A stretch of DNA of 64,000 bases, from the NCBI RefSeq assembly GCF_001753245.1, contig NZ_CP017415.1:3404040-3468039 (forward strand), written 5' to 3'. Below, piece by piece: positions 1 through 64,000 of the stretch (its first letter is position 1; each line of letters begins with the position of its first letter). The DNA comes from Acidihalobacter yilgarnensis (GTDB lineage Bacteria; Pseudomonadota; Gammaproteobacteria; DSM-5130; Acidihalobacteraceae). The notes beneath the pieces are model-generated. The model had not been told where the DNA came from, ran no database searches, and saw only the letters and a list, made by a program, of their open reading frames with translations. Position numbers and translations under genes: made by a program.

Positions 1-1363
1 ATTCAGCGGCTGGCAAAGGCGGCCGACATGATCGCGTCCGGTCGTTATTCCGTACGCACACACATCCTCGCAGGACCCCGCGAAATAACCGCATTGGGCG
101 ACGCCTTCGACAACATGGCCGGTGCGCTGGAAGAACGCATGCGCCAGGATGAAATTCAGAAACAACGCATCACAAGACTCAATCGAATCTATCACATACT
201 CAGCGCCATCAATGGCGCCATCATCCGAATACGGGACCGCGATCAGCTCCTCAACGAAGCCTGCCGTATCGTGGTCGAACTCGGGCACCTGCAATTTGCC
301 TGGATTGGCCTGATCGAGCCAGACCGCGATGCCTTACGTATCGCGGCACTGGCCGGTAATGCGGAAGCATTCGTACGTACCATTCGCGTCACGCTCGACC
401 CCGGACAGCCCGAAGGCCAAGGTCTGGTGGGGGAGGCCATACGTGCCGGCGAGTGTAAATTCTCGAATCAGGTCAGCGAGGATCCCCGTCTGAACAAATG
501 GCGCGAGGGTCTGGACGATGCCGGCATTCAGTCCGCAGCCGCCTTCCCGCTCAAGGTGCACGGCCTTACGGTCGGCGCACTCGCGCTATATACCAGCGAA
601 CCCGATTTTTTCGATGAACAAGAGCTAACTTTGCTCAACGAGTTGGCGGCGGATACTGCGCTCGGTTTGGAACATATCGAAAAAGACCAGCAGATCAGCT
701 TTTTGGCAAACCGGGACACGCTCACGCGTCTACCCAATCGCAATTTATTTGAAGATCGCCTACGTCAGGAATTGCGACGCTTCCATCACAATACCGTTCA
801 AATGGCCGTTTTAGCCATCAGCGTCGTCAATTACCCACGAATCAACGACAGCAAAGGTCGGGCGATTGGCGATCAGGTGCTGCTCGCCGTGGCGGCACGC
901 CTTGAGGCACTCGATCTGAGCGATGAATCGCAGGGCCTGCTTAAGGATCGCGTCGCCCGGCTCGGCAATCATGATTTTTGCCTGATCGTGGGCGACGCAG
1001 CCGACCCTGCTTACATCGAAGCCTTATCGGAGAAAATTCATGCGACGCTCGCCGAATCGGTCAAAACCGAACGCGAGGCAGTCGATCTTGACGTTCGGAT
1101 CGGGGCAGCCCTTTATCCGCGCGATGCCCGTCAGGTCGACGATCTTATCCACCATGCGCTGTTTGCGACACACATCCAAACTGCCGTCAGCCCGCACTCA
1201 CGCATTGCCTTCTATTCGGCCCAGGAAGATACGGCCGCGCAAAATCGTGATGCCCTCGAAGCTGGTTTACGGACAGCCGTCGAACGGCAAGAATTTTATC
1301 TGGAATATCAACCCAGAGTTAATGCCAAAACAGGCACCATTTCCAGCGCGGAAGCCCTCATCC
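1..1363 (+). pseudogene. HAMP-GAF-GGDEF-EAL signalling protein, 5' part (interrupted by IS3)
   Basis: The reading frame is open from the first base of the window, so the N-terminal sensor lies outside it. The first visible residues (IQRLAKAADMIASGRY) look like the end of a HAMP linker. A GAF domain follows at about residues 60-215 counted from the Met at 28, then a GGDEF domain at about 225-395, then the start of an EAL domain (AEALI) at the insertion point. The GGDEF signature is degenerate (RLGNHDF), so cyclase activity is unlikely; the EAL half carries all usual catalytic motifs, so the ancestral protein was probably a c-di-GMP phosphodiesterase. After the insertion the frame runs into the element and stops at 1473, removing almost the whole EAL domain. 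Disruption by the element is directly visible; enzyme activity of the intact form is inferred. Confidence 0.9.
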
Positions 1364-1389
1364 AGAAGTGGACCCGGGAAATTGGACAG
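1364..1389 (+). repeat. IS3-family terminal inverted repeat (orfB-side end)
   Basis: 26-bp end matching the reverse complement of 2596-2621 at 20 positions; mismatches are position 5 and positions 13-17. Confidence 0.85.
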
Positions 1390-1410
1390 CCCGCTAAGTG
1401 CTCTCTCGGG

Positions 1411-2235
1411 TTATGCCGCCAGTCTGGCGGCGGATTCGTAGTACACGCTGTCGGGGGTGCGCCGGTCCAGTGACTGGTGCCGCCTCTCAGCGTTGTAGAA
1501 GGCCAGGTATCGCCCCAGTGACCTTCGTGCATCGGCGATATTGTCGTAGGCCTTCAGATACACCTCCTCATATTTCACGCTGCGCCACAGGCGCTCGACG
1601 AACACGTTATCGACCCACCGACCCTTGCCATCCATGCTGATGCGGATGCCATGGTGCTTGAGAACGCCGGTGAACGCCTCGCTCGTGAACTGACTCCCCT
1701 GGTCGGTATTGAAGATCTCCGGGGCGCCGTAGGCCTCGATCGCCTCCTCAAGCGCATCGACGCAGAAGCTCACATCGAGCGTGTTCGATACGCGCCAGGA
1801 GAGCACCTTGCGCGAGTGCCAGTCCATGATGGCCACCAGATACACAAAGCCCCGCGCCATCGGGATGTAGGTCACGTCGGTCGCCCAGACCTGGTTCGGG
1901 CGGTCGATAACCCGATCCCGCAGCAGGTACGGATAGACCTTGTGCGCCTGATTGGCCAAGCTGAGGTTGCGCTTCGGGTACTGTGCCCTCAGGTCCATCG
2001 TGCGCATCAGGCGCTGAACCCGCTTGCGGTTTACGCGGTGACCCTGGTCTTCCAACCAGTCGTGGATGCGTCGGCTGCCATAGAAAGGATACTTCAGGTG
2101 GCAGCGATCAATCAGCGCCATGAGTTCCAGTTCCTCGTCTGTAACCGGCTTGGCCACGCGGTAGAACGTCGAGCGCGGCAGGTCCAGCAACGCGCATTGC
2201 CGCCTTACCGGCAGCGGATCCTGACGATCTATCAT
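1411..2235 (-). CDS. IS3-family transposase OrfB (DDE catalytic subunit)
   Basis: 274 residues. An HTH_21-like N-terminal segment (about 30-90) is followed by an rve/DDE integrase core. The catalytic triad is visible as D120 (WATDVTYIP), D178 (FNTDQGSQF) and E214 (DNVFVERLWRS), giving the DD(35)E spacing of IS3 transposases. The C-terminal YNAERRHQSLDRRTP motif is also typical. The ATG overlaps the orfA stop by four bases (ATGA) and lies in the -1 frame, so the active enzyme is probably the OrfAB fusion made by frameshifting at 2277-2283. All landmark residues are present and I see no damage. Confidence 0.95.
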   Translation of the reverse strand: MIDRQDPLPVRRQCALLDLPRSTFYRVAKPVTDEELELMALIDRCHLKYPFYGSRRIHDWLEDQGHRVNRKRVQRLMRTMDLRAQYPKRNLSLANQAHKVYPYLLRDRVIDRPNQVWATDVTYIPMARGFVYLVAIMDWHSRKVLSWRVSNTLDVSFCVDALEEAIEAYGAPEIFNTDQGSQFTSEAFTGVLKHHGIRISMDGKGRWVDNVFVERLWRSVKYEEVYLKAYDNIADARRSLGRYLAFYNAERRHQSLDRRTPDSVYYESAARLAA

Positions 2236-2564
2236 TGCTTTCCTCTGGGCCCGTGAATCCGTTCGAGCCCGCGTTCTAAAAAATCATTCTCCATCGTCAG
2301 CTGGCCGATCTTGGCGTGCAACTGCTCAATGGTTTCGGCCGACTGTTCAGCCTTCTGTGCGCCCTTGCCGAACACATCCGAGGCGTTGCTCAGCAGCTGC
2401 TTCTTCCAGTCCGCGATCTGATTGGCATGTACATCGAACTTCTTGACCAACTCAGCCATCGTCAGGTCACCCTGTAGCGCTGCAAGCGCTACCTTGGCCT
2501 TGAACTCAGGCGAATGGTTTCGTCTTTTCCGTCTCATCGCTTCTCTCCAGAGCGTCTCGCTCAT
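2232..2564 (-). CDS. IS3-family transposase OrfA (HTH protein)
   Basis: 110 residues with an HTH_Tnp_1 domain over about residues 10-60 (NHSPEFKAKVALAALQGD, then KKFDVHANQIADWKKQLL) followed by a leucine-zipper-like segment (IEQLHAKIGQLTMENDFLE) used for multimerisation in this family. The protein binds the element ends and, fused to OrfB by -1 frameshifting, forms the transposase. An alternative start is the Met at residue 10, next to the RRKRR cluster. Confidence 0.93.
   Translation of the reverse strand: MSETLWREAMRRKRRNHSPEFKAKVALAALQGDLTMAELVKKFDVHANQIADWKKQLLSNASDVFGKGAQKAEQSAETIEQLHAKIGQLTMENDFLERGLERIHGPRGKQ
2277..2283 (-). other. Programmed -1 frameshift heptamer of the IS3 element
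   Basis: On the minus strand the orfA codons GAT TTT TTA contain the slippery heptamer T TTT TTA. A -1 slip there leads straight into the orfB frame, which is open from the slip to the orfB ATG; the nearest in-frame stop (TGA) lies just upstream of the T run. This is the expected position for producing OrfAB. The IS3 elements I know best use A-rich heptamers, so the T-rich version is somewhat unusual. Confidence 0.6.
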
Positions 2565-2595
2565 GATGAAGGAAGCACTTATCAGCGTTCAATCA

Positions 2596-2621
2596 CTGTC
2601 CAATCAGGTGGGTCCAGTTCT
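2596..2621 (-). repeat. IS3-family terminal inverted repeat (orfA-side end)
   Basis: Partner of the repeat at 1364-1389. The adjacent TCC at 2622-2624 is the duplicated target. Confidence 0.85.
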
Positions 2622-3304
2622 TCCGATGGGATCGGCCGGGTCACGGACTTGTATCGCCCAATGAATTCATCCCCGTACTCGAAGATACCGGGCTAATCGT
2701 CCCCGTCGGGGAGTGGGTTGCACGCACCGCGCTCATGCAACGACTGAGCATGCAGCACACTGTGCCTGACTCATTCGTCATTTCGGTCAATGTATCCAGT
2801 CAGGAATTGCATACCGCCAACTATGTGAATCGCATACGCGCATTGCTGGAAGAAACCGGCGCACACCCTGATTGGCTCGAAATCGAAATTACCGAATCCG
2901 GTCTTGTCGAAAACGGCAATACCACGCTCGAACAATTTTTCAACCTCAAGTCCTTGGGACTCAAGCTTTCGATAGACGACTTCGGCACCGGTTATTCCTC
3001 ACTAAGCTATCTGCGACAATTCCCTGTCGACACGCTCAAGATCGACCAAGCCTTTGTCCGCGAAATCAGCCATGCGCAGGATGCGCTATTGATCGTGAAA
3101 TCCATCATTGGCCTGGCCAAGGCGATGAATCTCTCTGTAGTCGCTGAAGGGGTGGAAACCCTCATCCAGAAACGAATCCTGTCACAAGAGGGTTGCGATG
3201 AAATACAGGGTTATTATTTCAGTCGCCCACTAAGCGTGACCGCCCTCACAAAATTATTGGAAACACCGGCCCCATTCAGCCAACTGATCGACTCGCATGA
3301 CTAA
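2622..3304 (+). pseudogene. HAMP-GAF-GGDEF-EAL protein, 3' part (EAL domain)
   Basis: Continuation of the gene beginning before position 1. Joined at 1363/2625 it reads EALIRWDRPGHG, then SPNEFIPVLEDTG. All conserved EAL motifs remain: LIRW, the Asn of FVISVNVSSQ, EIEITES, IDDFGTGYSSL, LKIDQAF, VAEGVE and the QGYYFSRPLS ending. The reconstructed protein from the Met at 28 would be 671 residues, in frame throughout. The fragment has no ribosome-binding site of its own that I can see; the Met at 2735 is only an internal residue of the EAL domain. The gene is therefore a recent pseudogene rather than a decayed one. Confidence 0.92.
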
Positions 3305-3433
3305 TACCGCATCAGACATCGATTGCCATCATATCCATACATCACCAATACACAACGACCAAAATCGATTTCGCATGAGGCGCCGATTTCAGCAATGTTT
3401 TCAAATACACACATGAAGCGGGAAAGATAAGTT

Positions 3434-4063
3434 ATGCAAGGCATACCCTATTTTTCGAAATGAGAATCGAGCATGCTTGCTGACGACACATAGCCTGCCG
3501 CCGAAACCATGTCGACGACCTGAACTGGGCCAATTCCGGCGCATCGTCACCATTCGAATACGCCACATGGGCGAACCATATCTGCGGCATGGCCTGCCTG
3601 AAAATGATCCTCGCGGCACGCAGCGGCGTGATCCACCGCACGCACGACCTGCTGCGTACCGCACTGGATTACGGCGCATACCGTTGCGAGAACGGCATCA
3701 TTCGCGGGCTGATTTATGCACCGTTCGTCGAAATGATTCGCCGCGAATTCGGGGTCTATGCTGAGATCGTGACCAATATTCACGCGACAAAAATCCCTGC
3801 GTTACTAGCGAAGCAACGCCTGTTCATCGCTTCGGTGCATCCCGCAATACGTCGACCTGAAAACCACCCGCCGCGGAAAGGTGGTCACCTCGTGCTGGTC
3901 ACGCAGTCGCGGCCGGGCGAACTGCGCTTTCACAACCCATCAGGTCACGTCGGGCGCACGCAGTGCGACGCGCGCCTCGATACCGATATCTTCGAGCTTT
4001 TTTTTCGCTGGGCGCGGCATGGTCGTTCATCCCGCCGGCAGCCAATGGCTCACGATGGGATGA
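3434..4063 (+). pseudogene. C39-like peptidase family protein, degraded
   Basis: Fragments in three frames together resemble a papain-like C39/C39_2 peptidase. At 3434 a short frame reads MQGIPYFSK, like the family's IPYFSQ start, then meets stop codons. From about 3484 another frame reads NHVDDLNWANSGASSPFEY and WANHICGMACLKMILAAR, containing the putative catalytic Cys at 3583-3585; GGHLVLVTQ (His) and FHNPSG (Asn) complete a C/H/N triad. Near 4000 the frame shifts again at a run of eight T (FELFF to FFAGRGMVV). No ATG, GTG or TTG precedes the Cys in its frame, so no intact product is possible unless these are sequencing errors. Family assignment is from memory of the motif pattern and is moderately certain. 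Confidence 0.6.
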
Positions 4064-4210
4064 CTGTATCGGAACGTCCGTAACTCGTATAGTAGGTCAC
4101 TGGGCCTCACCTTCACCCATACGCTCAGGCGTTAACTGAAACGCGTTATCACCCCCCTCTCCGTTGACCATGATCGATGGCGGCAGAGCAAGTCGAAACC
4201 ATGCTCCGGA

Positions 4211-4564
4211 TTAAAGGTGATTTTCTCGGTGCTGCGCCTGAAGGCTCACTCGCTTGAGCAGGCGGTGAACAACCGGAAAAACCAGAATGGCCGACACCGA
4301 CACGAAATAGATGCCGCTGTACAGCGCGTAGAACATGGAGAAGAGCTTGGCGGCGGTTGTATGCATTTCCGCAACCGGCCCCATGCCGGTCAGTATCATG
4401 CTGGCGTTGAAGAAGCTATCGAGCCAACCCAGCGAATCCGTCAGATGGTAGCCTACCGCACCGACGCCTAGCGAAATCGCCGTCAACAAAATTGACAGCC
4501 CCAGATGACGCAGCAGACGCAGGGAAAATTGCAACGGACTAAGCAGTTCGTTGGTTACTGACAT
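4211..4564 (-). CDS. Small membrane protein with 2TM/pore-loop layout
   Basis: 117 residues: a hydrophobic helix at about 17-39, a re-entrant-looking segment (WLDSFFNASMILTGMGPV, about 47-64), and a second hydrophobic stretch at about 71-98, ending in a charged tail. This order (TM1, pore helix, filter-like TGMGP, TM2) recalls 2TM potassium-channel subunits, although the canonical TVGYG filter is absent. A GAAGGAG ribosome-binding site lies 10 bases before the ATG. It stands alone between the peptidase pseudogene and the DMT transporter. The function is unknown; a channel role is inference only. Confidence 0.7.
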   Translation of the reverse strand: MSVTNELLSPLQFSLRLLRHLGLSILLTAISLGVGAVGYHLTDSLGWLDSFFNASMILTGMGPVAEMHTTAAKLFSMFYALYSGIYFVSVSAILVFPVVHRLLKRVSLQAQHRENHL

Positions 4565-4672
4565 ACCGCCGCCACTCCTTCATTAAAAAACGCTACGGCC
4601 CGCCGATGATATCGACGTAGGTAATATGTGTATCGTCTCGACATCGCCTGTTGGGGCACAAAAGCCAAGGAC

Positions 4673-5590
4673 TCAATCCGTTCGCGGCGCCAGTGGGTGC
4701 GGCGGCCTCGATGTCGGTCGCAGGACCAGCCAAAGCGCCACGCCGATCATACCTCCACCCAGCGCGTAGCCAACAGACAGCCGCTCTCCAAGCAACAACC
4801 AGCCCCAGAATACACCGAATAAAGGAATCAGAAAGGTGACGGTCAAAGTTTTTAATGCACCGATCTCAGCAATAAGACGGAAAAACAATATGTACGCGAA
4901 GGATGTGCACAATAGGCCCAGTGCTAGCATGGATAACCAGACCTCAATGCCGATGTGTGCCCAGGCAATAGGTTTGTTGTATGTCTGCCATACCATGAAC
5001 GGTGCGAGCGTGAATACTGCGCCCAACTGACTGCCGAATGCCAAAACCCGGTTGTCGATGCGTGTGTGATCGGTGATCAGACGCTTGGTCAGATAACTCG
5101 CAAAGCCATAACACAGCGTGGCGGTAAGACATGCCATCACAGCCAGAATCGTTGCGACATTCATTGCGACAGGGCCAGTTTCCGTCAGGACGAACACCCC
5201 ACTCAAGCCAATGGCAACACCCATTAGTTTTTTCAACGTAATTTGCTCGCCGAAAAAAGAACCACCGATGACCACCCCCATCAATGGCGTTGTCGCATTT
5301 AATATTGAACTATATCCCGCTGGAAGCACCATCGCTGCCAGTGAATACATCAGAAACGGCACTCCCGATGTGATGATACCGATTCCGAGGACTGCCTTGG
5401 ATCGCCCCTCAAATGACAAGCGCACACCCATCACAAGGAGTATGGCAAGCAAACCTAGCGCACCGAAGGCTACGCGTCCAAAGGCTGTCGGGATAGCGCC
5501 CAGAACAGGTGCAGAAATGCGCATGAAGAGAAAACTGCCTCCCCACAACGAGGCCAGCAGTAATAGACGCGAAAAACTTTTGATATTCAT
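4673..5590 (-). CDS. EamA/DMT-superfamily transporter
   Basis: 305 residues with about ten hydrophobic segments arranged as two EamA repeats (about 5-140 and 155-290). The N-terminal LLLASLWGGSFLFMRI and the second-half ending FLIPLFGVFWGWLLLGERL are typical of drug/metabolite transporters such as RhtA/YdcZ-type exporters. It presumably sits in the inner membrane and exports a small metabolite; the substrate cannot be read from sequence. It is monocistronic, with an unoccupied kilobase upstream. Confidence 0.88.
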   Translation of the reverse strand: MNIKSFSRLLLLASLWGGSFLFMRISAPVLGAIPTAFGRVAFGALGLLAILLVMGVRLSFEGRSKAVLGIGIITSGVPFLMYSLAAMVLPAGYSSILNATTPLMGVVIGGSFFGEQITLKKLMGVAIGLSGVFVLTETGPVAMNVATILAVMACLTATLCYGFASYLTKRLITDHTRIDNRVLAFGSQLGAVFTLAPFMVWQTYNKPIAWAHIGIEVWLSMLALGLLCTSFAYILFFRLIAEIGALKTLTVTFLIPLFGVFWGWLLLGERLSVGYALGGGMIGVALWLVLRPTSRPPHPLAPRTD

Positions 5591-6622
5591 CGATATTGAT
5601 CGCCTATAGAGGAGTCACGGATTCTGACAACTCGGCATAATGGCTTCATCCTGTTTCTTGTCTTTTATATTCAAGATGATGCATTCGCATTGTTATCAGC
5701 GCCACAAACACACACCGGCACCATAGACTCCTCGATCATTGGCGCCGCCCAATCAAGCAGACCGCAACTGCCACTTCCGACAATTCAATGCTTCGCCATC
5801 ACATGAGCGTCATACGCGGCCATCCAGCCCAATGCCGTTCCCGACATCATGGCGCAGTAGCCGTCGCATGCTCGGTCAACACCTGGGCTTTGTGCCAGCC
5901 GCGTTTCAGTCTCACGGTCTGGTGCTAACCGAACGAAACGCTGGGCATTATATGGCGTGCCTCCCATCGCTGGATGGATTTTAGCTAATAGACCCGGCCG
6001 GCCGGGACAAACATGGCTACAACGCTGGCATCCACACCGAGCTCCCGCCGGCCAGCCGCAGGACGATCCCCGCATGTGACATTTACTGCGGAACGATCGG
6101 GAGCACCCGGCAAACCACTCGGTCCTGCATCGAACGCCACCCTATTTTACGCTGCCGTTTTTGAACGCATGCATGCCTGATGTGATTATTCGTGAACTCC
6201 CCATGAAATTTTCTAACAGACAATTCACAGATACCTAACACCGCAGGAATCACTGGGCAAAAGATAAAATCATTCTCCGTAAAATATCCCATCAAAAATC
6301 GATCACCATCGACTTGATTACCGAAACCGATATAACCCAATCTCGATCCAGACCTAATTGATCTTGCCACAAGCAGCGGCAGGCAATATTTATCGAATCT
6401 CATGCACATCCCTTTCTGGGCGCGCTATTTATGATACTCGATCGATCCGCGCCGAGACGCGGCTGGCGCTATGCCTCGGCGCGGAATATATATGTCAAAA
6501 ATACGGGGTCCATCGCATGCATGGCACCTTATTTGCCAAAGAAAGAAGACCGTACCTACCTGTGCCAGGCGGCCGGAAACGTCGCACCGACACACAAGAA
6601 AGCCGTGTGGGGCGACGCACAC
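5591..6622. other. Intergenic kilobase without a convincing gene
   Basis: About 1 kb between the DMT transporter and the DUF945 gene. The only candidate is a minus-strand frame at 6083-6403 (106 residues starting MRFDKYC) preceded by AAGGGA five bases before the ATG. Its composition is unlike its neighbours and I recognise no domain, so I do not call it. Other open frames look like decayed or non-coding DNA. Confidence 0.5.
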
Positions 6623-8137
6623 TCAGCGCACCCCGATCTCCTTACCGTTGAACGTCAAGCTGCCGTGCCCATAGCCGAGGTCGAGTGCATAATTTCCTTC
6701 TCTCATGCTCAAAAACCCCTGGTTGCGCAAGTTATCCAGATAACGCTGAGAGGCCTGGGCAAGCTGATACACCGGCACACCCTGACGGGCCAGGAAGAGG
6801 GTGGCGAGATGGCGCGCCAGCGAAGGCGGCGCGCTCAGTTTCAGACTTGCCACTAGATCTTGTGGCAACGTGGTCACGGATGGCGTAGCGCCGTTAGCCG
6901 GTTCCAGCCTCGCCTCGCCCTGGCCCGTCAAAATACCCTGCGGCGTCCCGAGACGCAGTCCGCTGAGTCGCAACACCGGTTCGTGCGCCAGCAATACCTG
7001 CGCCGAGGGTATGAGCAGACCGAACAAACGCTGCATCGCCTGCTTGGGCGGCTCACCGCCTTGCGGCTGCAGCCTGTGCTCCGCCTCGCGCAGCGTCCGC
7101 ATCGTGTCGATCAAGGCAGGCACGTACAGATGGTTCATTTCCACCGTTAACCCAGCTGGGCTGTACTGATCGCCGTTCATGTCGAACTGCTTCAGGTTCC
7201 AACTCATGCTCGAATCCGCGTAGCCGTCTTTGGGGTCCGTCGTCGAACTACTGATTTCCACCCCATTCAGAGCGAACTGCGGCGTTCCCGTATCGCCATG
7301 CTGACGCACGACCAGCTTGGACAGCGACATCGTCCCCTGCCCAGCGGCGATACCGCCGGACAGATGCGAATCCACTGACATGCGCAGTTCACCGAGCCGT
7401 ACATCTTGCGGCGGACGTGATTTGTTGGGGAAATTGCGCGCATCAAATCCGCCCCATGACAATGCCATTTTGCCAATAGCCTGACCGTCGACGATGTGCA
7501 GATGGTCAATATCGAGCGTTATCGGATCAATCTGCAGATGGGTGCGTAACGGCCCTGTATCATCGACCGTCAGCGTCCCGCTACGACCATGCCCATGCAG
7601 ACGCTGACCGCTCTGCATCAGCACGAGATTGGACTGGGACCAGCGCATCTGCAAACCGTTGCGGTTGGTCATATGGCCTGCATCCACCTGCAGTGTGAAC
7701 GTATTACTGGCGCCAAGCGTCACCACGTCATGCAGACGATAGCCGCTATCGGCCCGGCTCAGTATCCGGTCCAGCCCTTCGACGCGCGTGTCGATGACCG
7801 CCCCCACCGGCATCAGGCTCACGCCGTCGCGTGCCCAGGCGGCAAAGGGGAGCGGCCCGTAAGCGATGTGCAGATGCAGGACGATGGCCTGACGAAGACG
7901 CCTCTGCGTATCGGGCCAGCGACGCTCGACCGGCTTCAGGGTCAGCGTATCGCTTTGCGAAAACCAGCCGTGCGTACCGGCCACGTAGCGTGCCTCGAAC
8001 AAACCTTGCTGATTGATTGCGGTTACCGCGGAGGCGATCTCGCGATTGGCGATCTGGCTTGTGTAAAGCGGGCCGAGCCCCGCCACGGCGGCCAGCAGCG
8101 CGGCCAGCACGCCAAGCGAGAGAGTGACCTTTTTCAT
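6623..8137 (-). CDS. DUF945 / YdgA-like periplasmic protein
   Basis: 504 residues starting with a signal-anchor (MKKVTLSLGVLAALLAAVAG, residues 1-20) and the family's early segment with IANREI and GWFSQS. Length and layout match the DUF945 family (E. coli YdgA is about 500 residues), AsmA-like proteins exposed to the periplasm whose exact role is unknown. The body alternates beta-rich stretches and the C-terminus ends in a GHGSLTFNGKEIGVR strand. The start is supported by AAGGAG seven bases upstream. The gene stands alone, with no terminator or partner visible. Confidence 0.85.
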   Translation of the reverse strand: MKKVTLSLGVLAALLAAVAGLGPLYTSQIANREIASAVTAINQQGLFEARYVAGTHGWFSQSDTLTLKPVERRWPDTQRRLRQAIVLHLHIAYGPLPFAAWARDGVSLMPVGAVIDTRVEGLDRILSRADSGYRLHDVVTLGASNTFTLQVDAGHMTNRNGLQMRWSQSNLVLMQSGQRLHGHGRSGTLTVDDTGPLRTHLQIDPITLDIDHLHIVDGQAIGKMALSWGGFDARNFPNKSRPPQDVRLGELRMSVDSHLSGGIAAGQGTMSLSKLVVRQHGDTGTPQFALNGVEISSSTTDPKDGYADSSMSWNLKQFDMNGDQYSPAGLTVEMNHLYVPALIDTMRTLREAEHRLQPQGGEPPKQAMQRLFGLLIPSAQVLLAHEPVLRLSGLRLGTPQGILTGQGEARLEPANGATPSVTTLPQDLVASLKLSAPPSLARHLATLFLARQGVPVYQLAQASQRYLDNLRNQGFLSMREGNYALDLGYGHGSLTFNGKEIGVR

Positions 8138-8789
8138 TGGAGAGCTCCTTTGCGGATTTATTGTTCTAAGCGCACACGACCTGTCGACCGCAGTCCATTA
8201 TCGGTGACATTGTGTAACCATTCGTCGGCCTTGGGAACCCTGCCGGCCCTTGTCAGATGATGGGCAACACAACGACGGCCTTATCCGGCAAAATCCAAAA
8301 TGGAGATATCCGTATTTCGCGAACTCAGGGGCACCATCAGGCAAATGAACACGAACGTACGCTGATCGTCCATCACATGTTCTGCCTCCCGCCGCAGTTT
8401 TCAAGCACCTCCATCGTAAGGACCGGCCCTCTCACCAGGCCACTGAGCAACCCAGCGCCTCCGACTCATGAACGGCGGTGGATACCACATCGCACAGTCC
8501 GTCGTCATTGTGACGATCCTAAAGGATATCCATTGCGGATAACCTGATTTTGGCACCTTCGAAGTTTATCGGCCCATCCTCATCCTAGCCTTCAAAGCCG
8601 AGTCCTTATGCGCATTCTCACGCATGGTGCGACGCCACGGGCGCGTGGGCCTTTATAAGACGATGCTTGGGATATCCACGCCCCACTGGCCATCACAACG
8701 CACAGGCACACTTCGCTGCGCCCTGGCCGGACGCAGCGTTTTACACGGTAACCCATGGCTCAGTACCCCATGAAGCGAAGACCGCGCGG
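8138..8789. other. Intergenic region, nothing recognised
   Basis: About 650 bases between the DUF945 gene and the AraC-type regulator. Short open frames on both strands lack ribosome-binding sites and family features. It presumably contains the promoter of the DUF945 gene near its left edge. Confidence 0.5.
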
Positions 8790-9659
8790 TTATTTCAAGG
8801 GCAGATAAACATCGGTGATCAACTCATGCTCCGGCGTTTCAGGAATCAAATTCTGGTAGTTGAAAAATAGCGGAAAATCGCGCAACACCTCACCACTCTC
8901 CGGTAGCCAGTCACGGTAGAGGTAATAGGCAGCCTCGCCCAGCCGATGGTGCGAACCGAGGTGACGTACCACCGCGCAACGCCCACCGGGTATTGTCTTG
9001 TTCACCACGCCCTGGGGATTGTCTTCCGGAATCGTCTCGGGCACCGCCCCACAAATATCGAAGCGAAATGCCTCGGATGGCGTCGTAGCGGGGTCATCAT
9101 AGGCGACGCCGTAGGTTCCGCTGGTCGCGACGGGTGACAGACCACTGGCCTTGCGCCATGCGATGAATTGTATAGCCGTATCGTTCACCCCATCAGGAGC
9201 ACCGCGATGCTCCAAGGCGGCTACTCTCGTATGCGGAAAATCCACGATTTTTACATCCATAATCCATTTCCTCTCTCTCTTCGGAAGGCGATAGTGCTCG
9301 TGCCACGGTTGCCAGGCCGGGCGTTTCCTGAATTGAGAAGGCGTTTGGCCGAAGGCATGCTTGAATGCACGGGAAAATGACTCGGGATTCTCAAAACCCG
9401 CCTCCATAGCAATATCGATGATCCGCGAGTGATCTTCGAACGCGAGCCGGTATGAGGCGCGCCTGAGCCGCATCAACCGGATGTAGCGCACCACGCTGAT
9501 GCCGACGTACTGCGAAAACTGTCGATGAAAATGAAATTTTGAAAAATTCACCACCCGGCTCAATCGTTCCACGGACAACTCATCTGCAAGGTGTTTATCG
9601 ATGTATGCAAATACCCGATCGAACCGTTGCGCATAAGCTTCCGCTTGACCTCCTTTCAC
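8790..9659 (-). CDS. AraC-family regulator with GyrI-like effector domain
   Basis: An N-terminal double HTH of the AraC type (about residues 10-105; VERLSRVVNFSKFHFHRQF and GFENPESFSRAFKHAFGQTP) is joined to a C-terminal GyrI-like/BacI small-molecule domain (about 135-285, beginning MDVKIVDFPHTRVAALEHRG). This fusion is known in SoxS/Rob-like regulators and drug-sensing activators. I place the start at the GTG at 9659 because GGAGG lies six bases upstream (9666-9670); an ATG at 9695 would add 12 residues with no clear site. A perfect AAAGGAGGT inside the first codons precedes only an out-of-frame ATG and is probably fortuitous. The target genes are not evident nearby. Confidence 0.88.
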   Translation of the reverse strand: MKGGQAEAYAQRFDRVFAYIDKHLADELSVERLSRVVNFSKFHFHRQFSQYVGISVVRYIRLMRLRRASYRLAFEDHSRIIDIAMEAGFENPESFSRAFKHAFGQTPSQFRKRPAWQPWHEHYRLPKRERKWIMDVKIVDFPHTRVAALEHRGAPDGVNDTAIQFIAWRKASGLSPVATSGTYGVAYDDPATTPSEAFRFDICGAVPETIPEDNPQGVVNKTIPGGRCAVVRHLGSHHRLGEAAYYLYRDWLPESGEVLRDFPLFFNYQNLIPETPEHELITDVYLPLK

Positions 9660-9977
9660 TGCCTGCCTCCTCAATCCAGTACCCACTATGCCCACTACAC
9701 GCGGTTATATCCTGACCGAGCTTGCTGGATTGGGGTATACCGCGCCAACGTCGACAGCATCGCCGCCGGGCGTACCGCGCGCAAATTTCTCGGCTAAGCG
9801 CTCGTTTGAGCTGTGCGAGGATCTGGAAAGCAACTCATGCCATCTACGACGACAGGTGGCGGGAGGGAATGCCCAAAATCACGACTACATGCTGTATGTG
9901 CAGCACCACACGCGCACGAAATCTCCCGCCGGTACAAACCCGACAGGAGATCGCACCCATAGCTGTTTGTAGACGGC
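9660..9977. other. Short intergenic region, no gene seen
   Basis: About 320 bases upstream of the AraC-type gene and downstream of the small membrane protein at 9978-10208. An open plus-strand frame here has no ribosome-binding site and no recognisable features. Confidence 0.45.
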
Positions 9978-10208
9978 CTACATCAGGCCCAGCAGCGCGC
10001 CCAAGGGAGGGAGGTAGGCACCCATTGCACGCAGCCAGGCGGGAACATGACTCTGCGCACCCAGCTCGATAATATTTGCCATATAGCCGATCGCGCCAAC
10101 GGCAAGAATGATGATAATGATTGTAGGTAGCGGTCCAGCATCCGCCTCGACAGTGGTGCGCTCTACACCGGCAGCAATATTGTTGTGATGCGTAGTTTTA
10201 GCATCCAT
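9978..10208 (-). CDS. Small hypothetical membrane protein
   Basis: 76 residues with a polar N-terminal third, a strongly hydrophobic helix (TIIIIILAVGAIGYMANII, about 30-50) and a second short hydrophobic segment near the C-terminus (AMGAYLPPLGALLGLM). I choose the ATG at 10208 because a GGAG site lies six bases upstream; a TTG at 10220 would add four residues. There are no known homologues I can name. Hydrophobicity plus the well-placed ribosome-binding site make it likely to be translated. Confidence 0.55.
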   Translation of the reverse strand: MDAKTTHHNNIAAGVERTTVEADAGPLPTIIIIILAVGAIGYMANIIELGAQSHVPAWLRAMGAYLPPLGALLGLM

Positions 10209-11140
10209 GACCTTCTCCAAAAGATGAGCCCTGCCCTGGCGGGATGGATATCATTGATCTGTCGCTCACCAGGACTTTATTCAAGGCTTGGCCACCGTAA
10301 GAGGGTGTTGCCGGCCAATGCCTTGCCCCTTAACGAAGCGCCGCCAGACTATCGTATTGGCTTATTTTCTGGCGCCCGCCCGATCGATGGAAATTTATCA
10401 CACACACCTGCATAAGCGATAATTTCCATCAATACCCATGCTAGGCATGCTGGTATACGCCTTGTTCAGCCACATTGCGCACCGCATGGTCCACTCTATA
10501 TCCATGGCGGAAGCGCGCGTAAAAACCGTTTCCAGGGGAGACCGATAACAGCCGTGGCCAAAATGCTCGAATGCGCTCCATGCCCCATCTATGTCCGGGC
10601 GAATTAGCCGATTAACGTTCTAATACGTGTGACCGCTCGGCTGAAGTACGCCGCCAACCGACGATGCGACGACGTGAATACAGGACCATTCGGCAGAGAC
10701 TTTCGGAACTTGCTCATAGATGCCAGACCAGCGCAACAGCGCTACGACCAGAAGCAAGCCGGAGGCATCCAGATATTCATTGGGCCGCCTGACAATGACT
10801 ATCACGTGGCGATCGCGGATCATGAGGAGGCAATCGCCACCTACGTATCTTGTCTGCCCGGTTTTCGGGTAGAAACCACATTGCCGTATGGACCACTCAT
10901 GAATCCATCGTGCGCAACATGGTCATTTCACAGCAGGCCGTGCCAAGCGGATCGCACTCCCGCCGTTCACGCGCAGGGTCAAGCAACCCGCCGCGCCATG
11001 CTGGGCGGTCTCGAAGTACGATGGGTAATTTGTAATGGTTAGCGAATCCCGAAAACAATCACCGGAAATCAATTACGGGCCTGGCAACTGAACCAGGCCC
11101 GCGTGGTCCCGAAATGTTTAGCTTAATGGCGTATTAACCG
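10209..11140. other. Intergenic region, about 930 bp, no gene supported
   Basis: Several open frames occur on both strands, the longest being plus-strand 10629-11042, but none has a credible ribosome-binding site, start or recognisable family. A plus-strand 37-codon frame near 10438 (starting MLGMLVYALFSH) is helical in outline but also lacks a site. The stretch reads like decayed DNA. Confidence 0.45.
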
Positions 11141-11317
11141 TCAATCCTGGCCACTACGGACACCGACAAAGGCTGCCCAGGTGAAAAAGATCATGACGAT
11201 GGTCAACGTCCCGGTACCTACCGCACCGGTGGTCAGCCCGGTTGAAAGCAGAACACCCGTCCAAATGGCAAGACCAATGATGGTCAGAAGAACGATTACC
11301 GTACTCACGAGTGACAT
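11141..11317 (-). CDS. Very small two-helix membrane protein (58 aa)
   Basis: The minus strand encodes MSLVSTVIVLLTIIGLAIWT at the N-terminus and a second hydrophobic helix (TLTIVMIFFTWAAFVGV) before the terminal RSGQD, i.e. two transmembrane segments joined by a short glycine/threonine loop. A strong AAGGAGG ribosome-binding site precedes the ATG at 11317. The layout resembles small stress-type membrane proteins, but I recognise no family. Its neighbour at 9978-10208 is a similar tiny hydrophobic protein on the same strand. Confidence 0.6.
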   Translation of the reverse strand: MSLVSTVIVLLTIIGLAIWTGVLLSTGLTTGAVGTGTLTIVMIFFTWAAFVGVRSGQD

Positions 11318-11679
11318 CGACGTACCCTCCTTGCAGGTAGATGACGAACCCGCGCCGATGGGTCGACTCGCTCATCGCTAGGGTTCGGCCGTCCTGGCGA
11401 CCTTGGCGGACTCCGCGCAGGGAAACAGGACTCCAAGGAGTATAGACACCACAAGCTCAAACACGTGGCCACAGCTTTTACGCCACGCACCGACGCGGTG
11501 CGTCGACTGACGACCGGCCCGATCAGCCACTTGTGATCCGCCACCTACCGTAAGGCAGAAAACATTGCCGCCACCAGCGGAGGGAGCCATCGCCCACCCG
11601 AACGGTTTTAGACGAACCGATGAAAATCATCAGATCGGGTTTGTTTTGGCCCGCTTTGCCGCGTATGGATGCTATGACT
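11318..11679. other. Intergenic region with possible coding remnant
   Basis: No intact gene. On the minus strand at roughly 11600-11700 a frame reading FTEVIASIRGKAGQNKPDL looks more protein-like than random and follows the short gene at 11680-11925 in a different frame, so it may be the displaced 3' half of that gene. Confidence 0.3.
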
Positions 11680-11925
11680 TCAGTGAACTTCGGTTTCCAG
11701 GCCCACCAGTGCCCTATGCAAGTGGTTGCCGACGTCATCGGTTTCGGTATCGACGGACAACACGACCAGCGTTACGCCACCCCTGACGATCTTTTGCCCG
11801 GCCACCGGAATTCCAGGGGCATATTCTTCGGCACTCAGAATCGCCGACGTCGGTTTCTGCGCGAGCGGGTCAATCGCGAAATGTTTTGCGGCGAGGGGCG
11901 TGGGTTTAAGAACGACTATGGACAT
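11680..11925 (-). CDS. Short hypothetical protein, possibly 5' half of a broken gene
   Basis: 81 residues starting MSIVVLKPTPLAAKHF, with a hydrophobic strand (GGVTLVVLSVD) and an acidic C-terminus ending ETEVH. The ATG at 11925 has GGAA nine to ten bases upstream. Immediately after the stop, the adjacent frame continues with protein-like sequence (EVIASIRGKAGQNKPDL), which suggests that a single base change has split one longer gene. I do not recognise the family. It could also be a fortuitous open frame. Confidence 0.35.
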   Translation of the reverse strand: MSIVVLKPTPLAAKHFAIDPLAQKPTSAILSAEEYAPGIPVAGQKIVRGGVTLVVLSVDTETDDVGNHLHRALVGLETEVH

Positions 11926-12108
11926 AAGCATTTCCAGAAAAATTTTTGAGCGCACCCTGTTAGCTGAAACATGGGCGCTGGTTAAGTTCGGATCCTGTTT
12001 TACACCAATCCTCAAAGAGGCACTGATCGCATCAGGGTCACATCTTGAATTGTGCCAGAAGCAAAAGGCAAGCCCCGACGTCGAGCCCAAGCGTAAGTTA
12101 TGGCAAAA

Positions 12109-12891
12109 TTATCGCACGCTGGAAAACACTTTCTTCAATAAATCAGTCGTCCGCGCCGCAGGTTGGGTACGGATGGATTTCTCCTCAGCCGCGATTTTCA
12201 AAAACAAGCCATCCAGCGTTTTTTTCGTGATGTAGGCATCCAGATTGCTATCGCCCACGAACATCCGTGCCATCGGCCCTGCCTCGGCGATCATTTTCTT
12301 GTACGCCAGCGTCACACCCGCCTTGTTCGTGGCCCGCGCAATGATCGGGCGCAGACGCGCTGCCAGCTCCGCACCTGAGGTGCGCCGAAAATACTCGGTG
12401 GCCGCATCATCGGGGCCTTGCAGAATGCCCCGCACGTCCTGCAGGGTCATATGCCGAATGGCCCCGGCAAAGACCTCCGCCGCCTGCGGCACCGCCTGCT
12501 CGGCCGCATGGTTCATAGTCGCGACGAATTTATCAGCCAATTCCTGCTGGTGAAATTGGCGCAACACGCTTGCCACCTGATCCAACCCACTGGGCAATGG
12601 AATCCTCACCGCCGCGTCGTCGAGAAATCCGTTCCGCCGCCCGAGCTGATCGATCGCCACGTTGACGCCCTTGGACAAGGCCTCCTTGATGCCGCGGGAC
12701 ATTTCGGTCTGTGTCAGACCGGCGGCGGGGGATTTGGTTGAGGCACTGGAAGAAGATGTCCCCGAACCGTTCAGCAGCGTGCCGAACGACTTCATCAGGT
12801 CTTCCCGAAACCCGGCATGTGCCGCTGGCATGAGCGCAAAGACAGCGATAGCCGCGAACAATACCGGCCTGTAGTAGTTACGCAGTAGCAT
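12109..12891 (-). CDS. DUF4197 domain-containing exported protein
   Basis: 260 residues. An N-terminal signal peptide (LFAAIAVFALMPAAHAG, cleavage expected after AHA near residue 26) is followed by a serine-rich linker (SGTSSSSASTKS) and a helical DUF4197 domain over about 60-255. Motifs of the family include GIKEALSKGVNVAIDQLG, IPLPSGLDQVASVLRQ, TEYFRRTS and the terminal TTDLLKKVF. The family is periplasmic or outer-membrane associated with no assigned function. No operon partner is visible. Confidence 0.88.
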   Translation of the reverse strand: MLLRNYYRPVLFAAIAVFALMPAAHAGFREDLMKSFGTLLNGSGTSSSSASTKSPAAGLTQTEMSRGIKEALSKGVNVAIDQLGRRNGFLDDAAVRIPLPSGLDQVASVLRQFHQQELADKFVATMNHAAEQAVPQAAEVFAGAIRHMTLQDVRGILQGPDDAATEYFRRTSGAELAARLRPIIARATNKAGVTLAYKKMIAEAGPMARMFVGDSNLDAYITKKTLDGLFLKIAAEEKSIRTQPAARTTDLLKKVFSSVR

Positions 12892-13006
12892 GAGCAGCCC
12901 CCCAGTGGTAGGTCAGCGCGAAGATCGTCTAAGGCCCATGGTGTTGGAGACTTGTCTTTTACCTAAGCGGTATCACCCAGCATACGGCAAGAGCAGGCCC
13001 AGGGCG

Positions 13007-13324
13007 TCACATGCGCGCATCGAACCGGGTGACCCGCTCGGCCAGGCGCTCGTCGCGCATGAGCATGAAGAAATGGGTCTCGGGCAGATGAACCGGATGC
13101 GTCGGGTCGAAAGCCGAATCGCTGCGCGCAAGCGCGAAACGGCGATCATGCGGCAGGCAGCGGCCGGCTTCGAGGGTCATGGTGATGAGCGCCGGGACTA
13201 AGCCCCTTGACGGGATAATGGTAGAGGCGTTCAACGACGAGGCTAAGCATCTCCTGGCTCGGGCGTCGGCAATGAATTCGCCATGTCCCGGCAGCACGGT
13301 ACTGTGCAAATAGTACAGTGTCAC
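13007..13324 (-). pseudogene. Possible gene remnant (C-terminal fragment)
   Basis: A minus-strand frame of 105 codons whose last 55 residues (CLPHDRRFALARSDSAFD, then HPVHLPETHFFML and DERLAERVTRF) look like the end of a real protein, while the N-terminal half has no such character. No ribosome-binding site supports the first Met. I read it as the 3' end of a gene whose 5' part has decayed. The family is not identified. Confidence 0.3.
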
Positions 13325-13581
13325 CGTACTCGATACGCGTGCACGCGCTAATTGAAGCGTTCGCAGACCCCGCCTAGCCCTTCCAACAAAACCGTACGAT
13401 CGCCGTCACCGCGATAAATGTCCTCACGGCGATCACCTCGCGAGGTGACATGGTATAGGCTACCAGCCGACTCGATTCGCAGAGGTCTCGACATATTTAT
13501 AAAGTCCAGTTCAATTGTGCTTGATTACAAGACCTACCCCTGAAACCGCGCGCGACCGCGCACAGAACTTAGATTACAAGC

Positions 13582-14325
13582 CTAGACGCTCAACATCTTC
13601 TCTAAATTTATCGAGTAACCGCAATGGCTTAGCTCTTGAGCCAGCTTTACTTTCCAACCGCCTTGTTGATCGTATTCTACGTAGACAACACCCTGATAAT
13701 CAGATGGAATCTCAACGCCTTCCTTATATAGAGCACAAACCCTATTTCGCCCTAATTTCCCCATGAAATACCCCAACTCCATAATCACGTTCTGCCTTGC
13801 TCGTTTATTTATTTTTTTCTCATCTTCCCCACCAACATCATCTGGGGTAAGCAATATCACGGCGAAGCCAACATCCGAATAAACTTCAAATTTCTCGATG
13901 ATGGTTTTTCCGCCGCTAGGCTGTTCGTGAAGAATTATAGGATCAAGGCCTATAAGACTGAGATACCTAGCAACGGTTGATTTAGCTTCCGAATCACGAC
14001 CATGCACAATAAAAACTTTGTTAGTCTTGTAATTAGTCTCAAAATCTCGAAGCCGCATGTCATTGGCTCTTACGTCATCAGATTGCCGACCTAAAGATTC
14101 TTTCAAGATCAAACCTTCAAGAAAACCTATCTGTCTCGCCCTAGTATCTTCAAAAGATTCATAAACATCCGCCGACAAAGACCCAAACTCATCCGAAACC
14201 TTCGGATCAAACCCAGTTTTTAATATTTGGCAGACACGTATCTCCCAATTCCAAAGATCATTGGAATCATTGGCACGCCAGCCATATTCAATTAAGTCAT
14301 TTAGTTTTTCTTTAAGAAATTCCAT
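13582..14325 (-). CDS. TIR-like nucleotide-binding effector protein (PF10137 type)
   Basis: 247 residues. The N-terminal 100 form a charged helical region; residues about 103-230 match the TIR-like domain of the CAP12/Pycsar-effector family: KVFIVHGRD (strand A), PIILHEQPSGGKTIIEKFE, SDVGFAVILLTPDD, and RARQNVIMELGYFMGKLGR with the putative catalytic Glu at 183. In this family the domain binds or cleaves NAD-type nucleotides and kills or arrests infected cells. No cyclase, STING or sensor gene is adjacent, so it would be a stand-alone effector. It is clearly more AT-rich than hrpA next to it, which suggests transfer. GAGGA lies about ten bases before the ATG. The defence role is inferred from family. 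Confidence 0.85.
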   Translation of the reverse strand: MEFLKEKLNDLIEYGWRANDSNDLWNWEIRVCQILKTGFDPKVSDEFGSLSADVYESFEDTRARQIGFLEGLILKESLGRQSDDVRANDMRLRDFETNYKTNKVFIVHGRDSEAKSTVARYLSLIGLDPIILHEQPSGGKTIIEKFEVYSDVGFAVILLTPDDVGGEDEKKINKRARQNVIMELGYFMGKLGRNRVCALYKEGVEIPSDYQGVVYVEYDQQGGWKVKLAQELSHCGYSINLEKMLSV

Positions 14326-14415
14326 AAATCAACAATTCCTCAAAAAATTGAATTAACCATAAACATCATCCTCTAATCGTTTAAGATAATACACACAGTG
14401 AGTCCGCTCCCACAG

Positions 14416-17400
14416 TTACATACTCACTTCTCTCCAACTCTTCTCCAACCGTGCCACCGACACCGGGCGCGGCGTGCCCAGCTCCTGCGCAAACAGCGAC
14501 ACGCGCAGTTCCTCGATTTGCCAGCGGTAGTCGCGCAGCGCCTCGCCGACGTTGCGGCCGTCGCCCCAGTGCTGCTTGCAGCGCGCCCATAGCGGTTCGA
14601 TTTCCACGCGCAGGCGGCGATCCTTGTCGGGCTGCTGCTTAAGTCGTTCCAGGCGGCGCTCGATGGCCTTGAGGTAACGCGGCAGGTGCGGGCGGTGCTC
14701 AGCCGGCGTAGCGCGGGCAAAGCCGGGGTAAACCAGATAGGCGAGCTGGTCGTTGATATCGGCGACGGCTTCGATCCAGCTCAGCGGGATATTACCCTTG
14801 AGGCTCTGCCGAATACGGTGGAAAACGGCAAGCGCGTCGTTCATTCGCTCGGCGAGTTGCGCGGCGGCGGGGATGCATTCGCCACGCCAGACCTCGACGC
14901 GCGCGGCGAATTCGGCCTCGCTGCGCGGCAGCGGTTCGGCGAGGAACAGGTCTTCCAGCACGGCGTCGATGAGATCGTCCTTGAGCGCTTCACAGCGACC
15001 GACGGCGGCGAAGTGCAGGCACAGGGTCTGTGCGTGCGGGAGTTGCTTGTGCAGGTATTTGATCTGCTCGCGCAGCACAAAGCGCAGCAGGCCGATCAAG
15101 CCCTCACGGTGCGCATTCCCGGCGCTGGCGGCGCTATCCAGCACGCGCAACGCGACGCTGTCGCCCTCGCGCACCAGCGCCGGGTAGCCCTTGAGCGTGA
15201 GGCCGTGTTGTTCAATGTCGACGGTCTCCGGCAGATCGCCGAAGTCCCAGGTGGTGATCTCGTCACGCTCCAGGGTTTGCGTGGGCAGCGCCTCGAAGGT
15301 CTTTTGCACGCGGCCTTCCAGCGTATCGGCCAACGTAGACAGCTCGCGCCCGGCGGCGAGTACCTTGCTCTTGCCGTCGATCACCTCGAAGCGCATGCGC
15401 AAATGATCCGGCAGCGCGGCCGTATCCCAGGCTTCGGGCGGCACTTCGACGCCGGTCATGCGCTGGAGCTGGTGCGCCAGCGCGCCGGTCAGCCCGCCCT
15501 CGCCGAACGCGAGTGCCTGTGCGCAGGCGCGGGCGAAGTCCGGCGCGGGCACGAAGTGCTTGCGCAGCGCCTTGGGTAAGCCACGGATCAGCGCCGCGAG
15601 CTTGTCCTCCAACAGACCGGGCACCAGCCACTCGCAGCGCGCCACGTCGATCTGGTTGAAGGCGGCCAGCGGCACGGTGAGGGTCACGCCGTCGTCCTCG
15701 CCACCCGGCTCCAGACGGTAACGCAGCGGCAGCGCGAGACCGGAGCCTGCGGCGAGCTGGTCGGGAAAACGCTCGGCAGTGATGTCGTCGGCACCGTGCT
15801 GCATCAGCGATTCACGGGTCACGTAAAGCAGCCGAGGCTGCTCTCGCTCGACCTGTTCGCGCCAGCGCTCGAAGGCCTTGCCGTTGTTCACATCGGCCGG
15901 CACGAGGCGGTCGTAGAACGCGAACAGGACGTGTTCGTCGACCAGAATGTCCGGGCGACGGGCCTTGGCCTCCAATGCCTCGACTTCCTCGATGAGCGCG
16001 CGATTGTGTGCGAGGAAGCTGCCGCGACTGCTGAATTCGCCGTAGACCAGCGCATGGCGAATGAACAGTTCACGCGCCTCGGTGGGGTGGGTGCGCGCGT
16101 AGTCCACGCGCTTGCGCGGCTGAATGATCAAACCATAAAGCGTGAGCCGGTCGAAGGCACCGACGCGCGCCGGGCGCTGCTCCCAATGCGGCTCGAAGAT
16201 ATGGTGATTGATGAGATGCGCGCCGAGCTGCTCGATCCACTCCGGCTTGATGCTGGCGCCGGTGCGAGCATAGGTGCGCGCGGTTTCGGCGATCTCTGCG
16301 GCCATCAGCCACTTGGGGCCGCGCTTGTGCAACCCGGAGCCGGGGAAGATGTGGAATTTGCGGTTGCGGGTGCCGAGGTAGGCGTGTTTATCACGGTCGT
16401 CCTCGGACTTGAAGCCGATGTGCGAGAGCAGGCCGGTGAGCAACGCGCGATGGATCGCGTCGTACTCGGCCGGCTTTTCGTTCTCGCGAAAACCCATCTC
16501 CGTGAGCTGACCGTGGAGCTGGCGCCAAGTCTCGATCCACTCGCGCACGCGCATCCACGACAGGAATTCGCGCTGGCAGAGCTTGCGCAACTGCGACTTG
16601 GAGAGATGCCGCGCCTGCTCGTGGTAGTGCTCCCAGAGCTTGAGGTAGGCGAGGAAATCCGAGCGTTCGTCGTGGAAGCGCTTGTGCGCCTCGTCGGCAG
16701 CCTGCTGGCGATCCGCGGGACGTTCGCGCGGGTCCTGCACGGCCAGCGCGGAGACGATCACCAACGCCTCGCGCAGCGCGCCCTCACGCTCGGCGGCGAG
16801 CAACATGCGGCCCAGGCGAGGGTCGAGCGGTAGCCGTGCCAGGCGTCGCCCCAACTCGGTAAGCTGCAAGTCCGCATCCACCGCATGCAGTTCTTCGAGC
16901 AGCTGGTAGCCGTCCTTGACCAGACGCGGGTCGGGTGGATCGATGAACGGGAAGTCCACCACCTCGCCCAATCCGAGCGCGCCCATCTGCAGCACCACGG
17001 AGGCGAGATTCGTGCGCTGAATCTCGGGGTCGGTAAAGGCCGGGCGGGAGGCGAAGTCCTCCTCGCTGTAAAGGCGGATGCACACACCCGCCCCGACGCG
17101 CCCGCAACGGCCCTTGCGCTGGTCTGCCGAAGCCTGCGAGATCGACTCGATGGGCAGGCGCTGCAGTTTGGCGCGCCAGGAATAGCGCGAGATGCGCGCG
17201 GTGCCGGTGTCGACCACGTAGCGGATGCCGGGTACGGTGAGCGAGGTCTCGGCGACGTTGGTGGCGAGCACGATGCGCCGCCCGGCGTGGCTCTCGAACA
17301 CGCGGTGCTGCTCGGCGGCCGAAAGCCGCGCGTACAACGGCACGATATCGGTGTGCGGCGGATGATGTTTGCGCAGCGCCTCGGCGGCCTCACGGATCTC

Positions 17401-18369
17401 GCGCTCGCCGGGCAGGAACACCAGGATGTCGCCGGCACCCTCGCGCGCCAGCTCGGCGCAGGCCTCGACGATCCCCTGGGTCTGGTCTCGATCCTCGTCG
17501 TCGTCCTCAAGCCGAACCAGCGGGCGGTAACGTACCTCCACCGGGTAGGTGCGGCCCTCGACCATGAGGATGGGCGCATCGCCGAAATGACGCGAGAACC
17601 GTTCCGGGTCGATGGTGGCCGAGGTGATGATCAGCTTGAGATCGGGGCGCTGCGGCAGCACGCGCTTGAGGTAGCCGAGCAGGAAGTCGATGTTGAGGCT
17701 GCGCTCGTGGGCCTCGTCGATGATCAGCGTGTCGTACTGGGTGAGCAAGCGATCTTGCTGCATTTCGGCGAGCAGCATGCCGTCGGTCATCAGCTTGAGG
17801 TAGCTCTCGGGGCCTACGTGGTCCGAGAAGCGCACCTTAAATCCGACGCCGCGCCCGATTTCGGTCTTCAACTCCTCGGCGATGCGCATGGCCACGCTGC
17901 GCGCGGCGATGCGTCGCGGCTGGGTATGCCCGATCAAACCGGCGGCACCACGTCCCAGCTCCAGGCAGATCTTGGGCAGCTGTGTGGTCTTGCCCGAGCC
18001 GGTGTCCCCGCAGATAATCACCACCTGATGTTCCGTGATGGCGCGGGCGATATCCTCGCGCCGCGCAACCACCGGCAGTTCGGCGGGATACGCCGGCGTC
18101 GGCAATGCGGCCCGCCGTACCGCCACCCGCTCGCAGGCTGCCTCGATCTCCGGTTCGAATTTTGTCAGCCCGCGATCGATCGGCTGCCCGCCACGCGCGC
18201 GGCGCGCCAGTCCAGCCAAGCGCTTGGCGAACTCGACGCGCTCGCGCGGACGCACCTCGTCGAGGCGAGCTTCAAGTTGCCGGAGGCGTTCGGAATCCTG
18301 CACGCGAAATCGTTCGGGTCTGCGGAAAGCCCCCAAGACTACCCGCGAGCGCAGCGACTGACCAGTCAA
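14416..18369 (-). CDS. hrpA: ATP-dependent RNA helicase HrpA
   Basis: 1,317 residues, the usual length for bacterial HrpA. Walker A is GDTGSGKTTQ (121-130), Walker B is the DEAH box IIDEAHERS (about 216-224), and motif III is ITSATI. Then come the RecA2 motifs (ATNVAETSLTVPGIRYVVD, QRKGRCGRVGAG), the HA2 and OB-fold regions, and a long DUF3418 C-terminal domain. HrpA is a DEAH/RHA helicase implicated in mRNA processing and in rescue of stalled ribosomes. The gene lies 66 bases downstream of tag on the same strand. Confidence 0.97.
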   Translation of the reverse strand: MTGQSLRSRVVLGAFRRPERFRVQDSERLRQLEARLDEVRPRERVEFAKRLAGLARRARGGQPIDRGLTKFEPEIEAACERVAVRRAALPTPAYPAELPVVARREDIARAITEHQVVIICGDTGSGKTTQLPKICLELGRGAAGLIGHTQPRRIAARSVAMRIAEELKTEIGRGVGFKVRFSDHVGPESYLKLMTDGMLLAEMQQDRLLTQYDTLIIDEAHERSLNIDFLLGYLKRVLPQRPDLKLIITSATIDPERFSRHFGDAPILMVEGRTYPVEVRYRPLVRLEDDDEDRDQTQGIVEACAELAREGAGDILVFLPGEREIREAAEALRKHHPPHTDIVPLYARLSAAEQHRVFESHAGRRIVLATNVAETSLTVPGIRYVVDTGTARISRYSWRAKLQRLPIESISQASADQRKGRCGRVGAGVCIRLYSEEDFASRPAFTDPEIQRTNLASVVLQMGALGLGEVVDFPFIDPPDPRLVKDGYQLLEELHAVDADLQLTELGRRLARLPLDPRLGRMLLAAEREGALREALVIVSALAVQDPRERPADRQQAADEAHKRFHDERSDFLAYLKLWEHYHEQARHLSKSQLRKLCQREFLSWMRVREWIETWRQLHGQLTEMGFRENEKPAEYDAIHRALLTGLLSHIGFKSEDDRDKHAYLGTRNRKFHIFPGSGLHKRGPKWLMAAEIAETARTYARTGASIKPEWIEQLGAHLINHHIFEPHWEQRPARVGAFDRLTLYGLIIQPRKRVDYARTHPTEARELFIRHALVYGEFSSRGSFLAHNRALIEEVEALEAKARRPDILVDEHVLFAFYDRLVPADVNNGKAFERWREQVEREQPRLLYVTRESLMQHGADDITAERFPDQLAAGSGLALPLRYRLEPGGEDDGVTLTVPLAAFNQIDVARCEWLVPGLLEDKLAALIRGLPKALRKHFVPAPDFARACAQALAFGEGGLTGALAHQLQRMTGVEVPPEAWDTAALPDHLRMRFEVIDGKSKVLAAGRELSTLADTLEGRVQKTFEALPTQTLERDEITTWDFGDLPETVDIEQHGLTLKGYPALVREGDSVALRVLDSAASAGNAHREGLIGLLRFVLREQIKYLHKQLPHAQTLCLHFAAVGRCEALKDDLIDAVLEDLFLAEPLPRSEAEFAARVEVWRGECIPAAAQLAERMNDALAVFHRIRQSLKGNIPLSWIEAVADINDQLAYLVYPGFARATPAEHRPHLPRYLKAIERRLERLKQQPDKDRRLRVEIEPLWARCKQHWGDGRNVGEALRDYRWQIEELRVSLFAQELGTPRPVSVARLEKSWREVSM

Positions 18370-18435
18370 CGGTTCTCAGCGCGTGAACGGGCGCTCAAAA
18401 TTCCGGCCACCTCACCCCAAAACCGGCAATCGTAC

Positions 18436-19041
18436 CTATGGCCGCGTGAAGCCTTTCCGCGCGCGCTCGACCTGCTTGCGGACAACGCAACCGGCCACGT
18501 GGTCGTTGATCAAGCCCATGGCCTGCATGAAGGCGTAGGCCGTGGTCGGGCCGACGAATTTCCAGCCCCGTTTCTTCAGCGCCTTCGACAGAGCCACGGA
18601 TTCCGGCGAGGTGGACGCCGTCTGCGGCTCCGGCAGCTTGGCCGGGTCCGGCTCGTGACGCCAGAAGAACGCGGCCAGTGAACCCTCGCGCTCGACCATT
18701 TCGCAGGCGCGGCGGGCATTGTTAATCGTCGCCTCGATCTTGCCACGGTGGCGAATGATGCCGGCATCACTGAGCAAGCGCTCGACGTCGCGCTCGGTAT
18801 ATTTGGCGATCCGCTCGAAATCGAAGCCGTGGAAGACGGCGCGGAAGTTTTCGCGCTTGGCGAGGATGGTCCGCCAGCTCAGGCCTGACTGGAATCCTTC
18901 GAGGCAGATCTTCTCGAACAGGCGGCGGTCGTCGCCCACCGGGAAGCCCCATTCGCGGTCGTGGTAATCGAAAAACTCGGGCGCCGCCTCGCACCAGCGA
19001 CAACGCGGCTGGCCATCAGGACCCGGGATCGTTGCGCTCAT
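18436..19041 (-). CDS. tag: DNA-3-methyladenine glycosylase I
   Basis: 201 residues. It removes 3-methyladenine from alkylated DNA. The zinc-snap residues of Tag are present: CRWC near the N-terminus, YHDREWG, and the C-terminal NDHVAGC. The helix-hairpin-helix core contains EGFQSGLSWRTILAKRENF and WKFVGPTTAYAFMQAMG. Length matches the family. It may be co-transcribed with hrpA downstream. Confidence 0.97.
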   Translation of the reverse strand: MSATIPGPDGQPRCRWCEAAPEFFDYHDREWGFPVGDDRRLFEKICLEGFQSGLSWRTILAKRENFRAVFHGFDFERIAKYTERDVERLLSDAGIIRHRGKIEATINNARRACEMVEREGSLAAFFWRHEPDPAKLPEPQTASTSPESVALSKALKKRGWKFVGPTTAYAFMQAMGLINDHVAGCVVRKQVERARKGFTRP

Positions 19042-19138
19042 GCTGCTCCCCTCAGTGGTGGAATCGACTCAAACCCGCCAAACAAAACCGCCTCGCCATG
19101 TTGCCTTCCGAGGGGCCGCAGGGCTTGTAATGCTGCGT

Positions 19139-19503
19139 TCAGATCGATAGCGGACGGTCGACCGTGCGCTCGTTGCGCACGTTGCCGGTGTTCAGCGTGT
19201 CTGCTGGTTCGAACAGCAGCACCTCAACCTCCTCGGCGGCGTACGGCTGGTGCTCCACGCCGCGCGGGACGACCACGAATTCACCTTCGTTCACCTCGAT
19301 CTCGCGGTCACGCAGGCGCATGATGAGCCTACCCCTGACGACCAGGAACAGCTCGTCCTCCGCGTCGTGATGTGCCACACGAACTCGCCCAGAAGCTTAA
19401 CGAGCTTGACGTGCTGGCCGTTGAGCGTGGCCGCGATGTGCGGGCTCCAGTGCTCATTGATACGTTCCAGTTTCTCGGACAGATTGACCTTTTTCACTAT
19501 CAT
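19139..19503 (-). pseudogene. Cupin-domain protein, frameshifted
   Basis: Two overlapping frames form one small cupin. The first, from the ATG at 19503, reads MIVKKVNLSEKLERINEHWS to LLGEFVWH; the second, ending at 19139, resumes at HHDAEDELFLVVRGRL, continues through the second cupin motif VPRGVEHQPYA and ends LNTGNVRNERTV, a common finish in this family. The frames meet near 19371 at TGG CAC AT CAC GAC; one extra C (CACCATCAC) would restore W-H-H-H-D and one 120-residue protein. The lesion falls in the metal-binding HxH motif. It is either a true single-base deletion or a sequencing error. Confidence 0.8.
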
Positions 19504-19532
19504 CCCCGCCTCCCAGGCCGCTGCGGCCCCAA

Positions 19533-20012
19533 TCACAATGCCATTTTGAGTTTACGCCCGCCGGTGACGGCGAAGCCCTCGCGTTCGTAAAAGGCCAGCG
19601 TTGCCGCAAACTCCGGCAGCGGCGGCGTGGTCACCTCCAGACGGGTCCAAGCGCGCGCCGCACCGAGTGCGCGGGCTTCGGCCAGCAAGCTGCGACCCAA
19701 GCCGCCGCTGCGGCACTCGGGTCTGACGTACAGCTCCGCCAGGGTGCCGAAGACACCGCCGGCATAGAGCGCACAGCCCTCGTAGAGGGTGAGAAAACCG
19801 GCCAAATCGCCCGCTTCGTCGCGCGCCGTAAACACAAAATAGCGGCCTCCAGCCAAGAAATCGGCGAGACGCGCCTGCGTTTCTGCGAGATCGAAGTCGA
19901 ACGCTGCGGTACCGGTCGCGCGCACGATCTCGCCCAACAGCTCGCCGACGAGCACCGCAACCCCAGCCGCGTCGGCCGGCGTCGCAGGCGCGACACTATA
20001 AGCGGCGCTCAC
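19533..20012 (-). CDS. GNAT-family N-acetyltransferase
   Basis: 159 residues with the GNAT fold: strand 4 (AGFLTLYEGCALYAGGVFGT), the Rossmann-like beta4 ELYVRPECRS and acetyl-CoA loop GGLGRSLLAEARALGA (Q/RxxGxG/A form), and a C-terminal YEREGFAVTGG. The substrate is unknown. The start codon overlaps the stop of the threonine aldolase gene by four bases (ATGA), so the two are translationally coupled, but no biochemical link is obvious. Confidence 0.9.
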   Translation of the reverse strand: MSAAYSVAPATPADAAGVAVLVGELLGEIVRATGTAAFDFDLAETQARLADFLAGGRYFVFTARDEAGDLAGFLTLYEGCALYAGGVFGTLAELYVRPECRSGGLGRSLLAEARALGAARAWTRLEVTTPPLPEFAATLAFYEREGFAVTGGRKLKMAL

Positions 20013-21070
20013 GCGGCAGCCGCGCGCAGCGCCTCGGCGACGATCGCCAACACGCGCTCCACATCGGCGGCGCTCACGTGACGGTGGATGACGGCGCGAA
20101 CACTGGTCGCAGAGGTCGCGCCCATGCGCACGCCCTGGCGTTCGAGCGCGGCACAGAAATCGGCCGCGTCAGGACTGGGACGGGTCAGATCGAAATACAC
20201 GAGATTGGTCTGCACCGTCGACGAGGCAATACGCACACCGTCCAGCGCCGCGAGCCCCTCGGCCAGGCGCCGCGCGTTGGCGTGGTCGTCGGCCAGGCGC
20301 TCGACCATTTCCTCCAGCGCCACGATGCCGGCAGCGGCGATCACGCCGGCCTGACGCATGCCACCACCGAGCGCCTTGCGCAGGCGTCTCGCACGGCGGA
20401 CAAAATCCGCGTCGCCGGCGACCACGGAGCCGACCGGCGCCGACAATCCCTTGCTCAGACACGCACTGACGCTGTCGGCGCCTGCCAGCAACCGCGCGGG
20501 GCTGACGCCGAGCGCCACGGCGGCATTCCAGATGCGCGCACCGTCGACGTGCAGGCGCAGGCCGCGGGCATGGGCGAGTTCCGCCGCCGCATCCATGTAG
20601 TCCATACCCAGCACGCGACCGCCGCAACGATTGTGCGTGTTCTCCAGGGCGAGCAGGCGCGTGACCGGATAATGATCGTTATCCTCACGGATCGCCGCCT
20701 CGACATGTGCGAGGTCGAGCGTGCCGTCCACTTCGTTAGGCAGGGTGCGCGGCTGCACGCCGCCGAAGGCCGCGGCGCCGCCCTGTTCGTAGTAGAAAAT
20801 GTGCGCATCGGCGCCGAGGATCATCTCGTCGCCGCGCCCGCAGTGGACGAGCACCGAGATCAGATTACCCAGGGTGCCGCTAGGCACGAACAGCGCCGCG
20901 GCCTTGCCCAGGCGCTCGGCGGCGAGCGTCTCCAGCGCGTTGACGGTGGGGTCCTCACCGTAGACGTCGTCGCCCACTTCGGCGCGCGCCATGGCCTCGC
21001 GCATGGCCTCGGTGGGCTGCGTCAACGTGTCGCTGCGTAGGTCGATCGTGAAGTCCGGCGGATTGGTCAT
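20009..21070 (-). CDS. ltaE: Low-specificity L-threonine aldolase
   Basis: 353 residues, PLP fold-type I. It cleaves L-threonine and L-allo-threonine to glycine and acetaldehyde. Typical motifs: IDLRSDTLTQPTEAM at the N-terminus, GDDVYGEDPTVNALE, the HIFYYEQGGAAAF segment, ENTHNRCGG, the Asp of HVDGARIWNA that binds the PLP nitrogen, and the Schiff-base lysine in SACLSKGLSAPVGS. It forms an operon with the GNAT downstream. Confidence 0.95.
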   Translation of the reverse strand: MTNPPDFTIDLRSDTLTQPTEAMREAMARAEVGDDVYGEDPTVNALETLAAERLGKAAALFVPSGTLGNLISVLVHCGRGDEMILGADAHIFYYEQGGAAAFGGVQPRTLPNEVDGTLDLAHVEAAIREDNDHYPVTRLLALENTHNRCGGRVLGMDYMDAAAELAHARGLRLHVDGARIWNAAVALGVSPARLLAGADSVSACLSKGLSAPVGSVVAGDADFVRRARRLRKALGGGMRQAGVIAAAGIVALEEMVERLADDHANARRLAEGLAALDGVRIASSTVQTNLVYFDLTRPSPDAADFCAALERQGVRMGATSATSVRAVIHRHVSAADVERVLAIVAEALRAAAA

Positions 21071-21108
21071 GATGTCGTGGGTCCCTGCGTGGCGGCGAGT
21101 GTGGTGGC

Positions 21109-21265
21109 TAGGGCCTGTTCACACTATTGGGCGACTGCTGCCGGAGCCGCTTTTGGTGGCTCGGCAGGTGCCACAAGCGTGGTGCAAGCCTGCTACATAA
21201 GCGAGCGGCAACACCGCGAGACGCAGGTCCTACCTGTTGCGGCCCAATAGCGTGAACAGGCCCTA
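21109..21265. mobile_element. MITE-like element with TA duplication
   Basis: Near-perfect 24-bp inverted repeats (21109-21132 and 21242-21265, one mismatch) enclose about 110 bp with no coding capacity. Each outer end is TA, so the element proper is 21111-21263 (GGGCCTGTTCAC termini) flanked by a TA dinucleotide duplication, as made by Tc1/mariner-IS630-type transposases. It sits between ltaE and the SPOR gene and contains no gene. The parental transposase is not in this window. Confidence 0.75.
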
Positions 21266-21282
21266 CCTGCTCGCGGCCAAGC

Positions 21283-21915
21283 CTAACCGTTCATCTTGAT
21301 GACGAGCGGCTTGATGTGCTGCTTTGCGAGCTGGTCGATCATCGCATTGAGCTTGCCGACGTCGCTATAAGGACCGACCTGCACGCGGTACCAGGTGTAG
21401 TCCTTGACCTTGGCCGGGCTGACCGAGGCCATGATGCCCTGAAAGGCGAGTTTGGCCTTCATCACATCGGCCTGCCCCTGCGTACCGAAAGAGGCGATCT
21501 GCAGTATGTAACGACCGGGCGCGGTGACCTTCTCCACGACTGTCGGTGATGCGGGGGCGCTCGATCCCGCCTTCGGCGCTTGATCCCTGCCGAGCGAAGC
21601 CGGTGCCTTGGGTACGTCGACCTGCAGCTTGGGCAGCATCGTGTAAAAGTCGAACTTCGGCTTCTCCGGCGCCGAGGGCACTGCAGGCTTTGGCGGTGGC
21701 TTAGCGGCAGGTTTTTCCGCCTGCCCGGCCGGCGCCGGCAGGCTGAAAACGGCGGGGTGCGGAGCAGCCGGGCGCTTGCTCAGGTAGAACAGGAAACCGG
21801 CGAACAGCCCGATGGCAAGCCCGACCGCCAGCCAGGCCCAGCCGGGCGTACCCGACTTGGCAGCCGGCCGACCACTCGATTTGCGCTTGCGCGATTTGTA
21901 GTCGTGTTGCGCCAT
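21283..21915 (-). CDS. SPOR-domain cell-division-type membrane protein (FtsN-like)
   Basis: 210 residues: a basic cytoplasmic tail (KSRKRKSSGRP), one transmembrane helix (WAWLAVGLAIGLFAGFLFYL, about 27-46), a proline/alanine/lysine-rich periplasmic linker, and a C-terminal SPOR domain (about 135-208; RYILQIASFGTQGQADVMKA, YRVQVGPYSD) that binds denuded septal peptidoglycan. The architecture equals FtsN. It follows argS by six bases, an arrangement common in Gammaproteobacteria. Confidence 0.9.
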   Translation of the reverse strand: MAQHDYKSRKRKSSGRPAAKSGTPGWAWLAVGLAIGLFAGFLFYLSKRPAAPHPAVFSLPAPAGQAEKPAAKPPPKPAVPSAPEKPKFDFYTMLPKLQVDVPKAPASLGRDQAPKAGSSAPASPTVVEKVTAPGRYILQIASFGTQGQADVMKAKLAFQGIMASVSPAKVKDYTWYRVQVGPYSDVGKLNAMIDQLAKQHIKPLVIKMNG

Positions 21916-21921
21916 GTCGGG

Positions 21922-23682
21922 CTACATCGCCTCTGGGGCGGACACCCCGAGCAAGCCGAGACCGTTGCGAATAACCTGTTGGATGGCCAGACCCAGGTTG
22001 AGACGGGCATCACGTAGCGCGGCGTCGTCCACCAGGAATTGCTCGGCGTTGTACCAGGCGTGAAAGCCCTGCGCCAGCTCGCGCAGGAAGTGGGCGAGCT
22101 GGTGCGGCTCGGCGGCGAGCGCAGCGTCCTCGATCAGTTCGGGATAACGCGCCAGCTGGCTGACCAGGGCGATCTCCTGCGCGGTTTCCAGGCGATGCGC
22201 GTTGGCTGCGCCATGAACCGGGTCGTGCGTCAGTCCCTTCTCAGCGAGCTGGCGCATCACGCTGGACACACGGGCGTGTGCGTACTGGATGTAATAGACC
22301 GGATTGTCCGAGGACTGTGACTTGGCCAGATCCAGATCGAAGTCCATGTGCTGAGAGGCGGCGCGCATGACGTAGAAGAAGCGCGCGGCATCCTTGCCGA
22401 CCTCGTCGCGCAGTTCGCGCAGGGTGACGAAGGAGCCGGAGCGCGTGGACATCTGCACACGTTCGCCGCCGCGATAGAGAATGGCGAACTGCACCAGCAG
22501 CACGTCAAGGCGTGCAGGGTCCTCGCCCATGGCCTGCAGCGCCGCCTTCACGCGTGGCACGTAACCATGATGATCGGCACCCCAGACGTTGATCACGCGC
22601 TCGAAGCCGCGCTCGAACTTGTCCATGTGGTAGGCGATGTCGGAGGCGAAATAGGTGGTCTGGCCGTTGTCGCGCTGTACCACACGGTCCTTTTCGTCAC
22701 CGAATTCGGTGGAGCGGAACCACAGCGCACCATCCTGCTCGTAGACGCGACCGGCTTCGCGCAAACGCTCGACGGCCTTGTGGACGAGACCGCGCTCGGC
22801 CAGCGTGCGTTCGGAATACCACACGTCGTACTCGACACCGAATTCGCGCAGGTCCTCGCGGATGTCGTCGAGGATGCGGTTCAGGCCCAGCTCGAAGACG
22901 TAGCGATAGCGGTTGTCGCCGAGCAGCGCGCGCGCGCGCTCGATCAGCGCATCGATGTGCAATTCCTTGTCGCCGCCGGCGGGTTCGTCGGGCGGCACAT
23001 CCGCGAACACCGCCTGCGCGTCGGCTGCCCAGGCATCGCCTTCCTCGGTGTACAGCACCTCGGCGATTTCACGCACGTATTCGCCCTTGTAACCATTGAC
23101 CGGAAACGCGAACGTGATACCGCAGCGCTCCAGATAGCGCAGCCAGACACTGGCGGCGAGGATGCTCATCTGCCGGCCGGCGTCGTTAACGTAATACTCG
23201 CGCTGCACCGCAAAACCGGCCGTGGCGAGCAGGCTGGCCACCGCTGCGCCGTAGGCCGCACCGCGGCCGTGGCCCACGTGCAGCGGCCCGGTCGGGTTGG
23301 CGGAAACGAATTCAACCTGCACACGACGACCTGCGCCGATCATGCTGCGCCCATAATCGGGCCCATGCTCCAGCACCGCTTCGATTGCGCCCAGGCGCGC
23401 CGCGCGGGTCAGACGGACATTGATGAAGCCGGGGCCGGCGATCTCGACGGCCTCGATGCGCGGGTCCTGCGGCAAATGCGCGACCAGTGCCTCGGCGATC
23501 TCCCGTGGCTTGCGTCGCGCGGGCTTGGCAAGCTGCATTGCGACGGAGGTGGCGAAGTCGCCGTGGGCCTCGTCCCGCGTGCGGGTAACGGGTACCGCGA
23601 CGGCGATATCGGTGGGTAATTCGCCGGCCGCCACGAGGGCGTCGAGAGCACTTTGGAACAGGACTTGAATATCGGCTTTCAC
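21922..23682 (-). CDS. argS: Arginyl-tRNA synthetase
   Basis: 586 residues, class I synthetase charging tRNA-Arg. An N-terminal ArgS-specific domain (about 1-90) precedes the catalytic core with the HIGH variant HVGHGRG inside [14 protein letters not shown]. The KMSKS counterpart is the degenerate MSTRSG, as in many ArgS. The C-terminal DALR anticodon-binding domain is helical and ends VSAPEAM. It is co-oriented with priA (80 bases upstream) and the SPOR gene (six bases downstream), forming a likely operon. Confidence 0.97.
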
Positions 23683-23762
23683 AAAGAGGTGTCCGGAGGG
23701 CGATTAAAGGGGGTCATTCTACGTAATTCCCCCGACGCGAGAAGAAAGCTCCGATGTGCGCA

Positions 23763-25982
23763 TCAATACAGATCCACCGGGTCGACATCCAGCGACCAGC
23801 GGACCCGTCTGGCCTCGGGCAATGCGTCGATACGTGGCAAACCTTCGCGCAGCAAACGATGCAGGGGCGCGCGCGTCGCTGCCCGTAGCAGTAACTGCGC
23901 GCGGTAACGGCCGGCGCGTCGCGGCATCGGCGCGGGCACCGGCCCGAGCAGGTCCACTTCGCCACCGGCCAGGGGACTCAGCGCCCCGGCCACCGCATTC
24001 AGGAAATCGTCGGGCACGGATTCGCCGGGCGCCTCCGCACGCAACAGCGCGAGGTGACTGTAAGGCGGCATCCCGGTTGCCTTGCGCTCGCCAAGAATCA
24101 CCTCGGCGGCGGCAGGATAACCGTCGCGCAGCAGCGTGATCAGGAGTGGGTGTTCCGGTTGGCAGGTCTGGATCAACACCTCGCCCGGCTGCTCTTCGCG
24201 CCCGGCGCGCCCGGCGACCTGAACCAGGAGCTGGGCGAGGCGCTCGTGGGCGCGGTAATCGACGCTGTACAGCCCTTGATCCGCATCGATCACACCAACC
24301 AGAGTCACCGACGGGAAGTGATGTCCTTTGGTCAGCATCTGCGTGCCGATCAGCAGCGGGTAGTCGCCGCTGTGGACCGCTTCCAAACGTTCGGCCAGCG
24401 CCCCGCGCCGGCGCGTGGTATCGCGGTCGATGCGCAGGATGCCGACCTCGGGAAAGCGCGCGGCAAGGATCGACTCCAGGCGCTCCGTGCCCTGACCGAG
24501 CGGCACCGGATCGACCTGTTTGCACTCGGGACAGGCCGCCGGGAGCGGGGTTTCGTATTCGCAGTGGTGGCAACGCAAACGGCGCGCCTGGGCGTGATAG
24601 GTCATCGGTACGTCGCAGCGCGGGCAGCGCGCCAACCATCCACAACCCTGACAGATCAGGACCGGCGCATAACCGCGACGGTTGAGGAACAGCAACACCT
24701 GCTCGCCAGCCTTGATCCGTTCGCCGACAGCCGCCAGCATCGGCCCGGACAGGCCTGCATCGAGCCGCTTGTGGCGGATGTCCAGCAGGCGCAGGGCGGG
24801 CGGCTTCGCCATGCCCGCACGGCGACGCAGACGATGATGCCCGTAGCGCCCCGCCCGTGCGTGATGCAGCGTCTCCAGCGACGGCGTGGCGCTGCCGAGC
24901 ACGACGCAAGCGCCCTGTGCCCGTGCGCGCCAAATCGCCAGATCGCGGGCGTGGTAGCGCAGATTTTCCTGTTGCTTGAAGGAGCCGTCGTGCTCCTCGT
25001 CGACCACGATCAGGCCAAGGCGCGGCAGCGGCGTGAACACCGCCGAACGCGTACCGATCACGATGGGCGCCTCGCCGGCCGCCGCCGTCAGCCAGGCACA
25101 GCGCCGTTCAGCATCGCCCAGGCCGGAATGCAGCGCGGCAATGGGCACCGCAAAACGACTGCGAAAACGCGCGAGCAACTGTGGCGTCAGGCCGATCTCG
25201 GGCACCAGCACCAGCGCCTGGCGCCCGGCCGCAAGCGCGCGCTCGATGAGGTGCAGATAAACCTCAGTCTTGCCGCTACCCGTCACGCCCTCCAGCAGGT
25301 GTGCGGCAAATACCGGTGTCGCCTCGGCCGGCCAGATGCCGGCCACCGCCTCGGCCTGCGCCGGATTGAGCGTCGGCCATGCGTCGCCACCAGGCGAAGC
25401 AGCCAAGCAGGGACGGCGCTCGCGCAACACCAAACCCTTGTCCATCAGTTGCCGCAACGGTGCGCGCCAACCGTCACCGAAACCGGCGAGGGCCTCCGGG
25501 CCATGCGCACGATCCGCGCCGAGTGTCGTGAAATAATCCAGCAATGCACGCTGACGCGCCGCACGTGTCACGCTCGCATGGCTCGCATCGACGGCTGGCG
25601 CGAGCCGCCAGACCTCAATCCCCGCGGCATCCACGCCGACCCCCTCGCGCAGCAAGCCCGGTAACGCGTTCATCACCACCTCCCCAATGGGGTGGTGATA
25701 GTAGTCGGCGGCGAAGCGGATCAGTGCCAGGGTATACGCGTCGACTAGCGGAACCTCGTCCAGGCATGCCTGCGCCGGTCGCAAACGCGCCGCGTCGACG
25801 CGCGATGCAACCCCCGCCTCGCACACCAACCCAACCAACCGCTGACGCCCCACACGCACGGTCACGCGCGCGCCGATCGGCACCGCTGCCGCATCCATTC
25901 CAGGAGGCGGCAGATAGTCGAAGGCCTCGCGCAGGGGGAGGGGCACGGCGACGCGGATGACCTTGGGGAGACTCGTCGTCAC
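23763..25982 (-). CDS. priA: Primosomal protein N' (replication restart helicase PriA)
   Basis: 739 residues. PriA recognises stalled forks and reloads the replicative helicase. Visible: N-terminal 3'-DNA-binding domain, Walker A EGVTGSGKTEVYL, the DEEH box VVDEEHDGSFK, eight zinc-binding cysteines grouped as CQGCG, CPRC, CHHC and CPEC, and helicase motifs GTQMLTKGHHFP and QVAGRAGRE. Length matches the family. The upstream intergenic region carries DnaA-box-like sequences. Confidence 0.97.
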   Translation of the reverse strand: MTTSLPKVIRVAVPLPLREAFDYLPPPGMDAAAVPIGARVTVRVGRQRLVGLVCEAGVASRVDAARLRPAQACLDEVPLVDAYTLALIRFAADYYHHPIGEVVMNALPGLLREGVGVDAAGIEVWRLAPAVDASHASVTRAARQRALLDYFTTLGADRAHGPEALAGFGDGWRAPLRQLMDKGLVLRERRPCLAASPGGDAWPTLNPAQAEAVAGIWPAEATPVFAAHLLEGVTGSGKTEVYLHLIERALAAGRQALVLVPEIGLTPQLLARFRSRFAVPIAALHSGLGDAERRCAWLTAAAGEAPIVIGTRSAVFTPLPRLGLIVVDEEHDGSFKQQENLRYHARDLAIWRARAQGACVVLGSATPSLETLHHARAGRYGHHRLRRRAGMAKPPALRLLDIRHKRLDAGLSGPMLAAVGERIKAGEQVLLFLNRRGYAPVLICQGCGWLARCPRCDVPMTYHAQARRLRCHHCEYETPLPAACPECKQVDPVPLGQGTERLESILAARFPEVGILRIDRDTTRRRGALAERLEAVHSGDYPLLIGTQMLTKGHHFPSVTLVGVIDADQGLYSVDYRAHERLAQLLVQVAGRAGREEQPGEVLIQTCQPEHPLLITLLRDGYPAAAEVILGERKATGMPPYSHLALLRAEAPGESVPDDFLNAVAGALSPLAGGEVDLLGPVPAPMPRRAGRYRAQLLLRAATRAPLHRLLREGLPRIDALPEARRVRWSLDVDPVDLY

Positions 25983-26430
25983 TTACGTCACCAACTTAAT
26001 GTTCATTGTCACAAGAATACCTAAGCTGCGGTCCTGCCGAGAGATTTACTGATATCCACAGTTCCTGTGGATAACTCTGTGGACAGCTTGATGAAATCAT
26101 TCCCCATCCCGCGCCATTGCTACACTTCTGTTAATCTGAGCAAATCTTGAACAGCCATTTTTTTATATATAAAACAATAAGTTAAAATTACACCTCTAAC
26201 CCGCCATCTATCGCTTGACATATTCGGCGCCTCTCGGAACGGCCGCCCGTAGCGTGTGCATAAGGTGCATATTGGGATGGGCACAGGAGCGCACGGGAGG
26301 CATTGATTGGACAGGCGAATTGGCACAAGGAACCTCGCCCCGGTACGACATTCGCGCACCAGCGGATGTTCAAAATCGCAAGGACCGTCCCACACCCGTG
26401 CGAACACACGGGGTGGGCGACACGTGGCGG
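25983..26430. other. Intergenic region: DnaA-box-like cluster and AT-rich tract
   Basis: About 450 bases between priA and pntB. Three 9-mers close to the DnaA box lie in 35 bases: ATATCCACA (26052-26060), TGTGGATAA (26066-26074, a perfect box on the minus strand) and TGTGGACAG (26078-26086). An AT-rich tract with long T and TATATA runs lies at about 26150-26195. The rest shows no supported gene. Confidence 0.5.
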
Positions 26431-27816
26431 CTAGAGGGTCTTGACCGCCTGGATGAGTTCGCTGACGGCCTTCTGACCATCGCCGTAGAGCATGCGCGTA
26501 TTGTCGGCATAGAACAGGGCGTTCTCGATACCCGAGAAACCGGCACCCTGCCCGCGCTTGATGACGACGACGTTCTTCGCCTTGTCCGCGTTGAGGATCG
26601 GCATGCCGTAAATCGGGCTATCCGGATTGGTTCGTGCGACCGGATTGACCACGTCGTTCGCACCGATCACCAATGCGACATCGGCGGTGGCGAACTCGTT
26701 GTTGATTTCATCGAGGTCGTAGATCAGGTCATAGGGTACACCGGCCTCGGCCAGCAGCACGTTCATATGCCCTGGCATACGCCCGGCCACCGGGTGAATC
26801 GCAAACTTGACCTTTACCCCGCGCTCCATGAGCAGCTCGCACAGTTCCCAGATTTTGTGCTGCGCCTGGGCCACCGCCATGCCGTAGCCCGGCACCACGA
26901 TCATCTTGTCGGCATAGGCCATCATGATGCCGGCATCGCTGCCCTCGATGGGCTTAAGGCTGCCGTCGACGGATTCCTCCGTCGCTCCGGCGCTGCCGCC
27001 GCCGAAGTTGCTGAACAGCACGTTGCGGATCGAACGGTTCATCGCCTTGGCCATCAGCTGGGTCAGCAGCGAACCAGCGGCACCGACCACGATGCCCGCG
27101 ATCATCATCGCGGGGTTACCGAGCACGAAGCCCTCGAAACCGACGGCAAGCCCGGTAAGGGCGTTGTAGAGCGAGATCACCACCGGCATGTCCGCGCCAC
27201 CGATGGGCAAGGTCATCAGCACACCAAAGGCGAGCGCCAGCGCGAAGAACAGGAACAACAATATACCTGCGTAATCGGTGCCTGAAAGCGCGATGATCGC
27301 ACCGAACAGCACGGTGATACCGAATACGGCGAGGTTGACCATCTGCTGCTGCGGGTAGCGCACCGTGCCTTTGAGCAAGCCCTGCAGTTTTGCGAAGGCG
27401 ATCAGCGAGCCGGAGAAGGCCATCGTACCGATCAACGCGCCGACCACCGCGATGGCCTGTACGTCCGCACTCATCGGCTCGTAGCGAATCAGCTCGACCG
27501 CCGCGATCGCCGCCGCCGCACCGCCACCCATACCATTGTAGAGCGCGATCATCTGCGGCATGTCGGTCATCGCCACGCGCTTGCCCGACCACCACGCCAA
27601 CCCGCCGCCGATGCCGATGGCGAGGAACATCAGAAGATAGTTGCCGACACCATGGATATCCGGCGAGAAGAAGGTCACCAGCACCGCCACCAGCATGCCG
27701 GCGCCGGCCCACAGGATGCCGCGCCGGGCACCGACCGGCGAGCTCATCTGTTTGAGCCCCACGATGAACAGGATGGCCGCGACGAAATAGGCGGCCTGGA
27801 TCACGAAGTTCATCAC
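26431..27816 (-). CDS. pntB: NAD(P) transhydrogenase subunit beta
   Basis: 461 residues. Proton-translocating transhydrogenase subunit: the N-terminal half is a bundle of about eight to nine membrane helices (dII) and the C-terminal third is the NADP(H)-binding dIII domain with VVPGYGMAVAQAQ, IHPVAGRMPGHMNVLLAEA, GANDVVNP and the VVIKRGQGAGFSGIENALF ending. It couples proton entry to hydride transfer from NADH to NADP. Its start overlaps pntAb by four bases. Confidence 0.97.
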   Translation of the reverse strand: MMNFVIQAAYFVAAILFIVGLKQMSSPVGARRGILWAGAGMLVAVLVTFFSPDIHGVGNYLLMFLAIGIGGGLAWWSGKRVAMTDMPQMIALYNGMGGGAAAAIAAVELIRYEPMSADVQAIAVVGALIGTMAFSGSLIAFAKLQGLLKGTVRYPQQQMVNLAVFGITVLFGAIIALSGTDYAGILLFLFFALALAFGVLMTLPIGGADMPVVISLYNALTGLAVGFEGFVLGNPAMMIAGIVVGAAGSLLTQLMAKAMNRSIRNVLFSNFGGGSAGATEESVDGSLKPIEGSDAGIMMAYADKMIVVPGYGMAVAQAQHKIWELCELLMERGVKVKFAIHPVAGRMPGHMNVLLAEAGVPYDLIYDLDEINNEFATADVALVIGANDVVNPVARTNPDSPIYGMPILNADKAKNVVVIKRGQGAGFSGIENALFYADNTRMLYGDGQKAVSELIQAVKTL

Positions 27817-28106
27817 TTGCCTCCCTTGCCGCTGGCCTTGAACATGTCGAGCATACGCTCGGTCACGATGAAGCCACCAACCACGTTGCCCGCGGCCAGC
27901 AGGACGCCGACGAAACCGACCAGTTGCTCCAGCCCGGTATGCGCATGCCCCAACGCCACCATGGCGCCGACCAGCACGATGCCGTGAATGAAATTGGAGC
28001 CCGACATCAGCGGCGTGTGCAGGATCACAGGCACCTTGGAGATCACCTCGTAGCCGGTGAAGGCCGCAAGCATGAAAATATAGAGCGCGACGAATCCCTC
28101 AATCAT
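27813..28106 (-). CDS. pntAb: NAD(P) transhydrogenase subunit alpha part 2
   Basis: 97 residues with three to four hydrophobic helices (FVALYIFMLAAFTGYEVI; LVGAMVALGHA; LVGFVGVLLAAGNVVGGF), equal to the C-terminal membrane part of PntA. A separate gene for this part is the Rhodospirillum-type three-gene arrangement. It overlaps both neighbours by four bases (ATGA), indicating translational coupling. Confidence 0.95.
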   Translation of the reverse strand: MIEGFVALYIFMLAAFTGYEVISKVPVILHTPLMSGSNFIHGIVLVGAMVALGHAHTGLEQLVGFVGVLLAAGNVVGGFIVTERMLDMFKASGKGGK

Positions 28107-29242
28107 TGCGATGCTCCCTCCACCAACGCACGGGTGGGCTCATGAGTGATCGTGCCGTCCCGCGTCAGCAAGCTCTTGGCGATCACCTCATCCTCGAAAT
28201 CCGGCTTGAGTTCGCCTTCGGCCAGCATCAGCTGGAGGAAGGCGAACAGGTTCTTGGCGTACATCTCGCTGGCATGCAGCGGCACCTGGCTGGGAATGTT
28301 CAGCGGACCGTGGATAATGACCTCGCCATGCGTGATCGTCTTGCCGGGCTGTGTCAGCTCACAGTTGCCACCGCCCTCGGCGGCCAGATCGATGATCACC
28401 GCACCCGGCTTCATGCCTTCCGCCATCGCCTGGCTGACGATCTTCGGCGAGGGCCGACCAGGGATGGCGGCCGTGGTGATGAGGACGTCTACCTTGGCGA
28501 TGTACGCGGCCAGTGCATCCGCCTGCTGCGCCTTTTCCTCGTCGGTCAGCTCACGCGCATAGCCACCCTCGCCCTCGGCCTTGATCGGCAACTCGATGAA
28601 TTTGGCGCCCAGCGATTCGACCTGCTCACGCGCCGCTGATCGCACGTCGTAGCCCTGCACGATGGCACCAAGCCGTCGCGCCGTGGCCAGTGCCTGCAGC
28701 CCAGCCACGCCGGCGCCGATCACCAACACCGTGGCTGGGCGAATCGTGCCTGCAGCCGTGGTCAGCATCGGAAAAAAGCGGCTGGAAAGATCGGCGCCCA
28801 TGATCGCGGCCTTGTAGCCGGCCACCGCCGCCTGTGAGGACAGCACGTCCATGGACTGTGCGCGCGAAATGCGGGGAATCAGCTCCATGGCGAAGCAGGT
28901 CAGTTTGTGCTCGCGCATCAACGTAATCACCTCGGTCTGACGATATGCCATGATCGTAGCGATCACCGTCGCGCCCTCGCGCAGCCCCGCAACCTCCTTC
29001 TCGGTTGGCGCCTGCACCTTGAGCAGCACGTCGGCCTCCTTGAGCAGACCGGCCGCCGTACCGACAATGTGAGCACCCGCCTCGACAAAGGACTCGTCCG
29101 GGAAGTAGGCGCGAGCACCAGCCCCCTTTTGCACCAGCACTTCGACGCCCAACCCGACAAGGCGTTTGACCGTGGCTGGGTCCAGCGCCACCCGGCGCTC
29201 GCCAGTGGCGGACTCCTTCGGTACGGCCAGCTTGATCGGCAT
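28103..29242 (-). CDS. pntAa: NAD(P) transhydrogenase subunit alpha part 1 (NAD-binding dI)
   Basis: 379 residues homologous to the soluble dI domain of PntA and to alanine dehydrogenase. The N-terminus PIKLAVPKESATGERRVALD and the Rossmann motif VLVIGAGVAGLQALATARRLGA are clear, followed by YDVRSAAREQVESLGAKF. I choose the ATG at 29242, with GGGGGA upstream, rather than an ATG at 29311 which would add an extension atypical of the family. It is the first gene of pntAa-pntAb-pntB. Confidence 0.95.
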   Translation of the reverse strand: MPIKLAVPKESATGERRVALDPATVKRLVGLGVEVLVQKGAGARAYFPDESFVEAGAHIVGTAAGLLKEADVLLKVQAPTEKEVAGLREGATVIATIMAYRQTEVITLMREHKLTCFAMELIPRISRAQSMDVLSSQAAVAGYKAAIMGADLSSRFFPMLTTAAGTIRPATVLVIGAGVAGLQALATARRLGAIVQGYDVRSAAREQVESLGAKFIELPIKAEGEGGYARELTDEEKAQQADALAAYIAKVDVLITTAAIPGRPSPKIVSQAMAEGMKPGAVIIDLAAEGGGNCELTQPGKTITHGEVIIHGPLNIPSQVPLHASEMYAKNLFAFLQLMLAEGELKPDFEDEVIAKSLLTRDGTITHEPTRALVEGASQ

Positions 29243-29404
29243 CAGCATTCCCCCGTGCTGGTGGGGCCCGCGCCCCGTGGAAAGGGTTTCATGGTAGCCG
29301 ATAACCGGCAACGATAGAAACGAGGCCTAGGGTTTGCATGTCGTGTGTGACCGTGTCTTAATGCGCACAGCGCCTACATGGAGTTCAAGGAGACCGTGGT
29401 GGGC

Positions 29405-29983
29405 ATGGATCTCGACCAAAGGGTTCTTCGCACCGACGCGGCGGGCATGCCGCTCGAGTGGATCGATTACCAGGACGCGGTACGCCTGTACTACGCCGGT
29501 CAGGTGGTCTATAGCTGCGGCAGCCTGCTCTACACCCTCCATGGCGGCACCAACAGCCACACCGGGCGACGCAGCCAAGTTGCCGTTCACGCCATTGTCG
29601 CCACCCTCGGCGCAAAACGGCGCATGGCCATGCAGTACACCCCGCCGCTCAACAACAACGCCCTGTTCCGGCGCGATGGCTACCTCTGTCTCTACTGCGG
29701 CACCCACTTCTCCTCGCGCGACCTCTCCCGCGACCACGTCCGTCCCCTGAGCCAGGGCGGTCAGGATCGCTGGAACAATGTCGTCGCCGCCTGCAAGCGC
29801 TGCAACCACCACAAGGCCGCACGCACCCCCGAAGAGGCCGGCATGCAGCTCATCGCCGTCCCCTTCACGCCAACCCACGCCGAATACGTCTATCTCCAAG
29901 GCAAGCGCGTGCTGTCCGATCAGATGGCCTTCCTGCGCGCACACTTCCCACGTAGCAGTCCGCTGCACCAGCGCATGAGCTGA
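29405..29983 (+). CDS. HNH endonuclease family protein
   Basis: About 192 residues. The C-terminal half carries a zinc-type HNH motif: CLYCGTHF (CxxC), SRDHVRPLSQGGQDRWNNVV (H...N) and CKRCNHHK (CxxC plus final H). The N-terminal half (TDAAGMPLEWIDYQDAVRLY) is conserved in a widespread chromosomal subfamily of unknown biological role. Start choice is uncertain: AAGGAG at 29387-29392 best suits the GTG at 29399 (six bases) or the ATG at 29405; an ATG at 29378 is also in frame. It is divergent from pnt. Confidence 0.88.
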   Translation: MDLDQRVLRTDAAGMPLEWIDYQDAVRLYYAGQVVYSCGSLLYTLHGGTNSHTGRRSQVAVHAIVATLGAKRRMAMQYTPPLNNNALFRRDGYLCLYCGTHFSSRDLSRDHVRPLSQGGQDRWNNVVAACKRCNHHKAARTPEEAGMQLIAVPFTPTHAEYVYLQGKRVLSDQMAFLRAHFPRSSPLHQRMS

Positions 29984-30068
29984 ATCGCGGCCCACCCCCG
30001 GCAAGCTAGGCTTGGGAAACCCGTGACAATCCACCACAATGGCGGGATTGTCCCCGCGGAACATCGCC

Positions 30069-31178
30069 ATGCATTACGAAAGCGAGAACCACTACGAACA
30101 CGGTCGTCCGGCACGTCTCGGCGTGCTGCTCACCAACCTCGGCACCCCCGACGCGCCCACGCCGGCGGCCCTGCGTCGCTACCTGCGCGAATTTCTCTGG
30201 GATCCGCGCGTGGTCGAATTCCCGCGTCTGCCCTGGTGGCTGATCCTCAACGGCGTGATCCTCAACCTCCGCCCGCGCCGCTCGGCGCATGCCTACACCA
30301 AGGTGTGGACCACCGAAGGCTCGCCGCTGCTGGTCCACAGCCGCGCGCAGGCCACCGGGCTGCGCCAGCGCCTGGAGGCGGCTTGCCCCGGACCGGTATC
30401 GCTCGCACTGGCCATGCGCTACGGCACGCCCTCCATCGAGGCCGGCCTGCGCGAGCTGCGCGAGGCCGGCGCCGAGCGCCTGTTGGTGTTACCGCTGTAC
30501 CCCCAGTATTCCGGCTCGACCACGGGCTCGACCTTCGATGCCGTTGCCGAGACGCTACGACGCTGGCGCTGGGTGCCCGAACTACGCTTCGTGAACCACT
30601 ATCACGACGACCTCGCCTACATCGCCGCCATGGCCGCGCGCATCCGCGCCCACTGGGCCGAACACGGACGCGGCGATCATCTACTGTTCTCCTTCCACGG
30701 CGTACCCCGGCGTTACCTGCTCGCCGGCGATCCCTATCACTGCCACTGCCACAAGACTGCACGGCTGCTCGCCGAAGCGCTGGCGCTCGACGAGTCCGGC
30801 TGGACCCTCGGCTTCCAGTCGCGCTTCGGCCGCGAGGAATGGCTCAAGCCTTATGTCGACGGCCTGCTGCGCACTTGGCCCTCGGAAGGGCGGCGCAGCG
30901 TCGACGTGTTCTGCCCCGGCTTCTCGGCCGACTGCCTCGAAACCCTGGAAGAAATCGCGATGCAGAACCGCGAGCTCTTCATCGCCACCGGTGGCCACCA
31001 CTACGCCTATATTCCCGCCCTCAACGACCAGGCCGAACATCTCGACGCACTCACCGCGCTCGCACTGCGACACGCCGCCGGCTGGCCTGAAACCGACCCC
31101 GGCTGGAGCGGTCAGACCGAGGCCGCCGAGGCCGAGGCGACCCGTCGTCGCGCGTTGGAAAACGGCGCCCAGGCGTAG
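30069..31178 (+). CDS. hemH: Ferrochelatase
   Basis: 369 residues from the ATG at 30069 (an ATG at 30039 would add ten). It inserts ferrous iron into protoporphyrin IX, the last step of haem synthesis. Family motifs: GVLLTNLGTPDAPTPAALRR, PLYPQYSGSTTGSTFDAV, the catalytic His in FSFHGVPRRY, the LGFQSRFGREEWLKPY segment, and CPGFSADCLETLEEI with the conserved Glu. The C-terminus is a charged tail (RRRALENGAQA). The ribosome-binding site is weak (GGA). Confidence 0.96.
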   Translation: MHYESENHYEHGRPARLGVLLTNLGTPDAPTPAALRRYLREFLWDPRVVEFPRLPWWLILNGVILNLRPRRSAHAYTKVWTTEGSPLLVHSRAQATGLRQRLEAACPGPVSLALAMRYGTPSIEAGLRELREAGAERLLVLPLYPQYSGSTTGSTFDAVAETLRRWRWVPELRFVNHYHDDLAYIAAMAARIRAHWAEHGRGDHLLFSFHGVPRRYLLAGDPYHCHCHKTARLLAEALALDESGWTLGFQSRFGREEWLKPYVDGLLRTWPSEGRRSVDVFCPGFSADCLETLEEIAMQNRELFIATGGHHYAYIPALNDQAEHLDALTALALRHAAGWPETDPGWSGQTEAAEAEATRRRALENGAQA

Positions 31179-31859
31179 CAAGCGGCTCGCTGACCGCAAC
31201 AAACCGGTATGACTGGCTGGAAGGCCCAAGCGTCGCGAGCCATGAAACATATCGTGGATGACTGGCCAAGCATTCCCTGCCCGCCCCCAGATAAGCCGCG
31301 CATGACACTGCGGCAGCCTAATCGACTCCGATATCAGCCCCCCGATCGTTTCATCCACCCACGTAAAAATTCGCTACGGCGATACCGCCAAAATCTAACA
31401 ATCCGCGCTTGCCACCCCGTACATCACCCGATTTCACATCCTGCGACACGTCCATGACGATTCAATCACCTTGCGCCATGCACCCATCATCTCTACGACA
31501 TTAATTTATGGTGGTACATAGCATTTTCAGACAAGCCCGCTATACATGACAGCGCTTCGGAACCTCTTTGATTTCACTCCGCATCTGATTTAATATCGGC
31601 GTGCGGCAGATAGAAAAAATCCGGCGTCAAACCCAATAACTCTTGTCGCAAACTCGATTAAAAAGAAAGCCATAGACGGCATAAATTGCAGCGCCGACAA
31701 CCCCACCTCTACAAACGGCGCGCTGCCACACCGACCATAGACTGCCTCATAACCAGACTTACGATTCACAGACTCGTCATTCCGAAGGGGCTTGGGTCGG
31801 CTACGCTAAGGCACCGAAGGTCCAGATATCCCAACCTCACCGCTACCCAGGAGTGCTGT
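31179..31859. other. Intergenic region, about 680 bp, nothing recognised
   Basis: A relatively AT-rich spacer after hemH. A frame open upstream of the next gene is the continuation of that gene's frame without coding character. No RNA gene or terminator was recognised. Confidence 0.5.
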
Positions 31860-33752
31860 GTGAAATCTACCGCGGAGTCCAAAAGAAAAATACTGACGAC
31901 CCGTACCCTTTCATTACTCGGCTTGCTGATCGTCGTCCTCATCGTCGGCGGCTCCGTACTGTGGCGGACACAATGGATACAGACTGGACACGACGTGCCA
32001 GCCGGCAACACATCCTCCTCACTGTTGCCCCAACTCGATGAGGCGGCCCATCGGATAGCCGGCAAGCCGCCTCGCGCCCCATCCACATATGCAACCGGCC
32101 TGTCAGTACGAGCGGCCATTGCACGAGGGGATTACGCCTTAGCCGACAAGACGCTCCGCGCCAGCCTAGCCGACAGCCAAGTGAAAGGCTGGCATTTCAA
32201 CCCCTTTGCTGCGGTAATGTTTTATGCCGCACGTCCAGGTATGAACGGTTTTGAAGCCCGTTTGGACGAATGGATCAAACGCGAGCCAAACTCGGCCATT
32301 GCATATCTCGTACGTGCGTTATATCGCTACGATACCGCGTGGCAGATTCGCGGCACGCGATTCGTGAACGCGGTACAGCCGGCGCACCTACGCGCCTTCA
32401 ACGAAGGCCTGAACCGCTCCGCCGACGATGTTGCGCAGGCCATGCGACTGGATGGCAACAATCCATATGCCGCCTTCCTGCTGCTGAAAATTCTCAGTGG
32501 CGCCGGCAACACGGTTGAAATGGAAAATGCATTCCAGGCCGCAATCCATAAATTTCCGACCTACTACCCGCTTTATCTTCAGCGGTTGACCACGCTCGAA
32601 CCCAAATGGGGCGGGTCGCCGCAAGCGATGTATGCCTTCGTCGACACCTACGCCGGCGAAGCCGCCCCGGATTCACCGCTGAAAATGCTGTATCTGCGGC
32701 TCTATGCAGACCTGCTCAGCGCGACCGCACTCGTTTGCCAGAACGCACACGCCGATCAGCATGCCCAGTGTATCGATCAAGGCATGCACAGCCTGGTCAC
32801 CGACGCACTGGAAAAAAATGTCTATGGCGTCTTGGAAATGTACAAGCCTGCGCACAATGCCCCGTTCACCATCGAGATCGGAGGCATTCTGAATGACATG
32901 GTGCTGACGCGCGGTGGTGAGCGTTACGCGGGCGCCCTCCTCCAGCTGGCCGCCCACATCATGGGCAGCGACAATCAGCTGACGGCGCCCGATGCCAGCC
33001 ACAACAATTTCATGATGGACCGTCTGTCCGGCCTGGTCTGGTATCGGCAGCGCCAGTACGCAAGCGCGGAAAAACTGTACATGCGGGCGCTTGCCGATCT
33101 GCCCAATACGCATTTCGACAGTGTCGTCCAGAAGGATGCGATGCGCGCGATGCTGTACGACGCTTTATCCCACGCCTACAGCCAAATGCATCGCTACCGA
33201 GAATCCGTGATCTACAACATGGCTGCTGCGCAGGTAATCGGCGGACGCAGTATCGCCGGATACGACAATCTCACCTGCGCCGGGCTGTTCAAGCTCAAAC
33301 ACTACGACGACGCCATCCATGCGTGCACGGCGCAAGCCGAGGATAGCGGCAGCGATGAAGCGTTATTTTGGCGTGCCAAGGCCTATGAGGCCACGCATCG
33401 GATTCCACTGGCGCTGCACGATTATCGTCAATTAGCCGAATCCGAGAGCCGCTACCGCTCATATGCCGCAATCGAGATTTCCGTTATCTACGGTCACGAA
33501 AATCATCTGACCAAAATGCTTCAGGCGCTGAATACCTACGATTATTTGTATGATGAAGCTCATGAAGACAAAATGGATATGGCCAGTGCGTACAACAATC
33601 GTTGTTACGCTGAGATGCATCTTGGTCAACTGCAACAGGCACTCAAGGATTGCACCCAATCGCTGCGCTTCGGCAGCCTCCCTGACGCCTATTCGAAACA
33701 GCAAGAACTGATCAAAAAGCTGCGAACGCACCCGCAATCCGATGGCTCATAG
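31860..33752 (+). CDS. TPR-rich membrane-anchored protein (DUF4034-like)
   Basis: 630 residues. A single N-terminal transmembrane helix (SLLGLLIVVLIVGGSVLW, about 15-32) is followed by a large periplasmic helical solenoid. The first part (WHFNPFAAVMFYAARPGM, AIAYLVRALYRYDTAWQIRG) resembles DUF4034; later parts contain TPR-like repeats, e.g. YRQRQYASAEKLYMRALADL, and Sel1/TPR-like tail repeats ending NNRCYAEMHLGQLQQALKDC. I choose the GTG at 31860 because AGGAG lies exactly six bases upstream (31849-31853). It may be a scaffold protein; no function is known. Confidence 0.82.
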   Translation: MKSTAESKRKILTTRTLSLLGLLIVVLIVGGSVLWRTQWIQTGHDVPAGNTSSSLLPQLDEAAHRIAGKPPRAPSTYATGLSVRAAIARGDYALADKTLRASLADSQVKGWHFNPFAAVMFYAARPGMNGFEARLDEWIKREPNSAIAYLVRALYRYDTAWQIRGTRFVNAVQPAHLRAFNEGLNRSADDVAQAMRLDGNNPYAAFLLLKILSGAGNTVEMENAFQAAIHKFPTYYPLYLQRLTTLEPKWGGSPQAMYAFVDTYAGEAAPDSPLKMLYLRLYADLLSATALVCQNAHADQHAQCIDQGMHSLVTDALEKNVYGVLEMYKPAHNAPFTIEIGGILNDMVLTRGGERYAGALLQLAAHIMGSDNQLTAPDASHNNFMMDRLSGLVWYRQRQYASAEKLYMRALADLPNTHFDSVVQKDAMRAMLYDALSHAYSQMHRYRESVIYNMAAAQVIGGRSIAGYDNLTCAGLFKLKHYDDAIHACTAQAEDSGSDEALFWRAKAYEATHRIPLALHDYRQLAESESRYRSYAAIEISVIYGHENHLTKMLQALNTYDYLYDEAHEDKMDMASAYNNRCYAEMHLGQLQQALKDCTQSLRFGSLPDAYSKQQELIKKLRTHPQSDGS

Positions 33753-33789
33753 GCACAAATAATTTTCTCACCGACCACCTGGGCGGGCC

Positions 33790-34431
33790 ATGGCAATAAA
33801 CACACCCAATCTGAAGCAAAGGCGCGCTGGCATTCTCATTTTCGACGATGTCGAAGTGCTCGATTTCAGCGGGCCCTTCGAGGTATTTTCGGTGACCCGG
33901 ATCGACGAACAACAACGAAGCGTTGAAGCCTCACCATTCGAGGTGCTGTTGGTTGCGGAATCGATGCTTCCCGTCACGACCGCTGGCGGCATGCGGGTCA
34001 TGCCGCATACCGATTTCGAGCATTGCCCTCCACTCGACATCCTCGTGCTGACGGGTGGTATGGGCACGCGCATAGAACTCAATAACGAAACCTTGCTCGC
34101 CTTCGTCAAACGCCAATGGCACAAAGTCGATACGCTCGCCTCGGTCTGCACCGGCGCATTGATCCTGGGCAATACGGGTTTGCTCAACGGCCTGGAAGCG
34201 ACCACCCACTGGAAGTCGCTCGACTTGATGCAGAAATGCTATCCAGAAGTCCGCGTCGACCGGAATTCCCATGTCGTCGATACAGGCAAAATCATCACAT
34301 CGGCAGGTATATCTGCGGGTATCGACATGGCGCTCACCGTCGTCCGCCGTTATTTTGGCGAAACCATCGCGCGCGCAACCGCACGGCATATGGAATATCC
34401 CTACCCTGAATCAAACGCCCGGAGGTCATAA
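33790..34431 (+). CDS. DJ-1/PfpI (class I glutamine amidotransferase-like) protein
   Basis: 213 residues. The DJ-1/PfpI fold is shown by AGILIFDDVEVLDFSGPFEVF, the TGGMGT loop and the nucleophile-elbow Cys in ASVCTGALILGNTGLL followed by ATTHW, a combination common in isonitrile hydratase-like and ThiJ-type proteins. It is followed after two bases by a GNAT gene, so the two are probably one transcription unit. The substrate is unknown. Confidence 0.9.
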   Translation: MAINTPNLKQRRAGILIFDDVEVLDFSGPFEVFSVTRIDEQQRSVEASPFEVLLVAESMLPVTTAGGMRVMPHTDFEHCPPLDILVLTGGMGTRIELNNETLLAFVKRQWHKVDTLASVCTGALILGNTGLLNGLEATTHWKSLDLMQKCYPEVRVDRNSHVVDTGKIITSAGISAGIDMALTVVRRYFGETIARATARHMEYPYPESNARRS

Positions 34432-34433
34432 TC

Positions 34434-34895
34434 TTGGACACCCGCGCCATCATCCGGCAAGCCCATGTTTCGGACCTCAACGCACTTGCATCGTTGTTCG
34501 ACGATTACCGGCAATTTTACGGCTGCCCAAGCGATCTCGCCGCCGCGCACGATTTTCTATTGGCGCGATTCGATCACGGAGAATCGGTATTATTCATAGC
34601 GACGGTTGACGGTGCGCCTGCAGGCTTCGCGCAGCTTTACCCCGGATTTTCTTCCGTTTCGCTGGCGCGGACCTTCGTGCTGAATGATTTGTTCGTGTCG
34701 ACCGAGTATCGCAGACGCGGCCTCGCATCGGGCTTATTGACGGCTGCAACGCGCTATGCTGAATCGCTTGGTGCGCTGCGCCTGACCCTATCCACAGCCA
34801 TCGACAATGCAACGGCCCAAGCGCTTTATGCCTCGCAGGGCTGGAAACGGGACGAGCAGTTTTACGTCTACCACCGCGCCATTGCCAGAGGTTGA
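34434..34895 (+). CDS. GNAT-family N-acetyltransferase
   Basis: 153 residues starting at a TTG with GGAGGT seven bases upstream (34421-34426), which settles the start. GNAT motifs: AGFAQLYPGFSS, the FVLNDLFVSTEYRRRGLASGLL acetyl-CoA loop region (RRRGLAS), and ATAQALYASQGWKRDE at the C-terminus. It sits directly behind the DJ-1/PfpI gene. Confidence 0.9.
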   Translation: MDTRAIIRQAHVSDLNALASLFDDYRQFYGCPSDLAAAHDFLLARFDHGESVLFIATVDGAPAGFAQLYPGFSSVSLARTFVLNDLFVSTEYRRRGLASGLLTAATRYAESLGALRLTLSTAIDNATAQALYASQGWKRDEQFYVYHRAIARG

Positions 34896-34937
34896 CTGAA
34901 TGCGCCCTTGGGCAACGACCGCGAGCGGAACCTCCGG

Positions 34938-35804
34938 CTAGACCTCTTGCGGGTCGATCATCGCCGTCAGCGCCGAATAATCGTCCTCTGCATGGCCGGC
35001 GGCCATACCGTCTCCGAGCAGTTTGGCGATCGCATCCAGCACGCCTGCATTCAGGCCGTCGGCCTCGGCCACTTCACGGCATAGCACGACGTCCTTGAGC
35101 AAGTGTTTGAGCGGAAAATTCGGCCCGCTGTAATCGCCCGAGCACATGCGGTCGAGCTTCTTGTCGAAGGTCGAGGCGTATAGCGCGCTCTCGCGCAGGA
35201 TAGCCATGAAGGTCTCGACCGGCACACCCTCGCGGCGCACCAAGCCCAGGCTCAAGGCAAAGCCTGAGGTCAGCCCCGCAATGAGCTGATTCAACGCGAG
35301 CTTGAGGGCGGACGCCTGGCCCACTGGGCCCACCAGAATCGGCTCGGGTCCACAGTCGCGCAACCAGGGCAGACAGCGCGCGAAGGTTTCCGGCGAACCG
35401 CCGGCCATCACCAGCAACGTGCCCTTGGCCGCCTCCGGCCGACTCCCCAGCAGCGGCGCTTCCAGATAATCGATACCCACCTCCGCCAGTCGCGCCGCAA
35501 GCACACGGCTTTGCGCCGGCGAGATGGTCCCCATCTGCACCAGCACACGCCCGTTCAGCGCGGACAGCACGCCGGACCCGGCCAACACGGCATCGATGGC
35601 CGCTGCGTCGCTGAGCGTCAGCACCGCAACATCCGCACCGGCCACCGCCGCGGATGCCTCGGCACAAACTTCGATGCCATCACCTTGCAACGCCATGGCG
35701 CGCTCGGGCGTGCGGTTCCACACGCTCAGCGCGTGACCACGTTCGGCAAGCCGCTGCGCGAGCGGCGCGCCCATCAGACCGGTACCCAACAATGCGATGT
35801 GCAT
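34938..35804 (-). CDS. NAD(P)-dependent 3-hydroxyisobutyrate-dehydrogenase-family oxidoreductase
   Basis: 288 residues. The N-terminal Rossmann motif is HIALLGTGLMGAPLAQRLAE, then WNRTPERA for cofactor binding; the substrate motif EAPLLGSRPEAAKGTLLVMA and the catalytic Lys in ALKLALNQLIAG follow. The length and ending fit the beta-hydroxyacid dehydrogenase/GLYR1 group (e.g. succinic semialdehyde or glyoxylate reductases). Start at 35804 is fixed by AAGGAG upstream. It is co-oriented with the PFK gene 31 bases upstream. Confidence 0.92.
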   Translation of the reverse strand: MHIALLGTGLMGAPLAQRLAERGHALSVWNRTPERAMALQGDGIEVCAEASAAVAGADVAVLTLSDAAAIDAVLAGSGVLSALNGRVLVQMGTISPAQSRVLAARLAEVGIDYLEAPLLGSRPEAAKGTLLVMAGGSPETFARCLPWLRDCGPEPILVGPVGQASALKLALNQLIAGLTSGFALSLGLVRREGVPVETFMAILRESALYASTFDKKLDRMCSGDYSGPNFPLKHLLKDVVLCREVAEADGLNAGVLDAIAKLLGDGMAAGHAEDDYSALTAMIDPQEV

Positions 35805-35835
35805 GGAACGCTCCTTGAAGGTCTCCGCCGGGCCG

Positions 35836-37095
35836 TCAATCCAACTCGAAGGCGGGTAGGCGTGTGGCGGCCAGGGTGAGACGCAATGGTTCGTAGTGCG
35901 GAATGCCATCGCGAAACGGCGGGTGATCCTCGCCCTCGATCAAGGGGCGCAGATAGCGGCGCGCCGCGTCGGTAATGCCAAAACCGTCCGGCGTGATGAA
36001 GTCGTCCGGCACCAGGTATTCCAGGTCGGCCACCGCCGCGAGCGGCACCGATGCCATCTCCCAGCGATAGGGCTCGTCGGCAAGCCGACGCAGCGTGACC
36101 ATGGTGCCATGCCCGCCCTCCGCGAGCAGCCGCACGGCCTCGACGCCGCAGGCATAGGCCTGCTCCAGATCGGTACGCGAAGCGAGGTGCCGCGCCGAAC
36201 GCTGGAGATAATCGGCCACCGCCCAGTGGGTCCGATAACCGAGATGCTGCTTGATGCGCGCAGCCAGACCGGCCGCCACGCCACCGAGCTGAATCCAGTC
36301 GTACACCTTGTTGTCCGTATTGATCGACAGGAAGCGCCCGGCGCTATCCTTCAGGCCCTCGCTGGCAACGATCACGCAATAACCCTGCGCGTTCACACGC
36401 GTGCGCACGGCCTCCAAAAACGTGCCCTCGTCAAAGGCTCGCTCGGCTAACAGCAATACCAGTGGCAGCTCACCGGGCGTGCGCTCGGCCAAGCCGCCGG
36501 CAGCGGCCAACCAGCCGGCATGCCGCCCCATCACTTCCAGGATAAAGACCTTGGTTGAGGTGCCCGCCATCGAGGCCACGTCGCACGCAGCCTCGCGCGC
36601 GGAGACGGCGACGTATTTTGCCGCCGAACCGAAGCCGGGGCTGGTGTCCGTATCGGCCAAATCGTTGTCGATGGTCTTGGGCACGCCGACGACCTTGAGC
36701 GGATAACCCAGCTCCGCGCTCACCTGCAACAAGCGCTCGGCGGTCAGCATCGAGCCGCCACCGCCGTTGTAGAGGAAGTAGCCGATGTCGTGGGCCGCGA
36801 AAACCTCGATCAGGCGCTCGTACTGGTGCCGGTGCGTAGCGATGTCCTGTAGATCGTAGCGGCACGAGCCGAAGACCCCGCCGGGCAGGTGGCGCAGACC
36901 GGCAATAGCCGCATCGCTCTCCGCATCGAGGTCGTAGAGCTGTTCGGTCAGCGCGCCGACGATGCCATCGCGGGCGGCGAACACCTTGCCGATGTGCTCT
37001 GGCCGCGCGCGCGCCGCCTCGATCACCCCACAGGCGGAGGCGTTGATGACCGAAGTCATTCCGCCCGATTGCGCATACAACAGATTCGCGGTCAT
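35836..37095 (-). CDS. 6-phosphofructokinase, PPi-type signature
   Basis: 419 residues. Motifs: [16 protein letters not shown], the phosphate-donor loop [11 protein letters not shown], and [21 protein letters not shown], where the Lys of PKTIDND is the hallmark of pyrophosphate-dependent enzymes (ATP enzymes have PGTIDND). The first loop has G rather than the D found in classical PPi enzymes, so donor preference is not certain. [15 protein letters not shown] is the substrate region. PPi-PFK can run in both glycolytic and gluconeogenic directions. It is divergent from fbp, the opposite enzyme of the node. Confidence 0.92.
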
Positions 37096-37256
37096 CGGCT
37101 TTCCTTGTCGATGTCGAAGGACAATCCGGCCGCATTAAACGACGCGCGGCGGCTGACGTCTACCCAGTACGGGGGTTACGCGGCCATTTCTGTTATCATC
37201 CGGCCGTTTGCCCCAGCGGCTACGGGGCCAGTTTTCCATCCGACGGGGAAACCTTC

Positions 37257-38273
37257 ATGTTGCAAAACCTTACCACCATCACCCAGTTCATCATGCAGGA
37301 ACAGCGCAAGTCCGAGGCCGCCACCGGCGACTTCACCGGCTTGCTCAATGACATTGTGACCGCCTGCAAGGTCATTTCCAACGGCGTCGACAAGGGCGCG
37401 CTGATCGGCGTGCTGGGCAGCGCCGAATCAGAGAACATACAGGGCGAAACACAGAAGAAAATGGACATCATCTCCAATGAGGTGATGCTCAAGTCCAATG
37501 AATGGGCCGGGCACCTGGCGGCCATGGGCTCGGAAGAGATGGATGACATCTACCCGATCCCCGATGGCTACCCGCGCGGCAAATACCTGCTGGTGTTCGA
37601 CCCGCTGGACGGCTCCTCGAACATGGACGTCAACGTCTCCGTGGGCACCATCTTCTCGATCCTGCGCGCACCTGAAGGCGTAGACCGCCCGACCGCCGCC
37701 GACTTCCTGCAGCCCGGCACCACCCAGGTCTGCGCCGGCTACGCCCTCTATGGGCCGTCCACCATGATGGTGCTGACCACCGGCCAGGGCGTGCATGGCT
37801 TCACCCTGGACAAGGACATCGGCGAGTTCATCCTCACCCACCGCGACATGACTATCCCAGCCGACACCGGCGAGTTCGCCATCAACATGTCGAACTACCG
37901 CCACTGGGAAGCGCCCGTGCGCCGCTACATCGACGAATGCGTGCAGGGGAAGGAAGGCCCGCGTGGGCGCGACTTCAACATGCGCTGGGTCGCCTCGATG
38001 GTCGCCGAGGTACACCGCATCCTCACCCGCGGCGGTATCTTCATGTACCCCATCGACAAAAAGCTCAAGTCCAACGGCCAGGGCGGCAAGCTGCGCCTGA
38101 TGTACGAAGCCAACCCGATGAGCTTCATCGTCGAGCAGGCCGGCGGCGTGAGCTCCACCGGCCGCGAGCGCATCCTCGACCTCAAGCCCAACGACCTGCA
38201 CCAGCGCGTGCCCGTCATCCTCGGCTCCAAGAACGAGGTTGAGCGCGTAATCGGCTATCACAGCGAAGGCTAA
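37257..38273 (+). CDS. fbp: Fructose-1,6-bisphosphatase class I
   Basis: 338 residues. It hydrolyses fructose-1,6-bisphosphate for gluconeogenesis or the Calvin cycle. The metal/substrate motif [20 protein letters not shown] is exact, with [14 protein letters not shown] and [20 protein letters not shown] characteristic of class I. GGGGAAAC precedes the ATG. It is followed by a strong terminator at 38315-38342 and faces the PFK gene across 161 bases, suggesting coordinated control of the step. Confidence 0.97.
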
Positions 38274-38314
38274 AACCCGGCTGCCCAACAAGGGCAAGCT
38301 CAGGGATGTATCGG

Positions 38315-38342
38315 ACGCCGGGCCTTGTGCCCGGCGTTTTTT
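38315..38342 (+). terminator. Rho-independent terminator after fbp
   Basis: Perfect stem CGCCGGG / CCCGGCG with a seven-base loop, followed by six T. Confidence 0.92.
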
Positions 38343-38656
38343 CGTTCCGAATACGATAACCGCCATCCGCTGAGCCTTGCCTGCCGCAGCGCCATTCAGC
38401 ACCGATTCGACTAGAACCCATCTCGAAATACAGAATGCGCACCACCTCGGCGGATAGATCGACCGTACGAGGCAAGAAGCGTGGCGGAGTCATTCCCCTG
38501 ACCATCGGGCAGCCAAGGCGCCATCCCCATCGACCTCGTTTTTTCAGGTGGATTACCCTGCATTTCACGCTACCCGCTCTCTGACTCCTTCCCGATCCCC
38601 TTCAGAATCTTCTCGTCAACAAGCCACGTACTGACACTTATATTACACGGGTAATA

Positions 38657-38685
38657 TTGACATATAATTTCACCCGGGTTTTAAT
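38657..38685 (+). promoter_or_regulatory. Sigma70-like promoter for the DUF2239 gene
   Basis: TTGACA (38657-38662), 17-base spacer, TTTAAT (38680-38685), placing the transcript start near 38692. A CGGGT/ACCCG inverted repeat overlaps the -35 and spacer and could be an operator. The preceding 38343-38656 is otherwise featureless. Confidence 0.65.
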
Positions 38686-38714
38686 TGGCCTATCAAACTC
38701 ATGGTATCGATCGC

Positions 38715-39362
38715 ATGTCCGATTCCCTCTCAAAACCCTCCACGGCCTTTGAAAACCACCGCCTACTATTATCCGGGCCACTGATTGAAGTTGCCCTTGC
38801 CGTCAAAACGGCCACCGAACACGATCCCTCAAACACGATCCTCGTCTTCGATGATGCGACCGGTCGCGTGGTTGATCTGGACCTGCGCGGTACCAAGGCC
38901 GAGATCATCGGAAGATTGTCACAACCACCTCAGACATCCGTCGGGCGCTATCGACCTCGTTCAAGCGAGCCCCTTCCGCCCATCAAGGAACAGACATCGG
39001 AACCGAGAGGACGGGGACGCCCCAAACTGGGCGTTGTTTCGCGCGAGGTGACGCTGTTGCCAAGACACTGGGAATGGCTGGCTGTGCAGTCCGGCGGTGC
39101 TTCCGCCGCTCTCAGGCGACTGGTGGACGAAGCCAGACGGGATGGCGGCCCGCTGCAGTCACGGCGTGCCGCTCAAGAGACCGCCTATCAATTCATGCTC
39201 GGGATAGCCGGCGATTTACCCGGCTACGAAGAAGCCACGCGCGCCCTCTTCGCTGACGATCGCACAAAACTGGAAAATTACATTGCAGCATGGCCCGAAG
39301 ACATTCGCGCTTACGTCATGCGCCTGGCGTTCGGAACGCTGGATTATCCCATTCGGAAATAA
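38715..39362 (+). CDS. DUF2239 family protein
   Basis: 215 residues from the ATG at 38715 (an ATG at 38685 coincides with the predicted -10 element and is unlikely). The N-terminal half includes NTILVFDDATGRVVDLDLRG; the central RGRPKLGVVSREVTLLPRHW and the C-terminal half QETAYQFMLGIAGDLPGYEEA, then IAAWPEDIRAYVMRLAF, are characteristic of DUF2239. The family is cytosolic and uncharacterised; the GRGRPKLG motif resembles an AT-hook-like DNA-binding patch. Confidence 0.88.
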   Translation: MSDSLSKPSTAFENHRLLLSGPLIEVALAVKTATEHDPSNTILVFDDATGRVVDLDLRGTKAEIIGRLSQPPQTSVGRYRPRSSEPLPPIKEQTSEPRGRGRPKLGVVSREVTLLPRHWEWLAVQSGGASAALRRLVDEARRDGGPLQSRRAAQETAYQFMLGIAGDLPGYEEATRALFADDRTKLENYIAAWPEDIRAYVMRLAFGTLDYPIRK

Positions 39363-39440
39363 ATGGCTAGTTTGCAATCCATGACGTCAAGCAAGCCGCC
39401 CTGGCCATCGCATGATCGCGACCGAAGACTCACTACCCCC

Positions 39441-39481
39441 CTCCCATGATCACGCGGCCTCCCATGATCACGCGGCCTCCC
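39441..39481. repeat. Tandem 18-bp repeat (two copies plus partial)
   Basis: CTCCCATGATCACGCGGC at 39441-39458 and again at 39459-39476, then CTCCC. Each unit contains the palindrome TGATCA. It lies just upstream of the alpha/beta hydrolase gene. Confidence 0.85.
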
Positions 39482-39507
39482 CCGGCTCGATCCAACGGAA
39501 TACATCG

Positions 39508-40407
39508 ATGAAAACCCTGAAAGCCAATGGTATCGAGCTCGCCTATGACAGCCAGGGCGATGCAAGCGACGATGTAATCCTTCTAATATCGGGATTCGGA
39601 ACGCAGATGATCCGATGGACGGATACCTTCTGCCAGACATTGGTGGCACGAGGATATCGCGTGATTCGGTTCGACAACCGCGACACCGGATACTCGACGC
39701 ATTTCGTCCGACATGCCGCACCGAACTTCGATTCCCTGGCAGCCATGCTCATGGCTGGGCAGCGACCAGACGTGCCATACACCCTCCACGACATGGCCCA
39801 TGACGCTATCGGCCTGCTCAATGCTTTGTCCATCAAGCGGGCGCATGTCGTCGGACGGTCAATGGGCGGCATGATCGCGCAAATCCTGGCGAGCGATCAC
39901 GCCAAGCGGGTTCTCTCGCTGACTTCCATCATGTCCTGCACAGGCAATCCGGCGCTCCCGCAAACGTCGCCGGACATCATGGCCATGATGACACGCCCCG
40001 CTATCGACCCATTTTCGGATGAAGCCGGATTTTTGGCCCACAGCCTCGCCTTTGCGCGCCGTATCGCCGGCAGCGGTCATCCATTCGACGAAGAGTCTCA
40101 TCGCACCCTCATTCTGCAAGAAGTTCGGCGCGCCTATGATCCCGATGGTGTCGGACGACAGCTTGCCGCAATCGCCGTGACGGGCGACCGCCGCGCTCGG
40201 CTGGCGACGATCAAGGCACCGACGCTCGTTGTCCATGGAGCAGAGGACCCACTCCTCTTACCTGCCTGTGGCGAGGACACGGCATCATCGATACCGAATG
40301 CCGAATTCCTGCTAATCGACGGCATGGGGCATGAATTGCCGGCCCCACTATATCGAACCTTCGTGGATGCGATTGACCGGACCGCACGGCGAGCACTGCA
40401 CGCTTGA
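39508..40407 (+). CDS. Alpha/beta-fold hydrolase
   Basis: 299 residues from the ATG at 39508, where homology-like sequence begins (MKTLKANGIELAYDSQGD); an ATG at 39412 would read through the tandem repeat. Motifs: oxyanion-loop ILLISGFGTQ, the nucleophile elbow GRSMGGM with Ser, an acid in GAEDPLLLPACGED and the His in DGMGHELP. It is similar to aclacinomycin methylesterase-like or generic esterases. The substrate is unknown. Confidence 0.92.
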   Translation: MKTLKANGIELAYDSQGDASDDVILLISGFGTQMIRWTDTFCQTLVARGYRVIRFDNRDTGYSTHFVRHAAPNFDSLAAMLMAGQRPDVPYTLHDMAHDAIGLLNALSIKRAHVVGRSMGGMIAQILASDHAKRVLSLTSIMSCTGNPALPQTSPDIMAMMTRPAIDPFSDEAGFLAHSLAFARRIAGSGHPFDEESHRTLILQEVRRAYDPDGVGRQLAAIAVTGDRRARLATIKAPTLVVHGAEDPLLLPACGEDTASSIPNAEFLLIDGMGHELPAPLYRTFVDAIDRTARRALHA

Positions 40408-41202
40408 AGGCTCCGTTGGATGCCTGGAATACCCGAGCCCATCCGCCAGAACACCGGCACGGCCTGAGAGAACACATATCGGGGTCAGGTGTAGCTTTAT
40501 TACATCCGTCACCACTCGCTATTGATGACGGCTATAGCGCGCGTAATACATCGGATTTTTCGTGACCCTGATAATGTGTGCTGACTCAATGCAACGAAGC
40601 GAGACCTGTCCACATTTCACTCGCTTCTGACCAGGGCCGCAGCCATCCAACCGCATCCCCGCTAGGCGGGTCGATAAAGGAATAGAAAAAAACACAAGCG
40701 AAGCGCGTCACAAACGCGCAGCGGAAACACTTTTGACTAGGGTTCCCGTTTACGCCTTGCCTCGCCCGTCCGCGCCGACGTGGGGTCGGGTGGCAGGACG
40801 CCGCCCCGAGCAGGTTTCGCCCGGACGGCGAATGCCTGCTGTGCCCCTCGGCGACCTATGCGGGCGAAGTCCGCCCGCAGGGACAAGGCGTTTCGGGCCG
40901 CGTTTCTTTCACCTATTTCTTTACGCGAATAAAGAAAAAATCGCCGGGAGCGATTTTTGGCGCAATCCCCGCAGGGGTGAGGCGCAGGGATGCGTCGAAC
41001 AGACCGACTCGGGCGCGTTGCTGAATCAGATCAAAGTCAAGGAAGCTGATTCGCGCCCGAACCCTGCACTGCCATTCAGTGAATGGTGGCTGAGGTAATG
41101 GGTTATACCGATGGAAAGCAGATCACGCATGCATGATTCTTGGCATTCGTGTCGCATCGAACCAGTGCTACAAAGCAAGACCACTTTCACTCGTATCTCT
41201 CG
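40408..41202. other. Intergenic region with repeat-like, non-genic open frame
   Basis: About 800 bp. A plus-strand frame at 40733-41098 contains FHLFLYANKEKIAGSDFWRN, a type of sequence I associate with dispersed repeats and their hairpins rather than a protein, and it lacks a ribosome-binding site. The hairpin at 40936-40958 lies inside it. I do not call a gene. Confidence 0.5.
40936..40958 (+). terminator. Symmetrical hairpin, possible bidirectional terminator
   Basis: AAAAATCGC / GCGATTTTT stem with a CGGGA loop: A-rich on one side, T-rich on the other, so it could terminate from either strand. Confidence 0.55.
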
Positions 41203-41766
41203 TCAGATCAAGCTTCGATATTCCTTGAGCCTATCTGCGGTCACAACTAATCCTTGAGCGGAGAGGGTGTCCAGATGGTCATCTACTGACTTAGGCGGGT
41301 TCTTCAAAGACGCTCGCTGCTGCTTCACTGCTTCTATGACAGCGCCTTCATGTAGATCCATCTGTTCGACGATAAACTGATCCGGGTGCACTGCCTCAAT
41401 CCCATAAGGCTCGAGCTTGTCGGCCGGGAAGTCCCTTAGGTTGCAGGTTACGATCAGCTGCGCTCCCGCACGTATGGCCGCAGCAAGAACATGGCGATCG
41501 TCGGGATCTGGAAGGTCCAGACCGTCTACAAGGCTTTCGTATCCAGTAACCAAGCAATCCTCTACAGCATCATCCATCAACTCACGTATTCTAAACATCT
41601 GCTTTTTTAGTTCTGGGCGCCGGGCGACAAGGTTTCGAATCCATTCATCATGGATCTGATCTGTCCACTTTGCGGCGAATAGACCAGTTACAGCCAGCCT
41701 AATGAGCAAGTCCCGTAAAGGTGCGGGGTACAAGACACAAGCGTCATAGACGACGATAAACCGCAT
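41203..41766 (-). CDS. PIN-domain toxin
   Basis: 187 residues. PIN nuclease layout: the first acidic residue in FIVVYDACVLYPAPLRDLLIR, a central EDCLVTGYESLVDGLDLPD, and DDRHVLAAAIRAGAQLIVT followed by NLRDFP, where the conserved Asp and Asn align with the metal site. The family cleaves RNA (often tRNA or mRNA) when released from its antitoxin. It begins four bases after the antitoxin stop, so the two genes form one operon. Confidence 0.88.
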   Translation of the reverse strand: MRFIVVYDACVLYPAPLRDLLIRLAVTGLFAAKWTDQIHDEWIRNLVARRPELKKQMFRIRELMDDAVEDCLVTGYESLVDGLDLPDPDDRHVLAAAIRAGAQLIVTCNLRDFPADKLEPYGIEAVHPDQFIVEQMDLHEGAVIEAVKQQRASLKNPPKSVDDHLDTLSAQGLVVTADRLKEYRSLI

Positions 41767-41770
41767 AGTG

Positions 41771-42226
41771 TCAGTACCCCATGTTTAATTCCTGAGCCTG
41801 CTTCGCCAACTCATCCATAGCGTTCTGGCTGCGCAGATCTCGCTCCTCTTTATACTTGAGCAGTTCTTCGAAGCGGATGCGTCGATGACTACCTGCTTTC
41901 GTGAATGGGAGCTTTCCTTCCTCAAGCAGTTTTATCAGATGCGGTCGTGACACATTCAGTAGGTCCGCAGCTTGTTGTGTGGTCAGCTCTTGGTGGGTTG
42001 GTATAACAGCGACAGCATTACCCTGGGCCATCTCGGCAAGCAAATCTCGCAAAAGGGTTATCGCCTGGCGCGGTAAGACTAGGTCTGTGTCGTCAAATTG
42101 TATGCGCGCACGCGCAATCTCTGGCCGATTGGCCAGAAGCTTACTCAGCTCAGCGGCGCTTTCACGCGCAAGATCGGCCTGCTCGCGATCAGGAAGCGCG
42201 GATTCAAGCTTCTGTGCAACGGTCAT
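41771..42226 (-). CDS. Excisionase-type HTH antitoxin
   Basis: 151 residues. A helical N-terminal half (DREQADLARESAAELSKLL, RQAITLLRDLLAEMAQG) is followed by a MerR/excisionase-like winged HTH (LTTQQAADLLNVSRPHLIKL, then LEEGKLPFTKAGSHRRIRFE) and a charged tail. This fusion commonly accompanies PIN toxins as the DNA-binding antitoxin. It is first in the operon, as expected for autoregulating type II modules. Confidence 0.87.
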   Translation of the reverse strand: MTVAQKLESALPDREQADLARESAAELSKLLANRPEIARARIQFDDTDLVLPRQAITLLRDLLAEMAQGNAVAVIPTHQELTTQQAADLLNVSRPHLIKLLEEGKLPFTKAGSHRRIRFEELLKYKEERDLRSQNAMDELAKQAQELNMGY

Positions 42227-42441
42227 GGCTATTCCTCTCCCAGCAACTGCGTTTTATATTCTTGCTCTTTTCGGTGAAACTAATCGAAACAAACGAAACA
42301 TGCAATGATTTTTTCGTTATGCGGGTTTTACGGTGAAACAAGATTTTTGGTGAAATCATCGGCTCGAAGTATCCAGTTTCCCGGGGGAAATAGCGCGACT
42401 AACCCACTCGTCTGAGCAACACACATACCACACCCACATCA

Positions 42442-42930
42442 TCACTCTCCCTTCCCCCTCCGCATCATCAACAACGCCCCCATATCCTCACTAAACCCCC
42501 ACCGGCGATAAAACGGAATCATCTCGGGCCGGCAGAACAAGTCGATGTAATCCACCTCGCGCAGGCGCGGGTGATTGACAGCGCGATCCAGCAGCACTTC
42601 GCCGAGGCCGCTGCCCCGGCGGTCGGTGCGCACGATGACGTCGTTGAGCATGGCCTTGTAGACAAAATCGGTGATCACACGGGCAAAGGCGATCAAGGTG
42701 TCGTCCGACTCGTCGACCAGCGCAATCACAAGGTCGGTATGTGCGAGCATGCGTTCGACGTCTTCGCGCCGGCGCTCGGCGCACCAAAATTCGCCTTGAT
42801 AAAGCGCCATGAGCTGATCGATCTGCGCCGTGTTCAGGCACTCGACTTCGCGCACGCCTGTCGCCTCGGCTTGCGTTGCCGATATTGAATCAGCCGCACG
42901 CTGCATAGAATCATCCGTTTCCGTCGTCAC
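42442..42930 (-). CDS. GNAT-family N-acetyltransferase
   Basis: 162 residues. GNAT strand pattern: LIAFARVITDFVYKAMLNDVIV, the acetyl-CoA loop RRGSGLGEVLLDRAV and the terminal IPFYRRWGFSED. This resembles YjhQ/YhbS-type single-domain acetyltransferases. The substrate is unknown. It lies 24 bases downstream of the PaiB-like gene on the same strand. Confidence 0.9.
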   Translation of the reverse strand: MTTETDDSMQRAADSISATQAEATGVREVECLNTAQIDQLMALYQGEFWCAERRREDVERMLAHTDLVIALVDESDDTLIAFARVITDFVYKAMLNDVIVRTDRRGSGLGEVLLDRAVNHPRLREVDYIDLFCRPEMIPFYRRWGFSEDMGALLMMRRGKGE

Positions 42931-42954
42931 TTCTCTGCGCCCTCGTATCGTTAT

Positions 42955-43569
42955 CTACAAGTCTGTTGCCATCAACTGCGCCGTGACCACATCCGCCGCG
43001 CGCGTGGAGGCGGCGAGCTTCGCCATCGCACCCTCTCGGTCCTCGCGCGAGCGGTTCTGGCCGAGCTTGAACTTGGCCTCGATTCGCTCAATATGGATCT
43101 CGAATCCGACGATGTGATCGAGCAGCCGGCCATGCGGGCTGTCGGGGCCACCCCAGACCCAATCCGCCCCGACATCTGCCTCAAAGCGTGCCGTTAACCG
43201 CCCAACCAACGCGCTCAGGACCTCGCGATCGGCCACGCGCCGCACGCGACCGTGCACATGCACCGCCGCGTAGTTCCAGGTGGGCACGCCGGGCGTGACA
43301 TACCAGGACGGAGAGATGTACGCATCCGGTCCCTGGAACACGGCCACCACCGCATCGCCGTCGGCCAAGGCATCCGCCTGCTGATTGGCCCGCGCGAGGT
43401 GGCCGATCAGCCGACCCTGCGGCCCGCCATCGGGCTCGTGCAGCAGAGGCACATGGGTCAGCAGCGGGCCGCCGTCGCCGCCCCCAATCAGCAGCGCCAG
43501 CGGATAGGCGCGCAGTAGCGCCTCAATACGCGCCGCGTCACCTTCCTCAAATGCCGGAGGTATGTACAT
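42955..43569 (-). CDS. PaiB-like FMN-binding negative transcriptional regulator
   Basis: 204 residues. The PaiB family (Bacillus protease regulator) is recognised by MYIPPAFEE at the start, LLTHVPLLHEPD, GRLIGHLARANQQA, VVAVFQGPDAYISPSWYVT and the PTWNYAAVHVHGRVR motif. It binds FMN and was described as a transcriptional repressor, but may be a flavin oxidoreductase. The ATG at 43569 follows GGAG about six bases upstream; upstream in-frame sequence runs into leuA and is not typical. It is the gene after leuA, with a gap of 61 bases. Confidence 0.92.
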   Translation of the reverse strand: MYIPPAFEEGDAARIEALLRAYPLALLIGGGDGGPLLTHVPLLHEPDGGPQGRLIGHLARANQQADALADGDAVVAVFQGPDAYISPSWYVTPGVPTWNYAAVHVHGRVRRVADREVLSALVGRLTARFEADVGADWVWGGPDSPHGRLLDHIVGFEIHIERIEAKFKLGQNRSREDREGAMAKLAASTRAADVVTAQLMATDL

Positions 43570-43630
43570 TGCCTGCTCCCATCCCACGGCGCCGGGCCGA
43601 TCCCGGTGCCTTCCTGATTCCAATCCATGC

Positions 43631-45337
43631 TCAGCCCGACAGGGCGCGCGCCGCCGCATCCGGCGAGGTGTCCACCACAGCCTGCGCGCGGTTGACTGCG
43701 GCCGTCACCGCCCCCAACGAGGCACTGAGCACGTCGTCGTGCAGACCGACGCCGAACATCGAGCCTGCACCGTCTGCCGCAGCGATCTCCACATAAGCCA
43801 CCGCACGGGCGTCGGCGCCCGGTCCAGCGGCATGTTCTCGGTAATCGACCAGGCGGATCGATATGCCAATCGCCTGTTCCAGCACCCGCACATAGGCGTC
43901 GATGGAGCCGTTGCCCGATGCGCCGAGCAAGCACTCGCGGCCATTCACCGACAGCGTCGCGGACAGCTTCACCGCACCCTGCGCGTCGCGCTGCTCGCGG
44001 TACGAAAGCAACTTAACCGCGCCCTCAGACGCGAGGTATTCAGCCTGGAACAATCGCCACAGATCGGCCGAGCCCAGCTCCGCGCCGGTCGCATCCGCCT
44101 CGCGCTGCACCACGCGGGCAAATTCGATCTGCAGCCGGCGCGGCAGGCTGATGCCGTAGTCCTGTTCCAACAGGTAGGCGATGCCACCCTTACCGGACTG
44201 GCTGTTGACGCGGATCACCGCCTCGTAGCTGCGCCCGAGGTCGGCCGGGTCGATGGGCAGATAGGGCACCTCCCAGGGCGCGTCCGCACGCTGCGCCGCG
44301 AAGCCCTTGCGGATGGCGTCCTGGTGCGAGCCGGAGAAGGCGGTGAACACCAGCTCGCCGGCATAGGGATGACGCGGGTGTACCGGGAGCTGGTTGCAGT
44401 ATTCGGCCACGCGCACGATCTCGTTGATGTCGCCCAGGTCGAGGCGCGGGTCGACGCCCTGGGTGTAGAGGTTGAGTGCCAAGGTAACGATGTCGACGTT
44501 GCCGGTGCGCTCGCCGTTGCCGAACAGGGTGCCCTCGACACGATCCGCGCCGGCGAGCATGGCCAGCTCGGCGGCAGCCACGCCGCAGCCGCGGTCGTTG
44601 TGCGGGTGCACGCTGAGCACGATGGCGTCGCGGTCGCGCACGTGGCGGCTGAACCACTCCACTTGGTCGGCGAAGCCGTTGGGCGTAGACACCTCCACGG
44701 TTGCGGGCAGATTCATGATGGTCTTGCGCGCGGGGGTGGGACGCCACACAGCATTCACCGCATCGCAGATCTCCACCGCGAAATCCGGCTCGGTTGCGGT
44801 GAAACTCTCCGGCGAGTATTGGAACACCCACTCGGTTTCAGGCTGCGTTCGGGCGCAGGCCAACACTCGCTCGGCACCGCGCACGGCGATATCGATCACG
44901 CCCGCGCGGTCGAGGCCGAAGACCACCCGGCGCTGCACCGGCGAAGTCGAGTTGTAGAGGTGCATGATGGCCCGACGGGCACCGCGCAGCGCCTCGAAGC
45001 TACGCTCGATCAATGCATCGCGCGCCTGAGTCAACACCTGAATGGTGACATCCTCGGGAATCCGGTCGGTCTCGATCAGCCAGCGTACAAAGTCGAAATC
45101 GGTCTGCGAGGCAGCGGGAAAACCCACCTCGATCTCCTTGAAGCCGCGCTGCACCAGCAGCGCGAACATCCGCGCCTTACGGTCGTGATTCATCGGCTTG
45201 ACAAGAGCCTGATTACCATCGCGCAAGTCGACGCTACACCAGACAGGTGCCTCGCGGCAGACACGCGACGGCCATTGCCGATCGGGCAATTCGATGGGTT
45301 CGAAGGGTCGGTACTTGGCCTTGGGGTCAAAATTCAT
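43631..45337 (-). CDS. leuA: 2-isopropylmalate synthase
   Basis: 568 residues, the long LeuA form of Pseudomonas and related Gammaproteobacteria. It condenses acetyl-CoA with 2-oxoisovalerate, the first step of leucine synthesis. Catalytic landmarks: [10 protein letters not shown] near residue 40, [14 protein letters not shown], the metal ligands in [14 protein letters not shown], and [14 protein letters not shown]. The C-terminal region carries the leucine-binding regulatory dimer fold (SVDEYA-like tail). The upstream region has a promoter, leader peptides and a hairpin, implying leucine-responsive attenuation in addition to feedback inhibition. Confidence 0.96.
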
Positions 45338-45421
45338 TGCGGATACCTCGACTGAGAGTGGTCTGGGGGTGACGCTCAGTTGGGGCCGATGGCCATGTGC
45401 AAACGCACCAGGCCGCCGACC

Positions 45422-45556
45422 CTATCTCAGTCGCAGTAGGGCTAGGGTGCGTAGGGAAGCGGACGCGCAGGCACGCAAGCCGTGCATACGGCAAGAGGCG
45501 CCGCACGAGATCGTGGCGGCAAGAACAAGGCGGGAATGATGGGACTTCGACTTCAT
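45422..45556 (-). CDS. Putative leucine leader peptide upstream of leuA (44 aa)
   Basis: The frame starts at an ATG in CGCCCCATGAAG and ends in TAG 84 bases before leuA. Its last eleven sense codons include CTA three times and CTG twice (peptide ending SLRTLALLRLR), and it also has two CTT and a TTG. CTA is expected to be rare in a GC-rich genome and is the codon used in known leuL leaders. This is what an attenuation leader should look like, though its ribosome-binding site is weak and I do not see a T-run terminator immediately after it. Leucine control is inference. Confidence 0.5.
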   Translation of the reverse strand: MKSKSHHSRLVLAATISCGASCRMHGLRACASASLRTLALLRLR

Positions 45557-45581
45557 GGGGCGTATCCGGTGATCGACGGGC

Positions 45582-45620
45582 GAAAAGATAGCGGGCCGAC
45601 GCTCCCCTCGGGAGGCCGGC
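45582..45620 (-). terminator. Hairpin with U-rich tail in the leuA leader (possible attenuator)
   Basis: The minus-strand sequence directly after the 14-residue mini-ORF folds as GCCGGC CTCCC / GGGAG ... CGGC (45595-45620), followed after six bases by TCTTTTC. The stem is interrupted by an internal loop, so it is weaker than the terminators after fbp and rpmA. Confidence 0.4.
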
Positions 45621-45664
45621 TAGCGCAGTCGTAGCGCGTCGAACTGGCGGATACGGATAGACAT
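45620..45664 (-). CDS. Near-leaderless mini-ORF in the leuA leader (14 aa)
   Basis: ATG at 45664 lies eight bases from the -10 box, so the transcript would start within a few bases of it. It encodes MSIRIRQFDALRLR and stops at the base of the hairpin at 45595-45620. Its CTA CGA CTG CGC TAG end echoes that of the second leader (CTG CGA CTG AGA TAG). Leaderless translation is inferred from the promoter position. Confidence 0.45.
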   Translation of the reverse strand: MSIRIRQFDALRLR

Positions 45665-45672
45665 GGTGCAAA

Positions 45673-45701
45673 GTTATAACGCCGAACGACGCCGAAGGCA
45701 A
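45673..45701 (-). promoter_or_regulatory. Sigma70-like promoter of leuA leader
   Basis: On the minus strand TTGCCT (45696-45701), a 17-base spacer, and TATAAC (45673-45678). Confidence 0.7.
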
Positions 45702-46362
45702 CCATCGCGCCTCATTTCAACACCTCGACACATCCCTTGCCGAGGATTCCGACCCGAACGACCTGGCGCCTACACTCACAGGCATGAGGCCCATTCTAGC
45801 GTTCGATGTTTCGCTCTTCGCCAACACAAAATATGCACATGGCAACACTGGTGCCATCAAAAAGAGTTGGATTGGATGATGGGTACAAGCCTTTATCGAC
45901 AAGCCGATTGCGATACTGAACGCCTCGCCGTAAGCCACCACTTACGCTCAGGCCGCCTTACGCGAAACAATATCCACCATGTCGGCCCGCACCATCGAAG
46001 CTGCCTGCATTACCTTACCGCTGCTGGGTTCCGGTCACGACGAAAACAACATCATCCAACACCCGAAAACCTCCCCGGCCAGACGTGAAACGCTTCAGGC
46101 ACTGGCGCAGTCGATTCAAGCAGGCGATAAATCATAAATTCAGTATCGATACTTATCGAATACACGAGCCGTAACGTGACGCGAAAAACATAATGAAAAT
46201 AAAAAGTTTTTTGGGTTACCCAATCATACGGCGCAGCATCACGTATTTGCTGAATTCAGGGCTTCGATTGCCATCTTTCGATTTTCTCTAGGGCAGGACT
46301 CGACCCACTGCGGCCAGTCAGGTATCGGTGACACCCCGTCTGTTCCAGCCCCGACAGCAGCC
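45702..46362. other. Intergenic region between leuA promoter and cassette tract
   Basis: About 660 bases. No gene has support; open frames on the plus strand lack ribosome-binding sites. No integron integrase or attI site was recognised here. Confidence 0.45.
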
Positions 46363-46461
46363 GTTCTACGCCCGCGTTCAGGTCCGTTTAACTCGATGAT
46401 CGCTTTTGTGGCAGCAAAAGTGATCAGCGAGGAAAACGTTACCTGCAACGTGTTGTTGGGT
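46363..46461 (-). repeat. attC-like recombination site (cassette end, AIPR cassette)
   Basis: On the minus strand an ACCCAAC box (R'') is followed by a long imperfect palindrome. The arm with CGTTGCAGGTAACG and CCTCG pairs with one containing CGAG, AAACG and ACCTGAACG, leaving a few unpaired bases; a CTTTTG/CAAAAG tip closes it. The R' box is degenerate (GTAGAAC instead of GTTRRRY). It begins 55 bases beyond the AIPR stop codon, the normal place for an attC. Degeneracy of R' lowers confidence. Confidence 0.5.
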
Positions 46462-46515
46462 GGCAACACGTCATTCACGGCAACCGCCCTGTTGTTCCTG
46501 GTAATTACGTATTTA

Positions 46516-48201
46516 TTACTTTGCAACAGACAAACTAGAACAAAGATCGGCGATCGCATCAGCCTTTTTCCGCAATACATCCTTTTTATACTGCGCCACC
46601 AATTTCGCTGAAATCTTCCTGCACCAAGTTGGGCTTTTTAGTTCATTTTTGTAGTCAAATTCTTTGTCGTCGACAATTTCCGCATTCAGATCGAGCGCGA
46701 GAGAGCGTGCAAGTTGATCAATAATATTTGTGAAGTCCGTTATCTTATCAGCAGACAAAATACCCTTCATATTATTCAACATTATGACACCTTCAGATTC
46801 GGTTCGAATCAGACTCACAACCCCATATACCAAAAAGTATTTCGTAAGATTGTAGTAGGCAAACTGCTTGTCATCGATCGCATCAAGAGCCTTCTCCACC
46901 GCTTGGAAAGCTCGCCAGTACCCAACAACTTTAGCACCGGTAACATCAGGCCGGCCAAAGATATCTGAGTGAAGGTCATCCATTATTTTATATTTCTGGT
47001 GGCAGCTCCACGGCTGGGCAAGGTCCATCGCAAGAAGAATCAAGCCAGCCGACTCATTGTTTATCACTTCTTTACCGCCATGAGTCTCACCCTGCTTAAT
47101 TTCATAAGCAATAGTGTCTTTGCTTACAGTGCTCACCTCAGCCTTAAGCCGTTGCTGGATGTTGTGATTAGATTTTAAATCACGCGCTTTGATCGCATTT
47201 TGATTGTTGCTATTGGTGGTAATTCGCTGCGAAAGGGCTGCGTCCCCTTTTGTCTCTATCAGCTTCACTAAAATTTTGAGGTCATCCGTAATCTTCGGCT
47301 TTTCAGCCATCAGAGAAGTTAAGCTCTGCGCACCATTGACCACGACGTAGTCCTCGATGTCTATCCGCTGTTCCGTTTCAGAAACGATTTCCCTGCACAG
47401 CACGTTGATTCCATTATGATATAGCGGAAAGTTCTTGTGCTCTTCTTTGTTTTTAATGCTCTTTCGCAGTCCTTTGTTTACTTTGGTGTTCCCCAAAGCC
47501 AATCTAACGTTCTGCTCAAAAAGACTGCCATCTGAAATCCCGCTCATCTTGAGCAAATTGAGCGCTGGCGCCAGGAACAATCGAGCAGCTGCACCACCGG
47601 CATCGTATTCAATTACATCAGAATCAGAAATATCAAAGTAGAATTTCCCTTTAATACCACCATCGACATCTAAATCAACGTAATTATTGGCTATCGCTTC
47701 TGCGTCAAAAAGTTCAATCTTCTGCAATTTCCCAAGAATCGCTTTCGCATCGTCGTTTGCACTTGCGTTGCTGATAAATATGCCGAGCACTTCGTAACCA
47801 CTATCAACCTTTGTCGCAAGGCTTGTTCGTGTGATTGTCTGCTTCAGTTTTTCGTTTGTAGTTTCGGAATAGAGATCTTCTATTTTTTGTTTACTATCAA
47901 ACTGTTGCAAAGTGCCGTAAAACTCTTTCAGATCGGTGTCACCGAATTCAGCGTTGTCCTTGGTCTTGGTTTTTGACTGAACGATATAAACAGTTTCAGC
48001 GACATCATCAACATAAATTGCGTCAACGCCCTTGTCATGCTTAGCATCCACGCAAGCATCGTCGGCATCTATTGCTTCTAGCCGATATATGTTCTCCAAG
48101 AACCATCTGATGAATCGGCCAGAGAAATCCGGTGCCCGCTTTTCGTAGGGTTTTAGTTCATTCGTGGAGAAAGCGTTATGGTTGAGAGCGTTCGCTTTCA
48201 T
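46516..48201 (-). CDS. AIPR-family abortive-infection protein with N-terminal nuclease-like motif
   Basis: 561 residues. The AIPR domain (PF10592) occupies about 200-500: FPLYHNGINVLCREI, VNGAQSLTSLM, and RITTNSNNQNAIKARDLKSN are its signatures. The N-terminal 100 residues contain GVDAIYVDD (D60) and, after a strand, VYIVQSK (Q75, K77), the D...QxK pattern of PD-(D/E)XK/Mrr-type nucleases. AIPR proteins protect against phage, originally found on lactococcal plasmids. GAGGA lies just before the ATG. The gene is more AT-rich than flanking housekeeping genes and lies between attC-like sites, so it appears to be an integron cassette gene. Confidence 0.9.
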   Translation of the reverse strand: MKANALNHNAFSTNELKPYEKRAPDFSGRFIRWFLENIYRLEAIDADDACVDAKHDKGVDAIYVDDVAETVYIVQSKTKTKDNAEFGDTDLKEFYGTLQQFDSKQKIEDLYSETTNEKLKQTITRTSLATKVDSGYEVLGIFISNASANDDAKAILGKLQKIELFDAEAIANNYVDLDVDGGIKGKFYFDISDSDVIEYDAGGAAARLFLAPALNLLKMSGISDGSLFEQNVRLALGNTKVNKGLRKSIKNKEEHKNFPLYHNGINVLCREIVSETEQRIDIEDYVVVNGAQSLTSLMAEKPKITDDLKILVKLIETKGDAALSQRITTNSNNQNAIKARDLKSNHNIQQRLKAEVSTVSKDTIAYEIKQGETHGGKEVINNESAGLILLAMDLAQPWSCHQKYKIMDDLHSDIFGRPDVTGAKVVGYWRAFQAVEKALDAIDDKQFAYYNLTKYFLVYGVVSLIRTESEGVIMLNNMKGILSADKITDFTNIIDQLARSLALDLNAEIVDDKEFDYKNELKSPTWCRKISAKLVAQYKKDVLRKKADAIADLCSSLSVAK

Positions 48202-48312
48202 ATGTCCTCGCCAGTCGTGTTAGTAATTAGGTCATAGTATGACCGTAAAACACCCTATGCACTGCGAATACATGGATCAATGCGCATGGGAGCCTCACTG
48301 TGTCAACTTGCC

Positions 48313-48370
48313 GCCCAACTTTTAAGCTCAGCCGCGCGCGAAGCGCGTCTGTTGGGGCGCCTTGTTGGGC
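48313..48370 (-). repeat. attC (59-base element-like) site
   Basis: On the minus strand GCCCAAC (R'') begins the site, GTTGGGC (R') ends it, and the 44 bases between form a hairpin whose tip is ACGCGC-TTC-GCGCGC flanked by CAG/CTG; the 3' arm GGCTGAGCTT is the usual L' form of environmental cassettes. The site starts ten bases after the stop of the gene at 48380-48796 and precedes the AIPR gene by 112 bases. Confidence 0.75.
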
Positions 48371-48379
48371 GACTTTCGC

Positions 48380-48796
48380 TCAAAATGAAATATTGCTGAG
48401 CGTACCATAATCAATCTCCGCCGCCTGACATGCCAGCCGCAGGATGTGCGGCACGTCTCTCCACGGAATGTTGGTTAAGACGTGGTAGCCTGCTACCGCC
48501 TCGGACTGTGCCTGTAGATGAGGACTTTCAATATATAGGAGATCTGGTGTCTCGGCGATGTATCGTCGGGTGCGACGTTTGTTGGACTGCCAGTTCTTAT
48601 CATCAAGACTCGAAGCCTTTTCCATTGAGCCGGGCACCGCCTCCTCAATTCTCTCGAGGCTCGTTTTTAGAGCATCACGAATATCCCAAGGCCGGATGGA
48701 CTCGAAGATATCCCAACGCCCATCCTTGTACCGGAACACGATGCGCCGATCCTTCCATACAGTGCAATGGATGGCCTTAAGCTGCCGGTGTGCCAC
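48380..48796 (-). CDS. Hypothetical cassette-encoded protein
   Basis: 138 residues starting at a GTG (48796) six bases after AAGGAG; another GTG at 48802 abuts the site and is less likely. No recognised domain. The composition is mixed charged: RRIVFRYKDGRWDIFES, a lysine/arginine patch (NKRRTRRY), then YHVLTNIPWRDVPHILRLA. The short stop-to-attC distance and orientation match integron cassette genes. Function unknown. Confidence 0.7.
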   Translation of the reverse strand: MAHRQLKAIHCTVWKDRRIVFRYKDGRWDIFESIRPWDIRDALKTSLERIEEAVPGSMEKASSLDDKNWQSNKRRTRRYIAETPDLLYIESPHLQAQSEAVAGYHVLTNIPWRDVPHILRLACQAAEIDYGTLSNISF

Positions 48797-48857
48797 GTTC
48801 ACCTCCTTGATGCCAAAATTGCAGAAGCAATGTTTCCAAGCTGCAGCCTCCTAAGCA

Positions 48858-48929
48858 GCCAAACGCCTGCCGTAACCGGCGGATTTGTAGTGAGCTCAGC
48901 GAACGAAAAATGCGTCCGTTTTTAGGTCA
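48858..48929 (-). repeat. Degenerate attC-like site (half site)
   Basis: Read on the minus strand it ends GGTTACGGCAGGCGTTTGGC, like the L'-R' half of an attC, and the preceding CCTAAAAACGGACGCATT pairs imperfectly with it. The R'' box expected on the other side (GCCAAAC-like) is missing. It would be the left boundary of the cassette holding the 138-residue gene. Confidence 0.35.
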
Positions 48930-49050
48930 AGAGAGCAACATGCACAGTAATCACTTTCAATAAACTGACATGTAAGCGTTTAGGAGATCGCAAGCCCCCC
49001 CTAAACGATGCGCACGCATTCCCAATACTTTCTCTGGACTTTAGCCTCTT

Positions 49051-49455
49051 TTATTCCCACGGCCATCGATGCCGATATGACTTAACAAATCCAGAAAATT
49101 CGTCTCTAAAATAACCACTCGGGATCACATTGCGATTTAAATCTGGGTATGCATTAGTCAATATCTTTTGGTTTTTGAGAGTGAATTTAGCTTCCCCTGG
49201 TTCGTCATATTCATAGCCGAAGGATGACATGCATGACACAACCATATCTCTATGCTGACTGTGCCATTCACTAACAGCATTATCAGTTATAGGCTTGTCA
49301 TTGTAAGGACGCCGAGAGGCCATTGCCTTGTCTGCTTCAAATTCGCAGTAACCCAATGTTTTTGCAGTTGTCGGTACTATGTTTGCCATATCTGCGAGAA
49401 CGAAAATTATGACTGCACCAAGGACAAAGATAATGATTTTCTTCAATAATGACAT
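49051..49455 (-). CDS. Hypothetical single-pass membrane/exported protein
   Basis: 134 residues. An N-terminal hydrophobic segment (IIIFVLGAVIIFVLADMA, about 5-23) acts as signal anchor; two cysteines in the exported part (CEFEADKAM and VVSCMSSFGYEY) could form a disulfide. I choose the ATG at 49455 over 49473 because sequence character begins there, although no strong ribosome-binding site is seen. It is AT-rich and has no family I recognise, and may be a third cassette gene. Confidence 0.6.
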   Translation of the reverse strand: MSLLKKIIIFVLGAVIIFVLADMANIVPTTAKTLGYCEFEADKAMASRRPYNDKPITDNAVSEWHSQHRDMVVSCMSSFGYEYDEPGEAKFTLKNQKILTNAYPDLNRNVIPSGYFRDEFSGFVKSYRHRWPWE

Positions 49456-49739
49456 TGTGCTTGCTCTGATCATTGAATTTGAGACCCCATAATAAATAAA
49501 CCAAAACGAGAGAGAATGAATCTCGGGGTCTAGACTTGCCTTTTGCTCCAGTCAGGATACTCGACAGGCGGCCAGGACAATTCCCCACTTTCCTGCTGGA
49601 ACCGGCCGTTCAAACAACGACCCAGGACGGCGGTGACCGGCCGCAGTTGGCCGAAAGCAGCATAAAACCCCAGCATTATAAACCAGACATTCAAACCCAC
49701 CATACTGCTGCACACATCATCTCATGGGCTGGATCGGCA

Positions 49740-50027
49740 TTACATTTCCCAGCCACCGTGCGGCATACGTTGCAGGTGTATGTGGTGCGCCAGACGAATC
49801 ATCGGCCGCGTGAGGAATTGCGCACTACCGAGGATGAACAACCAAGTGCCGATGTGTGTCAGCGAGGGATAGAGGAAGAACACGCTGCCGAGCAGAAACC
49901 AGATTGCGATCAGGAAGTCGTTGAAGATACTGGCGGTTTCGTAGCGGCGGTGGATGACGAGCTGTTCGCGGCCCAGCGTCAAGGTCACGTCGCGGCTGGA
50001 GTTGATATCTTGGGTCGATGCCTTCAT
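49740..50027 (-). CDS. YrhK-family small membrane protein
   Basis: 95 residues. The YrhK domain is recognised from LVIHRRYETASIFNDFLIAI, then FLLGSVFFLYPSL and WLFILGSAQFLTRPMIRLAH with two transmembrane helices; the ending is HHIHLQRM. GGAGAG precedes the ATG. The function of the family is unknown. Confidence 0.85.
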   Translation of the reverse strand: MKASTQDINSSRDVTLTLGREQLVIHRRYETASIFNDFLIAIWFLLGSVFFLYPSLTHIGTWLFILGSAQFLTRPMIRLAHHIHLQRMPHGGWEM

Positions 50028-50124
50028 GAACTCTCCGATGTTTGTGCGAACCGGGCGCGGTCCGCAGCGGGTGTTGATATGACGTTTGACTACCCTTGGG
50101 CTCCATTGCGGCGCAGGGGTTCCC

Positions 50125-51561
50125 TTAGTCGCCCTCGGCCAGCTGGTGCGCGAGGTCGCCGAGCACGACTACGGCTTGCTCGACGGGCCGCCCCCAGGGC
50201 AGTGCGGCGTTGAGGCGGATGAATGGGCGGTATTTGCCGGTGGCCGAGAACATCGGGCCGGGCGCGATACTGATCTGACGCGCTTGGGCACGTTCATAAA
50301 GCACGAGGCTGTCGACAGCCTGCGGCAACTCGACCCAGAGGACGCAACCGCCCTGCGGACGCGTCAACCGCGTACCGGGTGGAAAGGATTCGGCCACCGC
50401 GTCGCTCAGGCGTGCGACATGCGCGGCATATTCCCCTCGCACGCGCCGCAGGTGGCGGTCGTAGCCCCCTTGGGCGAGCAGTTCGGCGACGACCCACTGG
50501 GGCAATGTGGCGGTCGCGAGGTTGCTGACGTATTTGTAATAGCTCACCGGCTCGCGGTAGCGGCCGGGCACGATCCAGCCCACGCGCAGCCCTGGCGACA
50601 GGGTCTTGGAAAACGACGAGCAGTACAGCACGCGGCCGTCGCGATCACCCGCAAGCACGGCGGGCGGGCGTTCGTGACCGAAACCCAGATCGCCCCAGAT
50701 GTCGTCTTCGATCAGCGGCACGTCGTGCCCCGCCAGCAGTGCGAGCAGGGCGTGCTTACGCGCCAGCGGCATGCAGTAGCCGAGCGGATTGCTGTAGTTG
50801 GGCACCAGCACGCAGGCCTTCACCGGCCAGCGTTCCAGCACCACTTGCAGCGCCTCCAGTGAGATGCCGTGATCCGGGTGCGTCGGGATCTCCAGCGCCT
50901 TGAGTCCGAGCGACTCGATCACCTGCAACAAGCCGTAGAAGGTCGGCGATTCGATGGCAATCACGTCGCCCGGCACGGCCACGGCGCGCAGCGCCAGGGT
51001 CAAGGCCTCCTGACAGCCGCTGGTGATGATCACCTCGTCGGGGTCGACCGTGCAGCCGGCATCGGCCATACGCCGTGCAATCTGCACGCGCAGCTCCATG
51101 ACACCGGGCGGAAATGCATAGGCCGTGGCGCGCTCGGCGTAGCGCGAGACGACGCGGCGCAGGGCGGCGCGTTCGGCCTGCACCGGCAGGAAGCCCTCGG
51201 CGGGCACTGCGGCACCGAAGGACACGACCCCTGGCTGGTGCGTGGCTTGCACCAGACGCAACGCCATCGCCTGCCCGCTCACCAGGGTTGGACGCGTACT
51301 CGGGCGCGAGGGTTCGGGTGCCGCCGGCAACGGCGCGCGGGCGCGCACGAAGTAACCCGCACGCGGACGCGCCTCGATGCGACCCTGATCCTCCAGCAAG
51401 TGCTGCGCCTGGATCACGGTGCCCACGCTCACACCGAATTGCCGGCTCAGCTTGCGCACGCCGGGCAGCCGCTCGCCCGGCACATATTGCATCTGCTCGA
51501 TGCGCTCGGTGATGCGCGCGGCAATCTGCCGATAGAGTAGCGTGTCGCCGACGGCACTCAC
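50125..51561 (-). CDS. MocR-type regulator (GntR HTH fused to aminotransferase)
   Basis: 478 residues. An N-terminal winged HTH of the GntR family (about 1-75; GERLPGVRKLSRQFGVSVGT, then VIQAQHLLEDQGRIEARPRAG) is fused to a fold-type I aminotransferase domain (about 110-475; ITSGCQEALTLAL, YSNPLGYCMP, and the Schiff-base Lys in CSSFSKTLSPGLRVGW). MocR proteins sense PLP or aminated metabolites. The gene is divergent from the PhzF-aminotransferase-permease operon, and inverted repeats lie between them, so it probably regulates that operon. Confidence 0.93.
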   Translation of the reverse strand: MSAVGDTLLYRQIAARITERIEQMQYVPGERLPGVRKLSRQFGVSVGTVIQAQHLLEDQGRIEARPRAGYFVRARAPLPAAPEPSRPSTRPTLVSGQAMALRLVQATHQPGVVSFGAAVPAEGFLPVQAERAALRRVVSRYAERATAYAFPPGVMELRVQIARRMADAGCTVDPDEVIITSGCQEALTLALRAVAVPGDVIAIESPTFYGLLQVIESLGLKALEIPTHPDHGISLEALQVVLERWPVKACVLVPNYSNPLGYCMPLARKHALLALLAGHDVPLIEDDIWGDLGFGHERPPAVLAGDRDGRVLYCSSFSKTLSPGLRVGWIVPGRYREPVSYYKYVSNLATATLPQWVVAELLAQGGYDRHLRRVRGEYAAHVARLSDAVAESFPPGTRLTRPQGGCVLWVELPQAVDSLVLYERAQARQISIAPGPMFSATGKYRPFIRLNAALPWGRPVEQAVVVLGDLAHQLAEGD

Positions 51562-51575
51562 GCGTATTTGCCTGT

Positions 51576-51662
51576 GGTACAGATGCCCCGTGGCAGGACC
51601 AACACAGCGCTATCAGCGCTATAACTGTACTGGCTCATAATCGTAATCTCTGCATCTGTACC
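51576..51662. promoter_or_regulatory. MocR/PhzF divergent control region with inverted repeats
   Basis: A perfect 10-bp inverted repeat GGTACAGATG (51576-51585) / CATCTGTACC (51653-51662) spans 87 bases between the divergent genes. Inside are a direct repeat of AGCGCTAT (about 51606 and 51615) and a related ACTGTACTGG; further ACAGTTGTAC lies at 51680-51689. These are candidate regulator sites. Binding is inference. Confidence 0.5.
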
Positions 51663-51721
51663 AGCCTCAGTATGGCCGCTACAGTTGTACGACACAAACC
51701 ACGCGCCAGGACACCGCCGAC

Positions 51722-52519
51722 ATGTACCGCGAAATCCGCCTGTTCCAGATCGATTCCTTTGCAGCCAGGCCCTTCGAGGGCAATCCCGCCGCCGTGTGCC
51801 TGCTCGACGGGTCTGCCGATGCGGCTTGGATGCAGCAGGTTGCCGCCGAGATGAACCTCTCGGAAACCGCCTTCGTCAGCCCCGCGGCCGACGGCTTCGA
51901 GCTGCGCTGGTTCACGCCCACGGTGGAAGTCGACCTGTGCGGCCACGCCACCCTGGCGAGCGCGCATGTCCTGTTTGAAACGGGCACGGTGACCGCGGAC
52001 GCAAGCGTGCGCTTCCATACCCGCAGCGGTCTGCTGACCGTGGCCCGCAGCGGCGACGGCTACGAGATGGATTTCCCCGCCGATCCGCCCGCGCCCTGCG
52101 CTGCGCCGGACGGCCTGGCGCGGGTGCTGGGCGCGGAACCCGTCTCCGTCTTGCGCGGACGCGAGGATCTCGTGATCCGTCTCGCCGACGCCGCAACCGT
52201 GCGCGGCCTGACCCCGGACATGGCCGCGCTAGGACGGCTTGATGCACGCGGGGTCATCGTCACCGCCGCAGCCGACGAAGCCGGCTGCGACTTCATTTCG
52301 CGCTTCTTCGGCCCACAGGTCGGCATCGACGAAGACCCGGTCACCGGCTCGGCGCACTGCACGCTCGCCCCCTACTGGGCCGCCGAACTCGACCGCGACC
52401 GGCTTCGCGCCTATCAAGCTTCGGCGCGCGGAGGGTGGCTCTCGCTTACAGTGACCGGCGCGCGCGTGCAGATCGGCGGACAGGCGGTGACCGTGTTCTC
52501 GGGGGTGTTACATGCCTGA
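51722..52519 (+). CDS. PhzF-family isomerase-like protein
   Basis: 265 residues with the diaminopimelate-epimerase fold of the PhzF family: FQIDSFAARPFEGNPAAVCL at the start, MNLSETAFV with the catalytic Glu, DLCGHATLASAHVLF, and the C-terminal DPVTGSAHCTLAPYW. PhzF isomerises trans-2,3-dihydro-3-hydroxyanthranilate; most homologues have unknown substrates. It overlaps the next gene by eight bases. Confidence 0.93.
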   Translation: MYREIRLFQIDSFAARPFEGNPAAVCLLDGSADAAWMQQVAAEMNLSETAFVSPAADGFELRWFTPTVEVDLCGHATLASAHVLFETGTVTADASVRFHTRSGLLTVARSGDGYEMDFPADPPAPCAAPDGLARVLGAEPVSVLRGREDLVIRLADAATVRGLTPDMAALGRLDARGVIVTAAADEAGCDFISRFFGPQVGIDEDPVTGSAHCTLAPYWAAELDRDRLRAYQASARGGWLSLTVTGARVQIGGQAVTVFSGVLHA

Positions 52520-53408
52520 GCAAAACATCGCACGCTGCTGGTTCAACGGCCGCCTGGTCAATCCCGCTGAGCCGCAGATCTCGGTCTACGATCATGGTCT
52601 GCTCTATGGCGACGGCGTATTCGAGGGTATCCGCTTCTACCATCGCCGGGCCTTTCGCCTGCAAGCGCACCTCGAACGCCTGCAGCACTCGGCGCGCGCC
52701 ATCGCCCTTGCGATGCCCTATGCGACCGATGCACTCGCGGCGGCGGTCGACGAGGTGATCGCGGCCAGCCCGCTGGACGACGGCTATCTGCGGCTGGTGG
52801 TCACGCGCGGCGCGGGCTCCCTCGGCATCGACCCGCGCAGCTGTGCCCAAGGCAACGCCTTCATCGTCGCCGACCGCATCGGCTTCACCTCTGCGGCACA
52901 GCGGCAGGCAGGTTTGAGCGTGATCGTGGCCGCTATCCGCCGCTTACCCACCGACGGGCTGGACCCCCGCGTCAAGAGCCTGAACTACCTCAATCATGTG
53001 CTCGCGCGCATGGAGGCCACTCGCGCCGGTGCCGACGAAGCGCTGCTGCTCAACGCCCAGGGCCGCATCACCGAAGGCAGCGGCGACAACGTCTTCGTGG
53101 TTCGCCGTGGCGAGCTGCTCACCCCACCCGGCATCGACGGCGCACTGGAGGGCATCACCCGAGGGGTCGTACTCGAACTGGCTGCATCGCTCGGCCTGCC
53201 GGCGCGCGAAGCCTCGCTCGCGCCCTACGAGCTTTACACCGCCGACGAGTGCTTCCTCACCGGCACGGCCGCCGAGCTGTTGCCGGTGCGCGAGATCGAC
53301 GGGCGCGCGCTGGATATCTGTCCGGGCCCCGTGACGCAAGCCATCGAATCGGCCTTCAGCGCCCTTATCGCGCGTGAATGTGGCGAGCCGGCGGAAACTG
53401 CAGCGTGA
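52512..53408 (+). CDS. Class IV aminotransferase (branched-chain aminotransferase-like)
   Basis: 298 residues, fold-type IV PLP enzyme. Motifs: CWFNGRLVNPAEPQISVYDH, then LLYGDGVFEGIRFY, the PLP Lys in RVKSLNYLNHVLARMEA, EALLLNAQGRITEGSGDNVF and the glycine-rich ECFLTGTAAELLPV. It is closest by eye to IlvE (branched-chain) but D-amino-acid or 4-amino-4-deoxychorismate lyase-like activities are possible. It is central in an operon, overlapping genes on both sides. Confidence 0.88.
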   Translation: MPEQNIARCWFNGRLVNPAEPQISVYDHGLLYGDGVFEGIRFYHRRAFRLQAHLERLQHSARAIALAMPYATDALAAAVDEVIAASPLDDGYLRLVVTRGAGSLGIDPRSCAQGNAFIVADRIGFTSAAQRQAGLSVIVAAIRRLPTDGLDPRVKSLNYLNHVLARMEATRAGADEALLLNAQGRITEGSGDNVFVVRRGELLTPPGIDGALEGITRGVVLELAASLGLPAREASLAPYELYTADECFLTGTAAELLPVREIDGRALDICPGPVTQAIESAFSALIARECGEPAETAA

Positions 53409-54859
53409 CGCTGGACCTGCTGCCCTTCGCCGGCATTCTGGCGGCGCTCGCCAGCCGTCGCGTCAGCGTATGGCAGGCCGCCCTCGCCGGGCTGATCCTC
53501 AGTCTGCCCGCCTTCTGGTTCGCCGCACCGGACGCGCAGACGGCGATGGCGCGTATGGCCGGTGCCGCAATGCATGGCCTCTGGCTAAGCTGGCTGGCCC
53601 TGTCGGTGATCCTCTCCGGCCTGCTGTTCCACCAGGTAGTCAGCCGCGCGCGCGCAGGGCCTGCACCGACGCCCGAGGCCGCCTCCCCCGAGCGACGTTA
53701 CCGCGTATTGTTCGCCCTGTGCTTCCTGGTCGGCCCCTTCTTCGAGTCGGTCACCGGCTTCGGCGTGGGGCTGGTGGTGACGCTGCCGCTATTGCTGCGC
53801 CTGGGCATCACGCCCGTCGGTGCCATTGTTCTCGGGCTGTACAGCCAAATGCTGGTGCCCTGGGGCGGCATGGCCGTCGGCACCACCGTGGGTGCCGCGC
53901 TGGCCGAATTGCCGCTGCATACGCTAGGCCTCGCCAGCGCCCTGCTGACGGTCCCGCTGCTCGGCGGCTATCTGTGGCTGTTCTGGCGCCTCGCGGCCGC
54001 CGAGGGGCTGCATCCCAATGCCAATCAGCGCCTGGACGATTTGTTGTGGATTGCTGCGCTGGGCGGGCTGCTGGTGCTGTGCAACGATGCCGTCGCGGTG
54101 CCCATCGCCGGCCTGCTGGCGACCGGCCTGCTGCTGGTACCGCGGCACTGGCGCGACCAGCGGCCGAATCTGACGCAATGGCGTGCCGCCGCGCATTCCG
54201 CCCGTCCTTATCTGCTCGTGACGGGCCTACTGCTCGTCACCCATACCCTGCCACCGCTACGACACACACTTAAACATCTGTGGGTCTGGCAGCCGGCGCC
54301 TGGCTGGCCCGCGTTCCCGCCGTTCTACGAGGTCTCGTTCTGGCTAGCCGTCACCGCGCTCGGCTACGGCCTCGCCACCCGCCTGGACGCCGTACACTGG
54401 CGGGCGCTCGTTGCGGACGCCGGACGCATGGCCTGGCCTCCGGCACGTACGACCGTACTCTTCGTGGTCATGGCTCAGCTGATGAGCGACGGCGGCATTG
54501 CCGGGCGTCTGGCAGCCGGCTGGCATGCCGCGGCAGGCAACGCTGCGCTGTATGCCGCCCCGCTGTTGGGCGGTCTGGCGGGGCTGTTGACGGCCAGCAA
54601 TACCGCCGCCAATGCCTTGCTGATGCCCCTGCAGACGGCACTGGCCGGCGGCGACCCGCGCCTGCTGACCTGGCTGGCCGCCGTGCAGAATCTCGCCGGC
54701 AGCAACCTCACCGCGCTTTCTCCGATCCGCATCGAGATGGCCGTTGCGCTGGCGGGTTTGGCCGGTGGCACGGCGCACGTCTATTCCCGCGCCTGGCCGC
54801 TCGGCGCACTGGCATTGCTACTGCTCACCGCAATGCTTGCCGTGCTCGTGCTGGGCTAG
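53405..54859 (+). CDS. L-lactate-permease-family (LctP-like) transporter
   Basis: 484 residues from the GTG at 53405, which overlaps the preceding stop (GTGA); an ATG at 53378 would lie far inside the upstream gene. About 12-14 hydrophobic segments; VGPFFESVTGFGVGLVVTLP and GLAGLLTASNTAANALLMPLQ, then QNLAGSNLTALSP, are typical of the lactate permease family. Context with an aminotransferase suggests a keto- or hydroxy-acid substrate, unproven. Confidence 0.85.
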   Translation: MTLDLLPFAGILAALASRRVSVWQAALAGLILSLPAFWFAAPDAQTAMARMAGAAMHGLWLSWLALSVILSGLLFHQVVSRARAGPAPTPEAASPERRYRVLFALCFLVGPFFESVTGFGVGLVVTLPLLLRLGITPVGAIVLGLYSQMLVPWGGMAVGTTVGAALAELPLHTLGLASALLTVPLLGGYLWLFWRLAAAEGLHPNANQRLDDLLWIAALGGLLVLCNDAVAVPIAGLLATGLLLVPRHWRDQRPNLTQWRAAAHSARPYLLVTGLLLVTHTLPPLRHTLKHLWVWQPAPGWPAFPPFYEVSFWLAVTALGYGLATRLDAVHWRALVADAGRMAWPPARTTVLFVVMAQLMSDGGIAGRLAAGWHAAAGNAALYAAPLLGGLAGLLTASNTAANALLMPLQTALAGGDPRLLTWLAAVQNLAGSNLTALSPIRIEMAVALAGLAGGTAHVYSRAWPLGALALLLLTAMLAVLVLG

Positions 54860-54867
54860 CGCGCCGC

Positions 54868-55254
54868 TCAGCCTGCGTCGTCGGGCTGAGCGTAATCTTC
54901 GTATTCGTTGTACTTGCGCGCCTGACCACGCACCCGCTCGACCGGGTATTTGACGCGGTTGATCTCGATCTTGCTTCGCGCCGCGGCATATAGATCGACA
55001 CCCAGCCGGTCGGCGAGGCGAATCAGATATAGCAGGACATCGGCCATCTCATGCTCGATGTCCTGACGGCGCTTGGCATCCGGCGCGGCGCTCTCCTCCG
55101 GTGTCAGCCACTGGAAGCATTCGAGCAGTTCGGCGGCCTCGACCGACAGCGCCATGGCCAGATTCTTGGGCGTGTGGAAAGTTTCCCAGTCGCGTTCGCG
55201 GGCGAAAACCTCCAGCGCGGCGCGCAGCGTTTCCAGGGCATCGGTATCGGGCAT
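54868..55254 (-). CDS. MazG-like nucleotide pyrophosphohydrolase
   Basis: 128 residues, all-alpha NTP-PPase of the dCTPase/RS21-C6 type. The signature ExxE...ExxD is visible in SVEAAELLECFQW and IEHEMADVLLYLIRLADRLG, with a helical tail. It probably hydrolyses non-canonical or excess dNTPs. It converges with the permease gene and is nine bases from it. Confidence 0.9.
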   Translation of the reverse strand: MPDTDALETLRAALEVFARERDWETFHTPKNLAMALSVEAAELLECFQWLTPEESAAPDAKRRQDIEHEMADVLLYLIRLADRLGVDLYAAARSKIEINRVKYPVERVRGQARKYNEYEDYAQPDDAG

Positions 55255-55315
55255 GCCAACCTCGTAGATATCGGAACACTGCGAGGTATTCTACGCCCCA
55301 CCTTCGGCGGCAGGC

Positions 55316-55843
55316 TCAGCGTGCGAGCAATTTGAAGTCGATGACCGCAAATCCGTCCACCGCCGCATGTACGATCAACAGCACGCCGGCCACATAGAGC
55401 AACACAAAGCCCATTCCGGCAATCAACCCGCGCGCGTTGTACGGCGGCGACGACTTGCCCGCAACACGTCGAATATCCTGCGAGTCGAACCAGCGCAGGC
55501 CCAGATAGCTCAGCAACACCCACAACACCGGCAAGCCGATGGCGAGCAGTTCGATGGGCATCGCACCCTGATAGGGCTCAAGCAAGCGATCCTCGAATGC
55601 GGTCAGACCGAAGGCAGAGGTCATCCCGTGCTGAATCACGTACCAGGGAAATTCCGCCGCCACGTACACGCCGGCCAGTGCCTGCGGCCAGGCCGCAGGC
55701 GCGGTCACTGGCCAGCGCAACATCAAGTGCAGGGACAGTGTCGCCAGCACATCGACCATCAGCGCCCCGAACAACATCGCAGCGCACAGACGCAATAGAG
55801 GACGCAGGCGCGACACGCAAGCGCTGACGCGTAGCGTCGTCAT
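55316..55843 (-). CDS. Integral membrane protein, partner of cytochrome b561-like gene
   Basis: 175 residues with four hydrophobic helices (FGALMVDVLATLSLHLML, LLAIGLPVLWVLLSYLG, LIAGMGFVLLYVAGVLLIV) and a long loop carrying EFPWYVIQHGMTSAFGLTAF. The ATG at 55843 overlaps the stop of the upstream cytochrome gene (ATGA), so it is translated with it. I recognise no family; an anchor or electron-transfer partner role is inferred only from position. Confidence 0.75.
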   Translation of the reverse strand: MTTLRVSACVSRLRPLLRLCAAMLFGALMVDVLATLSLHLMLRWPVTAPAAWPQALAGVYVAAEFPWYVIQHGMTSAFGLTAFEDRLLEPYQGAMPIELLAIGLPVLWVLLSYLGLRWFDSQDIRRVAGKSSPPYNARGLIAGMGFVLLYVAGVLLIVHAAVDGFAVIDFKLLAR

Positions 55844-56481
55844 GCTCGATCCCGCACTTGCACGGCGTTGTCTGGCACGGTCGGTGGCGACGGTGCAAAC
55901 ATGGCGCGCAATACGCCCTGCCCAGCCGCCTCGTGAATGATCGCGAAGGCGACATGTCCGATCCAGTAGACCCAGGCCATCACCGAGATTGCGTTGTGCA
56001 CTACCGACTCTACCGAATAAATGAAGAAGCTCGGCGCAAAACCTAGGCTGAAAGGAATGGTGACGCCAGGGCGAAGCAGGATATTCAGGACACCGGTCAC
56101 CGCCATGCCCAGCATGACCAAAAGCCCAAGCCCGTGGATGAATCCCGGTAGGCCGACCGCCGCACCGGCCGGTGGCAAATGTCCACGCAGCAACGCGCGG
56201 GCCTCCCGCAGCACTGGCCGCATGGCGCCTGGACGCAGCCAGGGGAAAAGCCGGTCGCGCACCTGCGGATCCCGCCACGCCCGGCGTATATAGGCAGCCA
56301 GTATGAGTGCGCAAGTAATACCGCCGATCTGATGGGCGTCGAACACGCCTACCGAAGAAGGTGCGGGAAAAGCGGAATTCGTCGACACATCCGACATCAA
56401 CGTGCTGCTGAACAGCTCGAAGCTGATGGCGAACGAAAGCAGCCAGTGATAAATTTTGGATGGACCATCCCACCGAGCCAT
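55840..56481 (-). CDS. Cytochrome b561-domain protein
   Basis: 213 residues, about four membrane helices with candidate haem-ligand histidines: H12 (IYHWLLSF), H50 (DAHQIGG), H in LPGFIHGLGLLVM and several in SVVHNAISV and GHVAFAIIHEA. It resembles diheme cytochromes b of formate/hydrogenase and superoxide oxidase types. It would carry electrons between quinol and a redox partner in the inner membrane. It is followed directly by the 175-residue membrane protein. Confidence 0.85.
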   Translation of the reverse strand: MARWDGPSKIYHWLLSFAISFELFSSTLMSDVSTNSAFPAPSSVGVFDAHQIGGITCALILAAYIRRAWRDPQVRDRLFPWLRPGAMRPVLREARALLRGHLPPAGAAVGLPGFIHGLGLLVMLGMAVTGVLNILLRPGVTIPFSLGFAPSFFIYSVESVVHNAISVMAWVYWIGHVAFAIIHEAAGQGVLRAMFAPSPPTVPDNAVQVRDRA

Positions 56482-56760
56482 ATTTACACCCTCCGTTTCG
56501 TTCGACGACCCAACACCACCACTGATATGGCGAGCAATTACCGCGCCATATCAATCAGCCATAAATATTCGAGGGTTTTTCGAAACAGCGGGTGATTTTC
56601 TGCCGCAGATCGAAGCAGACATGATGCAAATCGCGGCAACCGCCCGGATATTCCGGGCGGTTATTACTCTCCGGTTCGCCAATAACTAAAATCAATTATT
56701 TATTTTACTTATTAAAAATACTTGTTACGCGGAGAATTTACGAAACATGGGATTTGGTTT

Positions 56761-57786
56761 TCATCGACCGCTATTTTGCCGCTCGATCATCCAGCCCGGA
56801 TATTGCGCGGCCGGGATCGTGGTCGCCGACAGGCGTTCGATCTGCTCCGGCGTCAACTTCACCGCCGTAGCGCCGAGATTGTCCTCCAACTGCGTCATAT
56901 TTTTCGCGCCGATGATCACCGAGCTGACCGCCGGACGCGCCAGCAGCCAGGCCAGCGCCACTTGAGGAATACTCGCATCCACCTCGTTAGCCACCGCCTC
57001 CAGCGCATCGATGGCATCGAATACACGCGCATCGACTGGTGGGAAGTCGAAACCACTACGGCGGGTATTGTCGGGCGCATGCTTGTCGCGCCTGAATTTA
57101 CCCGTCAGATACCCGCCAGAGAGTGGCGACCACGGCAGAATGCCCAATCCGGCCTCGGCACAGTAGGGTTGCAGCTCGTGCTCGAGATCACGTCCAGCCA
57201 GTGCGTAATAGGCCTGCAGCGAGGCGAAGCGCTCCCAGCCCTTGGCATCCGCCAGCGTGACCGCTTGGGCCAGATGGCGCACGGACCAGTTGGAGGCGCC
57301 GATGTAGCGTACCTTGCCCTGACGCACGAGATCATCCAACGCGCGCAGCGTTTCCTCCAACGGGGTGCGAATGTCCCAGCCGTGGACCTGATACAGATCG
57401 ATATAGTCGGTCCCCAAGCGCTTCAGGCTCGCCTCGCATGCAGCCATGATGTGCTTGCGCGACAAACCGACGTTATTGGGATCGCCGCTACCTTCCCCGG
57501 CGGCCTGACTCATCGGGCTGCGCACCTTGGTGGCGATGACTGCTTCGTCGCGCGTCAGCGTCGACTGCTGGAGCGCCTTACCCAGAATCTCTTCGGATTC
57601 ACCATAGGAATAAACATCTGCCGTATCGAAAAAATTGATGCCAGCATCGACTGCCTTCGATATCAGTGCATTCGCATCTGTTTGGCCGACCACAGCGATC
57701 GACAGAAAATTGGACCCGAAGGTCATGGTACCCAGGCACAATTCGGAAACCTTGAGTCCCGTACGTCCTAGTTGACGGTATAGCAT
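56761..57786 (-). CDS. Aldo/keto reductase
   Basis: 341 residues, TIM-barrel NAD(P)H-dependent reductase of the YajO/YghZ-like class. Catalytic tetrad: Asp and Tyr in FFDTADVYSYGESEE, Lys in AVIATKVRSP, His in DLYQVHGWD. Other motifs: LGLCTMTFG-like start (ELCLGTMTFGSNF), RYIGASNWSVRHL and PWSPLSGGYLTGK. It stands alone. Confidence 0.95.
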   Translation of the reverse strand: MLYRQLGRTGLKVSELCLGTMTFGSNFLSIAVVGQTDANALISKAVDAGINFFDTADVYSYGESEEILGKALQQSTLTRDEAVIATKVRSPMSQAAGEGSGDPNNVGLSRKHIMAACEASLKRLGTDYIDLYQVHGWDIRTPLEETLRALDDLVRQGKVRYIGASNWSVRHLAQAVTLADAKGWERFASLQAYYALAGRDLEHELQPYCAEAGLGILPWSPLSGGYLTGKFRRDKHAPDNTRRSGFDFPPVDARVFDAIDALEAVANEVDASIPQVALAWLLARPAVSSVIIGAKNMTQLEDNLGATAVKLTPEQIERLSATTIPAAQYPGWMIERQNSGR

Positions 57787-58159
57787 GACACCTCCAGAAA
57801 GGCGGAAATACGGATGGCGGCGTACCGACCAGCGGTACGCTCGGATTGGGATTCAATCTGTGGGAAAAAACCGAAAAAAATGTCGGATATCGCTATCGAC
57901 TTCGCTCAAGCTATATCGTTAATGCCGCCCGTGCAAGTACGGTCACGTACACGTCATCTATTTGTGCGCGTTACGCACAGCCACGAACAAATCGTGTGCT
58001 ATAAAAAAGCTTATCGCGCACCGCGCGACAACAAAAATCAATAGGCGAAACTTATCAAAAAAACTAGGCAAACGGCTTTGAACTCGTGTACAGCCCCACA
58101 CTCCGCGGCAGCGACCCTAGCTGTCGGCCCTCCCGTTCGCGATCTCCGTCGCAGCACCC
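57787..58159. other. Divergent intergenic region
   Basis: About 370 bases between the aldo/keto reductase and the GGDEF/EAL gene. The region around 57970-58060 is AT-rich and presumably carries both promoters; no clear sigma70 pair or terminator was picked out. Confidence 0.4.
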
Positions 58160-61100
58160 ATGGATGATGCACACGATTCCGCGCGCGCGACCATCAATGC
58201 GCGCGATCTCCTCGATGCATATGGCGGCGAAGCGGCCTTCGTGGTGGATACCGACGACCCCAGACAGCCCATCGTCGACTGCAATGCCGCGTTATGCCGA
58301 TTGTATGGATACACACGCGATACGCTTTGCGGCAACAGCTGGCTGGCCCTGCATCTGGGCCCGACCGATGGGGAGGCGCAGCATCGGCTTGTGGATCAAG
58401 GCCGCGCGGCCGTAACGGACCGCTCGCCTTGCGTACTGACGCTCACCGGCTACCGGCACGATGGACAAACGCTGCGCGCGCATCTGCGATTGATTAAGCT
58501 CGATTATCCTGACGAGGCGGGCGGAAGCCGTTACATGGGCGGCATCGAAACCGATGTGACCGCATTGTATCGAGCCCATCGAATCGTAGACGATCAGCGG
58601 CGACTATTGACCACTCGCTCCGCAATCCAGCATCTGATCGCTCGCCGCCCGTCGCCCGAACACCTGTTTCAGGCCACCTGCGAAACATTGATGCGTCGGA
58701 TGCCGGAGCTATTGGCCTGGATCAGCACACCGGATTCCGAGCGTACACGACTGCTCGCCACCGCAGGTCCAGAGCACCCTCCGGCACCCGTCGCAGTCGA
58801 CGGCGTGCCTTTTGGCACGGCGCAGAGCGGACACCCGGTCGGCGACTGCTTCACCAGTGGGCACGCACATCAAGTACACGATCTCATGAATCATCCCGCG
58901 ATGGACGGCTGTCGCGACTGGGCACAACGCGCCGACATGCGCGCGATGCTCGCATTACCCATCAGACACGCGAACCATGGCGGTGGCGTACTCTCACTCT
59001 TCGCACAAGAACCTGGCTACTTCAACGACGAACTGATCCGCTGTTGCGAGGGGATCGGCGAGGCACTCGAACTCGGTCTGCAAGCACTTGAACGCGACCG
59101 CGAGCTGCGTCTGACCCGCGACTTCTACGCGGCCCTGTCGGAAATCAATCAGCTCATCACTCGCCACCCCGAACCCGAAGCCCTGTTCAAGGGCATCTGC
59201 AACCTGATTTTCGCCCATGCCAGCATGGACGCGATCTGGATCGGCTTGCTCGAGCCTGATCAACGTATCCGCGTTGTCGCCAGCGCTATCGCGCCCGACA
59301 TCGATTTCGATCCCTACGCACTCGATCTTTCCGCAGATACGGATCGCCCCAATGGACAGGGTTCCGCCGGTTGCGCCATTCGTACCGGGCACATGCAGGT
59401 CGTCGAGGATCTGGTGCAGGCCGTAGGATTCAAACACTGGCACGATGTACATCGGCGCAGCAACCTGCGCGCAGTCGCCGCCTTTCCGTTCACGCGCCGC
59501 GGCGCGACCATCGGTGTGGTCAGCGTCAGCTCACGCCGGCCAGGCTTGTTCAGCGCGCCACTGGTCGATCTCCTGCAACGCTTGTCGCACAACATCAGTT
59601 TCGGGCTGGACGACTATGATCGCGACCGCGATCTCGAATATCTCGCGCTGCACGACCCCCTGACCGGCCTGCATAATCGATCCGCCTTCCAGGATCGTCT
59701 GCGCCTCGCTCTGGACGAATCCGGTCGCCAACCGAATCCTAGCGCCGTGGCGCTGCTTGATCTCGACACCTTCAAGGAGGTCAACGACCAGCACGGCCAC
59801 AACGCCGGCGACCATCTCCTGATCGAAATTGCGCAACGCCTCAAACCCGCCGTGCGCGCGGGCGACACCGTCGCTCGCCTGGGTGGAGACGAATTCGGCG
59901 TGCTGCTCCCACATGTGCAGGATGCCGATACCCTGCGCACCGTACTCGAACGCATTCTTACCGAGGTCGCCCGCCCAATTGTCCTGCCCGACGGCAGCCG
60001 GCATACCATCGGCGTTAGCATCGGCGTCGTCATCGCAAACCACGGTATGTCACTCGAAGATCTGCTCAAACGCGCCGACTACGCCCTGTACCGGGTGAAA
60101 AACCGGGGCGGACAGGGCTATGCCTTCTTCGATCAGACGCTAGAGGCCGAGGTAAACTCACGCAATCGCGTTCGCCGCGACTTCGTCCGCGCGCTGGATG
60201 AGCACGCCGTAATTCTGCACTACCAGCCGCAGATGGACCTCGAACGCAACTGCATTCATGGCGCCGAGGTGCTAGTGCGCTGGCAGGATGGCGACGAGCT
60301 TCTTCACCCCGCCAGCTTCATCGATGAGGTCGAATCCGACACCGGGCTTGCCTGTGAACTCGGCCACAATGTGCTTGAGCGCGCGGCCACGCAGATCGAC
60401 GACTGGCTAGCCGCCGGCGAGGACTACCGCCTGAGCGTCAACATCGGCCTCAAACATCTCTCCAGCAGCCGCTTCCCGGACGATATCGAGCGTGTGATCA
60501 CGCGGCATCCCCAAGCCATCGGCCGACTGAACATCGAGATCACGGAGCGCGCCGCCCTGCATAGCCCGGAACGTGCCCGACAGCACCTCGAGTGGGCCGC
60601 GTCACGCGGCATCGCGGCCCATCTGGATGATTTCGGTACCGCTTACGCTTCGCTCGAATGGTTACAGACCTTGCCAATCGCCGGCATCAAGCTCGATGTC
60701 AAGTTCGTGCGTGGCATCCTGCAGGATAGCCACAACCTCGCTATCGCCACCTCGATGAGCGTGCTCGCCTCGCTCGAAGGCCTGCAGCTGGTCGCCGAAG
60801 GCATCGAGAATCGCGCCGAACGCGACATCCTGCTGGATTTGGGAATTACCCTGGGGCAGGGCTATTTTTTCAGCCCGGCGCTGCCCGCCGGCGATTTCAC
60901 GGACTGGGCGCGCGCGTACTCATCCGAACACGAAGCCCTGGACCCCAGGCGGGCACCCTTTCAGGATTATCTCGGGCTACAAGTGCTGCTCTCGCAGATT
61001 GCTGCGGCCGTCCACCTCTTCGAGCTCGCCCTGGAGCCAAGACGCCCTCCGCCCGTGCTCGAATACCTGCTCAAACCCGCAAAGCTACCCTTGTATCGCT

Positions 61101-61336
61101 GGCTGGAGCGCCATGCCTCGAGCTGCGGTCATCAGATCGGCTTTACACGCATCCAGACCGCGTTCGAACGACTCCACGAACACGCGCTGCAAACGCTGCA
61201 GGTCTGGCGTCACGATCCTACTGCGCTGAGCCCCGCGCACATCGACACGCTACAGACATTGCTCGCTGAGCTGCGCGAATACGCCTGCTGCTTCCTGCTC
61301 ACGTGTAACGGATCGCCATCGTCGGGCAACGATTGA
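58160..61336 (+). CDS. PAS-GAF-GAF-GGDEF-EAL cyclic-di-GMP protein
   Basis: 1,058 residues with no membrane segment. Order: PAS (about 10-135, ALCRLYGYTRDTL, ending GGIETDVTALY), GAF1 (about 155-305), GAF2 (about 335-490), GGDEF (about 500-655; RLGGDEFGVLL at about 572-582, active-type) and EAL (about 670-905). The EAL motif is EVLVRW (Ala to Val) but the other catalytic residues remain: NIEITER, HLDDFGTAYASL, IKLDVKF, AEGIEN and QGYFFSPALP. The last 150 residues form an extra helical region with no domain I recognise. It is probably bifunctional or light/redox regulated through the sensor domains; activity is inferred. Confidence 0.93.
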   Translation: MDDAHDSARATINARDLLDAYGGEAAFVVDTDDPRQPIVDCNAALCRLYGYTRDTLCGNSWLALHLGPTDGEAQHRLVDQGRAAVTDRSPCVLTLTGYRHDGQTLRAHLRLIKLDYPDEAGGSRYMGGIETDVTALYRAHRIVDDQRRLLTTRSAIQHLIARRPSPEHLFQATCETLMRRMPELLAWISTPDSERTRLLATAGPEHPPAPVAVDGVPFGTAQSGHPVGDCFTSGHAHQVHDLMNHPAMDGCRDWAQRADMRAMLALPIRHANHGGGVLSLFAQEPGYFNDELIRCCEGIGEALELGLQALERDRELRLTRDFYAALSEINQLITRHPEPEALFKGICNLIFAHASMDAIWIGLLEPDQRIRVVASAIAPDIDFDPYALDLSADTDRPNGQGSAGCAIRTGHMQVVEDLVQAVGFKHWHDVHRRSNLRAVAAFPFTRRGATIGVVSVSSRRPGLFSAPLVDLLQRLSHNISFGLDDYDRDRDLEYLALHDPLTGLHNRSAFQDRLRLALDESGRQPNPSAVALLDLDTFKEVNDQHGHNAGDHLLIEIAQRLKPAVRAGDTVARLGGDEFGVLLPHVQDADTLRTVLERILTEVARPIVLPDGSRHTIGVSIGVVIANHGMSLEDLLKRADYALYRVKNRGGQGYAFFDQTLEAEVNSRNRVRRDFVRALDEHAVILHYQPQMDLERNCIHGAEVLVRWQDGDELLHPASFIDEVESDTGLACELGHNVLERAATQIDDWLAAGEDYRLSVNIGLKHLSSSRFPDDIERVITRHPQAIGRLNIEITERAALHSPERARQHLEWAASRGIAAHLDDFGTAYASLEWLQTLPIAGIKLDVKFVRGILQDSHNLAIATSMSVLASLEGLQLVAEGIENRAERDILLDLGITLGQGYFFSPALPAGDFTDWARAYSSEHEALDPRRAPFQDYLGLQVLLSQIAAAVHLFELALEPRRPPPVLEYLLKPAKLPLYRWLERHASSCGHQIGFTRIQTAFERLHEHALQTLQVWRHDPTALSPAHIDTLQTLLAELREYACCFLLTCNGSPSSGND

Positions 61337-61360
61337 GCCTCCGCACATCTTGCAATGCAC

Positions 61361-61400
61361 GAAAACGACAAGGCCCCGGCGTTTCCGCCAGGGCCTTGTC
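61361..61400 (-). terminator. Rho-independent terminator after tRNA-Pro
   Basis: Near-perfect 15-base arms (GACAAGGCCCTGGCG / CGCCGGGGCCTTGTC on the minus strand) with a four-base loop, followed by GTTTTC. Confidence 0.85.
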
Positions 61401-61413
61401 GTCGTGACCGAAT

Positions 61414-61490
61414 TGGTCGGAGTGAAAGGATTCGAACCTTCGACCCCTGCCTCCCGAAGGCAGTGCTCTACCAAGCTGAGCTACACTCCG
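61414..61490 (-). tRNA. tRNA-Pro (anticodon CGG)
   Basis: A 77-base cloverleaf on the minus strand: acceptor CGGAGTG/CACTCCG, D-arm with TAGCTCAG, anticodon stem CTGCC/GGCAG with loop TTCGGGA (anticodon CGG, codon CCG), T-arm GGTTCGAATCC, discriminator A and encoded CCA (61414-61416). Confidence 0.97.
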
Positions 61491-61509
61491 AACTGTTTTT
61501 TGATCGACC

Positions 61510-62478
61510 TCAAGAGTCCCGCTCGACGGCAACGCGCGTCAGCGCAATCAGCGCCTCCTTATAAGGGGAATCCTGCAGGACATCGAGCTGTGATACGGCT
61601 AGCCGCGCCTCGCGGCGCGCAATCGACTCAGTGTACGCAATGGCGCCCGTCGATTCAATGGCCACGAGCACTTCGTCAAGGTGATCAAGGCCACCCTGCT
61701 CAATGGCCTCGCGGATCACCCTGCGCTGCTCCGCATCGCCGGCCCGCATCGCATGAATCAGCGGCAACGTCGGCTTGCCCTCGGCCAAGTCGTCACCCAC
61801 ATTCTTACCCATCTGCTCGGCGGAGGCGCGATAGTCGAGTACATCGTCGACCAGCTGAAAGGCGGTGCCCGCATGCTTGCCGTATGCCGCCAGCGCACAC
61901 TCTTCCTGCTCCGTACGCCCCGCCAGTACCGCACCGATCTGCGTGGCCGCCTCGAAGAGTTTGGCGGTCTTGGAGTGGATAACCTCCATGTAACTCGCCT
62001 CGGTCGTGTCGGGATCGTTACAGTTGAGCAACTGCAGCACCTCGCCCTCGGCGATGGTGTTGGTTGCCTGAGCAAGAATGTCCATAATGCGCATACTGCC
62101 CAGATCGACCATCATCTGGAAGGCGCGGGTATACAGAAAATCCCCCACCAGCACCGCCGCTTCATTGCCCCAGATCGCATTGGCGGTCTCGCGGTTGCGC
62201 CGCAGTTTGGAGTCGTCGACCACGTCGTCATGCAGTAGGGTCGCGGTATGAATCAGCTCGACAATTGCGGCCAGCCCGATGTGACCGTCGCCCTGATAAT
62301 CGCAAGCCTTGGCGCTTAGCAGCGCTAACAGAGGCCGCAACCGCTTGCCGCCGCTGTTCACGATATAGCCGCCGAGCTGGTTGATGAGGGCCACGTCGGA
62401 ACGCAAATGTCGGATGATGTGCGCATCGACAGACTGCATCTCGGCTTCAACCAACAGACGTATAGCGCTCAGCTCCAT
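61510..62478 (-). CDS. ispB: Octaprenyl diphosphate synthase
   Basis: 322 residues. It makes the C40 side chain of ubiquinone. Both aspartate-rich motifs are present: LLHDDVVDDSKLRR (first) and FQLVDDVLDYRASAEQMGKN (second), with the KRLRPLLALLSAKA substrate region. It is divergent from rplU, the standard gammaproteobacterial arrangement. Confidence 0.96.
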   Translation of the reverse strand: MELSAIRLLVEAEMQSVDAHIIRHLRSDVALINQLGGYIVNSGGKRLRPLLALLSAKACDYQGDGHIGLAAIVELIHTATLLHDDVVDDSKLRRNRETANAIWGNEAAVLVGDFLYTRAFQMMVDLGSMRIMDILAQATNTIAEGEVLQLLNCNDPDTTEASYMEVIHSKTAKLFEAATQIGAVLAGRTEQEECALAAYGKHAGTAFQLVDDVLDYRASAEQMGKNVGDDLAEGKPTLPLIHAMRAGDAEQRRVIREAIEQGGLDHLDEVLVAIESTGAIAYTESIARREARLAVSQLDVLQDSPYKEALIALTRVAVERDS

Positions 62479-62602
62479 GACGGATTCGGCCTAGCCAGGG
62501 TAATGGGAATAAGTGGAAGTTAGTATTGGCGCGGTCCGCGCATGCTAGGGAGGGGGCGACGGGGTGTCAAGCGTATACTCCCACCCCAAACAGACGTGGG
62601 CA

Positions 62603-62631
62603 TTGACCCTGATCATGGCGCGGGCTAGAAT
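62603..62631 (+). promoter_or_regulatory. Sigma70 promoter for rplU
   Basis: TTGACC (62603-62608), 17-base spacer, TAGAAT (62626-62631). Confidence 0.8.
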
Positions 62632-62669
62632 TCCGCCTCTTTTTTGACAGCAGTTGCGGAGAAACAAAC

Positions 62670-62981
62670 ATGTACGCGGTGATCGCTACGGGCGGCAAGC
62701 AATACCGGGTCGCGGAAGGCGACGTCATCCAGGTCGAACGCCTGGCCGTGGACGTTGGCAACGAGATCGAATTCGACAAGGTGCTGATGGTCGGCGCCGG
62801 CGAGGACGTCACCGTGGGCGCGCCCTACATTGATGGCGGCAAGGTTTCTGCAACGGTGCGCAATCATGGCCGCGGCGAGAAGATCGTGATCATCAAGATG
62901 CGTCGACGCAAGCATCATCGCAAGCAGATGGGGCACCGCCAGGACTATACCGAAGTCCAGATCGGCGCCATCAAGGGCTGA
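62670..62981 (+). CDS. rplU: 50S ribosomal protein L21
   Basis: 103 residues, full length: [18 protein letters not shown], the central [18 protein letters not shown], and the basic [15 protein letters not shown] that contacts 23S rRNA. GGAG precedes the ATG. First gene of the rplU-rpmA unit. Confidence 0.98.
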
Positions 62982-63008
62982 ACGGCGACACACCAGAGGT
63001 AACGAGAA

Positions 63009-63266
63009 ATGGCACATAAAAAAGCAGGCGGCAGCACGCGTAACGGCCGCGATTCAGAATCCAAGCGACTGGGCGTGAAGCGCTTCGGTGGCCAGATTGT
63101 CTCCGCCGGCAACATTATCGTGCGCCAGCGCGGCACGCAGTTCCATCCCGGCCTGAACGTCGGCCTGGGGCGCGACCACACCCTGTTTTCCAAAATTGAT
63201 GGCGAGGTCAAATTCGTTATCAAGGGCCCCAAGAATCGCAGGTACGTCAACGTACTACCTGCCTGA
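63009..63266 (+). CDS. rpmA: 50S ribosomal protein L27
   Basis: 85 residues. The N-terminal [20 protein letters not shown] and [13 protein letters not shown] are invariant features; its tail reaches toward the peptidyl transferase centre. It lies 27 bases after rplU and is followed by a terminator. Confidence 0.98.
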
Positions 63267-63289
63267 GCCCACCCGCGGGCTGGTTCTCG

Positions 63290-63315
63290 GAAAGCCCCGC
63301 TCCGGCGGGGCTTTC
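63290..63315 (+). terminator. Rho-independent-type hairpin after rpmA
   Basis: Perfect 11-base stem GAAAGCCCCGC / GCGGGGCTTTC with a TCCG loop; the T run is short (CTTTCG). Confidence 0.85.
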
Positions 63316-63346
63316 GCGTATGCGTGGTGCTCAAACACTTGCATGA

Positions 63347-64000
<654 letters not shown>

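Follow-up and report, generated by a model that had tools for sequence, protein, structure and literature searches.

How does a gene for an AIPR/AbiU-family protein come to lie in a small insertion between leuA and a yrhK-like gene in the chromosome of Acidihalobacter yilgarnensis, and was it carried as an integron cassette? The window analysed here is a stretch of 64,000 nucleotides (C1:3404040-3468039) of this one-contig, 3.567-Mb genome. In the preliminary description, the tract around the AIPR gene was read as a remnant cassette array (CALIN-like) whose integrase is elsewhere or lost, and the AIPR gene as having travelled as a cassette. The features of the tract, in window positions, are listed below; R1 and R2 are two attC covariance models described in the next section.

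45709..49734, no strand: insertion of about 4.0 kb between leuA and a yrhK-like gene, with boundaries good to about 10 bases
48858..48864, minus strand: GTTTGGC, a speculative 5' boundary of the 140-residue cassette, with 6/7 pairing with R'' of attC1 by eye; a match of this kind occurs fairly frequently by chance in a stretch of such length
48380..48802, minus strand: gene of the 140-residue cassette, sharing 73% identity with the cassette that comes first behind intI in genome G1071
48313..48370, minus strand: attC1, attC of the 140-residue cassette (R1 39.7 bits, E=3.6e-8; R2 48.3 bits, E=1.1e-8)
48230..48244, no strand: perfect palindrome of 15 bases, GGTCATAGTATGACC, seen in the sequence between attC1 and the AIPR start
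46516..48201, minus strand: AIPR/AbiU-family gene of 561 residues (Pfam AIPR 2.7e-30 and Mrr_cat 5.2e-6, both above cut-offs; PADLOC AbiU 7.6e-29)
46363..46461, minus strand: attC2, candidate attC of the AIPR cassette, with a long central stem (R1 13.5 bits, E=0.33; R2 16.1 bits, E=0.21, called at 46364-46461)

The insertion and its attC sites

Two genomes of the same genus, G001 and G002, align with the window in BLAST up to position 45703 and resume at 49741, and in each of them leuA and the yrhK-like gene adjoin, with 31 bases separating the matched stretches. The site is empty in both (2/2), with the AIPR gene, the 140-residue gene and both attC sites absent, and no attC match at E<=5 was found with R1 in the 19.9 kb fetched around it. 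The GC content of the insertion is 0.47, compared to 0.60 for the window. A further open reading frame of 140 residues, without a family in Pfam, PADLOC or NCBIfam, is present inside the insertion (49051-49473). Elsewhere in the window, at 41203-42226, a PIN-domain gene lies behind an HTH_17 gene, and by their look these form a toxin-antitoxin-type pair. Rfam at gathering thresholds gave only one tRNA in the window, and a promoter scan of 48150-48980 found none.

An attC covariance search had been proposed as a check on the preliminary description and was carried out with two models. R1 was built from 17 attC sites adjoining integron integrases in 11 other genomes, chosen by length from the output of our own scanner (<=75 bases, with a single flanking base at either end); a further site of fitting length, L080:9004-9069, was excluded as unlike the others. 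R2 was built from 80 sites matching R1 at E<=0.003, which include this genome's other islands and none from the window or the AIPR loci. The site described as a good attC was called clearly and at exactly 48313-48370 by both models, and its R1 match has E=2e-6 genome-wide. Its fold does not stand out (z=-1.2 for one strand and -1.8 for the other), and its R' doubles as the 5' boundary of the AIPR cassette. The attC-like palindrome on the other side of the AIPR gene, attC2, is the second-best match in the window under both models, but it is weak: a chance-like R2 match within another gene reaches 15.9 bits, near the 16.1 bits of attC2. It is also missing from the genome-wide lists at E<=1 of both models (150 first-look candidates scored with each), and by the covariance models alone it would not count.

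Nevertheless, attC2 finds support in its similarity to two other attC sites, its hairpin, and its position and orientation after the AIPR stop codon. Its alignment, along the full site, with the strong attC L023:11024-11122 scores 42, compared to 26 for the best of 2000 shuffles, and that with the intI-adjacent attC L083:2605-2703 scores 37; in a shuffle control against all 80 attC sites, the best of 200 was 31. Its bottom strand forms a strong hairpin (z=-6.5), and 0/200 shuffles were equally stable. The site begins 54 bases past the AIPR stop in matching orientation. Its R' core has diverged to GTAGAAC from GTTRRRY and pairs with R'' at 3/7 positions in place. In an excised AIPR circle with R' of attC1 as the 5' end, this pairing would be 6/7, which is modest evidence, as it mostly follows from the attC consensus. 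The identification of this palindrome as an attC is supported by similarity, hairpin and place, and is weakened by model E-values of 0.21-0.33 and by the damaged R' core.

Other details of the preliminary description were corrected. Both genes do share one orientation, while the gaps between stop codon and attC are 9 and 54 bases rather than 10 and 55, and the neighbouring gene encodes 140 residues from a GTG start rather than 138. The degenerate third site that was said to bound the neighbour's cassette was not called by R1 or R2 at E<=10, has a fold of z=-1.5, and was abandoned. With attC1 clear, and attC2 weak by R1 and R2 but backed by similarity, fold and position, we lean towards counting two attC sites, as the designation CALIN demands.

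The two genes and their relatives

The AIPR domain (residues 228-385) scores 106.5 bits in Pfam, above the curated cut-off of 25, and the protein belongs to the family. In the Mrr-like region (residues 52-104), D60 and Q75-x-K77 are invariant in 13/13 aligned sequences, comprising that of the window and 12 relatives; we take these residues to be the catalytic ones of Mrr-type nucleases. Compared with the Chlorobaculum copy, the gene has a dN of 0.105 and a dS of 2.67, and the protein is therefore constrained. The predicted structure is mediocre, with a mean pLDDT of 65 and poor values over most of residues 167-343, and its comparison with the PDB gave no match at E<=0.001; no conclusion here draws on it. 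A PDB sequence search with the protein returned one match, which was weak and was set aside as unconvincing. The palindrome GGTCATAGTATGACC upstream of the gene might, speculatively, be an operator.

Searches of Pfam, PADLOC and NCBIfam at E<=0.001 assigned the neighbouring 140-residue gene to no family, and no relative was found on plasmids. In 369 genomes of the class, its sole relative besides itself at E<=1e-6 is found in G1071, where it stands first after intI (67% identical) and has an attC of 46.8 bits directly downstream, with more attC sites further on. A weak match (15.0 bits, E=0.098) is present between that intI and the gene, at the place expected for attI. In G1071, then, the neighbour gene is carried as a cassette of an intact integron.

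One scan of species genomes gave 15 AIPR loci related to that of the window, with identities of 63-82%. An attC-like site directly follows the AIPR gene in two of these. In Chlorobaculum thiosulfatiphilum (82% identical), the site lies 68 bases past the stop (L022:7761-7832; R2 23.3 bits, E=0.0064; R1 13.6 bits, E=0.41), and its fold is no more stable than those of shuffled sequences (z=+0.35). In Halioglobus japonicus BC5_1 (80% identical), it lies 65 bases past the stop (L023:7758-7837; R2 17.4 bits, E=0.14; R1 11.7 bits, E=1.4), with a fold of z=-3.1. These scores are modest, and weak with R1: both sites are unseen at E<=1 with R1 default filters and are absent from the genome-wide list at E<=0.1. 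The Halioglobus gene stands in an array in which R2, whose training set included none of the Chlorobaculum or Halioglobus sites given here, finds sites at 5391-5465 (24.8 bits), 11024-11122 (55.1 bits) and 12184-12264 (30.0 bits), plus weaker ones; by eye, the AIPR-adjacent site closely resembles the last of these three. The Halioglobus genome has an intI on a different contig from the array, and no intI above the cut-off was found in the Chlorobaculum genome.

The remaining 13 loci have no attC at E<=1, with partial matches at E=5 (L027) and E=3.3 (L030); three of the 13 (L029, L034 and L036) are not judgeable, the gene or its downstream sequence being cut off, and L024 offers 173 bases downstream only. 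Among 398 genomes of the phylum (E<=1e-120), two further AIPR relatives of 42% identity were found, both without attC, and a search of 390 genomes from the order to which Halioglobus belongs recovered Halioglobus alone. The viral contigs scanned held no relatives, and the 36 plasmid records that did are all below 60% identity. In a tree of 13 sequences (L034, L035 and L036 left out), the three attC-borne AIPR sequences group with modest support (78/88), and 9/500 label shuffles were as clustered. At the DNA level, similarity to the copies in Chlorobaculum and Halioglobus stops at the edges of the AIPR gene, so that a shared attC is not demonstrable; at a dS of 2.67, or at saturation, no similarity would be expected to remain in non-coding sequence.

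Taken together, we consider it likely that the tract is a two-cassette CALIN, arranged as [140-residue gene-attC1]-[AIPR gene-attC2], in which both genes were once captured as cassettes. The proposal that the AIPR gene is a cassette draws on the attC-like sites beside two relatives, on the neighbour being a cassette in G1071, and on the empty site in both same-genus genomes. Our confidence stops there, given the weak R1 scores of the sites next to the two AIPR relatives and the weak fold of one of these sites. The same weak sites, the weakness of attC2 itself with its missing GTT core, and the number of relatives without attC would suit another reading, according to which the AIPR gene is no cassette, but was inserted by another route beside a lone attC-bearing cassette, with an unrelated hairpin downstream. 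The 13 of 15 relatives that show no attC, three of them not judgeable, would suggest that the gene also moves by other routes. As an account of this tract, however, such a reading is unlikely, since attC2 resembles two independent attC sites along its length beyond what shuffles reach, sits in the right place and orientation, and has counterparts after two relatives, one of them in an array with clear attC sites.

Integrons elsewhere in the genome and the origin of the tract

The genome holds one intact intI (C1:22520-23458; 472.9 bits, cut-off 265), with three attC sites alongside at 22.5-25.7 kb. If the contig is circular, this integrase is about 136 kb from the tract; the genome-wide search found none close by, in agreement with the earlier expectation of an integrase elsewhere or lost. 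Past the third attC of this integron (L010:13675-15495), a truncated DUF5343 gene, a repeated stretch and a Y1_Tnp transposase gene are observed. In total, at least 16 (R1) and at least 19 (R2) attC sites were found in the genome at E<=1 among the 150 first-look candidates scored with each model, with R2 matches at its training islands being partly by construction and R1 being free of that. These sites are located at 24-25, 406-410, 454-459, 855, 1639, 3263-3265, 3304-3305 and 3452 kb, and one at 3202 kb was found by R2 only (E=0.02). The reading as a remnant array without a local integrase is supported by attC1, the weaker attC2 and the distance to intI. In the related genomes, G001 has an intI of 96.9% identity and its own scattered attC sites, and G002 has attC sites and no intI above the cut-off.

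Some islands carry genes that match defence models. The six-attC island at 454-459 kb (L100), which starts with attI-like and intI 5' remnants, carries HEC-07-like and PDC-M34A/B (DUF5343) genes, and past its last attC lies a kinase gene with PD-T4-6-type matches. With its two attC sites, the island at 3304-3305 kb (L102) carries one gene for a TIR-domain protein, one that matches PD-Lambda-4_B in part, and one that encodes a DUF559/MTES_1575 nuclease domain. Among 23 island open reading frames, chosen mechanically and not all strictly between attC sites, nine match PADLOC defence models at E<=0.001 (1/3, 7/10 and 1/10 in the three sets), compared to one among 12 other genes of the window (an HTH gene with a mad1 match, 1.1e-7; sets 1/2 and 0/10). 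One of the matching island genes is truncated, and several matches involve broad families, kinases and TIR domains among them; the defence genes in the islands are suggestive and do not amount to a measured enrichment.

How the pair of cassettes came to its present place can be explained in two ways. The tract may be what is left of a second integron platform that decayed in situ by deletion of intI and attI. Such remnants do exist in this genome: the islands at 405 and 454 kb start with attI-like sequence (scores 99 and 110, null maxima 27 and 25) and intI residues 1-31, and an attC at 855 kb (L011, G000:C1:855296-856050) lies beside a C-terminal intI piece that is 62% identical to the intact intI, so that this locus, judged by its sequence, is the remains of another integron. 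The insertion itself holds no attI-like sequence (scores 14-21; null means 17-18, null maxima 23-29), and window positions 40000-56000 no convincing intI piece. The best candidate there is 27% identical over 52 residues, with an E-value of 0.023 or 8.7e-4 according to the size of the search; it includes a stop and is on the wrong side of the tract. We regard this origin as possible, though short of probable.

The resident IntI may instead have placed the cassettes at a non-canonical chromosomal target, as in attG-type insertion. This origin appears doubtful to us, even though the genome combines an intact intI with several dispersed attC islands and precedent exists in experiments on attG insertion cited in PMC12444791. 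Compared with the empty site, the junctions are not clean, and extra non-cassette DNA is present on both sides of the cassettes. In addition, GTA stands at the end in place of the usual GTT.

A possible course of events and comparison with known systems

In the two-cassette reading, an integron integrase would have captured both genes as cassettes, and the pair would now lie far from the one intact intI of the genome. Judging by its close relatives beside attC-like sites in two unrelated bacteria, the AIPR gene was probably transferred between bacteria as an integron cassette, and this cassette may have spread among distant bacteria partly via integron recombination; with the core of attC2 damaged, it may now be close to frozen here. 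The AIPR protein may act against phages by an abortive-infection type of response, in which the AIPR part would react to infection and the Mrr-like nuclease at the N-terminus would cut nucleic acid, as the analogy with AIPR/AbiU proteins suggests. A broader reading is that members of the genus maintain a scattered reserve of defence cassettes derived from repeated integron platforms, most of them without a working integrase, in which the intact IntI would still excise and shuffle cassettes in trans and the AIPR nuclease cassette would have crossed phyla. The islands meant are those with the AIPR nuclease, TIR, HEC-07-like, DUF5343-pair and kinase genes; we put this forward tentatively. One complete sequence here contains an intact integron and decayed ones whose cassettes persist as small islands, some of them of defence type, and this makes the use of orphan cassettes in trans directly testable.

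Sedentary chromosomal integrons have recently been reported to store anti-phage genes, a point already raised in the preliminary description, and papers from 2025 are said to describe integrons as such stores. The tract is like them in having defence-type genes as cassettes, and it differs in its host and in its short, scattered islands. A literature search for AIPR or AbiU together with integron gave no reported AIPR integron cassette in the material covered, with subscription papers, including the 2025 integron-defence papers, outside its scope.

Among AIPR/AbiU proteins, which include MzaE of the MZA system, the protein described here is alike in its AIPR domain above the Pfam cut-off and its PADLOC AbiU match, whereas identity with MzaE was rejected, as it scores 25.2 bits against an NCBIfam cut-off of 1050. 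In PMC3506569, AIPR/AbiU proteins are linked to abortive infection and restriction-modification, and an N-terminal HEPN domain is given for AIPR proteins; here, in contrast, the N-terminus matches Mrr_cat, and the Pfam scan of the protein showed no HEPN domain.

A further likeness is to CALINs outside the integron locus, for example those of Xanthomonas in PMC12444791, the main text of which does not contain the word AIPR. These are also attC clusters without a nearby integrase, with intI elsewhere in the genome and defence genes among the cassettes, whereas the tract described here has only two sites, one of which is weak. This kind of tract is already known; what is new is the AIPR family with an attC, together with two other attC-adjacent copies, by which the AIPR/AbiU family joins the kinds of genes seen with attC sites.
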